From positions 29,158,649-29,222,648 of the forward strand of contig CM028330.1 in NCBI GenBank assembly GCA_016647705.1: a DNA stretch of 64,000 nt, given 5' to 3'. The stretch comes from Eucommia ulmoides. Taxonomy: Eukaryota; Streptophyta; Magnoliopsida; Garryales; Eucommiaceae. Below, piece after piece: positions 1 to 64,000 of the stretch. How positions within the stretch are numbered: the first letter of the stretch is position 1; each line of letters opens with the position of its first letter. The notes below the pieces were generated by a model that was not told where the DNA came from, did not search any database, and saw nothing but the letters and a program-made list of their open reading frames with translations. The translations under genes and the position numbers were made by a program.

Positions 1-121
1 GCCTTTTTACCCCACACACATGATGTATACAAAAATACACAAAAACTTATTAAAACGTAATAAACGTACTAAAAAACTAGCAAGTTCCGTTCGAAAATAG
101 ATAAGTAAATTACACCTATGA
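1..121 (-). repeat. Start of element B 3' LTR (partial)
   Basis: The reverse complement begins with a form of TGATAGGTGTAATTTACC, the LTR start seen in the other copies, here TCATAGGTG at 121. The sequence to the right (122-165) is the reverse complement of the polypurine tract and the CTTGAGGACTAGCAAAC-like motif that precedes every 3' LTR of this family. The rest of the LTR lies outside the window. Confidence 0.8.
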
Positions 122-1653
122 AATACCGCCAAACTCGGAAGTTTGCTAGTCCTCAAGCAAAACACCCACACAATACAGGAAAATATAACAACTAGTTATG
201 AAATGAAAAACTAAAAAAATGAAGAACACTAGAAACAATAATGTGCAAGTTTTGAATATCATCTACTAGCCAAACGATTTTCCCTCATCGGCCCCCAATC
301 CTATCAAGTTCAAGAATAAATCACACCATGTGGTGTTCTAGAATTTTAAAATTCAATAATAGTAAGCTCCATTCTAGATCCTGTTAATTTGTGTGTGATG
401 AAACTCAAATATACAACTATCCGTTGATTAGATGGGATTATCCCCCAATAAAGTTCATGACTAAAACCATTTAGTTATAGGGAATCCATAAGCCTGACCT
501 AGGATCTATTCTCCACTAATGTAGGCTCGAAGAAATCCAAAAAGATCATTAGGACTTGGTTCGATTTTGGACAAATGGCCAGGGGTATATCGGAATTAGA
601 AATAGGTTACGTTGTTAACTTGACGATACCCGAGGCACATGCTTGGCACTCTCACACTCGAAACCCCATAGATAAATTGAAATAACCCTGAACATAACAT
701 TTAATACCGATGTACTAACTTGTCAAAAGAAATGGAAATTTAAACAATATTTACATATGTTTTTTTTTTTCAAACAAACCATACTCCCGAACTTATTTGA
801 TTATTAGAATTTCATGGGTATGGTTAAAATGAAAGAAAAACGACAAGTGAGTACTCGAATACCAAACCAATTAAAAGTTCACCCTTAAACCCAACAACTC
901 ACTTTGAGTAGCATTTGCAACTGCTCGCTTGAATCACTCAAATTGTGCCTCCAGCTTAGCGATAAAGGTTTGGAAAAAGTTCAATCAGCTAGGATATTTG
1001 TTTAAGTGTTCAGAATTGAAACGATTTTTTCCCTTTTTGGGTAACTAGGGCTAAATATTTAACCAGGTAAGCTTCAAAGGCTCAAGCTATAAAAATGAAT
1101 ACCTAAATCATATCTCCTAAACTACCTCGCCTAGGATTTCGCCTCGAATTTCCCCCAAATCAAGTTCCCAAATCCCTATTGTCATGAATTTGGTTGACAG
1201 ATAATCGATTTCAAAGTAAATAGACAGTTATATATTGAGTTTACGTGCTCGTGCATTTAGGATCTACATTAACTTTTACTAAAATGATACGTTAAGCACA
1301 CAGAACACACATGAATGAGTTTTAAGCTCGACCTTAATAAACAACTAGGGACAGACTCTTCATCGGGTAATAACCCAGATAAAGTCAAAACTCAGCACAT
1401 ACAAACCACTAACCAAAACAAACATGCATAGAATCAAAACAAAACAACATAAACTAACAATACTAAAATACTACACATCATTTCTGAACTTAAAATAAGC
1501 AGTGCCCAAAATGACCCATCAGCGATCCCAATGACAGCATATAGCCTGATAATGAAGACAGGAGTTTAGAACACATACTTGGGAGGCGAGAGAATCTTGC
1601 CTCCGAATCAAGTTGGCGGAGATGAATTTAATTTATTTTTGGACTTGGGTTGC
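122..1653 (-). other. Element B non-coding 3' internal region
   Basis: About 1.5 kb with no ORF of note, alignable by eye to the same region in elements C, D, E, F, H and I. Landmarks on the minus strand are the hairpin near 1589-1612 (GGGAGGCGAGAG..CTTGCCTCC), a decayed first G-rich motif near 1480-1495, a second near 777-797 and the terminal polypurine tract at 122-140. It is cut at 1653 by element A, exactly inside the first post-gag hairpin. Confidence 0.75.
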
Positions 1654-3071
1654 TTATAGGTGTAAATTACCTATATATTTTCAAACCAAAATTATTAGTT
1701 TTCGAGTACGTTTAGTACGTTTTTTTTATTAAGTTTTAATATGTTTTTATTCTTTTTGTATTACAACAGGTGTATGGGTGAAAATGTATGAAATCGAAGC
1801 GCAAACGATCAATTCGGACCAAAAACGGTCGGAGAACGGTGAAAAAACAAGCAAGGAAACAAGCTTCTAAAAATAGCAGCCCACCGCCTAGGCGTCCAGA
1901 CCATCGCCTAGGTGGTGAAAGTGTAGAGTGTACCAATTCTCGCTGAACGTCCACCGCCATGGTGCTGAGATCCACCACCGTGGTGGTGACAATACAGGAT
2001 GTCACTAAGTCCACCGCCTAGGCAACCATTAAACCGACTTACCTCACTGCCGCAGTGGTCAACTCTACGCAGTTTAGATATTTTGAGCACTGTTTAAACC
2101 CTCCCCCTCTCTCCTCTCCTCGAGCCCAACAATAGGAGACCCCTTTGGGTTCCTATGATTTTGAGAGTGTTCGGGGTGTGCGCAACCAATTCCGAAGGAG
2201 AAGAACGCATTGCAATAAAGGAGAAACAATCGTTGGATGGTTTTAGAACTGAATCTTCGGACTACGTTTGAGTTCTTCCATTTCTCTCTTTATTTTCTTA
2301 ACTTTGGTAAATTTTTGTACATGTTTAGCTTAGTTTTTAATGTATAACCGGTTATGACCATGAGTTAAACATGGATTGCAATAGGGACTAACATATTATT
2401 TATAAAAATGTGATTTGGTTAAGTTTGTGTTTCGTTTATGGTTGTTCCTTATAATTTCAATTGTGTTTACATAGTTTCTATGATTATATGCTAGTTTAGA
2501 TATATTGAGAATACGGGGTTTGACACTTTGGAGAGGTAACCCCGAATTCGGACTAGGGTAAACACAACATGACAATCTAACGACTTTGGAGGGCATTAGA
2601 AAGTGTGAAATCATTGACGTTGGGGTGAGACTCACGTGGCCTAGAGTCGTTAAGATGTTGAGGGAGACTTCTTCATTGACACGAAGTCATGTATTCCCCC
2701 GTCTTACAGTCGGGAGAGGTGGCGAGAGAGTTTACGAACCGAGATTGTTGGATACGCTAAACGCTGTTAATGTTAACTAAAATGAAATCAAATACATTTA
2801 AGTAAATAAAGTAAATCCCTAGGCAATCTACTCTCCTAAACAATCTCAATATAGTATTTATAGTATAGTTAGTCAAATTATTATTTTAGTATTAATATTT
2901 AATTAAAATACATTTTTAGCACCTAGATAAAGTTAGGTTATGACAATCGTGATACTCGATAGTAATCTCAACCAATCCCTATGGATACGATACCCGACCA
3001 AAAGGTCTATTATACCAAAACTTAACCCGTACGCTTACGGTGAAAGTGGTGACGCGTAATTGCGGCCACCA
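1654..3071 (+). repeat. Element A 5' LTR
   Basis: 1418 bp, beginning TTATAGGTG (TGATAGGTG in the 3' LTR) and ending CCACCA just before the PBS. It carries the palindrome array at 1886-2036, then AT-rich DNA with GTTTAAACC near 2091 and a pyrimidine-rich CTCTCTCC stretch. The last 150 bp hold the motifs CCTAGATAAAGTTAGG and CAATCCCTATGGATACGA, found near the end of every LTR of this family in the window. Confidence 0.88.
1886..2036 (+). promoter_or_regulatory. Palindrome array in element A 5' LTR (CCTAGG type)
   Basis: Five or six imperfect palindromes built on CACCGCCTAGGCGGTG, including CACCGCCTAGGCG, CATCGCCTAGGTGGTG and CCACCACCGTGGTGGTG. They lie just upstream of the phased AT region and presumed promoter. 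The homologous block in the 3' LTR is 4424-4560. An LTR cis-regulatory or structural role is inferred from position only. Confidence 0.6.
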
Positions 3072-3077
3072 AGTTTT

Positions 3078-3095
3078 TGGCACCGTTTCCGGGGA
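3078..3095 (+). other. Primer-binding site of element A, tRNA-Asp type
   Basis: TGGCACCGTTTCCGGGGA differs at two positions from the complement of the plant tRNA-Asp 3' end (TGGCGCCGTTGCCGGGGA). It starts 7 bases after the LTR end, with AGTTTT between, the same spacing as in the other copies. Known Athila-type elements use this primer. Confidence 0.88.
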
Positions 3096-3213
3096 TTGGA
3101 TTGAGTTACTATTGATATTGTAAGTAAATAACTTGATTTTAATTTAGTTATTTTTTAGTGATTATAATTTTTCTTGGTATTTTTGTTTTTGTTTTCCTGT
3201 AAGGTACTTAAAG

Positions 3214-3298
3214 ATGTTAGATCGATAGGTACTCTTGCGTTTCTTTCATTACAACATCTCGTCAGTCTTGAGGGCATGTGTCGGGCTAAGGACAATAA
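3214..3298 (+). pseudogene. gag remnant of element A (large internal deletion)
   Basis: The first codons at 3214 (MLDR-stop-VLLRFFH) match the Gag start of elements D and F. The sequence then jumps to the last few Gag codons before TAA at 3296-3298. About 900 bp present in elements D, F and I is missing, so no Gag can be made. Both ends are recognisable, which shows a clean internal deletion and not a different element type. Confidence 0.75.
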
Positions 3299-3309
3299 AC
3301 CAAGCGTTT

Positions 3310-3386
3310 CTTGGGAGGCAACCCAAGTAAAAATAAATTAGATCCGTCACAGCCGATTTGATTCAGAGGCGAGATTCTCTCGCCTC
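3310..3386 (+). other. Two post-gag hairpins of element A
   Basis: Hairpin 1 is CTTGGG/CCCAAG with loop AGGCAA (3310-3327), part of the CTTCTTGGGAGGCAACCCAAG motif I recall as common downstream of pol in Athila-type elements. Hairpin 2 is GAGGCGAGA/TCTCGCCTC with loop TTC (3366-3386). Both recur at the same place in every copy that keeps this region. Confidence 0.7.
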
Positions 3387-4195
3387 CCAAGTATATGTTC
3401 TAAACCCCTGTCTTCATTATCATGCTATAAACTGTCATTGGGATTGCTGACAGGGTTGTTGTGATCATTTCCTGTTTAAGTCAGGTGTGATGTGTTAGTA
3501 TGGTATTATATGTTTACTTGTAGTTTATGTTTTGTTTTACGTGTGCATGCGTATTTAGTTTAGTTGTTGTTTTGTGCAGAGTTTTGACGTCATCTGAGAG
3601 TTTACTCAATGATGAGTCTGTCCCCTGATTGTTTATTGAGGTCGAGCGTAAAGCTCATTCATGTGTGTTCTGTGTGCTTAACGTATCGTCTTAGTAAAAG
3701 TTATTGTAGATCCTAAATGTACGAGCACGTAAACTCAATATAACACTATCTAATTAAATTGAAAACGATTATCCTTGACTCAAATTCATGACAATAGGGA
3801 TTCTAGAACTTGATTTGGGGGAAATTCGAGGCGAAATCCTAGGCGAGGTTGTTTAGGAAATATGATTTAGGCATTCATTTTATCGCATGAACCTTTTAAA
3901 GCTAACTTGAAAATTTTAACTCTCGTTACCCTGTCGAAGCCAACAATCTTTTCAATTCTGAACACATATCAATACTCTATCCAATTAAATATTTCCAAAA
4001 TTGTCGCTAAGCCTAAGTTTTAAATTGAGTGAAATCAAGTTAGCACTAATTTATACTACTTGAAGTGAGCGGTTGAGTTTCATATGAATTTTTATTGATT
4101 CAGTATTAATGTATTCACTTGTCATTTTCATATTTTCTCATATTGTGTGGGTATTTTGCTCGAGGACTACCAAAAATTTCGAGTTTGGAGGTATT

Positions 4196-5602
4196 TGATA
4201 GGTGTAAATTACCTATATATTTCCAAACCAAAATTGTTTGTTTTTAGGTACGTTTAGTACGTTTTTATTAAGTTTTAATATGTTTTTATTTTTTTTGTAT
4301 TAAAACAGGTGTATGGGTGAAAATGTATGAAATCGGAGCGCAAACGATCAATTCAGACCAAAAACGGGCTTAGAACGGTAGAAAAACAAGTAAGGAGACA
4401 AGATTCTGAAAACAGCAACCCACCGCCTAGGCGTCTAGACCACCGCGTAGGCGATGAAAATGCAGAGTGCAGCAATTCTTGTTCAACGTCCACCACCACG
4501 GTGCTGAGATCCACCGCCGCGACGGTGACAATCCAGGATGTCACCAAGTCCACCATCTTCTCTACCATCAAACTAACTTACCTCACTGTGGTGGTTAGCT
4601 CTGCACAGTTTAGATATTTTATTAGATAATTTGAGCCTTATTTAAACCCCCCCTCTCTCCTTTACTCAAGCCCGGCCATAGGAGACCCCTTAGGGTTCCT
4701 ATGATTTTAAAAGTGTTTCGGGGTATGCTCAACCAATTTCAAAGGTGAAGAATGCATTGCAATAAAGGAGAAGCGATTGTTGGATGGTTTTAGCGCCGAA
4801 TCTTTGGACTATGGCTAAGTTATTCCATTTCTCTCCTTATTTTCTTAACTTTAGTAAATTATTGAGCATGTTTCACTCGGTTTTTAATATATAACCAGTT
4901 ATGACCATGAGTTAAACATGGATTGTAATAGTGATTAACATATTATTTATAAAAATGTGATTTAGTTAAGTTTGTGTTTCGTTTATGGTTGTTCCTTATA
5001 ATTTCGATCGTTTTGTCATGTTTTCTATGATTATATTCTAGTTTAGATATATTGAGAATACGGGATTTGACACTCGGGAGAGGTAACCCATAATTCAGAC
5101 TAGGGTAAATACAACACGACAATCTAACGACCCAGGAGAGCGTTAGAAAGTGTGCAATCAATGACGTTGAGGAGAGACTCACATAACCTAGAGTCGTTAA
5201 GACGTTGAGGAGGACTTTTTCGTTGACACGAAGTCACATATTCTCCCATCTTACACTCGGGACAGTTGGTAAAGGAGTTTACAAACCGAGATTGTCGAAT
5301 ATGCCGAACGCCGTTAATGTTAACTAAAACGAAATCAAATGAATTTAAGTAAATAAAGTGAATCCCTAGACAATCTACTCCCCTAAACAATCTTAATATA
5401 ATATTTATAGTATAGTTAGCCAAATTAGTATTTAATTAATATATTTTTAACGCCTAGATAAAGTTAGGTTATAACAATCGCGATACTCGATAGTAATCTC
5501 AACCAATCCCTGTGGATACGATACCCGACCGAAAGGTCCGTTATACGAAAACTTGACCCGTATGCTTGCGGTGAAAGTGGCGATGTGTAATTGTGGCCAC
5601 CA
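4196..5602 (+). repeat. Element A 3' LTR
   Basis: 1407 bp starting TGATAGGTGTAAATTACC directly after the polypurine tract GAGTTTGGAGGTATT and ending CCACCA. By eye it differs from the 5' LTR by scattered substitutions and small indels, so insertion is not recent. The palindrome block (4424-4560) has changed more than its surroundings. Confidence 0.88.
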
Positions 5603-5689
5603 GTTTTCTCCCAAAAAGTGCTTGGTTTATGGTCGTTAGCCTGACACGCTGAAGTGCAAGTCAAAGTATGGGCCTTAGTTCAAAACACA

Positions 5690-6513
5690 ACGTATGAGCC
5701 TTAGTTCAAAACACCCTCAAGCTTAGCAAGATATTGCTCTAGATGGCTTGATCTTTCAACAACATGCCTCACCAACTTATGTACTTGGTAGGAATGAAAG
5801 GATATTGCTAATGATGGTGAAGGATAAGTGAGCCACATCGGATCCTAGTAGATGTGATCGTCTGGGATCGATGGTCCCAAGATCCTTCCGCTCGTTTCCA
5901 GTTCCTTCTGGTGGCTTTCACGTTCGGATGCGGCTTGTTCATTTCTCAATGCGACCATCTCTGACTCGGCTTCAATTAAGCAGATTAGCTAACCAATTTG
6001 CGTTTGAAGAGATGTTACGATCGTATCGATTTCAGTACAGGTTGTCTCAATTGTGTCAAGACAAACCTTGTGCTCATTGATCAAGTCATTCATTTCCCTC
6101 CAAAATGTTTGAGTGTCCTCAATAAAATCAACAAATATTTCCTCTAGGGTGGGGAAAGACTCAACATATTTCCTCGGTGTGTCAATCTATGGCGCCGTAG
6201 CGGCGAAAGTATCCCCCAAGCTTTAATAACTTGGTGAATAATTCTAATACTGAAAATTAAACTCGACCATGTCTTTTAACAATCGATAGGTTTCATCTGC
6301 GAATAGTTGGTCGAATGAGGTCGTACGATTTCGTCCTTCAACCCACATTCTGGTTGCGACCTGTAACCTGTCGAGGAAAATTAACAGTTGATATTCCCTT
6401 GGGAAACCATGATTTGGATACCAGAACAGAAATTCCTTGTATCGATCCCAAGCATTATAAAATGGCTTGAAATCCCATTGAAAGAAATGCAAAAGTACTT
6501 GTCGATCTAACAT
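5690..6513 (-). pseudogene. Athila-like Gag pseudogene of element B
   Basis: Gag is the structural protein that forms virus-like particles and packages the element RNA. On the minus strand from ATG at 6513 the reading gives MLDRQVLLHFFQ, then FYNAWDRYKEFLF, FDQLFADETYRLLKDM and, after stops, LNEHK-like and QTQIG-LICLIEAES segments. The AWDRYKE ... EAYRLLEDMA layout resembles Athila Gag (AWERFKDLL ... EAYELLEEMA). Several stops break the frame, and the segment before IPDDHIY is deleted relative to elements D and F. The left part runs into the site where element A inserted. Confidence 0.72.
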
Positions 6514-6633
6514 CTTCAAGCACCCTACACGAAAACAAAAACAAAAACTACAAAGAAAAATGATACACAAAAGAAATGCCTAAATTAAAATTGGGTCATT
6601 TACTCACAAAATCGACAATAATTTAAAATACAA

Positions 6634-6651
6634 TCCTCGGTAACGGTGCCA
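6634..6651 (-). other. Primer-binding site of element B, tRNA-Asp type
   Basis: On the minus strand this reads TGGCACCGTTACCGAGGA, three mismatches from the tRNA-Asp complement, directly inside the 5' LTR that ends at 6658. Confidence 0.85.
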
Positions 6652-6657
6652 AAAATT

Positions 6658-8071
6658 TGGTGGTGGAATATTACGTTGCCACTTTCACTGCAAGTGCACG
6701 GGTCAAGTTTTAGTATAGATGGGAATGAGTAGGGGTTGTCGTATCCACAGGGATTGGTTGAGATTATTGTTGAGTATCGCGATTGTCATAACCTAACTTT
6801 ATTTAGGCTATAAAACTGAAGTTTATAATCAATTAATACTAATACTAAATTAATTAATCTAATTTTACTAATATTATATTGAGATGTTTTAGGGGTAAGG
6901 ATTTTCTAGGGATTAATTTTGTTTACAAAAACGTGTTTGGTCTTGTTTAGTTTATGATAACGGCATTCGACCTATTCGAAAATCTTAGTGTCGTAAACTC
7001 ACTCACCACCTTTCCTGAGTGTAAGACGAGTGAATATGCGACTTTGCATTAATGAAAAAGTCCCCATCAACGTCTTAACGACACTAGGTCACATGAGTCT
7101 TGCCCCAACGTCATTGATTGCACACTTTCTAACTCCCTCCCGGGTTATTAGATCGTCGCGTTGTGTTTACCCTAATCCGAATTCGAGGTTACCTCTCCTG
7201 AGTGTCAAACCTCATATTCTCTAATTATCTAAACAAGCATAATATGAAAGAATAACGGTAAACACAATCAAACTAGCGAAGAACAACCATTAACGAAACA
7301 CAAACTCAAACAAACAATGATTTCATATAATATATTAATCCCTAAATAAAATTCATTTAGCTCATGGCCAAAACCATTTATACAATGAAAGCCAAGCTAA
7401 ACATGGTCAACAAATTACCAAAGTTAAGAAAATAAAGGGAGAAACAGAAGAACTTAGCCGTAGTCTGAAGATTTGTTGCTAAAACTGTCCAAGGATCACT
7501 TCTCCTTCTTAGCAACGTGTTCTTCTCCTTCGGAATTAGTTGAGCACACCCCAAAACACTCTCAAAATATTAGGAACCCTAAGGGGTCTCCTATGGCCTG
7601 GGGTTAGAGAATGAGAGATGAGAGAGTCTTAAATAGGGAGTGAAATATCTAAAAAAATATCTAACAACTGCACAGAGTGACCACCGCGACGGTAGGTATG
7701 TCGGTTAAGCGACGGCCTCGGCGGTGGTCTCGGCGATGGGATCAGGGACCCTGCTGTTGTTTCACCGCCTTGGCGTTGGATGTTCAGTAAGAATAAGGCC
7801 CTCTCTCATATTGTCCGCCGCGGCGGTGGTCTAGACACTGCAGCGGTGGGTTGATTTTCTGAATTATGTCCTCATGCTTGTTTTTCCACCGTTCTTCCAC
7901 CGTTTTTGGTCCGATTTGATCGTTTATGATATCTTTTCATGCCTTGTCACCCCACACACTTGATTTATACAAAAATACACAAAAACGTATTAAAGCATAA
8001 TAAAACATAATAAACGTACTCGAAAACTAATAAGTTTAGATCAGAAATAAATAGGTAAATTACACCTATCA
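6658..8071 (-). repeat. Element B 5' LTR
   Basis: 1414 bp bounded by TGATAGGTGTAATTTACC (reverse complement of 8054-8071) and CCACCACCA (6658-6666). It has a palindrome block at 7680-7860 (for example GACGGCCTCGGCGGTGG and GTCCGCCGCGGCGGTGG) and a TATA-like CTATTTAAG on the minus strand near 7629-7637. The right flank GTGTG belongs to element C. Confidence 0.87.
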
Positions 8072-9113
8072 GTGTGTGCGAAACTCAATAATATAACTAT
8101 CCAACAATCGGATTGGATTATCTACCAACGAAGCTCATGACTTTAACTTAATGATATCCAAGGCATTACGCTTGGAAAATCACTCTCGAACCCCTATAAT
8201 TAAATTGGAAACAAACTATCATTTAAGACTAATATACTCACTTGTCAAAAGAAACGGAAATATAACTATATTTACATACTTTTTTTTTTTTTAAACGTAC
8301 TACACCACCAAACTTATTCAATTATTACGATTTCACAGGTGTGGTTAAAATGAAAAAAAAATGACAAGTGAGTACTCAAATACCGAACCAATCAAAAGTT
8401 CATCCTAAAGCCAACCGCTCACTTCAAGTAGCATACACGAATGCTAACTTGATTCACTCAAATTGTGACTTCAGTTCAGCGATATAGGTTTGGAAAGAAT
8501 TCAATTAGCCAGGGTATTTGTTATGTATTCAGAATTGAAACAACAAATTGGCTTTGACAGGGTAACGAGGGATACAAAATTTACAAGGTAAGCTTCAAAG
8601 TCTCAAGAAAATCAAATGAATACGTAAATCAAGTCTCCTGAACAACCTCGCCTAGGATTTCGCCTCAAGTTTCCCCCAATTAAGTTCTAGAATCCCTTAA
8701 ATTGTCATAAATTTGGCTAATAGATAATTGGCCTCAAATCAATTGAATAGCTATACATTGAGTCTACGTGCTCATGCAAATTAGGATTCACATTAACTTT
8801 TACCAAAACGACATGCCAAGCACACATAACACACATGAATGGGAATCACCCTTGACCTCGACAAACAACCAAGGGGTAATATCATCATTGGGTAGTGCCC
8901 CAGATAAACTAAAACCTCAGCACATTATAACCACAACAAACATAAACACATACTACACTAAACAAACATGCAAACAATTAAACAACAAAACATACTAACA
9001 TACTACACATCACCCCCAAACTTAAAATGGGTGGTGTCTATAGCGACCCAATTATCAATCTCAACATTTAAAATAAATCATGCTGATGAAGGGGGTTTAG
9101 AACACGTACCTGG

Positions 9114-9135
9114 GAGGCGAGACAATCTCGCCTCC
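9114..9135 (-). other. Post-gag hairpin of element C
   Basis: Perfect 10-bp stem GGAGGCGAGA/TCTCGCCTCC (starting at 9113) with a 3-base loop CAA. It is the best preserved copy of the second hairpin. The first hairpin is at 9175-9192 (CTTGGGTTGTCTCCCAAG). Confidence 0.7.
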
Positions 9136-9235
9136 GATTGAAGTCGACGGTGATGGATCTAATTTATTTTTGGACTTGGGTTGTCTCCCAAGAAGCGCTT
9201 AATTTATAGTCCTCGGCCTAAAGATTGGCGAGATT

Positions 9236-10105
9236 TAGCATTATTCTACTTAAACTTTCAACAAGACTCTCCACCGGTTCATATACTTGGTGGGCATGAA
9301 AGAGCATTGCTTTTGGCGACGAAAGACAAGTGAGACACATCGAATCCTCGTAGATGTGATCGTCTTGGATCGGTGGTGGCATAACAATGTAGATCTCCAA
9401 TGGTGAAGAATTAGAATCTTCGATCCACACTTGGGTTTTCTCCTCAGTAGGATAATCATCGTTGAATGCACCCAAGTTCCTCTTACTTGTTTTCGGTTCT
9501 TCGTGGTGGCTTTCACTGAATGTGGCATTTGTGTCTCTCAGTGCTACCACTTCTGACTCAGCCTAAATAGAGCAGATAAGTTGATTGATTTGCATCTGAA
9601 GAGATATTACGGTTGCATCAATTTTGGCACAAGTCGTCTCAATATTGTCAAAACGAACCTCGTTCTCATTGATCCTGTCATTTGTTTCCCTCTAGAAAGC
9701 CAGAGTTTCCCCCATAAATTCGGCAAACATGGATTCCAATGTGGGGTAAGACTCTATATATTGGTCCGAGGTGTCAATCCATCGCTCCAAATTGGTGAAA
9801 TTATTCCCCAAGCTTTGGTAGCTTGTTGAATAATTCCAACAGTGAAAATAATACTCCGCCATGTCTTCTAGTACTCGATAGGCCTTATCCGTGGTTAATT
9901 GGTCGAAAGATGTGCTACAGTTTCCTCCTTCAACCCAATTACTTGTTGCGGCTAGTAACCCATCGAGGAAGTTTAGTAGTTCACACTCCCTCCAGAAACG
10001 ATGATTCGGAATCCGGAATAGCAATTTCTCGTATCGATCCCAAGCACAGTAAAACGACTCAGAATATCATTGAAAGAAATGCAAAAGTAACTGTTGATTT
10101 GTCAT
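9236..10105 (-). pseudogene. Athila-like Gag pseudogene of element C
   Basis: ATG at 10105 opens MTNQQLLLHFFQ followed by a stop. The same frame continues with AWDRYEKLLFRIPNH, RECELLNFLDGLLAAT, FDQLTTDKAYRVLEDMAEY and WNYSTSYQSLG. It then reads through IDATVISLQMQINQLICSI, VALRDTNATFSESHHEEPKT and MPPPIQDDHIYEDSMCL. Only three or four stops occur and I see no frameshift over ~290 codons. The final ~35 residues (the VLYDTYYGRK tail of elements F, H and I) are missing. It cannot be expressed full length as it stands. Confidence 0.78.
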
Positions 10106-10228
10106 CTTCAAGTACCCTACAAGAAAAAAAACAAAAAAAACTACAAACAAAAAAATTAGAAACAAAAGAAATGTCTAATTTAAAATCAAGTTATTTACTT
10201 GCAATATCAACAACAATCTAAAACACAA

Positions 10229-10246
10229 TCCTTGGGAACGGTGCCA
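10229..10246 (-). other. Primer-binding site of element C, tRNA-Asp type
   Basis: On the minus strand this reads TGGCACCGTTCCCAAGGA, a decayed match to the tRNA-Asp complement at the expected spacing from the LTR end at 10253. Confidence 0.8.
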
Positions 10247-10252
10247 AAAACT

Positions 10253-11606
10253 TGGTAGCACATAAATACGTTGCTACTTTCACCGCACGTGTACCAGTTA
10301 AGTTCTAGTAGTGGCAAGAGTAATGATTATCGTATCCGCAGGGATTGGTGTAGATTATCGTTGAGTACCATAATTGTCATAACCTAACTTTATTTAGGCA
10401 ATAAAAATGTATTTTTTTTTTAATAATAAATATACTAAATTAATTATCTAATTAAACTAATTAATCTAAAATACTAATATAGTTGTATGACATTTATGGG
10501 AAAATAATTTCCTAGGGATTAACTTTGTTCATTTAAACGTGTTCATTTCAATCTAGTTTATATTAACAGCGTTCATCCAATTTGACAATCTCGGTATCGA
10601 AATCTCATTAACTACCTCTCCCGAGTGTAAAGTGAATAAATAAGTGACTTCATGTCAACGTCGAAGTCTCCCTAGAGCGTCTATACGACACTTGGTCACA
10701 TGAGTCTCATCCCAACGTCATGGATTGTAAACTTTCTAACTCTCTCCCTGGTTATTAGATTGTCGCGTTGTGTTTAAACCCTAGTTAGAATCTGGGGTTA
10801 CCTCTCCCAAGAAGCAAACTCCATATTCTCAATATATCTAAACAAGCATATAAACGTGGACGAACAATAAACAAAATTGGATAAACAATAACAACCATTA
10901 AAAAAACATCGATTTTATATAAACAACATTTACATGAAGTCAATCAAGCCCTAGACAATATATGTTTAGCTATACATGGTCCTAACAAAATATAGAACAA
11001 AATATATGCTAAGCATATACAAAATAATCGACCAAATCTAAGAGATAAAGAGAGAAACGAGGATACTAGCCGTTATCTGAAGAATCGACGCTAAAACCGC
11101 TCTGAGAACATTTCCTCTTCTTCGCGTGGTGATCTTCTCTTGGTTGATCGACTATGGAGTTCTCAAGACTTCCGAAAACGTCTACTCAATGTTTAGGGGA
11201 GAGGCAACGATATTTATAGGATCCAAAATATCTCAAAATATGCTAAAATGTTAAGCTCCTGATCGCTGCAGCGGTGGAGAGGTCGGTGACTTTTTGGCGG
11301 GTGACCGTTGCAGCGATGGAGGTCTCTGCATTTTGACCGTTGCAGCGGTGGAGCCTTCAGCAACTCTCTGTATTTTCACCACTGTAGCGATGGATGTAGG
11401 TTCATGATATTGACATTTTTGCCCTTTTTCTCCACTGTTCTTCCACCGACTTGCTCGTTTATGGACCGTTTTGGTCCCTTTTAACCCCAAATACCTAGTT
11501 CATAACGAAACAAATAAAAACATATTAAAATATAATAAATTGCTATAAAAATACTCGAAAACTACCAAAATATGCTTGGGAATAAATAGATAAATTACAC
11601 CTATCA
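10253..11606 (-). repeat. Element C 5' LTR
   Basis: 1354 bp. On the minus strand it starts TGATAGGTGTAATTTATC at 11606 and ends GCTACCA at 10253. It has CTGCAG-type palindromes at 11265-11400 and a TATAAATA box on the minus strand at 11211-11218. Phased AT tracts of the AAAATATC type lie between the palindromes and the TATA box. Confidence 0.86.
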
Positions 11607-11981
11607 CCAACCCACTCAAAATCTTCTATAATTACACTCAAATCTCCCTCAAAATCTAAAACTCTACCCTAAATCACCACAAATCCCCATCCAAAAACTA
11701 TATACACCAAATCTGTTCAGCTTCTCAACATGAGCTCTAGTGAAGTATCTAGTGTTGGGAGTCTTGATCATTGATTGAATTGATAGTTGGGTGCATTGTG
11801 TTTTTTTGATACATGAATGCTTAGTATGGTGAAGCTTGGTGTTGGATTTGGGTGGTTTGTTTGGTAAGTTCGCTTGTGGTATTCAATCGCGTTCTCATTG
11901 GTGAAAGAAATTTGTAGTACCAAAGTTAATTGGTAATTCCTGTTGGTTATTGGTTAACAAACTCCGTGTTCTTTAGTCACA
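11607..11981 (+). other. Leader-like DNA upstream of the Transposase_32-like ORF
   Basis: No ORF. It opens with an A/C-rich stretch (ACCCACTCAAAATCTTC ... CTCAAAATCTAAAACTCTACCC) of the kind I recall as a 5' leader in plant elements carrying Transposase_32-like ORFs. This sequence family is not found elsewhere in the window. Confidence 0.4.
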
Positions 11982-12424
11982 ATGCCGGTGAAGTCCAATT
12001 CAAAGAGAAGAAAATGTGAAGGTTCCAGTTCAAGAAACCTGGATCCTGTCCAAGATTTTAACTTGAGTAGATTTATCTCCAAGGAAATAGAAGATCATTT
12101 TAATAGGTATGCAAAGTCATAGTCTTGCCTTCAAAAAAGGGAATTCGATGCTGAACTTAGCGATTTACCTGACGGAATATCGATTGTTATTCAAGCTAGG
12201 AATTGGTGTAATTATTGCAGACCTCCAGCGCTAAGTTCCATCACTCTTGTCAAAAAATTCTAAGCAAATGCAATGTGTTGCAAGAACAACAGGGTAAAGG
12301 TTCGGAATCAATATGTTAATTTCAATTCTCAAACGATTAACCTTCACTTGGGCTTGTCTGCACCGGAGATTAACGAGCATAATAAAAAGGCAACGTTTGA
12401 GTCCAAGTATCTAAAGAAAATCTA
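11982..12424 (+). pseudogene. Transposase_32-like putative plant transposon protein, decayed
   Basis: One reading frame from ATG 11982 to TAA 12423-12425 is broken only by TAG at 12120-12122 and TAA at 12261-12263, with no frameshift in 147 codons. It starts with a basic region (KSNSKRRKC), then FISKEIEDHFNRYAKS, NWCNYCRPPALSSITLVKKF, NRVKVRNQYVNFNSQTIN and LHLGLS. That order (W..F..P, VREFYAN-like, VRGK.V.F....IN..LGL) is the layout I know from the 'putative plant transposon protein' domain (PF20167), often carried by Athila-type elements. It ends where the LTR of element H begins, so it is probably truncated by that insertion. Function is unknown. Confidence 0.6.
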
Positions 12425-13883
12425 ATGAGTGGTTTATTGACCAACAAATCAAGTACATTTAAATTCAAATATTTGTGTATTTTCAAGCACTTTTGTTAGT
12501 TTAATGTGTTTTTGTATTGTTTTATAGGTTTTTGAATAAATGGGTGAAAAGATGCAAATTCGGTACAGGTTCAGTAACTTCAAGGCCAATTTTGAACATA
12601 ATTACATTTGATTTTGGAAAAAATCAAAACATGGAAGTTGTATATCTCAGTCTTATTGTTCCATAGGTTTTTGAATCACCTCAATCGGAGTTTGTACAAG
12701 AAAGGTACGGCTAAAACGAAAATCTTGTATCGGCACTGCCTTGACTATTGCTGCAGCGACCACTTCCACCACTGCAACAATCATTCCCATCCCTACAGTA
12801 GTGATCCGGTTATAAGTTACTTCCCTTTGATCATTGCAGCGATGCCCCCTATCGCTGCAGTGACCTGGCACCACCTGGTAAATATATTTTCACATATTTT
12901 TGAGATATTTTGAATTTGTCTTGATATCCTCTCATTCCCAACACCCTATACACATTTTTGGGAATATTTTAGACCTTTAAGAACATACCAACTAAGAGGG
13001 TAATTAATTTGGAGAAGAAGAAACACAATTGGAGCGGACTTAGAGGACGTGGAATTGTCTATTGTTCAAATTTGGCTATTCACCTTTGTTTCTCTATTTT
13101 ATTCTTAACTTTGGCTAGTTGTTTTGATGATGTTTAACTCATTTGTTGTTGAATATTTGGTTATGTCCATGTGTAGATAAACATCTATTATCTTGGGAGT
13201 GATTTGTTTATGAATATGTTGTTTGCGTAAATCTATGTTTCGTTAACTAATTGTTCATCCCAATTCGATTGTGTCTACGTTTTATTACTTCCATTATATG
13301 CTTGTTATGATATATTGGTTGATTTGAGAATACGAGGTTTGACACTTAGGAGAGGTAACCCCGGATTCGGACTAGGGTTTAAACACAACGCGACGTTCTA
13401 ATGTTTCGGGAGATTATTAGAAAGTGTGCAATCTGTGAGGTTGGGGCGAGACTCATGTGAGCGTTTAGATGATAGATAGGGATATCAGTGTTGACACAAG
13501 TTGCATATTCATACACTTTATACTCGGGATAGATAGTGAATGATTTTTCGATACCTAGATTGTCGGATAGTTTGAATACCGTTAATGTAAACTAGACTAA
13601 ATCAAACACGTTTAAGTGAACGAAATTAATGCCTAGATAATCTATTCCCATGAACGTCATTATTAGTATTGTAGTTTAATTAGTTATAATTTTAGTTTAG
13701 TTTATCTTATATCAAAAACCCAAAAAATTCTATCGCCTAGAGAAACTTCGGTTACGATAATTGCAGTACTTAACGATAATTTAATCCAATCCATGTGGAT
13801 ACGACAACCCTTCTCATCACTATTCTATTAAAACTTGACCCGTACACTTGCGGTTAAAGTAGCGACGAATAATTCCGATACCA
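12423..13883 (+). repeat. Element H 5' LTR
   Basis: 1461 bp beginning TAATGAGTGG (TGATGAGTGG in the 3' copy) and ending CCGATACCA. The palindrome region (12750-12870) is weaker than in other copies (GCTGCAGCGACC, CATTGCAGCGATG, ATCGCTGCAGTG). Phased AT tracts follow at 12879-12915. Confidence 0.83.
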
Positions 13884-13889
13884 AGTTTT

Positions 13890-13907
13890 TGGCGCCGTTG
13901 CTAGGGA
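13890..13907 (+). other. Primer-binding site of element H, tRNA-Asp type
   Basis: TGGCGCCGTTGCTAGGGA has two mismatches to the tRNA-Asp complement and follows the LTR end by the usual AGTTTT spacer. Confidence 0.88.
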
Positions 13908-14020
13908 TTGGTTTTTAGATTATTGCCGATATTGTGAAAAAGTAACTAGAATTTAATTTAGGTATTTATTTTATTTTAATTTTTATTTTTAGTTTTGTTT
14001 ATCTTTTAAGGTACTTGAAA

Positions 14021-14790
14021 GTGTTTAATCAACAAGTGCTATTGCATTTTTTTCAACGAGATTCCGAGCCGTTTTATTGTGATTGGGATAGATACAAAGA
14101 TTGTCTCATTCGGTTCCCAAATCATCGTTTCCCGAGAGAGTGTCAACTACTGGACTTCCTCGACAGGTTACTAGCTGCAACAAGAACTTGGGTGGAAGGA
14201 GAAAACGGTACGACCTCTTTTAACCAACTAACCGTAGATGAAGCCTATTGGTTGTTGGAAGGCATGGAAGAGTTTGATTTTTAGAGTTGGAATTATTCTA
14301 TAGGCTACCAAAGCTTGGGGGATAGTACCACTGTTTCGGCGCCATGCATTGACACCCCGGACCAACATGTGGAGTCTTCTTACACCCTGAAATTGATGTG
14401 ATGGTAAAGTTTCTTGAGACTCAAATTGGTCAGCTTATTTTCTTTATTGAGGCCAAGTCAGAAGTGGTGGCATTGAGAGATACATAAGTCACATCCATAT
14501 GTGAAAGCCACCATGAGGAACCGGGTACGAGCAGGAGGAACTTGATGCCATCACCGATCCAAGACGATCACATCTACGAGGATGCGATGTGGCTCACCTA
14601 TCCTCTCCTATTTCCAACACTGTTCACCAAGTACATGAGCCGGAGTCGAGTCACGTTGAGACTATATGCCATACATTTCCACATTTCGCCAAGCTTCAGG
14701 GCATTCTAAACCAAGACCCATATGTTGTATTGTATGACACATACTATGGGTGGAAACTACTCTTTGACGATCCCTTCTCCTTGTTAAGCT
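14021..14790 (+). pseudogene. Athila-like Gag pseudogene of element H
   Basis: The start codon has become GTG (VFNQQVLLHFFQ). The frame then holds DSEPFYCDWDRYKD, FPRECQLLDFLDRLLAATR, TWVEGENGTTSFNQL, TVDEAYWLLEGMEEFDF, then a stop and WNYSIGYQSLG. The middle (after QHVESS) and the PPLEIHIV region are deleted, the frame shifts, and the tail reads LYDTYYGWKLLFDDPF. The left two thirds are the cleanest reading of the Athila-like Gag core on the plus strand. Confidence 0.75.
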
Positions 14791-14807
14791 GAGGACATTA
14801 AACCAAG

Positions 14808-14899
14808 AGCTTCTTGGGAGACAACCCAAGTTTTCAAAAAAATCAATTTATCACCGCCGACTACACTCGGAGGTAAGATTGTCTCGCCTCCCAGGTACG
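14808..14899 (+). other. Post-gag hairpins of element H
   Basis: Hairpin 1 is CTTGGGAGACAACCCAAG at 14813-14830. Hairpin 2 is GGAGGTAAGA..TCTCGCCTCC at 14870-14892, with two mismatched stem positions. The order and spacing match element A. Confidence 0.6.
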
Positions 14900-15139
14900 T
14901 GTTCAAAACCACCTTCATCACTATAATGTATGTTATTTGTTAAGTTGGATGTTGGGTCACTGTAGACATTGCCCGCTCTGAGTTGGGGGGGGGGGGGGGG
15001 ATGTTTTGTATGCTTTATAATAAGATATCTTTTTGTTAGTTATGCAATTTAAGTTAAAATGTAGTTGTGGTTCATGCATGTTTAGTAGTACGTTGTTGTG
15101 TTGTAGATATTAGTGTAATGTATACATTTTTGTGTTTAG

Positions 15140-15275
15140 TGCTGGTGTAATTTATCTATTTATTCCCAAGCCGGTTTTGTTAATTTTCGAGTATTTTTAT
15201 AGCGTTTTATTGTGCTTTAATAATTTATTTATTTATTTTGTCTTAAACTAGGTATTTGGGATAAAAACAAAAAAA

Positions 15276-15306
<31 letters not shown>

Positions 15307-16537
15307 GAGAGGGACTAAAATGGTTCTTAAATGATCAAAGCGGTGGAAGAATGGTGGATAAAAAGAGAAAAAAGACTAAAATTAGATCCTGCATCCACCG
15401 CAGCAGCGATGAAAATACAGAGAGTTTGTTGAAACTCCATCGCTATAGTGGTTAGGCCACCGCGGCAGTGGTCAAAATACAGAGAACTCCACCGCTGCAG
15501 CGGTCAACCACCAAGAATCCCACCGACCTATCCACCCCTGCAGCGGTGAATCCACTACTTCAGTGGTCATGCTGCAGATATTTTGAATATTTTAGGATAT
15601 TTTGAGAAATTTTGAATCCTATAAATATAGCTCCTATTCTCCCCAAACAAGAAGTGGACATTTTTGGGAGTCTTAAGAGCTCCAAGGCCATTCCACCAAT
15701 AGAAGATCGCAACGCGAAAAAGGAGGAAGCGTCCTCGGAGTGATTTTAACGGCGAATCTTTGGATAACGACTAGTCTCCTCGTTTCTCTCTTATATTAGT
15801 TATTTGTTTACGTATGTTTAGCTTGTATTTAGTTGTAGTTAGGGCTACGGCCATGTGTAGCTAAACATATATTGTCTAGGTATTGATTAACTTCATGAAA
15901 ACGTTGTTTATATAAAATCTATGTTTCATTAATGGTTGTTCGTATTTATCCGATTGTGCTTACTGTTATTCTATGTTTATATGCTTGTTTAGATATACTG
16001 ACAATACGAGATTTGACAGTTAGGAAGTGTAATCCCGAATTCGGACTAGAGTTTAAACACAACGCGATGATCTAATAACCTGGGAGGGAGTTAGAAAGTG
16101 TGCAATCATTGACGTTGGGGCAAGACTCATGTGACTAAGTGTCGTATAGATGCTTTAAGGGGACTTCGACGTTGATGCAAAATCACATATTCATTCACTT
16201 TACACTCGGGAGAGGTAGTGAATGAGATTTTGATACAGATTGGAACGAACACGTTTAAGTGGACGAAGTTAATCCCTAGGAAGCAATTTTCCATAAACGT
16301 CATACCAATATATTAGTATATTAGATTAATTAGTTTAATTAGATAATTAGTTTACTATATTAATTATATAAACTAAAATTTTTATCGCCTAGATAAAGTT
16401 AAGTTATGATAATCGTGGTACTCTACGACTATCTAATCCAATCCCTGTGGATACGACAACCCTTACTTTTCCAATCTATACTAAAACTTGACCCCGTACA
16501 CTTGTGGTGAAAGTAGCGACGTATCTACGCGCTATCA
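15140..16537 (+). repeat. Element I 5' LTR
   Basis: 1398 bp starting TGCTGGTGTAATTTATC and ending GCTATCA. Features in order are an A-rich tract (15263-15310) absent from the 3' LTR, CTGCAG-type palindromes (15400-15570), T-tracts spaced ~10 bp (15576-15616), TATAAATA at 15619-15626 and the conserved terminal block. This is the clearest promoter layout in the window. Confidence 0.87.
15400..15626 (+). promoter_or_regulatory. LTR promoter of element I: palindromes, phased T-tracts, TATA box
   Basis: Palindromes include CCACCGCTGCAGCGGTC and CCCTGCAGCGGTG. They are followed by GATATTTTGAATATTTTAGG and two further TTTT runs, with T-runs 9, 10 and 10 bp apart. TATAAATA then begins at 15619. The layout is what an RNA polymerase II LTR promoter with an upstream element would look like; function is inferred. 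Confidence 0.6.
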
Positions 16538-16543
16538 TTTTTT

Positions 16544-16561
16544 TGGCGTTGTTACCGGGGA
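16544..16561 (+). other. Primer-binding site of element I, tRNA-Asp type
   Basis: TGGCGTTGTTACCGGGGA has three mismatches to the tRNA-Asp complement, all of C-to-T or G-to-A type. Confidence 0.85.
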
Positions 16562-16684
16562 TTGTGTTTTTAGAGTGTTGTTGATATTGTGAGTAAATAA
16601 CTTGATTTTAATTTAGGCATTTCTTTTGTTTATAATTTTTTCTTTGTAGTTTTGTTTTTTGTTTTTCCTGCAGGGTACTTGAAG

Positions 16685-17673
16685 ATGTTAGATTAATAGG
16701 TACTTTTGCATTTTTTTCAACGGGATTCCAAGCTATTTTATAGTGCTTGGGATTGATGCAAGGAATTGATTTTCCAGTTTTTGAATCATTGTTTCCCGAA
16801 GAAGTGTCAACTACTGAACTTCCTCAATGGGTTATTAGCCGCAACCAGAAATTCGGTTGAAAGAGAAAACGGTACCACATTTTTTGACCAATTAACCGCG
16901 GACGAAGCCTATTGCTTATTGGAAAACATGGCCAATTATGATTATTACTATTGGAATTATTCAACAAGCTACCAAAGCTTGGGGGATAGTTTCACCACCA
17001 CGGTGCCATGGATTAACACTCTGGTTCAAGATGTGGAGTCTTCTCCCACCCTGGAAGAGATATTAGCTGAATTTATGAGGGAGACTCAAGCGTTTTGGAG
17101 TGAGACGAATGACTGGCTAAATGAGGATGAGGATCGTCTTGATAATATTAAGACGGTCTACGCCAAAATCGATGTGACTGTAGCATCTCTTCAGACGCAA
17201 ATCGGTCAGCTTATTTGCTTGATTGAGGCGAAGTCAGACGCGGTGGCACTGAGAGATACACAAGCCATATCATGTGAGAGCCACTGTGAGGAGCCAAAAA
17301 CGAGTGGAAGGATCTTGAGAGAGTTCAACTATGATACTCGAATGAGACGGGAACCCAAGCATAGATCGACGATTGTGATTCTTCACGGTTAGATATCCAA
17401 ATTGTGATGCCACCACCGATCCAAGACGATCACATCTGCTAGGATCTGATGTGTCTCACTTATCCTTCGCTGCCAAAAATAATTCTTTTTTATACCCACC
17501 AAGCACATAAGCCAGCAACAAATCGAGTTGAAAGCTCTGGCCAATCAATGCCAAATCTCGCAAGTCTTGAGGGCGTACTGAATCAAGACTTGTATATGGT
17601 GTTGTATGACACGTACTATGGGAGGAAATTTCTCTTTGACGAGAACTCTTCCATGTCGGGCCAAGTACAATAA
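16685..17673 (+). pseudogene. Athila-like Gag pseudogene of element I (near full length)
   Basis: 989 bp, close to the ~328-codon length of element F. From ATG 16685 codons 4-5 are stops. An open stretch runs from 16766 to 17392 with CQLLNFLNGLLAATRN, FDQLTADEAYCLLENMANY, WNYSTSYQSLGDSF, PTLEEILAEFMRETQAFW and VASLQTQIGQLICLIEAKS. One frameshift near 17330 moves the tail to another frame (17449-17673), which encodes SSGQSMPNLASLEGVLNQDL and VLYDTYYGRKFLF. The N-terminal half resembles Athila Gag. I do not recognise the C-terminal third, but it is shared by all gag-bearing copies here. Confidence 0.8.
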
Positions 17674-17684
17674 ACCACGCACTT

Positions 17685-17765
17685 CTTGGGAGGCAACTCA
17701 AGCCCAAAAATAAATTAGATCCATCACTGCCAACTTGATTTGGAGGCAAGAATCTATCACCTCCT
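17685..17765 (+). other. Post-gag hairpins of element I
   Basis: CTTGGGAGGCAACTCAAG (17685-17702) and GGAGGCAAGAATCTATCACCTCC (17741-17763). Both carry stem mismatches, consistent with decay after insertion. Confidence 0.55.
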
Positions 17766-19226
17766 AGGTACATGTTCCAAACCCCTTTCGTCAGCATGCT
17801 TTATTTCATATGTTAATATTGATGATTGGAATATTCTGGACACTGACCGTTTTAAGTTTGGGGGTGATGTGTAATATGTTAGTATGTTTAATTGTGTTGT
17901 TTAGTTTATTGTGTGCATGTTTGTTTAGTGTAAAATGTGTTTATATTTGTTGTTGTTGCATGCTGAGTTTTACGTTTATCGGGGCCATTACCCGATGATG
18001 ATATTACCCACTAGTTTTTTGTCGAGGTCAAGGGTAATGCCCATGCATGTGTGTTTTGTGTGCTTGACAATGTCATTTTGGTAAAAGTTATTGTAGATCC
18101 TAATTTGCACGAGCACGTAAACTCAATGTATAGTTATTCAATTAATTTGAGGACAATTATCAATTAGCCAAACTCAAAACAATTTAAGGATTCTAGAACC
18201 TAATTGAGGGGAAACTTGAGGCAAAATCCTAGGCCAGGTAGTTCAGGAGATATGATTTAGGCATTCATTTGATTCACTTGAGCCTTTGAAGCTTACCTTG
18301 TAATATGCTTATCCCTTGTTACCCTATCGAAGCCTATAATGCTGTTTCAATTATGTACACATAACAAATACCCTGGCCAATTGAATTCTTTCCAAACCTA
18401 TATCGCTGAATCGAATGCACAATTTGGTAAATCAAGTTAGCATTCGTATATGCTACTTAAATTGAGCGGTTAGGTTTAGGGCGAACTTTTGATTGGTTCG
18501 GTATTCGAGTACTCATTTGTCATTGTATTTTCATTTTAATCATACCCATGAAATTCTAATAATCAAATAAGTTTGGGGGTGTAGTATGTTTAAAAAAAAA
18601 CATATGTAAATATAGTTCAATTTCTGTTTTTATTAACAAGTGAGTACGTCGGTCTTAAATATATGTTCAGGGTTGTTTCAATTTATCTATGGGTATGAGT
18701 GTGATAAGTGTTGTACCTTGGGTATTGTCAAGTTAATGACGTTAACCTATTTTATTTTTCCGATATACCCTTGGCCATTTTCCCAAAATCGAACCAAGTC
18801 ATTTTGATCTTTATGATCTGCTTAGCCTACATTAGTGGAAAGTGGAACCCAATTAGGTGTATGGATATCCTAATCCTTTATAGTATAAGTCATGAGTTTC
18901 GTTAGTGGATACTCCAATCTGGTCGTTGTATAGTTATATTATTGAGTTTCGCACACACACATTAAAAAGATCTAGAATGGCATTTACCATTATTGAATGT
19001 CGAAATTCTAGAACATCACATGGTGCATTTTACTCCTGAACTCAATAATATTTGGGGGTTGTTGAGGAAAAAATGTTTTGGTCAATAGACGAATTCAAAA
19101 CTCGCATATCGTTATGTTTAGATTGTTTGTGTTTAGGTTGTTCATATTCTTTAATTTAGTTATGTTTTTTATTTTAGTGTGAGTGTTTTGCTCGAAGACT
19201 AGCAAAATTTTAAGTTCGAGGGTATT
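17766..19226 (+). other. Element I non-coding 3' internal region
   Basis: 1.46 kb with no convincing ORF. Three G-rich motifs share AAGTTTGGGGG: at 17854 (followed by TGATGTG), at 18569 (followed by TGTAGTATG), and the terminal polypurine tract TTAAGTTCGAGGGTATT at 19210-19226 before the 3' LTR. Confidence 0.75.
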
Positions 19227-20306
19227 TGATAGGTGTAATTTATCTATTGATTCCCAAGTTGGTTTTGTTAGTTTTTGAGTATTTTTATAGCGTTTTATTG
19301 TGTTTTAATACATTTTTATTTATTTTATCTTAAATTAGGTATTTGGGATGAGAAGGGAATAAAACGGTCCTTAAATGATTAAAGCGATCAACCGCCAAAA
19401 ATCCCACCGACCTATCCACCGCTGCAGCAATCATGCTGCAGATATTTTAGGATATTTTGAGATATTTTGAATCTTATAAATATTGTCCTTATTCTCCCTA
19501 AACAAGAAGTAGACATTTTTGGAAGTCTTGAGAGCTCCAAGGCCATTCGACCAATAGAATATCACAATGAGAAGAAGGAGGAAGTGTTCTTGGAGCGGTT
19601 TTAGCGGCGAATCTTCGGATAATGGCTAGTCTCCTCATTTATCTCTTAGATAGGTTGTTTGTTTAAATATGTTTACCATGTATTTAGTCGTATTTAGGGT
19701 TACGGCCATGTGTAGGTAAACATATATTGTCTAGGTATCGATTGACTTCATGAAAACGTCATTTATATAAAATCTATGTTTCGTTAATGGTTGTTCGTGT
19801 TTATCCAATTGTGTTTACCGTTATTCCATGTTTATATGTTTGTTTAGATATACTAGGAATACAGGATTTGACACTCAGGAGAGGTAACCCCGAATTCGGA
19901 CTAGGGTTTAAACACAACGCGATGATCTAATAACCCGAGAGGGAGTTAGAAAGTGTGTAATCAATGATGTTGAGGCAAGACTCATGTGATCAAGTGTTGT
20001 ATATACGCTAGAGAGGGACTTCGGCGTTGATGCGAAGTCACATATTTGTTCACTTTACACTCGAGAGAGGTAGTGAATAGGATTTCGATACAGAGATTGT
20101 CAGATAGGAAAAACGTCATTAATGTAAACTAGATTGAAACGAACACGTTTAAGTGGACGAAGTTAATCCCTAGGCAATAATTTTTCTTAAACGTCATACT
20201 GTCTAATCCAATCCCTGTGGATACGACAACCCTTACTCTTCCAATCTATACTAAAACTTAACCCGTACACTTGCGGTGAAAGTAACGATGTATCTACATG
20301 CTACCA
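19227..20306 (+). repeat. Element I 3' LTR (internally deleted)
   Basis: 1080 bp, against 1398 bp for the 5' LTR. It lacks most of the palindrome block (only 19405-19445 remains) and ~130 bp near the 3' end, between ACGTCATAC and TGTCTAATCC. TATAAATA is at 19475-19482. It ends CTACCA. Confidence 0.85.
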
Positions 20307-21644
20307 TTTTGTATTAGTATAAATTTTTTTATGTATGAAGTAGTAATTGTGTGTTGAGTTTTGTAGATCTTCTGGGTCATTACCCGATGATGATATTATC
20401 CCCTAATTATTTTTCGAGGACAAGGGTAATGCCTGTTCCTATGTATTTTGTGTGCTTGGCATTTCATTTCGGTAAAAGTTATTGTATATCCTAATTTTCA
20501 CGAGCACGTAGACTCAATGTACTAGATATCCAATTGATTTGAGGTCAATTATTCAGTAGCAAGTTCATGACAATTTTAGGGATTTTAGAACTTGATTGAG
20601 GGAAACTTGAGACGAAATCCTAGGCGAGGTAGTTCAGGAGACATGATGTAGGCATTCATTTTGATTGCTTGAGCCTTTGAAGCCTACCATGCTATATGTT
20701 TTATCCCTCATTACCCTATCGAAGCCTGTAAGTCGTTTCAATTCTGAACACGTAACAAATATCCTAGCTAATAAAACTTTTTTGAAACCTTTGTCACTGC
20801 TAAAACATAAGGCACAATTTGAGTCAAAATCAAGTTAGCATTTTTAAATGCTACTTGAAGTGAGTGGTTGGGTTTTGGGCGAACTTTTAATTGGATCGGT
20901 ATTCGAGTACTCACTTGTCATTTTTCTTTCGTATTCCCACACCCGTGAAATTATACAAATCAAATAAGTTTAGGGGTGTGGTATTCTAAAAAAAAAAAAG
21001 CATCAGTTGTAAATATAGTTCAATTTTAGTTTCTTTTGATGAGTACGACGTTTTTAAATGATAGTTCAGGGTTATTTCAAATTGATCTATGGGGGTTCGA
21101 GAGTGATTGAGTGCCAAGCATGTGCCTTGGGTAACGTCGGGTTAATAACGTTTACCTATTCCCGATATACCTTTAGCCAGTTGATAAAAACCGATCCTAG
21201 TCCTTTTGATCTTTTTGAATTACTTAGCCTACATTAGTAGAGAGTAGAACCCAGTCTGGCTTATGGAAATCCTATGCCTTTTTGGTTTTAAGTCATGAAC
21301 TTTGTTGGTGGATAATCCAATCCGGTCTTTGAATGGTTGTATAATTGAGTTTTTGCGCACACACTTGGAAAATATCTAGAATGGCATTTACCACTATTGA
21401 ATGTTAAAATTCTAGAATACCACACAGTGCGGTTTTCTTCTTGAACTCAATAAGATTGCGGCTGTTGAGGGAAAACGTTTTGGTCTATTAGTTGAAATTC
21501 AAAACTCACACGTTGTTGTTTTTAGTTCATTTGTGTCTTTATTTTTTAGTAGTTGTATTTGTTATTTTATTGTAGTAGTTTGTTTTCTTTTATTTTCTTT
21601 TGTTTTTGCTTGAGGACAAGCAAACGTTTGAGTTTAGGGGTATC
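20307..21644 (+). other. Element H non-coding 3' internal region, continued
   Basis: Continues the H internal sequence interrupted at 15139. No ORF of note. It has the second G-rich motif AAGTTTAGGGGTGTGG at 20969-20984 and ends with TTGCTTGAGGACAAGCAAAC and the polypurine tract GAGTTTAGGGGTATC before the 3' LTR. Confidence 0.75.
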
Positions 21645-22742
21645 TGATGAGTGGTTTATGTACCAACAAATTACGTACTTTTAGATTCAAATATTTGTGT
21701 GTTTTCAAACACTTTTTCTAGTTTAATGTAATTTTGTATTGTTTATAGGTTTTTGAATAAATTGGTGAAAAGATGCAAATTCGGTATAGGTACAGTAACT
21801 TCAAGCCCAATTTTGAACACGATGCAATTCGATATTGGACAACCACAAAATGTAGAAGTTGTAAATCTATGTCTTATATTTCCATAGATTTTTTAATCAC
21901 CTCAATCGGAGTTTGGATGAGAATGTTACGGCAAACTAAGAACCTGGTGTCGGCACTGCCTTGACCATCGCTACAGCAACCATTTCCACCGCTACAGTTT
22001 GATCCGGCAGTAAGTTACTGCCCTTTGATCGCTGCAGCGATGCCCCCCCATCGCTGCAGCAACATGGCAGCACCTGTAAAGATATTTTGGGATATTTTTG
22101 AGATATTTTGGATTTTTCTTGATATCCTCTTATTCCCAACACCCTATTCACATTTTTGGGTATGTTTTGGAGCTCTAAGAACATACCAACCAATAGGATC
22201 ATCAATTTGGAGAAGAGGAAACACAATTGGAGTGGACTTTGCGGACACGAAATCGTCTATTTTCCTTTGTTTTTCTCTTTTATTCTTAGTTTTGGTTGGG
22301 GTTTTTTTAAGACGTTTAGCTTGTTTGTTGTTGAATGTTTGGTTATGGCCTTGTGTAGATAAACATCTATTGTCTAGGGAGTGATTTGTTTATGAATATG
22401 TCGTTTAAGTAAATCTTTGTTTCGTTAATAGTTGTTCATCCCAATTCTATTGTGTTTACCATTTTATTACTTCCATTATATGCTTGTTTTGATATATTAG
22501 TTGATTTGAGAATACGGGGTTTAACACTTGGGAGAGGTAACCCCAGATTCGGACTAAGGTTTAAACACAACGTGACGTTCTAATGTTTCAGGAGATTACT
22601 AGAAAGTGTGCAATCCGTGAGGTTGGGGCGAGACTCATGTGATCATTTAGATGATAGATAGGGATATTAGTATTGACACAAGTCGCATATTCATTCACTT
22701 TACACTCGGAAGAGGTAGTGAATGAGTTTTCGATATCTAGAG
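21645..22742 (+). repeat. Element H 3' LTR (3' end truncated)
   Basis: Starts TGATGAGTGGTTTATG, matching the 5' LTR. It stays alignable to about GAATGAGTTTTCGATATCTAG (position 22740), which corresponds to about 13552 in the 5' LTR. The last ~330 bp are replaced by Ty3/gypsy pol. Confidence 0.8.
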
Positions 22743-23682
22743 TCTTACCACAGGGATTATACACTCCTTTGTTTGTACCTAGTATGTCTTGGGTAGATAT
22801 TTCCATGCAATTGTTTTAGGATTGCCTAGGTCAAGGAAAGATAGGGATTCAGTTTTTGTTGTTGTTGATAGATGTTCTAAGATGACAATTTCGTATCATG
22901 TCATAAAATCGATGATGCAACCCACGTTGCTGATTTGTTGCATACTATAGTACAAAAGAACTTGAAAAATTGGGAGGATTGTTTGTCGTTCATTGAATTT
23001 GCTTATAATCAGAGTTTTCATTCTACTACTGATTTTTTACCATTTGAGATTGTTTATGGTTTTAATCCACTAACTCCTTTGTCTTTGCTGCCTTTTTTAG
23101 TTAATGAGAGGGCTATTTTAGATGGACAAAAGAAGGCTGAGATGGTAAAGAAATCCATGAAAGTGTGCGACAACACATAAAGAAGAAAAATCAACAATAT
23201 GCGACTAAAGTCAACAAAGGTCATAGACGAGTCATCTTTAAACTGGCTACTTAGGTTTGGGTGTATATAACGAAAGAACGCTTTCCAGCATGTAGGTGAT
23301 CCAAACTATATCCTAGAGGGGATGGCCTATTTCAAGTCCTTAAGAAGATCAATGATAATGCGTATAAGTTGGATCTTCCAGGTGAGTATAATGTCAATGC
23401 TACATTTAATGTTTTTGATCTTTCTCCATTTGATGTAGGTAAATATTCGTGGTCAAATCCTTTTGAAGAAAGGAGGCTGATAAGAACCAACAAGCACTAT
23501 TAAAGGATCCGTTTCATATTCCCGTAGGGCCAATTACTAGGGCAAGGTCCAAGAAGATCAAAGAAGCACTCAATGAGTTAATTTAAGAGATTTGGACTGA
23601 GTCTAAAATGGTGAAGCCCAAATTAGGCTCAAATGGCGATCAAGGCCTAGTCCATCTAATCAAGGCAAGCGAATGGGCGTAG
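22743..23682 (+). pseudogene. Ty3/gypsy pol remnant: integrase and C-terminal tail
   Basis: Integrase joins element cDNA to host DNA. Segments in order: GLYTPLFVPSMSWVDISM, then (frame changes) GQGKIGIQFLLLLID and DDATH-like DNA; 22938-23180 encodes [21 protein letters not shown] and [20 protein letters not shown]. Then come ERFPA-like DNA, GDGLFQVLKKINDNAYKLDLP, GEYNVNATFNVFDLSPFDVG and finally HIPVGPITRARSKKIKEALN. These are standard plant Ty3/gypsy integrase, GPF-like and tail motifs. About 75 codons in the middle of integrase, including part of the catalytic core, are absent. Many stops and frameshifts occur. It probably belongs with the LTR-like DNA to its right. Confidence 0.82.
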
Positions 23683-24531
23683 GCTTGAACTTGAATGGGC
23701 CTAAGCATGAGACCCACAAAATTCTAAGCATATTTATTTTATTTATTTGTCTTTTTATTTTAATTTAGGTTATTTATTTGATAATTTGTAAGGCATGATT
23801 GCCAATTTGTTTTTTGTTTTTTAGACTAGGAGTGTAAGGTATGATAAGGAAGTTTCCTTATTCTTTGTTTTTATCTTGTAGTCTGAGAAACTAGGGTTTC
23901 TCTTATTTTTTTACGGTGACCGCATTGTTCACGAGGTTACTATTCATGGCTTCACTATTCATTAGCCTAGGGTTTTCTTTAATTGTTGGTCATCTATTTA
24001 AGAGATTTGTATCCCATGAGAAAAATACATTACTTTGATTAATTGAATTTTGAGAGTTTTTTCTTTAGTTCTTCAAAGAACGTTTTCCTAAACTTATCAA
24101 GATTTTTTGTGGTGTTCAATCTCTATATCTTTGGTTTGTGATACATTATAATCATTGAGTCAAGATCATTACTTGTACCATTAGTTCGCGTTTCGTTCAT
24201 AAGCGTTGGGTTAAGGTAATCTGTCATAAATTCTGTATTTTCGTGTTCTAGTCTATTTGTTTATAAATTTGATTTAGTTTGATCCTCACGAAGAAACCCT
24301 AAATTGGTTTTGGGTCTCATTAATTCTTGGTGCGGTTCACACCAATAAACTTGATATTTGTGATTGTTAATTATTTGTGAATCATAGGTTTATGTTTGGA
24401 TTTGTTTGTGGATATTTTGATGGCTGGTGTGAACATGCTTGGCTTGATTTTTATCTAGGGGGATTTGAATAGCTTTGTATGAACTATGCTTTGAGACTTT
24501 AAGCTCTTGTTAATTGAATTCCATATTAATC

Positions 24532-25336
24532 ATTTGTGTTTGGGTAAGGGATTTGGGGGAGGGATTTCAAAATCTTTTTTTAACAAATACTTTGTTTAGG
24601 TAATGGGTAGAAAGAATTTGTGAAATCCCTCAAATGCCAAATACTAGGGAAAAGAAGGATGTGGAAATACTTTTGAAATAGGTGTAATTTCACAAATCCA
24701 TCATTCCTCAATAATTTGGCTCTTCGCAGTTCGCTCTTCACTCAAAGTCCTTCTCCTTCACGACTGAGACCGCTGCCATCCTTCAAAGAGGTTCTTCATC
24801 GTGGTTTTCGTCGTCCGTTTTCTTCTTCGTCTTTGCTACCGTCCGTCGTCATCTTTTTCTTTGTCGTCTTCTTCTTCTTCATCTCCATCATCGATCTAGG
24901 GTTCGTCTCCATCATTAATCTAGGGTTTGTCATAAAAAGAGAAAAGAGCTCAAAAGTTATTGAGAAAGGAAAGCAAGCTCGATTACATCCCAAATTTCGA
25001 AATCATCTCTACATGATTTCGAAATCATCAACTTTGACGGCATTTTTGTCATCGCGAACTTCGATTTTGACGACGTCCAATGGTTCACTTTGTGGCTTCA
25101 GGGGCATTGATCAGGGAAAATAGAACAGGACATGGAAATTGAAGCTTCAGATGATGGTTAGAGATTTTTCGAAAGAATCTCTGAATCAATCGGAGGGTTT
25201 TTGAACCTCCATCAAGCAAGAAAAGAGATTGGTGTCTAATTTATCTAAACAAGGAGATTTGTAAATGATGGGATTTCGAAATCCCATCATTTCACAAATT
25301 CGTGGGATTTGTCAAATCCCTTACCCAAACGCAACC
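24532..25336 (+). mobile_element. PIF/Harbinger-like non-autonomous element with inverted repeats
   Basis: GTTTGGGTAAGGGATTTG at 24538-24555 is repeated perfectly in inverse at 25313-25330. The 3' terminus continues to GCAACC followed by TTA, the same end as the Tourist-like MITE at 61809-61957. Subterminal GGGATTTCAAATCC-like motifs recur at both ends. No transposase is visible. The 5' flank has lost a clear TTA duplication. The interior (24716-25123) includes a 136-codon open frame rich in Ser, Arg and Phe, with CTAGGGTT repeats typical of plant 5' leaders. This may be captured host DNA, but I do not recognise it. Confidence 0.6.
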
Positions 25337-25684
25337 TTATGCTTATTCTCTAATTTATTCACAAGATGAATTGGATATCATAGATGTGTGGGATTAGGCA
25401 CTCTAGAGAGGTAATTTTACACATTGAGACCGGAGAAACACAACCCGAGTATATTAGTTTGAGAGGCTAGTATAGTTTAGGTAGTTATTTGATGGGCAAG
25501 ACTTAATGATTGGATAATTAGTTGCATTAAATAGAGATATTAGTTCAAGTAATTATACACATTACCTTATTCGACACTCTAGAGAGGGAGTAAAGTTAGT
25601 CTAGATACCTATGGTTAATGGTTGAACATGAATTTAATTAACAAGCTTAAATAGGATTAGCAAAGTTTATTAAAGTGATGTCAA

Positions 25685-25701
25685 CCCCCCCCCCCCCCCC
25701 C
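25685..25701. repeat. C homopolymer (17)
   Basis: Seventeen consecutive C residues inside the LTR-like region. Length is likely variable or error-prone. Confidence 0.8.
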
Positions 25702-25959
25702 TCCTAGAACTCCATTGAACTCCCTTCAATTCATTCTTCTATCAGTTATTTAATTTATTTTTCAAACATTAATTTAGTTGTTAGTTTAACTTTCATCAGT
25801 CTAATCTCGATTACCTAGATAAAATTAGGTCATTTCAATTGTGGTATTTAGTTAATTTCTTTTTACCAATCCTCGAGGGAACAATACTCACCCACCCACT
25901 TTATTAATTGTTCAACCTCGTGTACTTGCGAGTACACATAGCACATAAACATCGCAACA

Positions 25960-27477
25960 TCTTTCCTGGATTTGATTCATTGGTATATCATGTCATTTGT
26001 TCAATTTTATTGTAAGGATTCGACTGGTAAAATTTAGCTTTTAAGTTTGCTTTATTATGAAATGAATCGATTTGATCACGATGTGACTCTTTTTGATTTG
26101 ATGCCCTTTCGATTTGACGTTAGTCATGATTTGATGTTTGCTTTTCCAAGACATATGACGATGCAACTCAAAACCTCTTATTGATCCGTAAGACATCAAA
26201 CTCATGCATATCTTCCAATACATCATGAGTCTCGAGGTAAGTTGGATTCTCTTTTTCCCGCATAAAATTGGCTTAAAAATAAAATTTTGAAAATCAGGAA
26301 AAAATCATTTTTAACCAAAAAGATGTCTGGGTACTGTTTTTGCATCCTTGCGCATTGGCCTATGCATAAGAATGTCTTTCTATAAAAGACAGGCCAGTGG
26401 CTTGTCTGGTATTTCGGGGAAATAGAAACAAATTTCGGAGCTAGAATAGTAACTTCGGCGGAACTCTTGTGGTTTTTCACTTCTTCCTCAATTTTCTTCC
26501 ATTTTTTATCCATTAAAAGCTATGTGCATATCGTAAAGATTGTTTTCCACGTGTTTTTCATGTGAAATGGTTGCACTCAAAACCCTAAACTAGGGTTTTA
26601 TCATCTTTGAAAAACCCTATTTTCTCTTAAAAATTTGGTGATGATTTTGCATTTGGATTTTGTACATCACATGAAATGCACGATTTTGAGTTCTTCCCTA
26701 GCCCAAATGAGGTGGGCCTTTTTTTTTTTTGTGATTTTTTGGGTGATGTAACATTGTTTTTGTTCCCATGCACGATTGTTATGTTTAATCATGTTTATAA
26801 GATAATTTGGAGATTAATCTTGTATACGATGTATTAACATGTGGGGATCAAATATCTTGTGTATTTCTTGCCCAATTTATTTATTTATTTATTTTTATAT
26901 ATATATATATATATATGTAAATAAAGCATTTAAGGAAATGCTTAGTGCATGTTTGTCTTTAGAGATGGATTTTGATTTCATGCCCAAAAAAAATGTAACT
27001 ATAGCACAAGTTTCATGTTGAGCTTGTCTTTGTACATAAGGTTTTTATTTTGAGAGTCTTGGATATCATCTTAATTGAATTAGCATAGTTTGCTCCACCA
27101 ATATTTTATTTATTTCGTGTTTTGACGTTTCTCTGAAGTGAGATAGGTTTTCAAATATTTGGCATGTCGCACTTGTAGGGGTAGGAGTTTTCGACTTGGT
27201 TTTCTCAACAATGCCTTAGTCGAAATTAGCGAAGATACGCATAGTCGTAACCACTGTTCTCGGAGAGGTAAACTCAATCCTTTGCCCCTAGTGCTCGGTT
27301 AGCGATAGATGATTAAAGATTTGTCCTGGTCACTCGCGATTGCTTTTGTATAATTATGATAGGAGTAAGTCTGACATGTCTTTCAAAACCTACTCATGAA
27401 CTGTAGAGATTCCAACTTTTCTATCAAGTTGAAACCCTAATGATAAAACCTTGAATTTTTATTTTTTAGATGTTATT
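25960..27477. other. 1.5 kb without a recognisable gene
   Basis: No convincing coding frame. A TATA box TATAAAAG lies at 26381-26388 on the plus strand, with a polypyrimidine stretch after it. CCCTAAACTAGGGTTTTATC near 26582 is a leader-type motif. This could be the 5' region or promoter of the pseudogene at 27478, or an unassigned LTR. A short minus-strand open frame at 26223-26513 has no family resemblance I can name. Confidence 0.35.
26876..26917. repeat. TTTA and TA microsatellites
   Basis: About four to five TTTA units followed by a (TA)n run of about 22 bp. Confidence 0.8.
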
Positions 27478-29504
27478 ATGTCATACACATGTTCTTCAGG
27501 TGATGGCGTCCATCATCCTTCACATTCTCGTGGGAAGGGCAAGGCCTCTGAGACCTCGGTGGGAGAGAGTGCTTTGAAGCTCTCCAAAAGTCAACCCAAG
27601 ACATCGGCACTGAGGATTTCAGACGACGTACATATCATTTTCTCTTCTTATGTTGAGGAAACCTTCAGGGCATCTAGAGTCGATGAACCGATGACGGTCG
27701 GTGTGTTAAACACTTTTATGCTCAAGATTTAGCTAGCCTTTCTATATCAGCAGGAATGGCGGTAGATCCTCACTATATCCATCCAGAGGATGAGATGCTT
27801 GAGTGTGTCATTCCGAATGATTTTCCAGGAGACTAATATGAGCTAGGGGATCCTATTCCAAGGTCATTTTGTGATAGAACACATACCTTTGATGCGGCAC
27901 AGCTTTATCCCATTGAGCATGAGGATCAGACGCTAGTAGGAGATCTTCATGACTATCCTTCTATTTTGCTCCATTCCGCTCAGGTTCGCTTATTGAATCC
28001 TTTTCTAATTCACCATTTTTTTAAAGAACAAAGTCTTATATTTTTTTTGCTAAATTTTTATAGGTCGACCCCCATTGCAATGGGAACTTCAGGGGGTCAT
28101 GGTTGACTTTCTACACCCTATATGCAAGAAGGATGTACCCCGACTACCGCATATTCCTCCAAGGGTATAGTTTTGGGGATTTTCTTACTTTCCAGGCCTA
28201 TCGTATGGATTAAGGGTATCCTAACACCTTGATTAAGCACTAGTTCTCGATGAAAAACTCCCTTTACTTAGTTTTCAGAGAGTTAGTGCCGATGCCCCTT
28301 TATTTGGCGATGATCATTGGAGTTCGCTTTCGAGGACAGACCGTTCCCTTAAAGAAGACATCTTGGACTGAGGCGGAGAGACTCCTGGGTAGGATACCGG
28401 AAGAGACGAGGACTAGGGTGTATATACGGTAGAGCGGCTTAGTGCATGAGTCTGTCTTCACCCTCCCACCTCCAAAGGACCCGATGGTGAGGGATCAACG
28501 CTATCGTGTTCTACTACTTCAGGTCGTTGGTTGGAATTTTTTTGGCTTCGTCTTGTTCCACCATCCCGCTCCACTTCGTGGGGACTCTAAGTGACTTGGA
28601 TAGCTTGGCAAATCTTGATTGAGGTAGCTCGACTTGGCATTGTTATGGGGTTTTGGCAATTCCTACCCGTGAGTTCATTTTAAATCTTTTATCTATCTTT
28701 GTATTCTTAGACTCGATTACTTAGCTTATTTTTCTCTCTTATTTTTCTTACAGTACTGGGCGTATGAGTATATTCCTTCATGCCAACCCTATTCTTCTAT
28801 CAAGGACTACTTTCCCCAAAGGGTGAAGTGGCATTGTTCTGTCCTAGAGAATGGGTCGGCCTTCTGAGATCACGTGGTGGCCCATAGTCAGCTAGAGTTC
28901 CTAGAACATAGAGATATTATTTGGTAACCATATTTTCGTGACACTCATTGGGTAGACATGTTTCCCGAGAGGATATTGCCGACTCAACGTCGCATCTTTA
29001 GAAGTTCGATTTCTTGGGAGCTATACATGGGTGAAAGAGAAACTCCTCAGACGTACTGGTTGTTCCCTCAATTTCTGAGTAGGAGTACTTCCAGTAGTTC
29101 TCATGCCTATCAATTAGCCCTCAGACACATGTAGCACACTTAGTGGGCGGTACCTTATTAGGTCAAAGGGTGATATCATTTTGGGCTAGTCACAGTGAGG
29201 AAGAGGTGGTTCTAACCTCTAAGCTTGCTATCATCAGAACCTAGAGGGCAGCTCTGAGATAGAAGTATGATCAGCATCGTCAGCACAGTGATGACTTGCA
29301 CTGTGAGATCCACATACTTCATAGGTTATCCGTTAGTCACTAGTCTCTGGCTCTACCTTTTGAGGCTTGTACAGCTACTCTGGGCACAACAGAGTTTATG
29401 GCTGACCTACAAGCTTCCATCACTTTTGCTGCACCGACCTCACAGACTTGGGGTTCTAGAGAGAGTATGGATTGACCTACATCAGGTCCTTGTTAAGCGT
29501 AGAT
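27478..29504 (+). pseudogene. Plant-mobile-domain-like gene, decayed, with introns
   Basis: From ATG 27478 the frame reads MSYTCSSGDGVHHPSHSRGK and LRISDDVHIIFSSYVEE. After a frameshift comes HPEDEMLECVIPNDFPG and FDAAQLYPIEHEDQTLVGDL. Later segments are FYTLYARRMYPDYRIFLQGY, YRVLLLQVVGWNFFGF, GTLSDLDSLANLD and WAYEYIPSCQPYSSI, then PYFRDTHWVDMFPERI and SISWELYMGERETPQTYWLF. The Gly-Thr-Leu-x-Asp-Leu...Trp-x-Tyr-Glu order resembles the aminotransferase-like plant mobile domain (PF10536), which occurs both in host genes and in transposons. Plausible introns lie near 27986-28063 and 28671-28752 (GTGAGT ... TTCTTACAG). Stops and shifts show it is dead. The family call is from memory of its layout. 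Confidence 0.45.
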
Positions 29505-30225
29505 ATTGATCTCTTTTTCTTTATATTAGATTGTATTGTTGTATCTTTTTTGGAGACATGTATTGGAGTGGACATATTTTGTACATGTATTTATTATTGG
29601 AGATGTACCATCTTTATTTTTTTAGATGTATTTTTTATTGACATATGTATCGTGGTTGTTACAATTGTATCATGTATTGGGATGGATGTATATGTATTTC
29701 CCTTCTTGATGCGTACTTTTCCCTCACATTATTGTACTTGTTCATTCATTATCAGTGGGATGGTTTGTCGGAAGCATGGATAGTTAGAACTAGGCTTTAG
29801 TTATTAGCATGTATTTCTTCGAACATCCTATGCCAACGTGCACCTAATTATGATAGGAAATTTTATGCGCAAACTTTCTTTGTTATATCAAGATAGCATG
29901 TCTGGTTACTTTGGACGTCGCTTCTCTTCCTGAGCGAAGAAGAAGTGATCAACCCACATTTGTACCCGAAAGGGCCGATCGCCCAATGATACTGTCTTTT
30001 CCCCAGAGGTGGGGATCCCTAGTGATGGTATAACTCAGTCTGGATAGGTAAGATCACTTTAATTTTTATGCAACAAATAAATGTGACTTATCCTTTTTGT
30101 TTGGCATATGTGGGAATGACATTTCCTTTGATTGGGCTCCTATTTCCAAGGTGGCTTATCCAGAGTTGCTCGCCTTAGGTATTCATTTCATCAGCCGAAC
30201 CATTTTTCTGTATTTGATAGGGTAG
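29505..30225. other. Spacer between two pseudogenes
   Basis: T-rich DNA with two chance open frames and no recognisable domain. It may include the 3' region of the upstream pseudogene and the 5' region of the next. Confidence 0.35.
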
Positions 30226-31090
30226 AGTCATTAACTTTGGAAGAGTCGTCACTCCTATGGTCCACACTCGGACACTTTGCAGAGCTTCATTAGGTCACTA
30301 TAGATGGGCTATTTATCAATAATCTGGTGCGACTCTGGGTATTGGCCTCTTCGTGCTTCTATTTCAAGGTAATTGAGCTAACTCCGTGTCTGAATGAGGT
30401 ATTGTTTCTACTAGGACTTCATTTAATAAGAGAGATTCCTTAGCTCCCACTATCATCATCCAAGAATCAGCTATCACAGGTTCTGGGAGTGAAGTGCAAG
30501 TACTTACCGTTTTATCAGAACTTCGGTGAGAATTCCTTGGAGTTTAATACAATCCAGAGGTGTTTTTCAAATGTCCACAGCTATCATGGATATGGGGACA
30601 TGTAGAGAAACTACACGGACTGGCGTAGGCATTAGATGATTATCTTAGTTTTTTTGTTGCGGAAGGAGACACTGTTCCCTAAGAGGGGGAGTGATCTCTC
30701 AGGCCTGATGATCCTCCTAGAAGAGAGGATGCTTATTAATTTGTCCTTCCATATAGTACCTCTCATATTGGCAAAGTGTTACTGGTTGTTGACTGCTTGT
30801 CGGGCGGGTGACCACAATTTCTTTGGGAGTTGCGCGCTACTTTAAATATGGATCATCTCTTATCTGATTAGGCTACCTATAGTGACCTGGTGCACAGAGG
30901 ATCCAATAGTAGACTAATTATGCTCTCAGATCCCTCTGATCACTCAGCATCTCAATTACTCACAAGGCTAGGCGTCATTTTTGGAAGAGATGGTTAGCCC
31001 AGCGGTGGTGTGCACTACGAGGCATACGATGTCAATGGGTATCTATGTTCATTGTGTGGACCTGCCTCTTATCCCTCTGTTAGGATTGTG
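30226..31090 (+). pseudogene. DUF7745-like mobile gene, 5' part, split by element D
   Basis: Visible segments are ESLTLEESSLLWSTLGHFAE, INNLVRLWVLASSCFYFKVI, ELTPCLNEVLFLLGLHLIRE, then YQNFGENSLEFNTIQRC, LLRKETLFPKRGSDLSG, LEERMLINLSFHIVPLILAK and LTACRAGDHNFFGSCALL. The order of a W-D-F-x-F...P-T-x-E-E-Y-like block and an ILADTYYSL-like block followed by C..G...F.GC..LL resembles the plant DUF7745 / mobile-domain group. It is broken by several stops and frameshifts. The remainder lies at 36459-36800 beyond element D. Confidence 0.45.
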
Positions 31091-31100
31091 ACATTGCATT

Positions 31101-32413
31101 TTGTATCGGAATATTACGTCACTACTTTCATCACAAGTGTATGGGTCAAGTTTTAGTATAATGGGAAGAGTAGGGTTGTCGTATCCATAGGGATTGGAAT
31201 AAATTATCGTTGAACCACAATTGTCATAACTGGATTTTATCGAGGCGACTCAATTTATATTTTTGTTAATAAAATATACTAAACTAAATTAATAACTACC
31301 AAACTAATATGACGTTTAAGGGATTATATTGCCTAGAGATTAACTTTGTTCACTTAAATGTGTTCGATTCAATCTAGTTTACATTAACGGCATTCAAATC
31401 TATCCGACAATCTAGGTATCGAAAACTCACTCACTACCTCTCCCGAGTGTAAAGTGAATGAATATGTGACTTTATATCAACGTCGAAGTCCCCCTCTAGC
31501 ATCTATACGACACTTGGTCACATGAGTCTCGTCCCCACCTCACAGATTGCATACTTTCTAATACCCTCCCAGGTCATTAGATCGTCGCGTTGTGTTTAAA
31601 CCCTAGTCCGATTCTGGGGTTACCTCTCTCGAGTGTCAAACTCCAATTTCTCAATATATCATAACAAGCATGTAGTAGAAGTGGAAGAATGGTAAACACA
31701 ATCGAATACAAATGAACAACCGTTAACAAAATATTGATTTATTCAAAGCACGTTTTCATAAACAAATCAACTCGTAAGCAATATATGTTTAGCTCATCAT
31801 GGCCATAACCACATATATGATAATAAACAAGCTAAACATAATCAAAACTACCAACAAAACTAATAGATAAATAGAGAAACAAAGGAGACTAGCTGTTATC
31901 CGAAGAATGAACGCTAAAACTGCTCCGATCTTGTTCCCTCTTCATAGATTTGTGATATTCTCTTGGTTGATATGGTTTAGAGCTCTAAAATTAGTCCCAA
32001 AAACATGCTCAATGTGTTGGGAAGAAGGGAGGATAAAGAGGGATCCAAAATATCAACAAAATATCCCAAAATATCTAAAACATCTAGTGCCGAACCGCTG
32101 CAGCGGTGGGAAGTCAATTGGCTTTCTGCTGGATGACCGCTGCAGTGGTGGGAAGCAGAAACATTCTGTTTGATTGACCACTGCAGTGGTGGAGCTGTAG
32201 TCCTAAATGGACTTTTCGTTTGTTTTCCTACCATTCTTCCATCGACGTTCCACTAATTTGCTTGATTAAAAATCGTTTTCATCTATTTTCATCCCAAACA
32301 CCTAATTTGTAATAAAATAAATAAAAAAGTATTAAAACATATTAAAGTATTGCAAAAACACTCAAAAACTACGAAATTCGGCTTGGGAATATTTAGATAA
32401 ATTACACCTATCA
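31101..32413 (-). repeat. Element D 3' LTR
   Basis: 1313 bp. The right edge TGATAGGTGTAATTTATC (reverse complement) adjoins the polypurine tract at 32414-32430. Palindromes CCGCTGCAGCGG (32096-32107) and CCGCTGCAGTGG (32139-32150) are near-perfect. Confidence 0.88.
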
Positions 32414-33988
32414 AATACCCCAAACTTAGAATTTTGCTAGTCCTCGAGCAAAACATTCACACTAAAATAAACAACACAATGAAATAACTAACACAAATAC
32501 TAAACAATGAATAAAAACACAAACTATAGCATGTGAGTTTTGAATTCAACTATTCCAACAAAAAGTTTTTCCCTTAACGGCCCCTTATTATATCAAGTTC
32601 AGGAGTGAAACGCACCATGTGGTGTTCTAGAATTTCAACATTCGATAATGGTGAACGACATTCTAGATCTTGCTCAAGTGTGTGTGCGAAAACTGAATTA
32701 TATAACTATTCAAAGACCGGATTGGATTATCCACCGACGAAGCTCATAACTTATACTATAAAGGATTAGGATATCCATATGTCTGATTGAGTTTCACTAT
32801 CCACTAATGTAGGCTTGGAACTTCAAAAATATCAAAAGAACTTAGTTCGGTTTTCAAAAAATGGCTAAGGGTATATCTGGAATATAAAACAGGTTAATGT
32901 CATTAACTCAACGATACCCAAGGCACAACGCTTGGCACACAATCACACTCGAACCCCCATAGATAAATTTGAAACAACCCTGAACATACATTTAAGAACT
33001 CCGTACTCACTTGTAAAAAGAAACTATAATATAACTATATTTACATATGTTTTTTTTTTAAAAAACAAACCACACCCCCAAACTTATTTGATTATTACAA
33101 TTTCACGGGTGTAGCTAAAACGAAAGAAAAATGACGAGTACTCGAATACCAAACCAATTAAAAGTTCGCCCAAAACCCAACCGCTCACTTCAAGTAGCAT
33201 AAACGAATGCTAACTTGATTTCACTCAAATTGTGCCTTTGGTTTAGTGACTTAGGCTTGGAAAAAGTTTTATCGGCTAGGGTATTTGTTATGTGTTCAGA
33301 ATTGAAATGGCTTATGGTCTTCGACAGGGTCATAAGAGATAAACATATTACAAAGTAAGCTTCAAAGGCTCAAGGGACAAAATGAATGCCTAAATCATGT
33401 CTCCTCATCTACCTCGCCTAGGATTTTGCCTCAAGTTTCCCCCAATTAGATTCTAGAATTCCTTAAATTGTTATGAATTTGGCTAATGAATAATCATCCT
33501 CAAATAAATTAGATACGTAGTACATTGATTCTACATGCTTGTGCAAATTAGGATCCACAATAACTTTAGCCAAAACGACATGCCAAGCACACAGAACACA
33601 CATGCATGGGCAATACCCTTGACCTTGAAAAACAACTAGGGGATAATTTCATCATCGGGTATTGGCCCAGATGAACGCAAAATTCAACACACAACAACAC
33701 AAACATAAACATATTACACTAAACTAAACAAAAATGCATAATTAAATTTAACTGACACAACTAACAACAAAAATACATTCTAAACATACTAAACATCACC
33801 CCCAAACTTAAAACGGTCAGTGTCCACAATGACCCAATCATCGATCTCAACATTCAGCATGCATTATAGTGACAAATGGGTTTTTGAACACGTTCCTGGG
33901 AGGCGAGACAATTTTGCCTCCAAATGAAGTCAGTGGTAATGCTCTAATTTAATTTGAAACTTGGGTTGTCTCCCAACAAGCACTTGGT
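32414..33988 (-). other. Element D non-coding 3' internal region
   Basis: Best preserved copy of this region. On the minus strand G-rich motifs AAGTTTGGGGG occur near 33800 (followed by TGATGTTTA), near 33078 (followed by TGTGGTTTG) and at the end (AAGTTTGGGGTATTTGATAGG spans the LTR junction). Hairpin 2 is at 33900-33923 with one stem arm decayed; hairpin 1 is at 33961-33978. Confidence 0.78.
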
Positions 33989-34982
33989 TTAACGTCCTCG
34001 GCTTGACACGGAGAAGGGCTCGACAAAGAGCGATTTCCGCCCATAGTATATGTCATACAACATAATGTATGGGTCTTGATTCAGAATGCCCTCAAGCTTA
34101 GCGAGATTTGAGAACGTATGGCTCGAACTCTCAACTGGACTCATCTCTGGCTCATGTGCTTAGTTAGCATGAATTAATGAAGCAAAAGGCAATGGAGGAC
34201 AAGTGAGCCATATCAAATTCTCGTAGTTATGATCGTCTTGGATCAGTAACGGCATCACAATGTGGATCTCAAATGATGAAGAATCACAATCGTCAATCCA
34301 TACTTGGGTTTCCCATCTTATTAGAATCATCAACATCGCATGAACCTAAGTTCCTTCCACTTGCATTCGGTTCCACACGATGTCTTTCATATTCAGATAT
34401 GACTTGTGTGTCTCTCAAAGCCACCGCATGGGACTCGGTCTCAATGAAGCAAATGAGTTGACCGATTTGAGTCTCAAGAGACTTTACGATCTCATTAATT
34501 TCAACGCAGGTCGTGTCAATATTGTCAAGATGATCCTCATGCTTATTGAGACGGTCATTCGTCTCCCTCCAAAAATCCTAAGTCCCTCCCATAAATTTAA
34601 TGAACATTTCCTCTAGGGTGGGGAAAGACTCCACATGTTGGTCTAGGGTGTCAATCCATGGCGCCGAAATGGTAAAACTATCCCCCAAGCTTTGGTAGCT
34701 TGCTGAATAATTCCAACTATAAAAATCATACTCCGCCATGTCTTCTAACAATCGATAGGCTTCGTCCACGGTTAGTTGGTCGAAAGAAGTGGTACCGTTT
34801 CCTCCTTCAACCCAAGTTCTTGTTACAGCTAGTAACCTGTCGAGTAAGTTCAGTAGTTGACACTCCCTAGGGAAATGATGATTTGGGAACCGACATAGAA
34901 ACTCCATGTATCTATTCCAAGCACAATAAAATGGCTCGGAATCTCGTTGAAAGAAATGCAATTGCACTTGTTGATCTAACAT
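33989..34982 (-). pseudogene. Athila-like Gag pseudogene of element D
   Basis: From ATG 34982 the first ~135 codons are fully open. They contain MLDQQVQLHFFQRDSEPFYC, AWNRYMEFLCRFPNH, FPRECQLLNLLDRLLAVTR, FDQLTVDEAYRLLEDMAEYD, WNYSASYQSLGDSF and PTLEEMFIKFM. One stop follows, then the frame continues with RETNDRLNKHEDHLDNID and SLETQIGQLICFIETES-AVALRDTQ. The distal third is frameshifted and has stops. It ends at TAA 33989-33991 just before hairpin 1. This is the cleanest N-terminal Gag domain in the window. Similarity to Athila Gag is by motif order; the particle-forming role is inferred. Confidence 0.82.
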
Positions 34983-35096
34983 CTTCAAGTACCTCGCAAG
35001 ACAAAACAAACTACGAACAAAAATTATAAACAAAATAAATGCCTAAATTAAAATCAAATTACTTACACACAATATCAACAACAATCTAAACACCAA

Positions 35097-35114
35097 TCTC
35101 CGGTAATGGCGCCA
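35097..35114 (-). other. Primer-binding site of element D, tRNA-Asp type
   Basis: On the minus strand TGGCGCCATTACCGGAGA, three mismatches, all G-to-A. Confidence 0.86.
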
Positions 35115-35120
35115 AAAACT

Positions 35121-36458
35121 TGGTAGCAGAATATTATGTCACTACTTTCACCGCAAGTGTACGGGTCAAGTTTCAGTATAATGGGAAAAGTAAGGTTGTC
35201 GTATCCACAAGGATTGAATTAAATTGTCATTGAGTACCGCAATTATCATAACCGGATTTTATCTAGGCGACTCAATTTATATTTTTGTTAATAAAATATA
35301 CTAAACTAAATTAATAACTACTATACTAATATGACGTTTAAGGGATTATATTGCATAGGGATTAACTTTGTTCACTTAAACGTGTTCGATTCAATCTACT
35401 TTACATTAACGGCATTCAAATCTATCCGACAATCTAGGTATCAAAAACTCACTCACTACATCTCCCGAGTGTAAAGTGAATGAATATGTGACTTCGCGTC
35501 AATGCAAAAGTCCCTCTCTAATGTCTATACGACACTAGGTCACATGAGTCTCGACCCAACCTCACGGATTGCGTACTTTCTAATACCCTCCTAGGTCATT
35601 AGATGGTCGCGTTGTATTTAAACTCTAGTCCGAATCCGGGGTTACCTCTCCAGAGTGTCAAACCCCGATTTCTCAATATATCATAACAAGCATATAATGG
35701 AAGTGGAAGAATAGTAAACACAATCGAATACAAATTATGATTAATTCATAGCACGTTTTCAAAAACAAATCAACCCCTAAACAATATATGTTTAGCTCAT
35801 CATGGCCATAACCACATATACAACAATAAACAAGCTAAACATAATCAAAACTACCAACCAAAGTAAGAAATAAAGAGAGAAACAAAGGAGACTAGCCGTT
35901 ATCCGAAAAATCAATGCTAAAACCGCTTCGATCTTGTTCCCTCTTCTTAGATTTGTTATCATCTCTTGGTTGATATGGTTTGGAGCACCAAAATTAGTCC
36001 GAAAAACGTGCTCAATGTGTTAGGAATAAGGGAGGATAAAGAGGGATCCAAAATATCAACAAAATATCCCAAAATATCTAAAACATCTGGTATCGGATCG
36101 TTGCAGCAGTGGGAAGCACCGCTACAGCGGTGAGAAGTCAATAGGCTTTCTACTGGATGACTGCTGTATCGGTGGGAAGCATCGCTGCAGCGGGGGTTGG
36201 GTAGAAATATTATGTTCTATTTACCACTGCAACGATAGAGCTAGAGTTCTAAATAACCTTTTCACTTGTTTTTCCACAGTTCTTCCACCAACGTTCCACC
36301 GATTTGTTTCATTATAGACCTTTTTCACCCCTTTTCATCCCAAACACCTGATTTATAACAAGACAAATAACAACGTATTAAAACATATTAAGTATTACAA
36401 AAACACTCAAAAACTATCAAATTCGACTTTAGAATATTTAGATAAATTACACCTATCA
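35121..36458 (-). repeat. Element D 5' LTR
   Basis: 1338 bp. Its palindrome block (36100-36245) has more units than the 3' LTR block (32095-32190): CACCGCTACAGCGGTG, CTGCTGTATCGGTGG and ATCGCTGCAGCGGGG. Confidence 0.88.
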
Positions 36459-36800
36459 GGGTTCCCTATATTCTTAGTCATGTAATTCGTTAGTTTGGCA
36501 AGACTCAGTACATTCCATTGGTTGATGGGATGATTGCTTTTCATTTCACTTTTGAGTTTAGTGACATGGCTAGAGACATGGTGGCTTATGCTCAGTGGGA
36601 GCGTCGTCCTTTCACATCTGATGGGACTCCCTTCTGAGTACATCCATCAGCGATGACAGAGCATATAATCTGGATGCACCCTCACTACATTCTGTGGTTT
36701 CACTGTCAATTGAGATATCTATGGATAAGGGTCCATCTTCGTTAGTGGAAGATGCTCCGCCTACCTCAAACTATACCTCCACTTTCATAGAGAATAAGAC
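36459..36800 (+). pseudogene. DUF7745-like mobile gene, 3' part
   Basis: Continues the pseudogene interrupted at 31100. It reads VIRQFGKTQYIPLVDGMIAF, then DMVAYAQWERRPFTSDGTPF, a stop, and VHPSAMTEHIIWMHPHYILW. The RQFG..Q.IP motif is typical of the mobile-domain / DUF7745 group. Confidence 0.45.
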
Positions 36801-38301
36801 CTGGATCTGTTCTTGCGTAGAGTCTCAAGATTACGTGCGATTCCTACGCTTATCCCTTACTCTCTGATTGTATGGTATTGACTAGCTTTGTGTTGCACTA
36901 GTAGTTTTGATTTTGTACTTGTTGCGTGATGATTTTTTTTTTTTTTTTTGTTTGTCTTATGTAAAATTTTATATTGGTATTGTACTCGTTGCGTGACGCA
37001 TTCTTTATTTGCTTTTTTATTTTTTGAATTATCTTATGTAAAATTTCAGATTGGTAACCTTTCTCTAGGTATTATTGTGCTTTTATTTTTTGTCATTATC
37101 TTTTGTGATTCTGCTTTATAGAAATATTGAGTACCCATTTGCCTTTAACTATCTTAAAGTAACCTCTGTTGTACGATAGACAAGAAAATCTCACCGACAT
37201 GTACTTCAAATTTCGACCAGACTAAGGGATCTTGGTAACAAGAAAGCCTATCTTCTTTTGGATGACATAAATTTGGTTTCGTGATTACATTTCCTTCTTC
37301 TAGTTCCCTTTGTCCCTCTTTGTCTAGTTCTCTGATGATAAGGGTAGTAGATTGTCTTAGATTGATTTCTATCCTTTTCGCTTTTGTAGATTAACTTTAG
37401 TTTAAAATTTTGGTGTTTTTCCTTATAGTCCTTGTTGCGCCTTTGTATACGTCCTTTTTTATCTCTTACATGATTATTTAGTTAAAGTATGCTTTTTAAT
37501 TTTCATATTTTGGTATTCAAAAATTGGTTTGTCATCATAATCTCTTACACTGGAAAAGATTTGGGAGATGGTAAGAATAGTATTAATAGGAATTTGGAAC
37601 AGTCACCCTAGTAGTTTGTTATTTGACATTATCTAATCCAATACCATCAAGTTTCAATATTTATCTAAGATTGCTATTTGGATTACCTAGGCCCTGAATG
37701 CTACCCGAGATTTCTTCAATGACTCTACTTTACTTCTTCGATTTTGGATTGAGGGTAAGAACACTAGGGCTTCCCGAGATGACTCAAAGGAGAGAGAATA
37801 GAAATGACAGAGAGACAAGTGTTAGTTACTGACTACTAACAAATGATATTTTTTATTTTAATTTTTTTTTAATTTTTTTTTTTTTTAATTTTTTTTTTTG
37901 GTAGTGTTAAGAGTGTTTTATGTTATTTTCTTCACTCCAGCAAGTAAGGAGTTGTACTTCCTATATAATCCATGAAGCGAGGTTTGGATAGTGATCCCGA
38001 ATCAGTTGGCCCAATTCACTAGGTGTTGAGACACCCTTATGACTTAATACTCGGATTATAGAACGTGATTCTCCTAATGGCTATCGAGTGACCACTCAGT
38101 GTTTTGAAACTTTCTGAGACCGGTCTTTCTTATTTTCCTTAACACTTACTTTCAGAAATTTACATTTTCATAGGATTAGGGTAATTTGAGTCAGTCTCGA
38201 GGTCCTTGTTAATTCCGCCCTTATCCTGGCTACTTTGTTCGTTTGTCCGATGTAGCTTATCATTATTTGCTTGTCTTGAATATCTTAAGCTATGTGTACG
38301 G
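36801..38301. other. 1.5 kb without a recognisable gene
   Basis: T-rich DNA with poly-T stretches (36930-36949, 37859-37902). A ~68-bp unit containing TTGTACTTGTTGCGTGATG and TCTTATGTAAAATTT is tandemly duplicated at 36911-37055. No coding frame is recognised. It may be part of the internal region of a neighbouring degraded element. Confidence 0.35.
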
Positions 38302-39789
38302 TGTAGCATTTGTTACGCGCTCACGTATTAACTACTCGCACGTGTACGAGGTTAAAGTTTTAGTATAGCGTGATCGTGAAAGATTGGGTATCGTATCCAC
38401 AGGGATTGGTGTCGTTATTATCGAGTACCGTAATTGTCATGATCTAACTTTATCTAGGCGACCAAAAATGTAAATAATTACTTAAACTAAACTAATATAA
38501 CCTAAATTATCTATACTACTATACTAATATGTTTTAGGGGAAAGAATTATCTAGGGATTAACGTGGTTTACAAATACGCGTTCGATCTTGATTGACTTAT
38601 GTTTACGGTGTTCGACTTATTTGACAATCTCGGTATCTAAAACTCTTTCGCCACATCCCCCGAGTGTAAGATGGGGGATATAACGCAACTTTGCATCAAC
38701 TTTGTTTACGCTATTGACAATCTCAGTTCTAAAACTCCACCGCCACCTTTCCCGAGTAAAAGATGGGAGAATACATGACTTCGAGTCAATGAAGAAGTCC
38801 CCCTCAACGTCTTAACGACCCTAGGTCACGTGAGTCTTTCCCCAACGTTATCGATTGTCCACAATCCAACTCCCGACCTGATTATTGGATCGTGCCGTTT
38901 GTTTACCCTAATCTGAATCCAAGGTTTATCAAACCCCGTATTCTCCATGTATCTATCTAAGAAAAATAAACAAACAATATGATAAACACAATCAAACTAC
39001 GAAGAACAAGCATAAACGCAACACCGAAATCATATGAAACACATATTTATAAATATATTGTTAATCCCTATATAATCCATGTTTAACTATGGCCATAATC
39101 GCATTTACAAATAAAGCACGAGCTAAACATGCTCACAAAATCCTAAGTTAAAGAAATAAGGGAAGAAATCGAAAAACTTAGCCTAGTTCAAAGATTTGTA
39201 GCTGAGAACCGTTCAATGATCGCTTTGCCATCTTCCTTCACCTTGGGATGTGAGCTGCCCCTCTAAAACTCCTCTACATATCCTATACTAAGCCCTAAAG
39301 GGGCTCTAATGGCCTAAGGGTGAGAGAAAATGATGGAGGAGAGGGGATATATATAGGCAAAATATCCTAAAAAATATTTAAACTATGTAGAGGCCACCGC
39401 CTAGGAGATGAGTAGGTCAGTTGGTTGATCACTGCGGCGATGAAGACAGCGGTGGATTTGGTTTGACATTTTGCAGTTTCACCACCTAGGCGGTGAGCGT
39501 TCAACAAAAGTTGGTCATTCTCTGCATTTTCACCGCCGCGGCAGAGGTTTGGATGCCGCGGCGGTGGGATTCTTTCACAATATTGCCTCCATGCTCATTT
39601 TTCTACCGTTCTTCGACCGTTTTTGGTTCGATCTCATCGTTTTCAATCTAGTTTCCTATCTTTTCGCCCCGCACACCTGATTTATAAAAAAAATATAAAA
39701 ACTAATTAAAACATAATAAAATAAATATAAAAACTACTCTAAAACTAACAAAACCGGTTTGGAAATATGTAGGTAGATCACACATTTCA
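38302..39789 (-). repeat. Element E 3' LTR
   Basis: 1488 bp. Palindromes of CCTAGG/CCGCGG type at 39395-39570, TATATATA at 39348-39355. It contains a partly deleted duplicate block (38623 and 38716 starts, both GACAATCTC). Confidence 0.85.
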
Positions 39790-41440
39790 AATACCCCCAA
39801 ACTTGGAATTTAGCGAGTCCTCGAGCAAAACACACACACGAAAATGAAAAACACAACTAAAAGAAATAACAAACAACCTAAAACAATCTAAAGATAATGA
39901 CATGCGAGTTTTAAATTCTTCTAACGGCCTAGTCATTTTTCCCTCAACAACTGCCAGTCATATCGAGTTACGGCGGTAAAACACATTATGTGGTTCTAGA
40001 ATTTTGACATGCAATAATGATGAATGCCATTCTAGATCCTGTAAACATATTAGTGCGCGACTCGATAATATAACTATACAATGATCGGATTAAATTATCC
40101 GCCAACGAAACTCATGACTTAGACCGTGAAAGACTAGGATTTCCATAAGCCAGATTAGGGTCCACTCTCCACTAATGTAGGTTGAGTAGTTCAAAGAGAT
40201 CATTAGGACTTGGTTCGGTTAAGGAATATTTGGCCAAGGGTATTTTGGAATAGAAACCGGGTTAATTTTGTTAACTTAACGTTACCCAAAACTCAATGTT
40301 TGGCACATTCACTCTCGAATCCCCATATAAAAATTGAAAACAATTCCGAACTAAAATTTTAAGACCGACGTACTCACTTGTCAAAAAGAAATAAAATTTA
40401 AAAATATTTACATTTTATTTTTTTTGAACCACACCCCCAAACTTATTCGATTAGTATGATTTCACGGGTATGGTTCAAACAAAACAAAAGCGACAAGTGA
40501 GTACTCGAATACCGAACCAATCTGAAGTTCGCCCTAAACCCAACTGCTCATATCAAGTAGCATATATGAATGCTAACTTGATTTACTCAAATGTGCCTTT
40601 AATTCAACAATATAGGTCTGGAAAAAGATCAATTGGCCAGGGTATTTGTTTATGTGTTCAGAATTGAAATTGGCATTTAGGCTTCGACAGGGTAACGAGG
40701 GATAATCATGTTACAAGGTAGGCTTAAAAAGGCTCAAGCGACAAAGAGAATGCCTAAATCACGTCTCTTGAACTACCTTTCCTAGGATTTTGTCTCAAGC
40801 TTTTCCTCAATCAGGTTCTAAAATTCTTAATGTGTCATGAATTTGGCTAATCAATAATCGTCCTGAAATCAATTGAATAAAAATACATTGAGTCTATGTG
40901 CTCGTGAAAATTAGGATCTACAATAATTTTTACCAAAACAAATTGTCAAGCACACAGAACACACATGCATGGGTATTACCCTTGACTTCAAAACCAGCCA
41001 GGGGGTAATATCATCATTGGGTAATAGCCCAGATGAATGCAAAACTCAGCATAAACACAACAACAATAAACACAAACTAACCTAAACACACATGCACACG
41101 GAAAAACAATAACACATAAAACATGCTATACTACACATCACCACCAAACTTACTCAAAATAGACAGTGTCCTCAGCGAACCCAATCATCATTCTCAACAT
41201 ATAAAATTTAAGCATGCTGACGAAGAGGGTTTAGAACATGTACCTGAGAGGCGAGAGAATCTCGCCTCTGAATAAATTCGACTGTGACGAATTTAATTTA
41301 TTTGACCTTCGGTTGCCTCCCAAGAAGCGCGTGGTTTAATGTCCTCAGCTCTACATTTTTAGAACCCCCTCAAGCTTGGCGAGGTTTTACTTTGTTCGGC
41401 TCAATCTTTCAACGAAATGCCTCACCGGCTTATGTGCGTG
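39790..41440 (-). other. Element E non-coding 3' internal region
   Basis: On the minus strand the terminal polypurine tract is at 39790-39806, the second G-rich motif near 40431-40447 and the first near 41136-41150. The second hairpin is AGAGGCGAGA/TCTCGCCTCT at 41247-41269 and the first is CTTCGG..CCCAAG at 41307-41324. No ORF of note. Confidence 0.75.
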
Positions 41441-41512
41441 GCCCCACACAATAAACGTCTTGGAATCCCATCGAAAAGGATGCATCAATACCTGTCGATT
41501 TAATATCAGCAA
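41340..41512 (-). pseudogene. gag remnant of element E
   Basis: The 5' end still reads ...IKSTGIDASFSMGFQDVYC on the minus strand from ~41512, in place of the usual MLDQQVLLHFFQRDSEPFYC. It is followed directly by late-gag sequence (HKPVRHFVERL, LAKLEGVL). About 700 bp are missing, so this copy encodes nothing. Confidence 0.6.
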
Positions 41513-41626
41513 GTACCCTGCATAAGAAACAAAAACAAAACTACAAACAAAAATTATATACAAAAGAAATGCCTAAAGTAAAATCGGATCATTTACTCAC
41601 AATATCGACAATAACCAATAAAACAA

Positions 41627-41705
41627 TCCCCGACAACGGCGCCAAAAACTTGGTGGTGATCGCCGAAAATTGAATTTTCTCAACCAATCACCGGCAACAG
41701 CGCCA
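41627..41705 (-). other. Duplicated tRNA-Asp primer-binding site in element E
   Basis: On the minus strand TGGCGCTGTTGCCGGTGA (41688-41705) follows the LTR. TGGCGCCGTTGTCGGGGA (41627-41644, one mismatch) lies 61 bp further in. Between them is GATCACCACCAAGTTTT, which looks like the last bases of a different LTR (the CCACCA end of elements A and B) plus its normal spacer. Confidence 0.8.
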
Positions 41706-41714
41706 GAAACTTAT

Positions 41715-43304
41715 ACGTCGTAGCGTTTGTTACGCACTCATGTATTAACTACTTGCAAGAGTACAAGGTCAAAGTTTTAGTATAGTGTGATCATGAAAGA
41801 TTCGGTATCGTATCCATAGGGATTGGTGTCGTTATTGTCGAGTATCATAATTATCATGACCTAACTTTATCTAGGCTACCAAACAAGTAAATAATTAATT
41901 AAACTAAACTAATATAACCTAAATTATCTATACTAATATACTAATATGTTTTAGGGGAAAGAATTGTCCAGGTATTAATGTGGTTTCCAAATACGTGTTA
42001 GATTTCGATTAACTTACATTTATGGTGTTCCACCTATTTGACAATGTCGGTATCTAAAACTCCTCTGCCACCTCTCTCGAGTGTAAAATAGGGGATATAA
42101 TTCAACTTCATGTCAACGAAGAAGTCCCCCTCAACGTCTTAACGACCCTAGGTCGCTTGAGCCCTCACCCCAACGTCATTGATTGCACAAATCCAACTCC
42201 CGATCGGATTGTTGGATCATGCAGTGTGTTTAGCCAATCGACAATCTCAGTTCTAAAACTCCACCGCCACCTCTCCCGAGTGTAAGATGGGGGAATACAT
42301 GACTTCAGGTCAATGAATAAGTCCCCCTCAACATCTTAACGACCCTAAGTCACGTGAGTCTTACCCCAACGTCATCGATTGTCCACAATCCAAATCCCGA
42401 CCGGGTTATTGGATCGTGGCGTTTGTTTACCCGAATCCGAATCTGGGGTTTGTCAAACCCCGTATTCTCCATGTATCTGTCTAAGCATAATAAACAAAGA
42501 ATACGATAAACATAATCAAACTACGAAGAACAAACATAAATACAACACCGAAATCATACAAAACACATATTTATAAATACATTGTTAATCCCTATACAAT
42601 CTATGTTTAACTACGGCCATTACTACATTTACAAATATAGCACGAGCTAAACATGCTCACAAAATCCTAAGTTAAAGAAATAAGGAAATAAATCAAAGAA
42701 CTTAACCTCGTCCGAAGATTTGTCGCTAAAAACCATTCAACGATCGCTTCGCCGTCTTCCTCCACCTCGGGATGTGAGCTCCCCCTCTAAAACTCCTCTA
42801 CATATCCTATACTAATCCCTAAAGGGGCTCTAATGGCCGGAGGGTAAGAGAAAATAAGGGAGGAAATGGGATATATATAGGCAAAATATCCAAAAAATAT
42901 CCAAAAAAATATCTAAACTGTGAAGAGGCCACCACTTAGGCGATGAGTAGGCCGATTGGTTGATCACCGTGGCGGTGAAGACAGCGGTAGATTTGGCTTG
43001 ACATTTTGTAGTTTCACTGCCTAGGCATGAGCGTTCAGCAAAAGTTGGTCATTTTCTGCATTTTCACCACCGCGGCAGTGGGCTTCTTTCACAATATTGC
43101 CTCCGTGCTCATTTTTCTACCATTCTTCGACTGTTTTTGTTTTGATCTCATCATTTTCACTCCAGTGTCCTATCTTTTCACCCCACATACCTAATTTATA
43201 CAAAAAGTATAAAAACTAATTATAATATAATAAAATAAATATAAAAACTACTCTAAAACTTATAAAAACCGATTTAGAAATATGTAGGTAGATCACACCT
43301 ATCA
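41715..43304 (-). repeat. Element E 5' LTR with internal tandem duplication
   Basis: About 1590 bp. Two ~200-bp units begin at 42040 and 42240 (both GACAAT..TC) and end in the GTTTACCC/GTTTAGCC region. TATATATA is at 42872-42879 and the palindrome block at 42930-43085. Confidence 0.83.
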
Positions 43305-43979
43305 CAATGCAAGGTTCTTTTTGTTTTTTAGCAGGTTTTTCGCGGTGTCACAGAATTGGTTATTTCTAGATAAAGTCTTAGCTTATGTTAGTCAATATTC
43401 ATTTTGTTCAATTACTGAATCTTTCAAGAATTTTCATGGACGGGTTTGGGCTTTTAAGACTTTATCTATCATTCTTCATGTCGTAAGTCTTCGGATGTTT
43501 CTTCTTTCGTTCCGGTTTGAGGAAGTCTTATGTATTTCTTCAAGGTCACTTGAACATTTCCAGGTCAAAATATGTGTAGCTATTCCACAATTAGAGTTCC
43601 TATGTTTTCCTCCTAACTTTTCCGATTTTATTATCAATATCTCACAATCGATTGATTGAAATAAAACTCTTTTTTTAACTTATACTTCAAGTTATGTTCT
43701 AGTTAGATGTTAAAACTATTTTTAGCGTACCCTTAGTTTTTTCTGTAGTGTTTAAGTTATGACAGACATGTCAACTGTTGAAAATAAGAAATGGAGATTG
43801 GAGTCAAACTTTAAGTAGGTAATACTATACTCTATAATAGTAGGGTTATGCCTTAGTCACTTATAGACATCATCTAAACACCCAAATTCCTTACTCAAGG
43901 CAGGCTATAAAAAGCAAAAGGTGGATATATAGCAAAATATGTTAGGGCTTACTATACTCCTAATCTGGCTTAGTTCATG

Positions 43980-44767
43980 ATTCTGTCAAAGTTAATTACT
44001 CCATACTGAATGAGGTCCTAGATGTGGTTCAGTAAAGTGTAACATTGATCGGTATGATAACCCATTCCTCAGGAATGATACTTGCAGAAGGCCTTTAGGT
44101 TGAACTTTGGGGAATGTGGGTTAGGTCGATGGGGTGAAAGAGGTGTAAGCAGGTAATCTACTAGGTATTGGTGGTATATCTGGGAGAGTGGAGCGAGAAG
44201 TGGAGTGAAGCTTCTGCACTCTGGAGAGGTTCGAGTATTGGCAAGATGAGGTGTAGGGGTAAAAGCTCGTCGTTTAGGGTATGCCCATTTTTCAATGGTG
44301 GTTGAGTATAGGTTTCCTCTCCTTGACTGACTCCTAGGCATAGACTGTCCTTGCTCCTTAAAGGTTTGACCCATATTACCGATTTGGTCTCACATCTTGG
44401 ATATCTCTCCCTATACTAGGTCCTATGTATGAATTTCTTCCTCAGGTTGTTGTAGCGATGGTGTTTCAGTTATTGGCCCTATATAAGAGGCCAAATCATT
44501 TCTTAAGTCTTTTTTGTTGTCGGTGTATCCTTCATACTCGTCTTCCTACGTGATGGCAATATTGTCAACTGGTATCATCGACTTGAAATAGGTTACCCTG
44601 TAGACTTTCTCGTAGTTTCCCAAGTCGATCCAATCTTCGTATGGGGGTTTAGGGTCATTTCCCCTGGCTCCTAGGTTACCGAAGTTATTCATGGGTGTAA
44701 TTTCTACTATAAAGCTGGGAGACTCGTCGTGGTAAAAGGAGCGATGCCGCGTTTTTTTTGCTGGCAA
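43980..44767 (-). pseudogene. Tat/Ogre-like gag remnant of element G
   Basis: On the minus strand MPAKKTRHRSFYHDESPSF and NDPKPPYEDWIDLGNYEKVY, then stops. A second open stretch (44374-44069) has RRAFTPTPHLANTRTSPEC, FTPLLAPLSQIYHQYLVDYL, PNPHSPKFNLKAFCKYHS, and past a stop GYHTDQCYTLLNHI-DLIQYG. The FTPL...L..L...L..P..P...P..FN...YC.YH...GH....C..L...I..LI..G order is the conserved region at the end of Gag in Tat/Ogre-type plant elements. Several stops. It has the same strand as the G LTR and lies downstream of its PBS. Confidence 0.62.
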
Positions 44768-45827
44768 ATTTCTTCAAGAAAACTATTGTCTCTTCCATCT
44801 TGTTATGATGACATGACGTCGATCCCATCTTAATGTCTCTAGCGTATAAGCTTTAGGATAGCTGTTCGGCAAAGGGTATTTTCAAATGTTTATTCTGAGT
44901 AAAAAAAATTTATTGATTTTTTTTCTTTTTTTCTTCTTTTATTTTCTTTTTTCTTTTTTGTTTATTTAAAAAAGCAAAGATATTGATGATTTTGTTAAGG
45001 TATATTTTGAGTAAATTATTATAGATGCAATGGGCATTATTAGTTTTGACATTTTATTTTTGATTGTTTATTGGTTTAAGTGAAATAAGGATTCTTTTTC
45101 TTTCCTACAACTTGCTCTATATTCAAATTTTTGGGGATGTTTTCAGTGTCGAGCAAGCTAGCAGTGTGTGAGATAGAACAAGAATTCTTAAATGAATTAT
45201 TATGCCTCTATTGGTCCTAGAAGTTATTCTATATACCTAGTATAATAGTAAGGTAAATAACTGTACATAAATTAAAAAAAAAAATGACATATCTCTCCAA
45301 AAAAAAGTGTCCTAAGTAGAATAGGGTTTTGATTATCCTTTATCCTAGGCTCACTATATGTGGTTTTGGCTTTTTCTTCTAGAGTATCCTAAAAACAGCT
45401 CCATTCCCTAACCTTCAAACCTCCGATGTCCTCTCCAAAGAAACTTTCATCTTTGGTTGGTGGTCCGAGCGACAAGCGATTCGTAGTCGGATCTCGGGAA
45501 ATACAACCCTCGGTCTTTCTTCTACTAACTTCTCTTTCTAACCTAAAGATTTTCAGGACTTAGATCGATGCGATGAAACCATCGACGAAAGCTCCTACTG
45601 CCGGCCTCACTATCCCTAAGAGGATTACAGCTTGGGTTTCTATCCAGATATGCAATGCAAAGTGAATGCTCGTGCGTTGGAGAGAGCATATAGTAATGTA
45701 AATGTAGAAATGTAACGACATTATTTAAATGCAGTAATGTAAAGACAATAAATATAAATGCAGTAAATAAATACAGTAGATATGTATGCATACTGATATA
45801 TACACATGAAATGATATGCTTATTATT

Positions 45828-45828
<1 letters not shown>

Positions 45829-45860
<32 letters not shown>

Positions 45861-45861
45861 A
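45829..45861. repeat. TTG microsatellite
   Basis: About ten GTT/TTG units after a short ATT run. Confidence 0.85.
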
Positions 45862-45956
45862 CTGTTATGGTTGTTACTATTATGTTTTTGGTAGGGAATT
45901 GTTTATTAAACAGTGAATATGGATTTAGACACCAACTATGCCTGACTCTCTTATAG

Positions 45957-45974
45957 TCCCTAGTGGAGTCGCCA
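45957..45974 (-). other. Primer-binding site of element G
   Basis: On the minus strand TGGCGACTCCACTAGGGA, close to TGGCGACTCCGCTGGGGA, which I recall as the Ogre/Tat primer site (usually assigned to tRNA-Arg). It follows an LTR end GCGTCA at 45977. Confidence 0.6.
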
Positions 45975-45976
45975 CC

Positions 45977-46624
45977 TGACGCACCTCGGATTTCGATTGC
46001 AGAAGAAATAGAGAATCAAGAAAATGATGAAAACAAGTTTCATCCGTTCCTCTCCAAGTCAACTAAATCCGTTCATTTTAAAAATGATTTTTCCTGGGCT
46101 TTTCTAGGCGTCAATTTTGAAAAACTTCTTGGGCCAAGATTTTTTTCCTTAAAAAAGAGAGTCACCATCTAGCATAGGGTTCAATGATGTGCTAAGTCAT
46201 TTGGATTTTGGAAATTCATTTTTCCATTCGAAATTACCCATGTTTTTACTTTCATCGGTCTATATACTAGATATATTCTTTAAGTTCGGGAGTCGGTTAT
46301 GCTCAGGGAGGTGTTAGACACCCCAAGACATACGTCATGAGATAATACCTCAGTCTAAATAGATATTCACTGTTAAACACTATGCAAGCAACTTTCTTTG
46401 ATTTACTTAAACATAAATAATTCCATTGTTTAAAGTTTTTGTTCTTTTTATGTATTTTGGACATGATTTAATAGAAAGCAAGTAAATATTACAACTACTA
46501 TTCGTCAGTGACACCCAATAATAGTTTATATACAGATAGATATATGAATATGCAAGCTATACTAAATGAAATGTAAACTAGACTAAGTTGTTTTGATATG
46601 AGACCGAACTTGCACGTGGGTTGC
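45977..46624 (-). repeat. Element G 5' LTR, 3' part (left of element F)
   Basis: Holds GGGTGTCTAACACCTCCCTGAG on the minus strand near 46305-46327, a hallmark of long plant gypsy LTR ends. It ends at the target duplication GTTGC (46620-46624) of element F and resumes at 52105. Confidence 0.65.
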
Positions 46625-48009
46625 AGGTAGCGGAATATTATATCACTACTTTCACCGCAAGTGTACGGGTCAATTTTTATAGAATAGTGAATGAGAAGGG
46701 TTGTCGTGTCCACAGGAATTGGATTACATGGTTATTGAGTACCGCGATTATCATAACCGAACTTTATTTAGGCGATAAAAATTGGGTCTTTGTTTTTATA
46801 AATAATATACTAAATTAACAATTAATTAAACTATACTACTAAATATATTAAATGGGAATAGATTATCTAGGAATTAATTTCGTTTACTTATGCGTGTTTG
46901 ATCCAATCTAGTTTATATTAACGATATTCAAATCTATCCGACAATCTAGGTATCGAAAACTCACTCACTACCTCTCCCGAGTGTAAAGTGAATGAATATG
47001 CGACTTTGCGTTAACGCCGAAGTCCTCCTCAAGCATCTATACGACACTTGGCCACATGAGTCTTGCCCCAACCTCACAGATTGCACACTTTCTAATACCC
47101 CCCCCCCCCCCCCCGAGTCATTACATTGTAAGGTTGTGTTTAAACTCTAGTTCGAATTTGGGGTTACCTCTCTCGAGTGTCAAACCCCGATTTCTCAATA
47201 TATCTTAACAAGCATATAAATGAAGTGGAAGAACGGTAAACATAATCGAATAGGTAAGAACAAACGTTAACGAAACACGGATTCAAACAAACAACGTATA
47301 TTAGTAAACTACATCAATCCCATAGATAATCAATGTTTAGCTCTTGGCCATAACCATATATTCAACAATAATCCATATAGACATGATCAAATAACCAAAA
47401 ATGAGTTAAGAATAAAGAGAGACACAAGGGAGAATAACCATTATCTGAAGGTGGCGTCTATAAAAATCGCTCTGATCTTATTTCCTCTTCTCCAATTGTG
47501 TTCCTCCTCTTTGGTCAGTTGAGAGCTCTCAAAAACACTCCCAAAGTGTTCTCCAAAATGTAGGATCGAACCAGGAACAAAAGGGAACAAAAACAAAATA
47601 TCTAGAAAAATATCCTAAAATACTTTACAACTAGGGGCTTCACCGCTGCAGTGGTCAAAAGCACTGCTACAGCGGTGGGGATGTCGGCAAGCTCACCGCT
47701 ACAGTAGTGGGATTGACCACTACAGTGGTGGGAAGTCAGTGACATTCTGCTCTTTCACCGCTGCAGCGGTGAGGGATCAAAAACTTTTTAATCTCTCTGT
47801 TGTTTCACCGCTGCAGCGGTGAAGCTGTTGCTTAATCTTTTGATCCTCTTGATCGCCTCCGATTTCCTCACTTTTTGACTGTTTTTGCTCCTAACCCCTG
47901 CTTTGAACAAAAATAAATAAAAACAAATAAAAATGAATTAAAATATTATAAGAATACACGAAAACTACCAAATTCGGTTTGGAAATAAATAGATAAATTT
48001 TACCGATCA
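46625..48009 (-). repeat. Element F 3' LTR
   Basis: 1385 bp. Two perfect CACCGCTGCAGCGGTG palindromes at 47756-47771 and 47806-47821, plus variants from 47640. A 17-C homopolymer (47098-47114) replaces the CCCTCCC of other copies. Confidence 0.9.
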
Positions 48010-49594
48010 AATACCCCAAAACTTGGAATTTTGCTAGTCCTTGAGAAAAACACCCATGGAATAAAATAAACTACCACAACTATTAACGAATTTAATTACT
48101 AAAAATGAAAAACACAAATGAACTAAAAAAAATTAACGTTTAAGTTTTGAAATTCATCTAACTACCAAAATGTTTTCCCTTATCAGCCCCCAATCTTATC
48201 GATTTCAAAGGCATCATGTGGTGTTTTAGAATTTTAACATTCAATAGCAGTAAGCGCTATTCTAGATCTTGTTCAAGTGTATGTGCGAAAACTCAATCAT
48301 ACAACCATCCACAGACCGGATTGGATTATCCACCAACTGATTTCATGACTAAAACCAAAAAGGTATAGGAAATCCATATACCATACTGGGTTCTACTCTC
48401 CACTAATGTAGGCTTGGAAATTGAAAAAGAACGATAGGACTTGGTTCGATTTTTGGAAAATGACCAAGGGTATATCAGGAATATAAAAACAAGTTAACGT
48501 TATTAACTTAACGATACCCGAGGCACAATGCTTGGTCTAATCACACTCGTAACCCCACACTGATCAATTCGAAACAATACTAAACTTATATTTGAAAACT
48601 TAGTAATCATTTGTCATGACAAAACAAAAATAGAACTATATTTATTCTTTTCTTTTTTTGAACAAACACACCTCCAAACTAATTTGATTTGTTAAAATTT
48701 GACGGGTATGGAAATACAATAGAAAAATGACAAGTGAATACTCAAAAATCAATAGTTTCCCCAAAACCCAACTACTCACTCCATGTAGCATAAACAAATG
48801 CTAACCTTATTTCACTCAAATTGTGCCTTAGATTTAGCTATAGAGGTTTGGAAAAGCTGTAATTGGCTAGGGTATTTGTTACGTGTTCAGAATTGAAATG
48901 ACTTATAGGTTTCGAAAGGGTAACGAGAGATAAACATATAACAAGGTAAGCTTTAAAGGCTCAAGCGATCAAAATGATGCCTAAATCATATCTCCTGAAC
49001 TACCGCACTTAGGATTTTGCCTCGAATTTTCCCTAAATTAGGTTCTAGAATTCCTATTGTCATGAACTTGAATGGATAATCAATGTCAAATTAATTGGAC
49101 AACGAATACATTGAGTTTAAGTGCTCGTGCATGTTAGGATCCACGATAACTTTTACCACAACAAAACGTCAATCACACGAAACACATATGAATGGGCATT
49201 ACCCCTTACCTCAAAAAACTACTATAGGATAATATCATCATCAATAATAGCCTAGATGAACTACAAAACTCAGCACACACAACAACTACTACAAACAATA
49301 ACATACTAACTAAACTAAACAAGCATGCATACAATTAAACAATAAATTAACTTAAACTATATAACTAACAACAATAAAATATACTATCATAATACACATC
49401 ACCCCCAAACTTAAAACGAATGGTGTCCACAGTGACCTAATCATCGTTCTCAATAATTAAAATATAGCATGCTGACGAATGGGGTTTAGAACACGTATCA
49501 GGGAGATGAGACAATCTTGCCTCCGAGTAAAGTCAATGGTTATGGATCTAATTTATTTGAGACTTGGGTTGCCCTCCAAGAAGCCCATGATTTA
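48010..49594 (-). other. Element F non-coding 3' internal region
   Basis: On the minus strand the terminal polypurine tract AAGTTTTGGGGTATT lies at 48010-48026, the second G-rich motif near 48668-48684 (AGTTTGGAGGTGTG) and the first near 49398-49414 (AAGTTTGGGGGTGATGTG). Hairpin 2 is at 49501-49523 and hairpin 1 at 49564-49581. No ORF of note. Confidence 0.78.
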
Positions 49595-50581
49595 TTATCC
49601 TCGGCCTAACATAGAGAAGGGCTCGTCAAAGAGCGGCTTCTACCTGTAGTATGTGTCATACAACACCACATACAGGTTTTGATTCATAACGCCCTCAAGA
49701 TTGGTAAGATTTGGCAATGATTGGCCTGAGCTCTCAACGTGACTCGTCTCCGGTTCATGTGCTTGGTTGGACAGAATGAACGATGCTGAATGCGGTAGAG
49801 GACTAGTGAGCCACATCGGATCCTCATAGATGTGATCGTCTTGGATCGGTGGTGGCATCACAATGTGGATCTCTAATGGTGAAGAATCAGAATCTTCGAT
49901 CCACACTTGGGTTTCCGTCTTATTCGAATAATAATCATTGAATGCTCCTAAGCTCCTCCCGCTCATATCCGGTTCTTCCTGGTGGCTTTCGATGAATGTG
50001 GATTGTGTGTCTCTCAATGCCACCACTTCAGACTCAACCTCAAAAAACCAGATAAGCTAACTGATTTGCATCTAAATAGATGTTACGGTTACGTTAATTT
50101 CAGTGTAGGTCATCTCAATATTGTCAAGATGATCCTCATGCTCGTTGAGCCGGTCATTCGTCTCCCTCCATAAAGCCTAAGTATCCCCCATAAATTCAGT
50201 GAACATTTCTTCCAAGGTGGGAGAACACTCCTCCTGTTGGTCCGGGATATCAATCCATGGCGCCAAAATAGTGGAACTATCCCCTAAGCTTTGGTAGTTT
50301 GTTGAGTAATTCCAACCCAGATAATCAAACTCCTCCATGTCTTCCAAAAACCAATAGGCTTCGTCCGCGGTTAGTTGGTTAAAATATGTGGTATTGTTTC
50401 CTCCTTCAACCCAATTTCTTGTTGCGGCTAGTAACCCATCGAGGAAGTTCAGTAGTTAACACTCTCTCGGAAAACAATGGTTTAGGAACTGGAATAGAAA
50501 CTCCTTGTATCGATCCCAAGTGCAATAAAATGGCTCAGAATCTCGTTGCAAGAAATGCAACAGTACTTGTTGATCTAACAT
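49595..50581 (-). pseudogene. Athila-like Gag pseudogene of element F (full length, stops only)
   Basis: 987 bp in one frame (~328 codons) with a handful of stops and no frameshift from ATG 50581 to the TAA TAA at 49592-49597. Order: MLDQQVLLHFLQRDSEPFYC, TWDRYKEFLF, stop, LLNFLDGLLAATRNWVEGGN, FNQLTADEAYWFLEDMEEFD, WNYSTNYQSLGDSS, PTLEEMFTEFMGDT. Next comes a coiled-coil-like RETNDRLNEHEDHLDNIE and VALRDTQSTFIESHQEEP. After that are MPPPIQDDHIYEDPMWLT and LYDTYYR-KPLFDEPFSM. It defines the true Gag length for the family. The lack of frameshifts suggests that coding capacity was kept until fairly close to insertion. Confidence 0.85.
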
Positions 50582-50694
50582 CTTCAAGTACCCTATAGGA
50601 AAAACAAACTACAAACAAAAATTATAAACAAAATAAATGCCTAAATTAAAATCAAGTTACTTACTCACAATATCGACAACAATGTAAAAACTAA

Positions 50695-50712
50695 TCCACA
50701 GCAACGACGCCA
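50695..50712 (-). other. Primer-binding site of element F, tRNA-Asp type
   Basis: On the minus strand TGGCGTCGTTGCTGTGGA, three mismatches to the tRNA-Asp complement. Confidence 0.84.
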
Positions 50713-50718
50713 AAAACT

Positions 50719-52099
50719 TGTTAGCGGAATATTACGTCGCTACTTTCACCGCAAGTATACAGGTCAAGTTTTATAGAATAGTGAATGAGAAGGGTTCTCA
50801 TATCAATAGGGATTGCATTACATGGTCATTAAGAATCGCGATTATCATAATCGAACTTTATTTAGGCCATAAAAATTGGGTTTTTATTTTTATAAATAAT
50901 ATACTAAATTAAAAATTAATTAAACTATAATACTAAATATATTAAATAAGAATAGATTATCCAGAGATTAACTTTATTTACTTATACGTGTTTGATCCAA
51001 TCTAGTTTATGTTAACAGTATTCAAATCTATCTGACAATCTAGGTATCAAAAACTTACTCACTACCTGTCTCGAGTATAAAGTGAATGAATATGCGATTT
51101 CGCGTCAATACCGAAGTCCCCCTAGAGAATCTATACCACACTTGGTCATATGAGTCTCGCCCCAACCTCACGGATTACATACTTTCTAATACCCTCTCGG
51201 GTCATTAGATCATCGCGTTGTCTTTAAACCCTAGTCCGAATTTGGGGTTACCTCTTCTGAGTGTCAAATTCCAATTTCTCAATATATCTTAACAATCATA
51301 TAAATGAAGTGAAAGAATGGTAAACACAATCAAATAGGCAAGAACAACCGTTAACAAAACACGGATTCAAACAAACAACGTATACTAGTAAACTACATCA
51401 ATCCCATAGATAATCAACGTTTAGCTCTTGGCCATAACCATATATTTAATAATAATCCATATAGACATGATCAAACAACCAAAAATGAGTTAAGAATAAA
51501 TAGAGAAACAAGGGAAAATAGTCGTTATCTGAAGGTGGCATCCGTAAAAATCGCTTCGATCTTGTTTCCTCTTCTCCAATTGTGTTCCTCCTCTTTGGTT
51601 GGTTGAGAGCTCTCAAAAACACTCCCAAAGTGTTCTGCAAAATATGGGATCGAACAAGGAACAAAAGGGAACACAAACAAAATATCTAGAAAAATATCCT
51701 AAAACACTTTACAGTTAGGGGCTTCACTATTGCAGCTGTCAAAAGCACCGCTGCAGCGGTGGGGATGTCGGCAGGCTCACCACTATAGTGGTCAAATTAA
51801 TTGCTGCAGCAGTGGATCTCACCGCTGTAGCGGTGAACGATCAGAAACTTTCTGATCTCTCTATTGTTTTACCGCTGCAACAATGGATCTCACTATTGCA
51901 GGATTGAAGTTGCTTCTTAATCTTTTGATCCTTTTGATTGTTTTTCCACCAATTTCCTTATTTTTTGACCGTTTTTGCTCCTAATCCCTATTTTGAACAA
52001 AAATAAATAAAAACAAATAAAAACGAATTAAAATATTATAAGAATACTCGAAAACTACTAAATTCGGTTTGAAAATAGATAGATAAATTTCACCTATCA
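50719..52099 (-). repeat. Element F 5' LTR
   Basis: 1381 bp from TGATAGGTGAAATTTATC (reverse complement at 52099) to GCTAACA at 50719. The palindrome block at 51725-51910 includes CACCGCTGCAGCGGTG (51749-51764) and CACCGCTGTAGCGGTG (51820-51835). Confidence 0.9.
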
Positions 52100-55007
52100 G
52101 TTGCTTACGTATCTTGAATGACAATCAGGTCATTCTATAGTTTGTTCTGGTTAGGGTAAAAGACATGGTTTATTATTAAAGGTATGACCGAACCCTTATG
52201 GGTTGCCTACGTACTTTGGGTGGTTACAGAAAATCAGGTCAAACGTAGTTCATTCTTGTCTTGTTGAAAACTGGATTCAATATTAAAGGTGTGATCGAAC
52301 CTGTATTGGTTGCCTAAGTACTTTGGGTGGTTACCAAAGATCAGGTCGAACATAGTTCAGTCCTGTTATGTTTGAAAGCTGGGTTAGTTTTTTATTAAAT
52401 TTGAGCTAGTTTAGCTAAGTTTTGGTCGATTATCAGTTAGTTTTGGTTGTGAACAACCTGAGTAACAACCCTTTGATTTTGTTAAGAACCTTAAACGAAC
52501 TTCTTTGCTTTGGTTAGTATAGTGTTTGTGTATGAGCTGTGAGTTAAAAAGTGAAAAGAAAGACCATATATTTATGATAATCCTACTCATAACTAAAGAA
52601 AACGGGAAGGTTTCTGAAGAATAATCACACATATTCCCAAAGGAATAGAGGTCTTCTCTTTATCCTAAGTTTTTAGCCACGAGAATCTATCGGTGTAGTA
52701 TATAAGTATATATGTCTATATGTATATTTTGTTTAACTAAAAAATAAACGAAATACGATGTTCTTGGGGAATATCGTATAGACTACATATAACTTTTGGT
52801 GTGAATAGTCATTTTGTTCGAATCCTCAAGTGTTTTTACCACGTGGTTGGATGACTTGAAATTTTTAAATGTCTTTTGAATGCTTTTGAGATGCTTGGAA
52901 TGATTTTTTTATGATTTAACCGTAATTTGGTTGTTATAATTAAGATTAGGTGTTTGCTTGATGTTCTTAACAAAATCAAATGCTTGTTAGGTTGTTTTTA
53001 GGGTTTGTTTAATTTTTTTATGGATTTTATGTGTTAATAACATGAAAGCAAGTGTATTATTTACATGATCCTACTATATACAAAGAAATATACACAAAAT
53101 TAACCAAGAATCATAGGGAATTTGATAAGAACACACCTACTTGGGGGATGTGGTCTTCCCTAAGTGTTTACCTCCTTCTCCTTGATTATCTTGGTTGGTG
53201 GTTGGCCGATAGTTGATCGGTGTTCACGGTTCTTTGATTTCCTAACCAAGAGCCCAAGAACAACAACTTACTTCGGCGATGTATTCGTTCCTAAGTAGCC
53301 TATCTCATTCCCTCCTTACTCTTCTTGGCTCAATGTTGATAGGTGATCGTTGATCCTTGAATTTATTGTTCTAAGAACTTCAAGAACACTTTCCACGACT
53401 AGATTTTGGCATAAGGACCCGAGAGAGTTGCTCGAGTTTAGATAAAGAAACTAGGCCTTAAAGACTTGAAAAAATGAGAACCACAATACCCCTATTTATA
53501 GGCTGGTGGCCTGCGCCTTGGATAATGCGTAGGCCAATCCAACCTCTTCCTTTGGGGGTGTTTGGCCTAGGGGACTTTCTATCTTGTCTTAGTTTGAGTT
53601 GTCTGGGAATGAATTTAGGAGAGAAGGCTAGATTCTCAATATTTGGTAATGATTACCAAATCTTTTTAAAGACTTGGTAATCATTGGCAATCATTACCAA
53701 TGATTTCCAATTATTTTCAATCATTATATCTCCACCAATGATATTCCATGCACATGGGTGAATTTATGACTTGATGGGATGCATCCGGTTCGATTTAGGA
53801 GCTAAATACATGTTAGATCCACTATTTCAGTTTGGTCATCATAAATGCTCCCAAGGTGCATTGCATCTAGTCCTTAGGTGTCACTATGCATTTAATGCAA
53901 AGTGATGAGTCATGAATTAGAGGCCACACATTCAGTTCATTTCAGATGGAATTGGGTGAACTTTCCATGCAACCGGCGGTTGGTTTCCAAGTTGCCTAGT
54001 TACCCTTGGATATTTTTGTGAAAATATCTAGGTCCTTTAAACCTATCCATGCCATGTCATCTCAAGAATTTAATTATTTATGGGATGTGCATTAAATTCC
54101 TTGCTTCGAGGCTACTCATCCGGTTTGGTTTTGGTAAGGAGTCGTCACGATTCATGGCTTTCGGTTGGTTTCTAGGATATTTTGCTTAAAATATATAGAT
54201 ACCTTGAATGTGGTCTTCAAATATCATCCCAATAATTTAATGATTTATGATATGTTCATTCAATTCTCATTGAATGCCTTACTTAGGTGGCAAACCGAAT
54301 TTCGATAATGGTTGGTTATACCCTAAGTGTCTTGTCCCCTTCCTTTACCATTTGTTAGGAAACTTCCAGGAAGGATCCATGGTAATTATAAGGCTTGTTT
54401 TTTGGGCCTAAAATGATGTCTGGACCCCTTAATTTCTTGGGCCTAGGGTGGTTTGTCAAGACTACTTGGATTTGGTGAAAATCCAAATTAGGCCCAAACC
54501 TTAAATCACCTTGTGTTTTAAGGCTTTGTCGTAACCTTTCCAAGTATTGATTAAGGTGTATTGGATTGTTTCTTGGTAGTGTGTGATGTGGTATGCATGA
54601 GAGAAACCATTTGTTTTGGTGTTAAATTTGACAAGATTCAGTGAAAAGTAAATGTTCCAAAGTCGGGGTAGGGTAATCGAGTTAATTGTTTGAAATGTCC
54701 TATGATTTAAGGGTAGTGAATAATATTTGTTTATACTAAATATGATTTGATGAAAATGAAACCTTATTAAAGTCATTTTGGACCACCTTAAATCATGGAA
54801 ATTTCGATTTTGACTCGAAACTTCTACTTAGCTGTATTTTGTCAAATTCAACATTTTTGTGTTTTTCTCATGTTTTTGGTTGTTTTTTGTATATTTTACA
54901 GTGTGATCTTAGATAGAAATTCATTCCTTTTAAACCTGAGTTTAAAATTTATCTAAACTTATAATTGATCCGACATTGATTGGGCAGAACAAAGTGCGGT
55001 GTCTACA
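52100..55007 (-). repeat. Element G 5' LTR, main part (right of element F)
   Basis: Begins on the minus strand with TGTAGACACCGCACTTTG at 55007, a typical long gypsy LTR start. TATAAATAG is at 53492-53500, about 1.5 kb inside, and a tandem repeat lies near its end. With 45977-46624 the LTR totals about 3.55 kb, which fits Tat/Ogre elements. A diverged ~190-bp duplication is visible at 53935-54280 (TGGGATGTGCATTAAATTCC and related). No coding frame. Confidence 0.68.
52105..52399. repeat. Tandem repeat, three units of about 105 bp, in the G LTR
   Basis: Units start with GACCGAAC/GATCGAAC at 46602 (completed at 52105-52185 across element F), 52186 and 52293. All share GGTTGC.TA.GTA, ATCAGGTC.AA..TAGTTC and a TATTAAAGG end. 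Confidence 0.82.
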
Positions 55008-55012
55008 AACAC

Positions 55013-58000
55013 TATGCTACTAATATTTCTTTGTTTCTAATTACTATACATGTTTTATCCTTTTTACTATGATAAACTCATTTTGTACTAGTAACAGGAT
55101 GAAAGTCAAGTCTAGAAACTAGAGACCAAACTTTATTTCTCTCAAATTGAAGTAATTCCTCTTGCAAAGAAGAGATCTGAGATTTATCAGTTAAAGCTTT
55201 GTTAACATTCTTATGTTCAATTCGAGATAAAAATGCAAGATTAGCAATATCTCTAAGAGAAGACCTAGTACTTTTATACCTTTCTCAAAATTACCAATAA
55301 TTTATTTTACCGAGTGTCCCAAAATTGTCTTTATAGCTCGTGGTAAAGTCGTCCCTTCGTTTTGTTGCTCTTCAATCTACGAATTTGATGGGTTTTTTCC
55401 TATTTCAACTCCTTGTTTTTTTTTTTTTACTTAATCATTATACTTGTATCATCATCATCCAAATTCTTTCTTGACACAACTAGATTAGATTTCTCAAATA
55501 CTACATGTATAGATTCTTCCAGAACTAATAAATGCTTATTATATACTCTATATGCTCTACTATCCGAAGCATACCCAAGGATGATACCATAATCTGATTT
55601 GACATCAAATTTACCCAAATTATTCTTATCATTTAAAATGAAACATTTACATCCTATAACTTTAAAATAAGATATATTTGGGATTTTGCCATTTCAAATC
55701 TCAAACGGGGTTTTATTTAAACCTCTTCGAATATATACTCTATTAATAACATGGCATGCATTACTTACCGCTTCGAACCAAAAATATTTCAGAAGATTAT
55801 TCTCGTTTAGCATAGTCTTGGTCATTTCGTAAAACATCATGTTCTTTCTTTCCACAACACCATTCTATTGTGATATTCTTGTGCAGAAAATTTGTGAGAA
55901 TATCCATGTTCATCACAATGACTAATAAACTCATCATTTTTAAATTTTTTGCCTCTATCATTATGAATATTAATTATGCATGATTATTTCTCATGTTGCA
56001 CACATTTACAAAACTTAGAGAATATAGATGCCACTTCACTTTTCTTAGATAACAAATATACCCATATTAGTCTAAAGTAGTCATTAGCAATCACAAATGT
56101 ATAGAATTTTCCTCCTAAACTAGCAATGGCATTAGGACCAAATAAGTCAAGATGCAATAGTTCAAGACACTTTAATGTGGATGTATGAAATTTATTCTTT
56201 AATGATGATCTAGATTGCTTACCTAATTGACATGCATCACATACTTTATATTTGATATATTTTAGAGCAGGAAATCCACGTACTAGACTTTTCTTAGACA
56301 AATTAGAAATTAACTCCATACTTGGATACCCAAGACGTCCATGCCATACCAACTATTTTCAGATAAAACATCTAAACATAATAATTTTTGTGCTGAAAGT
56401 CCTCAAATGAATATGTGTAAACATTTTCAACGCGTGATGCAACAAGTAAAATACTACTATCACGCATACTTAATAATGCATCTATTATTATCAAATATAA
56501 CACTATACCCTTTTATCACATAATTGACTTATACAAAGCAAATTATGTTTAAGTCCGTCGACTAATAACCTATCTTCAATAGTAGTAGACCCATTACCGA
56601 TATTACCTATACCGATAATCTTATCCTTTGCATTGTCTCGAAAAGTCACATGAACTCTATCTTTTAGTGTTAAGGACGTAAATTTAGATTTGTCACCCAT
56701 CATGTGCCAAAAACAACCACTATCCAGGAGCCATTTTTTATTGCCTATTGATACTTTCTGAATAAACTATATGGAGCACCTCAAATAGTTCTTAAGTGGT
56801 ACCCAATCTAAGTGGTCCGATCTTGTTAGCCAAAACAATTTTAGTTCCTTTAAGAACCCATAATTGTTTATAGTTAGATAATCTTTGAAAATACCTTGTT
56901 ACAGTATTCCCCAAAACATTACATCTAAAACCTTTAACAAAACTTTTAGTTTCAGAAAAGAATTTGTGAAATCTCTTTTATTTAATATTTTTCTGAAAAC
57001 TAATTCCAACTTGATCAAAAATTCCTCTTGAACTTTCCAAAAGCATTTTCAAATTATTTTCACCACCCATAAATTTGATAACAATAGAACATAAAGCCAA
57101 AATGTTGGATTTCAATTCATTGTTTTCATATTCAAGTTTAACTACTTGCTTGTTAAGTGTATTAATTGTACTTTATAGAGCACTTGGTTACCTCATCTCT
57201 AGTGGTCATCAGAGCAAGCAGGGATGAATCGCCGCTACTTGATTTTTCAGAATTACTTGATTCTGAGTCATCCAATGTGGCTTTTATAGACTTTTTCTTA
57301 CTCTTTTTCACCTTTTTCTTTTCTTTTTTTCGCTTATCTTTTTCCTTCTTTGGCCCGAGACAATTAGATTGACCAGTTTTGTGATAGTTGTAGCATTCAA
57401 CATTATTCATATTGATTTTTTCATTGGTATGTTTAAGTCGGATCATCTTTCTAAAAAAATTGGTGAAAAGAGTCACATCCTCTTCTTAGTCACTATCAAG
57501 ACTTATACCATCACTGTCATCATTTTTTTCATTCTTTTGAACTTTCAATGTCAGAGATTTAATTTTGTTGTTTCTTAATCCATCATCGTATCCACGAATA
57601 GCTGACTCATGGGTCATTAAGTTACCATTGAGTTCATCGATAGTGTATTTGGTGAGATCCTTAACTTTCTCGATTGCAGTCACTTTTGGTTCCCAGATTT
57701 TGGTCAACAATCTCAAAATATTTCATACTTTATCCTACATAGAATGCAACTTTCTTGAGTTGACCAAGATTGTTGCAAATATTGTTGAATCTGGTGTACA
57801 TTTCCAAGATTATTTCTGCATCACCCATTCTGAACACTTTGGACTGATGGATTAAGGCATTGATTTTAGATTTTTTTACTTCATTAGTTCCCTCATGTGT
57901 GATCTATAATGTACCCATATTTCTTTCATAGATCTGCAGCCTAAAATCCTACTATACTCATTTGCTCTAAAGAACAAAACAAAATGCTTATAGCTTGAGT

Positions 58001-58230
58001 ATTAATAGATAACTTTTGTTTATCAAACGGATTCAACTGTTCTTTCTTTTTAACGACTCCATTTCTTTAGGAACATATAGTCCATCTTCAATGACCAACC
58101 AAGCATCATAATTAGTGGCTTGAAGAAAGGCAATCATTTTATCTCTCCAGAATAAATAGTTATTACTTGTCAACAAAGAAGGAAGATACATAGATTATCC
58201 TTCAGCTAGAGTGTTTACGTGGTGTGCCAT
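55013..58230 (-). pseudogene. Ty1/copia gag-pol pseudogene, truncated in reverse transcriptase
   Basis: Minus strand from ATG 58230: MAHHVNTLAEG, stop, then Gag segment LTSNNYLFWRDKMIAFLQAT. LLTKIWEPKVTAIEKVKDLT (57716) follows. A zinc-knuckle-like CYNYHKTGQSNC (57400 region) with a lysine-rich stretch comes next. The protease region has MMGDKSKFTSLTLKDRV and LLVDGLKHNLLCISQLCDK. GAG-pre-integrase and integrase follow (HGRLGYPSMELISNLSKKSL, CDACQLGKQSRSS, LLHLDLFGPNAIASLGGK, KFDVKSDYGIILGYASDSRA). Last is the reverse transcriptase start (FERNKVWSLVSRLDFHPV, VIRNKEILVA). Reading stops at 55013 where the element G LTR starts. It is broken by several stops and frameshifts. The lineage resembles Sire/Tork-like copia. 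Confidence 0.85.
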
Positions 58231-58264
58231 GTGATCTTTTTAGCTAGGATTGTAAGTCTAATGA

Positions 58265-58279
58265 GCTACTTTGATACCA
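58265..58279 (-). other. Primer-binding site of the copia element, initiator tRNA-Met type
   Basis: On the minus strand TGGTATCAAAGTAGC, close to the standard TGGTATCAGAGC. It starts three bases after the LTR end CCAACA. Confidence 0.8.
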
Positions 58280-58281
58280 AT

Positions 58282-59370
58282 TGTTGGCCTAAAGGTCTAC
58301 CAAAGAGGGGGTGAATTATTTAATGATAAAAATTTAAACAATAAATTCAAATCTAATATATCGATTTCCCTAATTGATTATTATATTGTTAAGTAGGGAA
58401 AATATGTTTATCTAAGTGCACATCCAACCAAACAGAAAAGTAGCAATGCAGCACACAAGAATTTATCCTACTTCGACAAGTTACTCTTACGTACGTCTAG
58501 TCCCCCAAGTACCACAGGAATTTCGCAATCCACTAACCCTTTGATTCATTTCCCAGGTAGGAACCAAGCTTTATAATTCTGATTCTTTTCACAGACTTAG
58601 AATCAACCTTTACAACCCTGATTTTTTTCACATGCTCAAAATCAACATTTCACTCTCTTACACTATTACACTTATCCTTTTTGCAAGCTTGGAAAAAATA
58701 TTTACAACACTCTAATTCTATTACAGGAAGAATTCAAACCTAATCTTTTAAAATGCTAAAGATTAACCTAATCTTTTTTGTAGGCTAAAGATCAAACTTT
58801 AATCCTTTTTTTAAGATAAAGGTGAAACCCAAATTTTTTCACATGCTGAAGATCAAAACTTGGCTACCCTGATTAGGCAACAACCTAAAAGTGTTTAATT
58901 CACTCAAACTCACAAATACAAAAGATTTCTAAGTTTCTTCCCACAAGAAGTTTCTACCACTTCAATATAATTATACTCAATTAATGTCCAGAAATAATAA
59001 GTGATTGATTATATGTGAGGCACAAAGCCTATTTAGATAATTTAAAGCACAAATAACAGATAATCAGATTTCTTAAATAAAAATTGTTTTAATTTTTTTT
59101 TCACAATATTAGATTTAAAAAGCATTTTTTTCTCAAAACACTTTAGACAAGCAATTACACAAATAATCTAAGAAAGCATATTAAATATCTTGGAAAGATC
59201 TCACCAGAATTGGTTGAAAACAATTACGATAAGTCGATTAGCGCTTTACTTTTCTGTCACTTACTTTACTAATCTGCACCTTTCTGTGCTTTACTTTTTT
59301 GTTCTGCGTCTTTCCGCACATTAAATTTTATGTACTTTATATATATATAGTGCAAGAAAGGGCCACCTAT
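58282..59370 (-). repeat. copia 5' LTR (right edge approximate)
   Basis: Left edge TGTTGGCC (CCAACA on the minus strand) adjoins the PBS. AGAGGGGGTGAATTATTTAAT near 58304 is a common copia LTR-end motif. The right edge was not resolved; 59370 is a guess based on the change of sequence type near the TATATATATAG at 59339-59350. It contains the short tandem repeat at 58572-58865. Confidence 0.6.
58572..58865. repeat. Short diverged tandem repeat in the copia LTR
   Basis: About six units of 30-45 bp with the pattern AATCTTTT..G(A/C)C(T)AAAGATCAA.CTTT, for example GATTCTTTTCACAGACTTAG and AATCTTTTTTGTAGGCTAAA. Confidence 0.6.
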
Positions 59371-59725
59371 ACCTATTTTAGGTTTCTCTGTTAGTTGGGA
59401 ACTTTAAATGGTGGGTTAAGGGTGACTTTCTCTAAAAATATTTTCCTTTTCCAATTAAGGTTGGGCTGGAAAAAACTATACTCATTTCAATTTCTATAAA
59501 AAAAATATATATATATATTACTCTTTATTTTTCTTTTAAGAAAAATTTAAAAAAAAATTGTTGAATCTAATGTTTTGATGGACAATTAAATATTAATATT
59601 TTATAGAACTAATGTTTTTATTGAGTGACCAACCATAGTTGCACCCATTATGAATTCTTCAACGATTCTTCTTTTCGATCAAATATTTTTCTCATTTCAA
59701 CATATGGAACTTAAATATGTTTAAT
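59371..59725. other. 355 bp AT-rich spacer
   Basis: A (TA)n stretch near 59505-59519 and poly-A/T runs. No gene is seen. Confidence 0.5.
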
Positions 59726-60071
59726 GCATCCGCCATTAGATGTGAGAAAGAAAAAGTAAATTACTAGATGTATCATCCATCAGAGGCGAGAAAAGAAAGT
59801 AAAAGCAATGCATCCGCCATCAGAGACAGAAAAAGAAAGTAAATGGCAATGCATCTGCCATCAAAGGTGGGAATTCAATGCATCCGCCATCAGAGACAAG
59901 AATAAACGCATCCTCCATCAGAGGTAGTAATAAACGCATCTGCCATCTGAGGTAGGAATAATTGCATCTGCCATTAGAGGCAAAAATAAACACATCTTCC
60001 ATCCGAGGCAGGAATAAACACATCTGCGATCAGAGGTGGGAATAAATATATCTACCAGCAGGGATGAGAAT
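59726..60071. repeat. Minisatellite, about eleven GCATCYGCCATCAGAGG units
   Basis: Units begin at 59726 and repeat every 28-45 bp, becoming more regular (~29 bp) towards the right: GCATCCGCCATCAGAGACAA and GCATCTGCCATCTGAGGTAG, then variants ACATCTTCCATCCGAGG and ATATCTACCAGCAGGG. Both strands show open frames through it, because the unit lacks stops. No coding role is claimed. Confidence 0.88.
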
Positions 60072-61060
60072 TTAAGCTTTAAGGAGGGTCGACAAACCAG
60101 TCCTAGAAAATATACGCGGCAACATAGGGGACGTAGAATATTTATCATCAACATCTCCTAAGTTTGACTAGACCCAACCAAGGGTTTTTTGCATATCTTA
60201 TAACAACTAAGAATCAGGTCAAACATATTTGAACAAGATTTAGAAAACTAAACAGTAATGTAAATCAGGGATTTGTGGGAAAAGGTTAACACGTGGCAAG
60301 GTAGGGACCCCAAGAAAGACCGTTTAACAAGTCAGCATCTATCGTACATGTTGACTGGACCTTCTAGGACCTACCACCTATTCGACCTCCGACAATATAG
60401 CATAGGGAATTTGTCCCCCTGCGACTACCGCTCAGAAAACATAGTTAGGGCATCGACGACCTCACTTGTTACGAACACTGCTCAGCGATTAGAGCTGAGG
60501 GGTCCATCATAGAGATCTTTGACCAAGCATTCGCCTAGCGACAACCAACCAGAGTTTCCAAGTCACCAATCGAGCTCCTACAGGTCCATGGGCTAAGCCT
60601 AATACCCATATCCTTGTGGACTAACCCATGGTTGCTCATGAATGTTAAGGCCCACAAGCCTAAGACATGTTGTGCGCGTCCTCATTGGCCATGCAATTAA
60701 TTACAATAATTAACCATGCCAAGGGTCCTAATTTGGTAGGACTAATGTAAATCCACTCCTATAAATATTAAGATGGCTCCAGGTAATGTTGAGTATTGTC
60801 ATTTAAAGCAAATATCTATTCTTTTTTCCCGAGCACTTATTTTGACACTGGAGGGATTTCGTTGAGCACCACCCAACAGGTCTTTGTGCAGGTACAAACT
60901 TGGACATTGAGGACTAAGGACTTTTGACCGTTGAACTATTGACTTTATACCTTCGGCGAACACCAATCACCAAGCACCCAAGATCCACCTCAATAAGGAA
61001 AATCCACCTGGACCCTGACCGAACCAACTGCAGGTGTTTGTCGTATTTTTGACACCAACA
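60072..61060 (+). repeat. LTR-like sequence, probable solo or truncated LTR
   Basis: Has CCTATAAATATTAAG at 60760-60774 (TATA box), TTTTGACACTGGAGGGATTTC at 60840-60860 and a GACACCAACA end at 61051-61060. This is a layout I recall from plant LTR ends (TTGAGCGTCGGAGTG-like motif, then ...CAACA). No PBS or internal region follows and the left edge is unresolved. The minisatellite may belong to its U3. Confidence 0.5.
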
Positions 61061-61808
61061 AATGTCAATTGAGATATTATTATCAAAATCCAACTTAGGG
61101 GTGTCTTATGGTTGAAACCACTAAGCTTTGAAAGTTCAATGATAAAATATGATTCAATGAGAGAGTTTTACCGAAAGGCTTAGAAAATATTCTAGGTAAT
61201 TCCAAACTCTCCATAATAAAACATACGGGTCTTTAGAGGCTAGAGTTTGGTTAACAGACAATATTCATGAATTCTTAGTCTTCCAAAACTACCAACTCCC
61301 CTTATTATTATTTGCCCTTAACACTTTGAATCTTACTGTTCAGAGTCTTTCAATTGTATTCAATATTGAAACGATAAATTTAATACATGAAACTAAGGTA
61401 AGTGAAACATTTCATCCTCAGAAAATAGAAACAATAAATTATATACTGTTACTCGCACAAATGGCCAACCAAACTGTCCTAATGCACGTCCTTCTACATG
61501 GGAACCGTCTGGATGCTTGTAATGGACGTATGGACGCATGTAAGGTTTATTTTCCAAAAACTCCTTGGATAATTCTTTTCTTTGAAAAAACATGTCAGAT
61601 TGTGAATGTGATAGTGTGTGTGTGGATTGTGTATTCAAATATTAAAGGAAGCAATAAATTTAAGAAATTATGAAATCAAAATATGGAAGCGACTTTCATC
61701 TTCACTGGAATCTTAAGGTTGGCAGAAGTCTATCACGCAGGGTACAAAGATATGGAATGGACTATAATGAACTTAGTGAATGCAATTGAGAACTTTGAAA
61801 TACACTTA
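61061..61808. other. Spacer with no recognisable gene
   Basis: A 115-codon plus-strand open frame at 61326-61673 has no family resemblance and overlaps an open frame on the other strand, so I do not call it a gene. Confidence 0.4.
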
Positions 61809-61957
61809 GGTTGTATTTAGGTAAGATATTTGAAGGAGGAATTTCAATTCATGAAGGGATTTATAAATTGTTTCATAACAAAATTTCTTAAGAAAAAATT
61901 ACAAATCCATTCCCAAATGAAATTCATTCTTCAAATACTTTATACCCAAAGACAACC
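61809..61957. mobile_element. Tourist-like (PIF/Harbinger) MITE
   Basis: 149 bp with terminal inverted repeats GGTTGTATTTAGGTAAGATA / GGTTGTCTTTGGGTATAAAG (3' end read in reverse complement), both continuing into TATTTGAAG and GAATTTCA. It is flanked by TTA on each side (61806-61808, 61958-61960), the usual PIF/Harbinger target duplication. No coding capacity. Confidence 0.85.
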
Positions 61958-61960
61958 TTA

Positions 61961-63885
61961 ATAAAATGTGACAAGAAGAACTCTATTTGTAGCATTGTAA
62001 TAAGGTTGTTAGAAGATTTTAACTACAACGATATAGTGTTAGAGAATAATTTCGCAAATAAAGTGTTAAAGTGGAATAGTTTCTCAAATAATCATAGGAT
62101 CTATTTTAATTGTAACCAAAATAGTCAGAAACTAATTTTACCTAACAAATTATGCTTAATTTATGAGGATGCTTGTGTTATATGTGTTTCATACTTATCG
62201 ACCCAATCCTTCATATTGAGCCTCAAGATATTGACTCTATGACTTTTACTTGGTCAGCCTGACAAGAAACAACTCATTTGTTGACATGAAAATTCGAAAA
62301 TACATTTTTGGTGACGCAATAGTTGCATTCTTTGAACAACCTTTGAAATTGATTCAAGAGGTAGTACATTTGACTTTGTCAATCCCATTAAAGATGTCAT
62401 CCATCATACAAGTCAAAAACTCCTATAAAAATGTTATTAGTATTTAGAAAACACGAGACATTAAAGTTATGTTTGTTAGATGTCTGCCTACAATTTTGTT
62501 TTATTTTCTAAGGCAATGGTTTGGTTATTATGTTTTTTTATGTTATATCTAATATTAATATGGCATAGAAGAAAGAAATTCGTTGGCGTTTAAATAATAT
62601 TTCTAGTTCAAATCACTCTCAAAAAAATATTGAAACAAAAATCGAAATAGACATAATAAAAATTTATTTAGTTCTGATCCTAGATTCTAATAAAAAAAAT
62701 TATGACACGAGAATAAAAAATAAATAATATTTTCTAGTTTTTGTTTTATGTTTAAAAGAAAAAGGAAAATTGGAGGGAACAAAACATTACTCAAGTGCGA
62801 CCATGTTTATGTTTATGTCATGATTTATTTTTTTGTCATAACAAAAAATATATATTTTTATTAATTTTTTTTTTTTTTTATTTCAAAATTATTAAAATCG
62901 CAAACAAAGGCCTTCTGAAGGAATACAATAGAGAAAATTAATTAATTGTCCTCCAGTTAAATCTTTTCTTATGAAATAACTTTGACAACTATAAACATTA
63001 CTATTTCATGAATTAGAAAGAGTTTTCCTAACAAAAAAATCATATTGTCTTGTTTTTATTAAATAAACTTAGACCATTATTATACTTTTATTTTTCTAAA
63101 TTCATTTACTACACGAAGCAGGAAGAGAGAATTTTGACTAATTTTAAGAAATATTTTTTCCATTATTAACAATGATTCCATTTTCACTTCCCAAATTTAT
63201 TTTATTTTATTTTAGTATTATTATTATGTTATTTATCTTCCCAGGTCAACAGACATTGCAAGAGAATTCAACCTCATAAAGCACAAGCAACCATTTTATT
63301 TTTTTTTACCATCTTTTTTTATTAACAAACGGATGATCATAAGTGTTATTTTATTAATGTTAACAAACTTTGAGAGTTAATATTCACAATATGTTTACAA
63401 ATGAATAGTGAAAAAAAGTATCATTCAATTATATTAAAATCCATAACACGAATAGTAAATGTTCCCGATGACCCACAAAATCGTTTTAGCCTCTTCTAAA
63501 GATGAAATTAAGTACATTTTAAAAATACTAAAAAAAAAAAAATATGGCCATCTTGATCAAATTTTAATAAAATATTAATAGGAATATAATTAAATTAAAA
63601 TATTAATAACTCTACAAATTAAATTAAAAGCACAAATATATTTTTCATTAATAAAATTTAAATTCTATGACCATCAATTGATTAGGAGTTCTTTACATAA
63701 TAATTAGGTATTAAAAAGAAAAATTCTGAAAACTGAGGTTCATAATCTTATTTACGAGACACAAATAAAACGCAAATCTAAATTGCATTTTTCTTAAAAA
63801 CGCATAACCCTTATGCATTTTTAAAAAATAAAAATAAATAAAAATAAAACTCACGCAAAAGAAATATGTGTTTCTACGGTGAAGT

Positions 63886-63919
<34 letters not shown>

Positions 63920-64000
63920 GTTTATTATAAAAATTCAGGTTTTGCGTTTCCCGCCGTTTGGTTTCAAAATTTTGGCCGATTGAAAAACGCAATTTGGACT
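61961..64000. other. 2 kb AT-rich DNA without a recognisable gene
   Basis: Dominated by AT-rich low-complexity DNA, with poly-T at 62866-62879 and 63889-63917 and poly-A at 63530-63541. Short open frames (62006-62242, 62250-62447) show no domain. GCGTTT/AAACGC words cluster at 63770-63990. Confidence 0.45.

Follow-up and report, generated by a model that had tools for sequence, protein, structure and literature searches.

Dyad-symmetric unit arrays 5' of the promoter in a Ty3/gypsy LTR family of Eucommia ulmoides: candidate sites for a dimeric host protein

Arrays of palindromic units and the elements that carry them

Why does an LTR carry a row of short palindromes in front of its promoter, and is it the symmetry itself that is kept? 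This question is raised by a 64,000-nucleotide stretch of Eucommia ulmoides DNA (assembly GCA_016647705.1, contig CM028330.1, positions 29,158,649 to 29,222,648), here called the window, which is dense in related LTR retrotransposons. The features are listed in Table 1. The LTR labels used here differ from the letters A-I of a preliminary description of the same DNA, and the correspondence is uncertain. The positions of the LTR ends, the TATA-like box and the primer site place the array of LTR F in U3, just 5' of the promoter. This array consists of one perfect 14-bp palindrome and several near-perfect units. The unit consensus is CACCGC-N4-GCGGTG.

The units are far more frequent than expected by chance. 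CACCGCYRYRGCGGTG at up to 2 mismatches gave 24 matches in the window versus 0.02 expected, and the TGCA-centred 16-mer CACCGCTGCAGCGGTG has exact matches at 1030 places across the 946.7-Mb genome, whereas its reversed control has none. The preliminary description had assigned arrays to all fourteen LTRs. At least two units were found in 13 of the 14 window LTR regions when up to 3 mismatches were allowed (12 of 14 with up to 2), so this holds for thirteen; the lone exception, with a single unit at either cut, is a deleted LTR copy (19340-19460). Genomic copies were collected with probes from LTR sequence downstream of the array and were therefore not selected for palindromes. For A, F, L and E, one probe each was used and its best-scoring matches formed the sample (40 of 5318-9358 first-look candidates scored), from which we took 40/40 for F, 39/39 non-window copies for A, 38/38 for L, and 20/39 for E, hand-picked from the upper part of the list. 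Among the 135 best-scoring non-window copies, 132 have at least two units at up to 3 mismatches and 124 at up to 2, which answers the earlier concern that the arrays might be absent from most other copies of the family. Together with the 14 window arrays this makes 151 arrays, two of them counted twice (L005 and L006 are window F and G). They contain 722 units versus 89 after base shuffling (up to 3 mismatches) and 579 versus 13 (up to 2); shuffled arrays with at least two units numbered 16.7 and 0.5 of 151, respectively. The mean number of units per LTR is 3.3-5.7 in the families other than the gag-linked one described below. E-type arrays fit the unit pattern poorly, and 11 of 20 have at least two units at up to 2 mismatches. 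The arrays lie upstream of TATA wherever TATA was seen, the exact motif having been checked in F-type and gag-linked copies. The array length of A- and F-type copies varies by blocks of about 20 bp, the aligned block ends fall within units, and L067 has lost everything between its first and last unit. Thus, units may act as points of recombination or slippage.

Table 1. Coordinates of the features of LTR F and of the unit arrays in the window
Feature	Position	Strand	Basis
LTR F, TG...CA, about 1.5 kb	15002..16537	+	ends read directly; self-alignment
Palindrome array in U3 of LTR F	15390..15570	+	motif matching; RNA fold z -4.25
Perfect 14-bp palindrome ACCGCTGCAGCGGT	15491..15504	.	palindrome scan
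Four T-tracts (ATTTT), 9-10 bp apart, in the array-TATA interval	15577..15613	+	read from sequence
TATA-like box TATAAATATA	15620..15629	+	read directly
Primer binding site TGGCGTTGTTACCGGGGA, like the tRNA-Asp 3' end with some mismatches	16544..16561	+	read directly; the genome's own tRNA-Asp genes
Array A (CTAG and other centres)	1878..2062	+	unit matching
Array B	4418..4600	+	unit matching
Array C (CGCG, TGCA, CGAG and CAAG centres)	7690..7850	-	unit matching; A-type alignment
Array D (TGCA)	11255..11395	-	unit matching
Array E	12745..12880	+	unit matching; E-type arm comparison
Single unit left in LTR G	19417..19432	+	unit matching
Array g2, with perfect ATCGCTGCAGCGAT at 22028-22041	21965..22090	+	unit matching; E-type arm comparison
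Array H	32085..32205	-	unit matching
Array I	36080..36205	-	unit matching
Array J (CGCG and CTAG)	39390..39560	-	unit matching; A-type alignment
Array K	42950..43120	-	unit matching; A-type alignment
Array L (TGCA type)	47600..47825	-	unit matching; RNA fold z -10.88 (47600-47830)
Array M	51690..51915	-	unit matching

The primer site provides a clue to the host element. Its type, TGGCGCCGTTG(C/T)CGGGGA, agrees with the 3' end of tRNA-Asp. The genome has 33 places with the matching tRNA sequence, and of four such loci examined with ARAGORN, three were called tRNA-Asp (gtc). A primer site of this type, with few changes, is present in window elements E and J, and a tRNA-Asp-like site was found in 7 of 30 F-type loci with a loose pattern. 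Between 12420 and 22741 the window holds a chain of the form LTR-internal-LTR-internal-LTR-internal-LTR; a polypurine-like G run (14985-15000) precedes LTR F and a primer site follows it, which suggests nested or recombined elements. A confident Pfam domain was not found in the window elements (10 of 16 ORFs tested), nor a convincing match in ORFs of F-type L007, L017 and L032 or of L020, and L143 has no ORF above 83 aa. A 211-aa open frame (16757-17392; best Pfam E 0.008, below the cut-off) begins right after the primer site of LTR F, and a 215-aa frame in L007, likewise 3' of the primer site, also has no convincing Pfam match. Additional copies of the LTRs are present in L148 and L149. L142, picked as a possible autonomous copy, contains a nested LINE-like element with DUF4283, RVT_1 and RVT_3, which lies in opposite orientation between two L-type LTR hits separated by 10.6 kb.

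A search with Retrotrans_gag (PF03732), which we take to be a gypsy-type gag in plants, scored 150 places, 15 of which were made into loci. Eight of the 15 carry an LTR piece like the window LTRs (about 66-81% identity); L155, in which the LTR piece is on the other strand, was left out of the eight. A primer site was recognised in seven of them, and L161 has the LTR match and no primer site by the pattern used. All eight LTRs carry arrays of the core CCGCCTAGGCGG, with 8-12 units versus 0.04-0.2 per shuffled stretch. These counts exclude two hits beside TATA (L170 at 806, L172 at 840), which are not units; L168 has no unit by the stricter pattern and 8 by the 12-bp core. Since these eight Retrotrans_gag loci have related, array-bearing LTRs, the array family includes gag-bearing Ty3/gypsy elements. 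Copia elements use an initiator tRNA-Met primer and another gag family. A primer site of the tRNA-Asp type TGGCGCCGTTGCCGGGGA presumably marks Athila. The family shares this type of primer site, and Retrotrans_gag in its relatives, with Athila-like Ty3/gypsy elements, and is probably Athila-like, an assignment that draws on the primer site. Membership in the Sirevirus group was ruled out by the tRNA-Asp-like primer site together with the Retrotrans_gag relatives.

Unit symmetry after insertion and between lineages

Is the symmetry kept in the genomic copies? The preliminary description had stated that both arms change with symmetry kept, and that partly changed units often stay symmetric. At the paired CG sites, the odds ratios for joint change are 1.00 (positions 4-13, 688 units) and 1.06 (5-12, 693 units). 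Among the six CG combinations (722 units), the sole clear excess is at the unpaired positions 5-13 (2.05, mainly in F and E), and 12-13 shows a deficit (0.60). The pair 2-15 co-changes above expectation (25 vs 9.3), yet never into a complementary pair, and the pair 1-16 co-changes below expectation (18 vs 48). In L-type T--A centres (n=189), A8 occurs in 45, T9 in 36, and both in 6 versus 8.6 expected. When the right arms of lineage L were re-dealt at random, 302 of 500 shuffles paired at least as well as observed. Thus, within this lineage shuffled arms pair equally well, and a tendency of partly changed units to stay symmetric is not confirmed. Of the two units given earlier as symmetric examples, CACCGCTACAGCGGTG breaks self-complementarity at the central pair and CCACCACCGTGGTGG is self-complementary around one central base.

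Paired LTRs of single elements show the same decay directly. In five LTR pairs of the window, 71 of 329 unit positions differ (21.6%), 61 of the differences being transitions, versus 64 of 447 in spacers (14.3%) and 681 of 5836 in the rest of the LTR (11.7%); the pairs F/G, in which the array is deleted, and C/D, which is not a proven pair, were excluded. Units therefore decay faster than the rest of the LTR after insertion and lose their symmetry freely. Such fast decay is as expected of CG/CHG sites that are presumably methylated. Because the arms of genomic copies mutate independently, maintenance of symmetry by selection or copying after insertion was ruled out, and self-templated repeat growth in the host genome, one of three origins proposed in the preliminary description, is unsupported.

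Comparison between lineages gave a different picture of both-arm change, and here the earlier claim of change with symmetry kept largely applies. Independent substitution on the two arms, named in the preliminary description as evidence against its claim, is thus what decay after insertion shows, but not what the differences between lineages show. The centre types TGCA, CGCG and CTAG are found in homologous slots. Among the 44 arrays of the A-type alignment (window A, B, C, J and K included), some clusters have CGCG-type centres where others have CTAG, in homologous slots with matching spacers, and going from CGCG to CTAG requires two transversions. Of 229 A-type slot instances, 152 have a G/A-C/T central pair, 59 have T-A, 16 have a mixed pair and 2 have another. 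Copies were then clustered by their spacers alone, with L067 left out, and one state was taken per cluster and slot. The states are TA 20, TY 1, RA 3 and RY 41 at cut 0.18; TA 7, TY 1, RA 2 and RY 27 at cut 0.22 (Fisher p 2.6e-5); TA 4, TY 0, RA 2 and RY 17 at cut 0.26 (p 0.0017); and TA 3, TY 0, RA 2 and RY 12 at cut 0.30 (p 0.015), although these p values overstate the strength because clusters share ancestry. Pairing above that of re-dealt arms was seen only in samples that mix lineages (re-dealt sets reaching the observed value: A 0/500, E 1/500, F 12/500, the last being weak). E-type units show a symmetric arm change (ATCGCTGCAGCGAT; positions 3-14, Fisher p 0.0055). With rows of misregistered matches ignored, most registered slots of A, F and L had CACCGC and GCGGT as their commonest arms, and the A slots at columns 110 and 255 have the right arms GCGTCC and GCGACC.

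There are exceptions with half-changed centres. In slot S5, all 9 copies of one cluster have T with C/T at the central pair, exactly CTCG in 6; window C has CAAG and CGAG; and one F slot has CGCA in 6 of 8. Slot S5 also tends to hold a core that the other slots of its lineage lack (CGCG-like versus CTAG, and the reverse), except that window A and its relatives have CTAG in S1, S2 and S5. Lineages thus largely keep unit symmetry while exchanging self-complementary cores (CGCG, CTAG). This claim rests on CTAG, because CGCG can become TGCA by two CG transitions.

Two rival processes were considered at this point. The first is chance together with methylation, in which both arms hold CG and CHG sites that decay independently by deamination. 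It stands as the account of decay after insertion, given the independence of the arms and the predominance of transitions between paired LTRs, and it could turn CGCG into TGCA. As a full account, however, it is highly doubtful: the two transversions to CTAG and the counts of cluster-slot states contradict it, and it explains neither the existence of the arrays nor their phasing, which is described below. The second is template switching at imperfect palindromes during reverse transcription, which would rewrite one arm from the other, while switching from unit to unit would add or remove units. According to excerpts of PMC8604942, template switching homogenises arms in yeast. This process could supply the symmetric exchange, as whole self-complementary cores are switched between lineages at homologous slots, and the block-wise shifts of about 20 bp in unit number, with aligned ends inside units, also fit. 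But quasipalindrome-associated template switching, as presented in the sources seen in part, would make arms match and change in pairs, and the genomic copies show no such homogenisation (odds ratios 1.00 and 1.06; both T--A changes 6 vs 8.6). Half-changed centres also persist in lineages (9/9 in slot S5), and phasing is left unexplained. We regard copying as an improbable cause of the symmetry.

Spacing, placement and folding of the units

The units are placed at recurring distances. Neighbour distances are mostly 20-21, 32, 41-43, 49-53, 62-63, 71-72 and 83-84 bp. For 427 neighbour distances, the Rayleigh R peaks at 0.66 for a period of 10.25 bp and is 0.14 at 8 and 0.24 at 12; for the 297 distances without the 20-21-bp doublets, R is 0.59 at 10.25 and 0.16 at 12. 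In the eight gag-linked arrays of the related family R reaches 0.87 at 10-10.25, but it is 0.57 at 8. The best period (10-10.25) is slightly below 10.5. Distances of 21, 42, 63 and 84 bp alone could stem from a 21-bp tandem repeat, but those of 32, 50-52 and 70-72 bp could not. The distances are not independent observations because they are inherited within families. Thus, spacing at several multiples of one turn is suggestive of units on one face of the helix, with copies that are not independent. L165 has spacings of 20-50-20-50-20-70-20-51-20-32-20 bp, and other gag-linked arrays are shorter or slightly altered. In L165-L172, the arrays are longer and more regular than those in the window, with a common spacing pattern.

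The distance to the promoter was also measured. Of the 37 F-type copies (among 40) with both TATA and a unit, 26 have 59-60 bp between the last unit centre and TATA; in the remaining 11 this distance is 39, 49, 50 (three copies), 58, 77, 87, 89, 92 and 111 bp. These distances have one dominant mode and by themselves no period (R 0.85 at 10, 0.79 at 9, 0.68 at 12). In gag-linked arrays, the last core ends 52-53 bp 5' of TATAAATA in 5 of 8; L170 has the same distance after its pseudo-hit is dropped, and L168 and L172 are without an exact TATAAATA. Between array and TATA, 75 of 98 T-tract distances in 40 F-type loci are 10 bp; T-tracts of E-type copies are less clean (11 bp in 11 of 36 distances). 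This T-tract periodicity may partly be tandem duplication.

A transcript hairpin was another of the proposed roles. The array RNA folds better than dinucleotide shuffles (z -4.25 for F, -10.88 for L and -7.31 for L165), and the mean z of 13 window arrays is -4.1 versus -0.6 for 8 control stretches of the same LTRs. Several 20-bp doublets of L165 are predicted to fold locally, into stems of about 10-12 bp closed by a 10-nt loop. The gag-linked centres are CTAG 58 (60 with the pseudo-hits), TTAG 14, CTAA 12 and others 2, and CTAA is followed by TTAG in the last doublets of several of these copies, each asymmetric and mutually complementary. This hints at a dyad at the level of the doublet, although with two doublets it could be chance. 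All of this would fit an RNA route, in which units pair in the transcript and the hairpins give rise to small RNAs and silencing, an idea put forward for maize Sirevirus LTRs; excerpts of PMC10760457 and PMC5311732 describe the palindrome region of these LTRs as a small-RNA hotspot. However, good folding is a weak discriminator because any row of palindromes folds well, and z for window array K is -0.1. The RNA route gives no reason to expect helical phasing or placement relative to TATA, arms are mostly kept by sequence, and the sole compensatory arm change at family level is position 3/14 in E. We therefore consider the RNA route unlikely as the explanation of the arrays. The transcript hairpin suggested in the preliminary description may form, as it would from any palindrome row. 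Hairpin or small-RNA roles may coexist with protein sites.

Candidate function and relation to known LTR palindromes

What, then, might the arrays do? With somewhat more confidence than doubt, we propose from the sequence evidence that they are candidate promoter-proximal dyad sites for a dimeric host protein. The arrays would be cis-regulatory elements near the promoter, in U3 of LTRs from a Ty3/gypsy family that is probably Athila-like. Each palindrome would be a putative dyad-symmetric site of a dimeric host DNA-binding protein, and placement at about whole helix turns would put the bound dimers on one DNA face. The array of sites would stand 5' of the phased T-tract block, which is followed by the TATA box. 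The reading as dimeric-protein sites is based on the fixed arms, the mostly self-complementary centres, the near whole-turn spacing and the position before TATA. The arms are kept between families despite the faster decay of units after insertion. Among the three options of the preliminary description, a dimeric protein site is the best supported, by phasing, position 5' of TATA and kept arms. What we infer from this pattern is that a protein binds, that it activates rather than represses, and that selection in active lineages is the cause. LBD- or ERF-type proteins were considered as candidate binders. In listings of the LBD-family literature, no matching palindromic site was found.

The main loose end is the rarity between lineages of mixed centres such as CTCG, which a purely additive homodimer site would be expected to allow. 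The asymmetric, mutually complementary doublet units of gag-linked copies fit a stem equally well. Self-complementarity itself might be needed by the active element, with any of the CTGCAG, CCGCGG and CCTAGG cores serving and the unit or the 20-bp doublet pairing with itself; genomic copies lose it freely and active lineages mostly do not. Self-pairing may take the form of kissing loops or doublet stems in the 3' U3 RNA, or of a symmetric DNA joint. Kissing-loop RNA dimerisation was considered here with reference to the part seen of PMC5454406, a paper on Ty1. Such a need for self-complementarity is rather improbable in our judgment, and dimeric-protein sites are the reading that we retain.

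The preliminary description knew of no LTR feature of this kind, but palindromic LTR arrays have been described. Excerpts of Bousios et al. (2010; PMC2829016) report high-copy palindromic RM boxes in Sirevirus LTRs, located 5' of TATA, clustered mainly in the upper LTR half and making up CpG islands; they were absent from the other Ty1/copia elements studied. The OPIE-2 and PREM-2 unit is CACCGGACTGTCCGGTG, and the RM box has a CGG-CCG core. As in those LTRs, the units here are repeated and dyad-symmetric and lie in the upper LTR, 5' of TATA, and CACCGGACTGTCCGGTG begins and ends as the Eucommia unit does. Unlike the CGG-CCG core, the order here is CCG...CGG, and the elements are Ty3/gypsy with a tRNA-Asp-like primer site instead of Ty1/copia. 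The units here are also phased, whereas phasing is not mentioned in the excerpts of PMC2829016. The RM-box definition asks for at least 8 copies per element; gag-linked LTRs have 8-12 cores, and the other families have a mean of 3.3-5.7. In 13 arrays the GC content is 0.46-0.60 and the CpG o/e 0.48-1.06; several LTR controls have a higher CpG o/e, and the copies are decayed.

In maize Sireviruses, 2016 work known through excerpts of PMC10760457 and PMC5311732 found clusters of palindromes in the regulatory part of the LTR, which vary highly in sequence and have a strong predicted RNA structure, as here. Those are copia elements, for which small-RNA data exist. PMC10760457, citing others in the part seen, also states that cis-regulatory regions of transposable elements are often arrays of sometimes palindromic repeats. 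No report of palindrome arrays in gypsy or Athila LTRs was found in the titles and abstract openings of the literature searched, and the part of PMC5738225 (barley) seen has nothing on gypsy LTR palindromes. The gypsy case, helical phasing and core exchange were not found in these partial sources.

In summary, both plant LTR superfamilies are now seen to have promoter-adjacent palindrome arrays. This suggests a control logic that is convergent or shared. The family also provides a natural experiment, in which old genomic copies show the mutation process and differences between lineages show what active elements keep. If helical phasing is true, half-turn and whole-turn spacing should differ in their effect.
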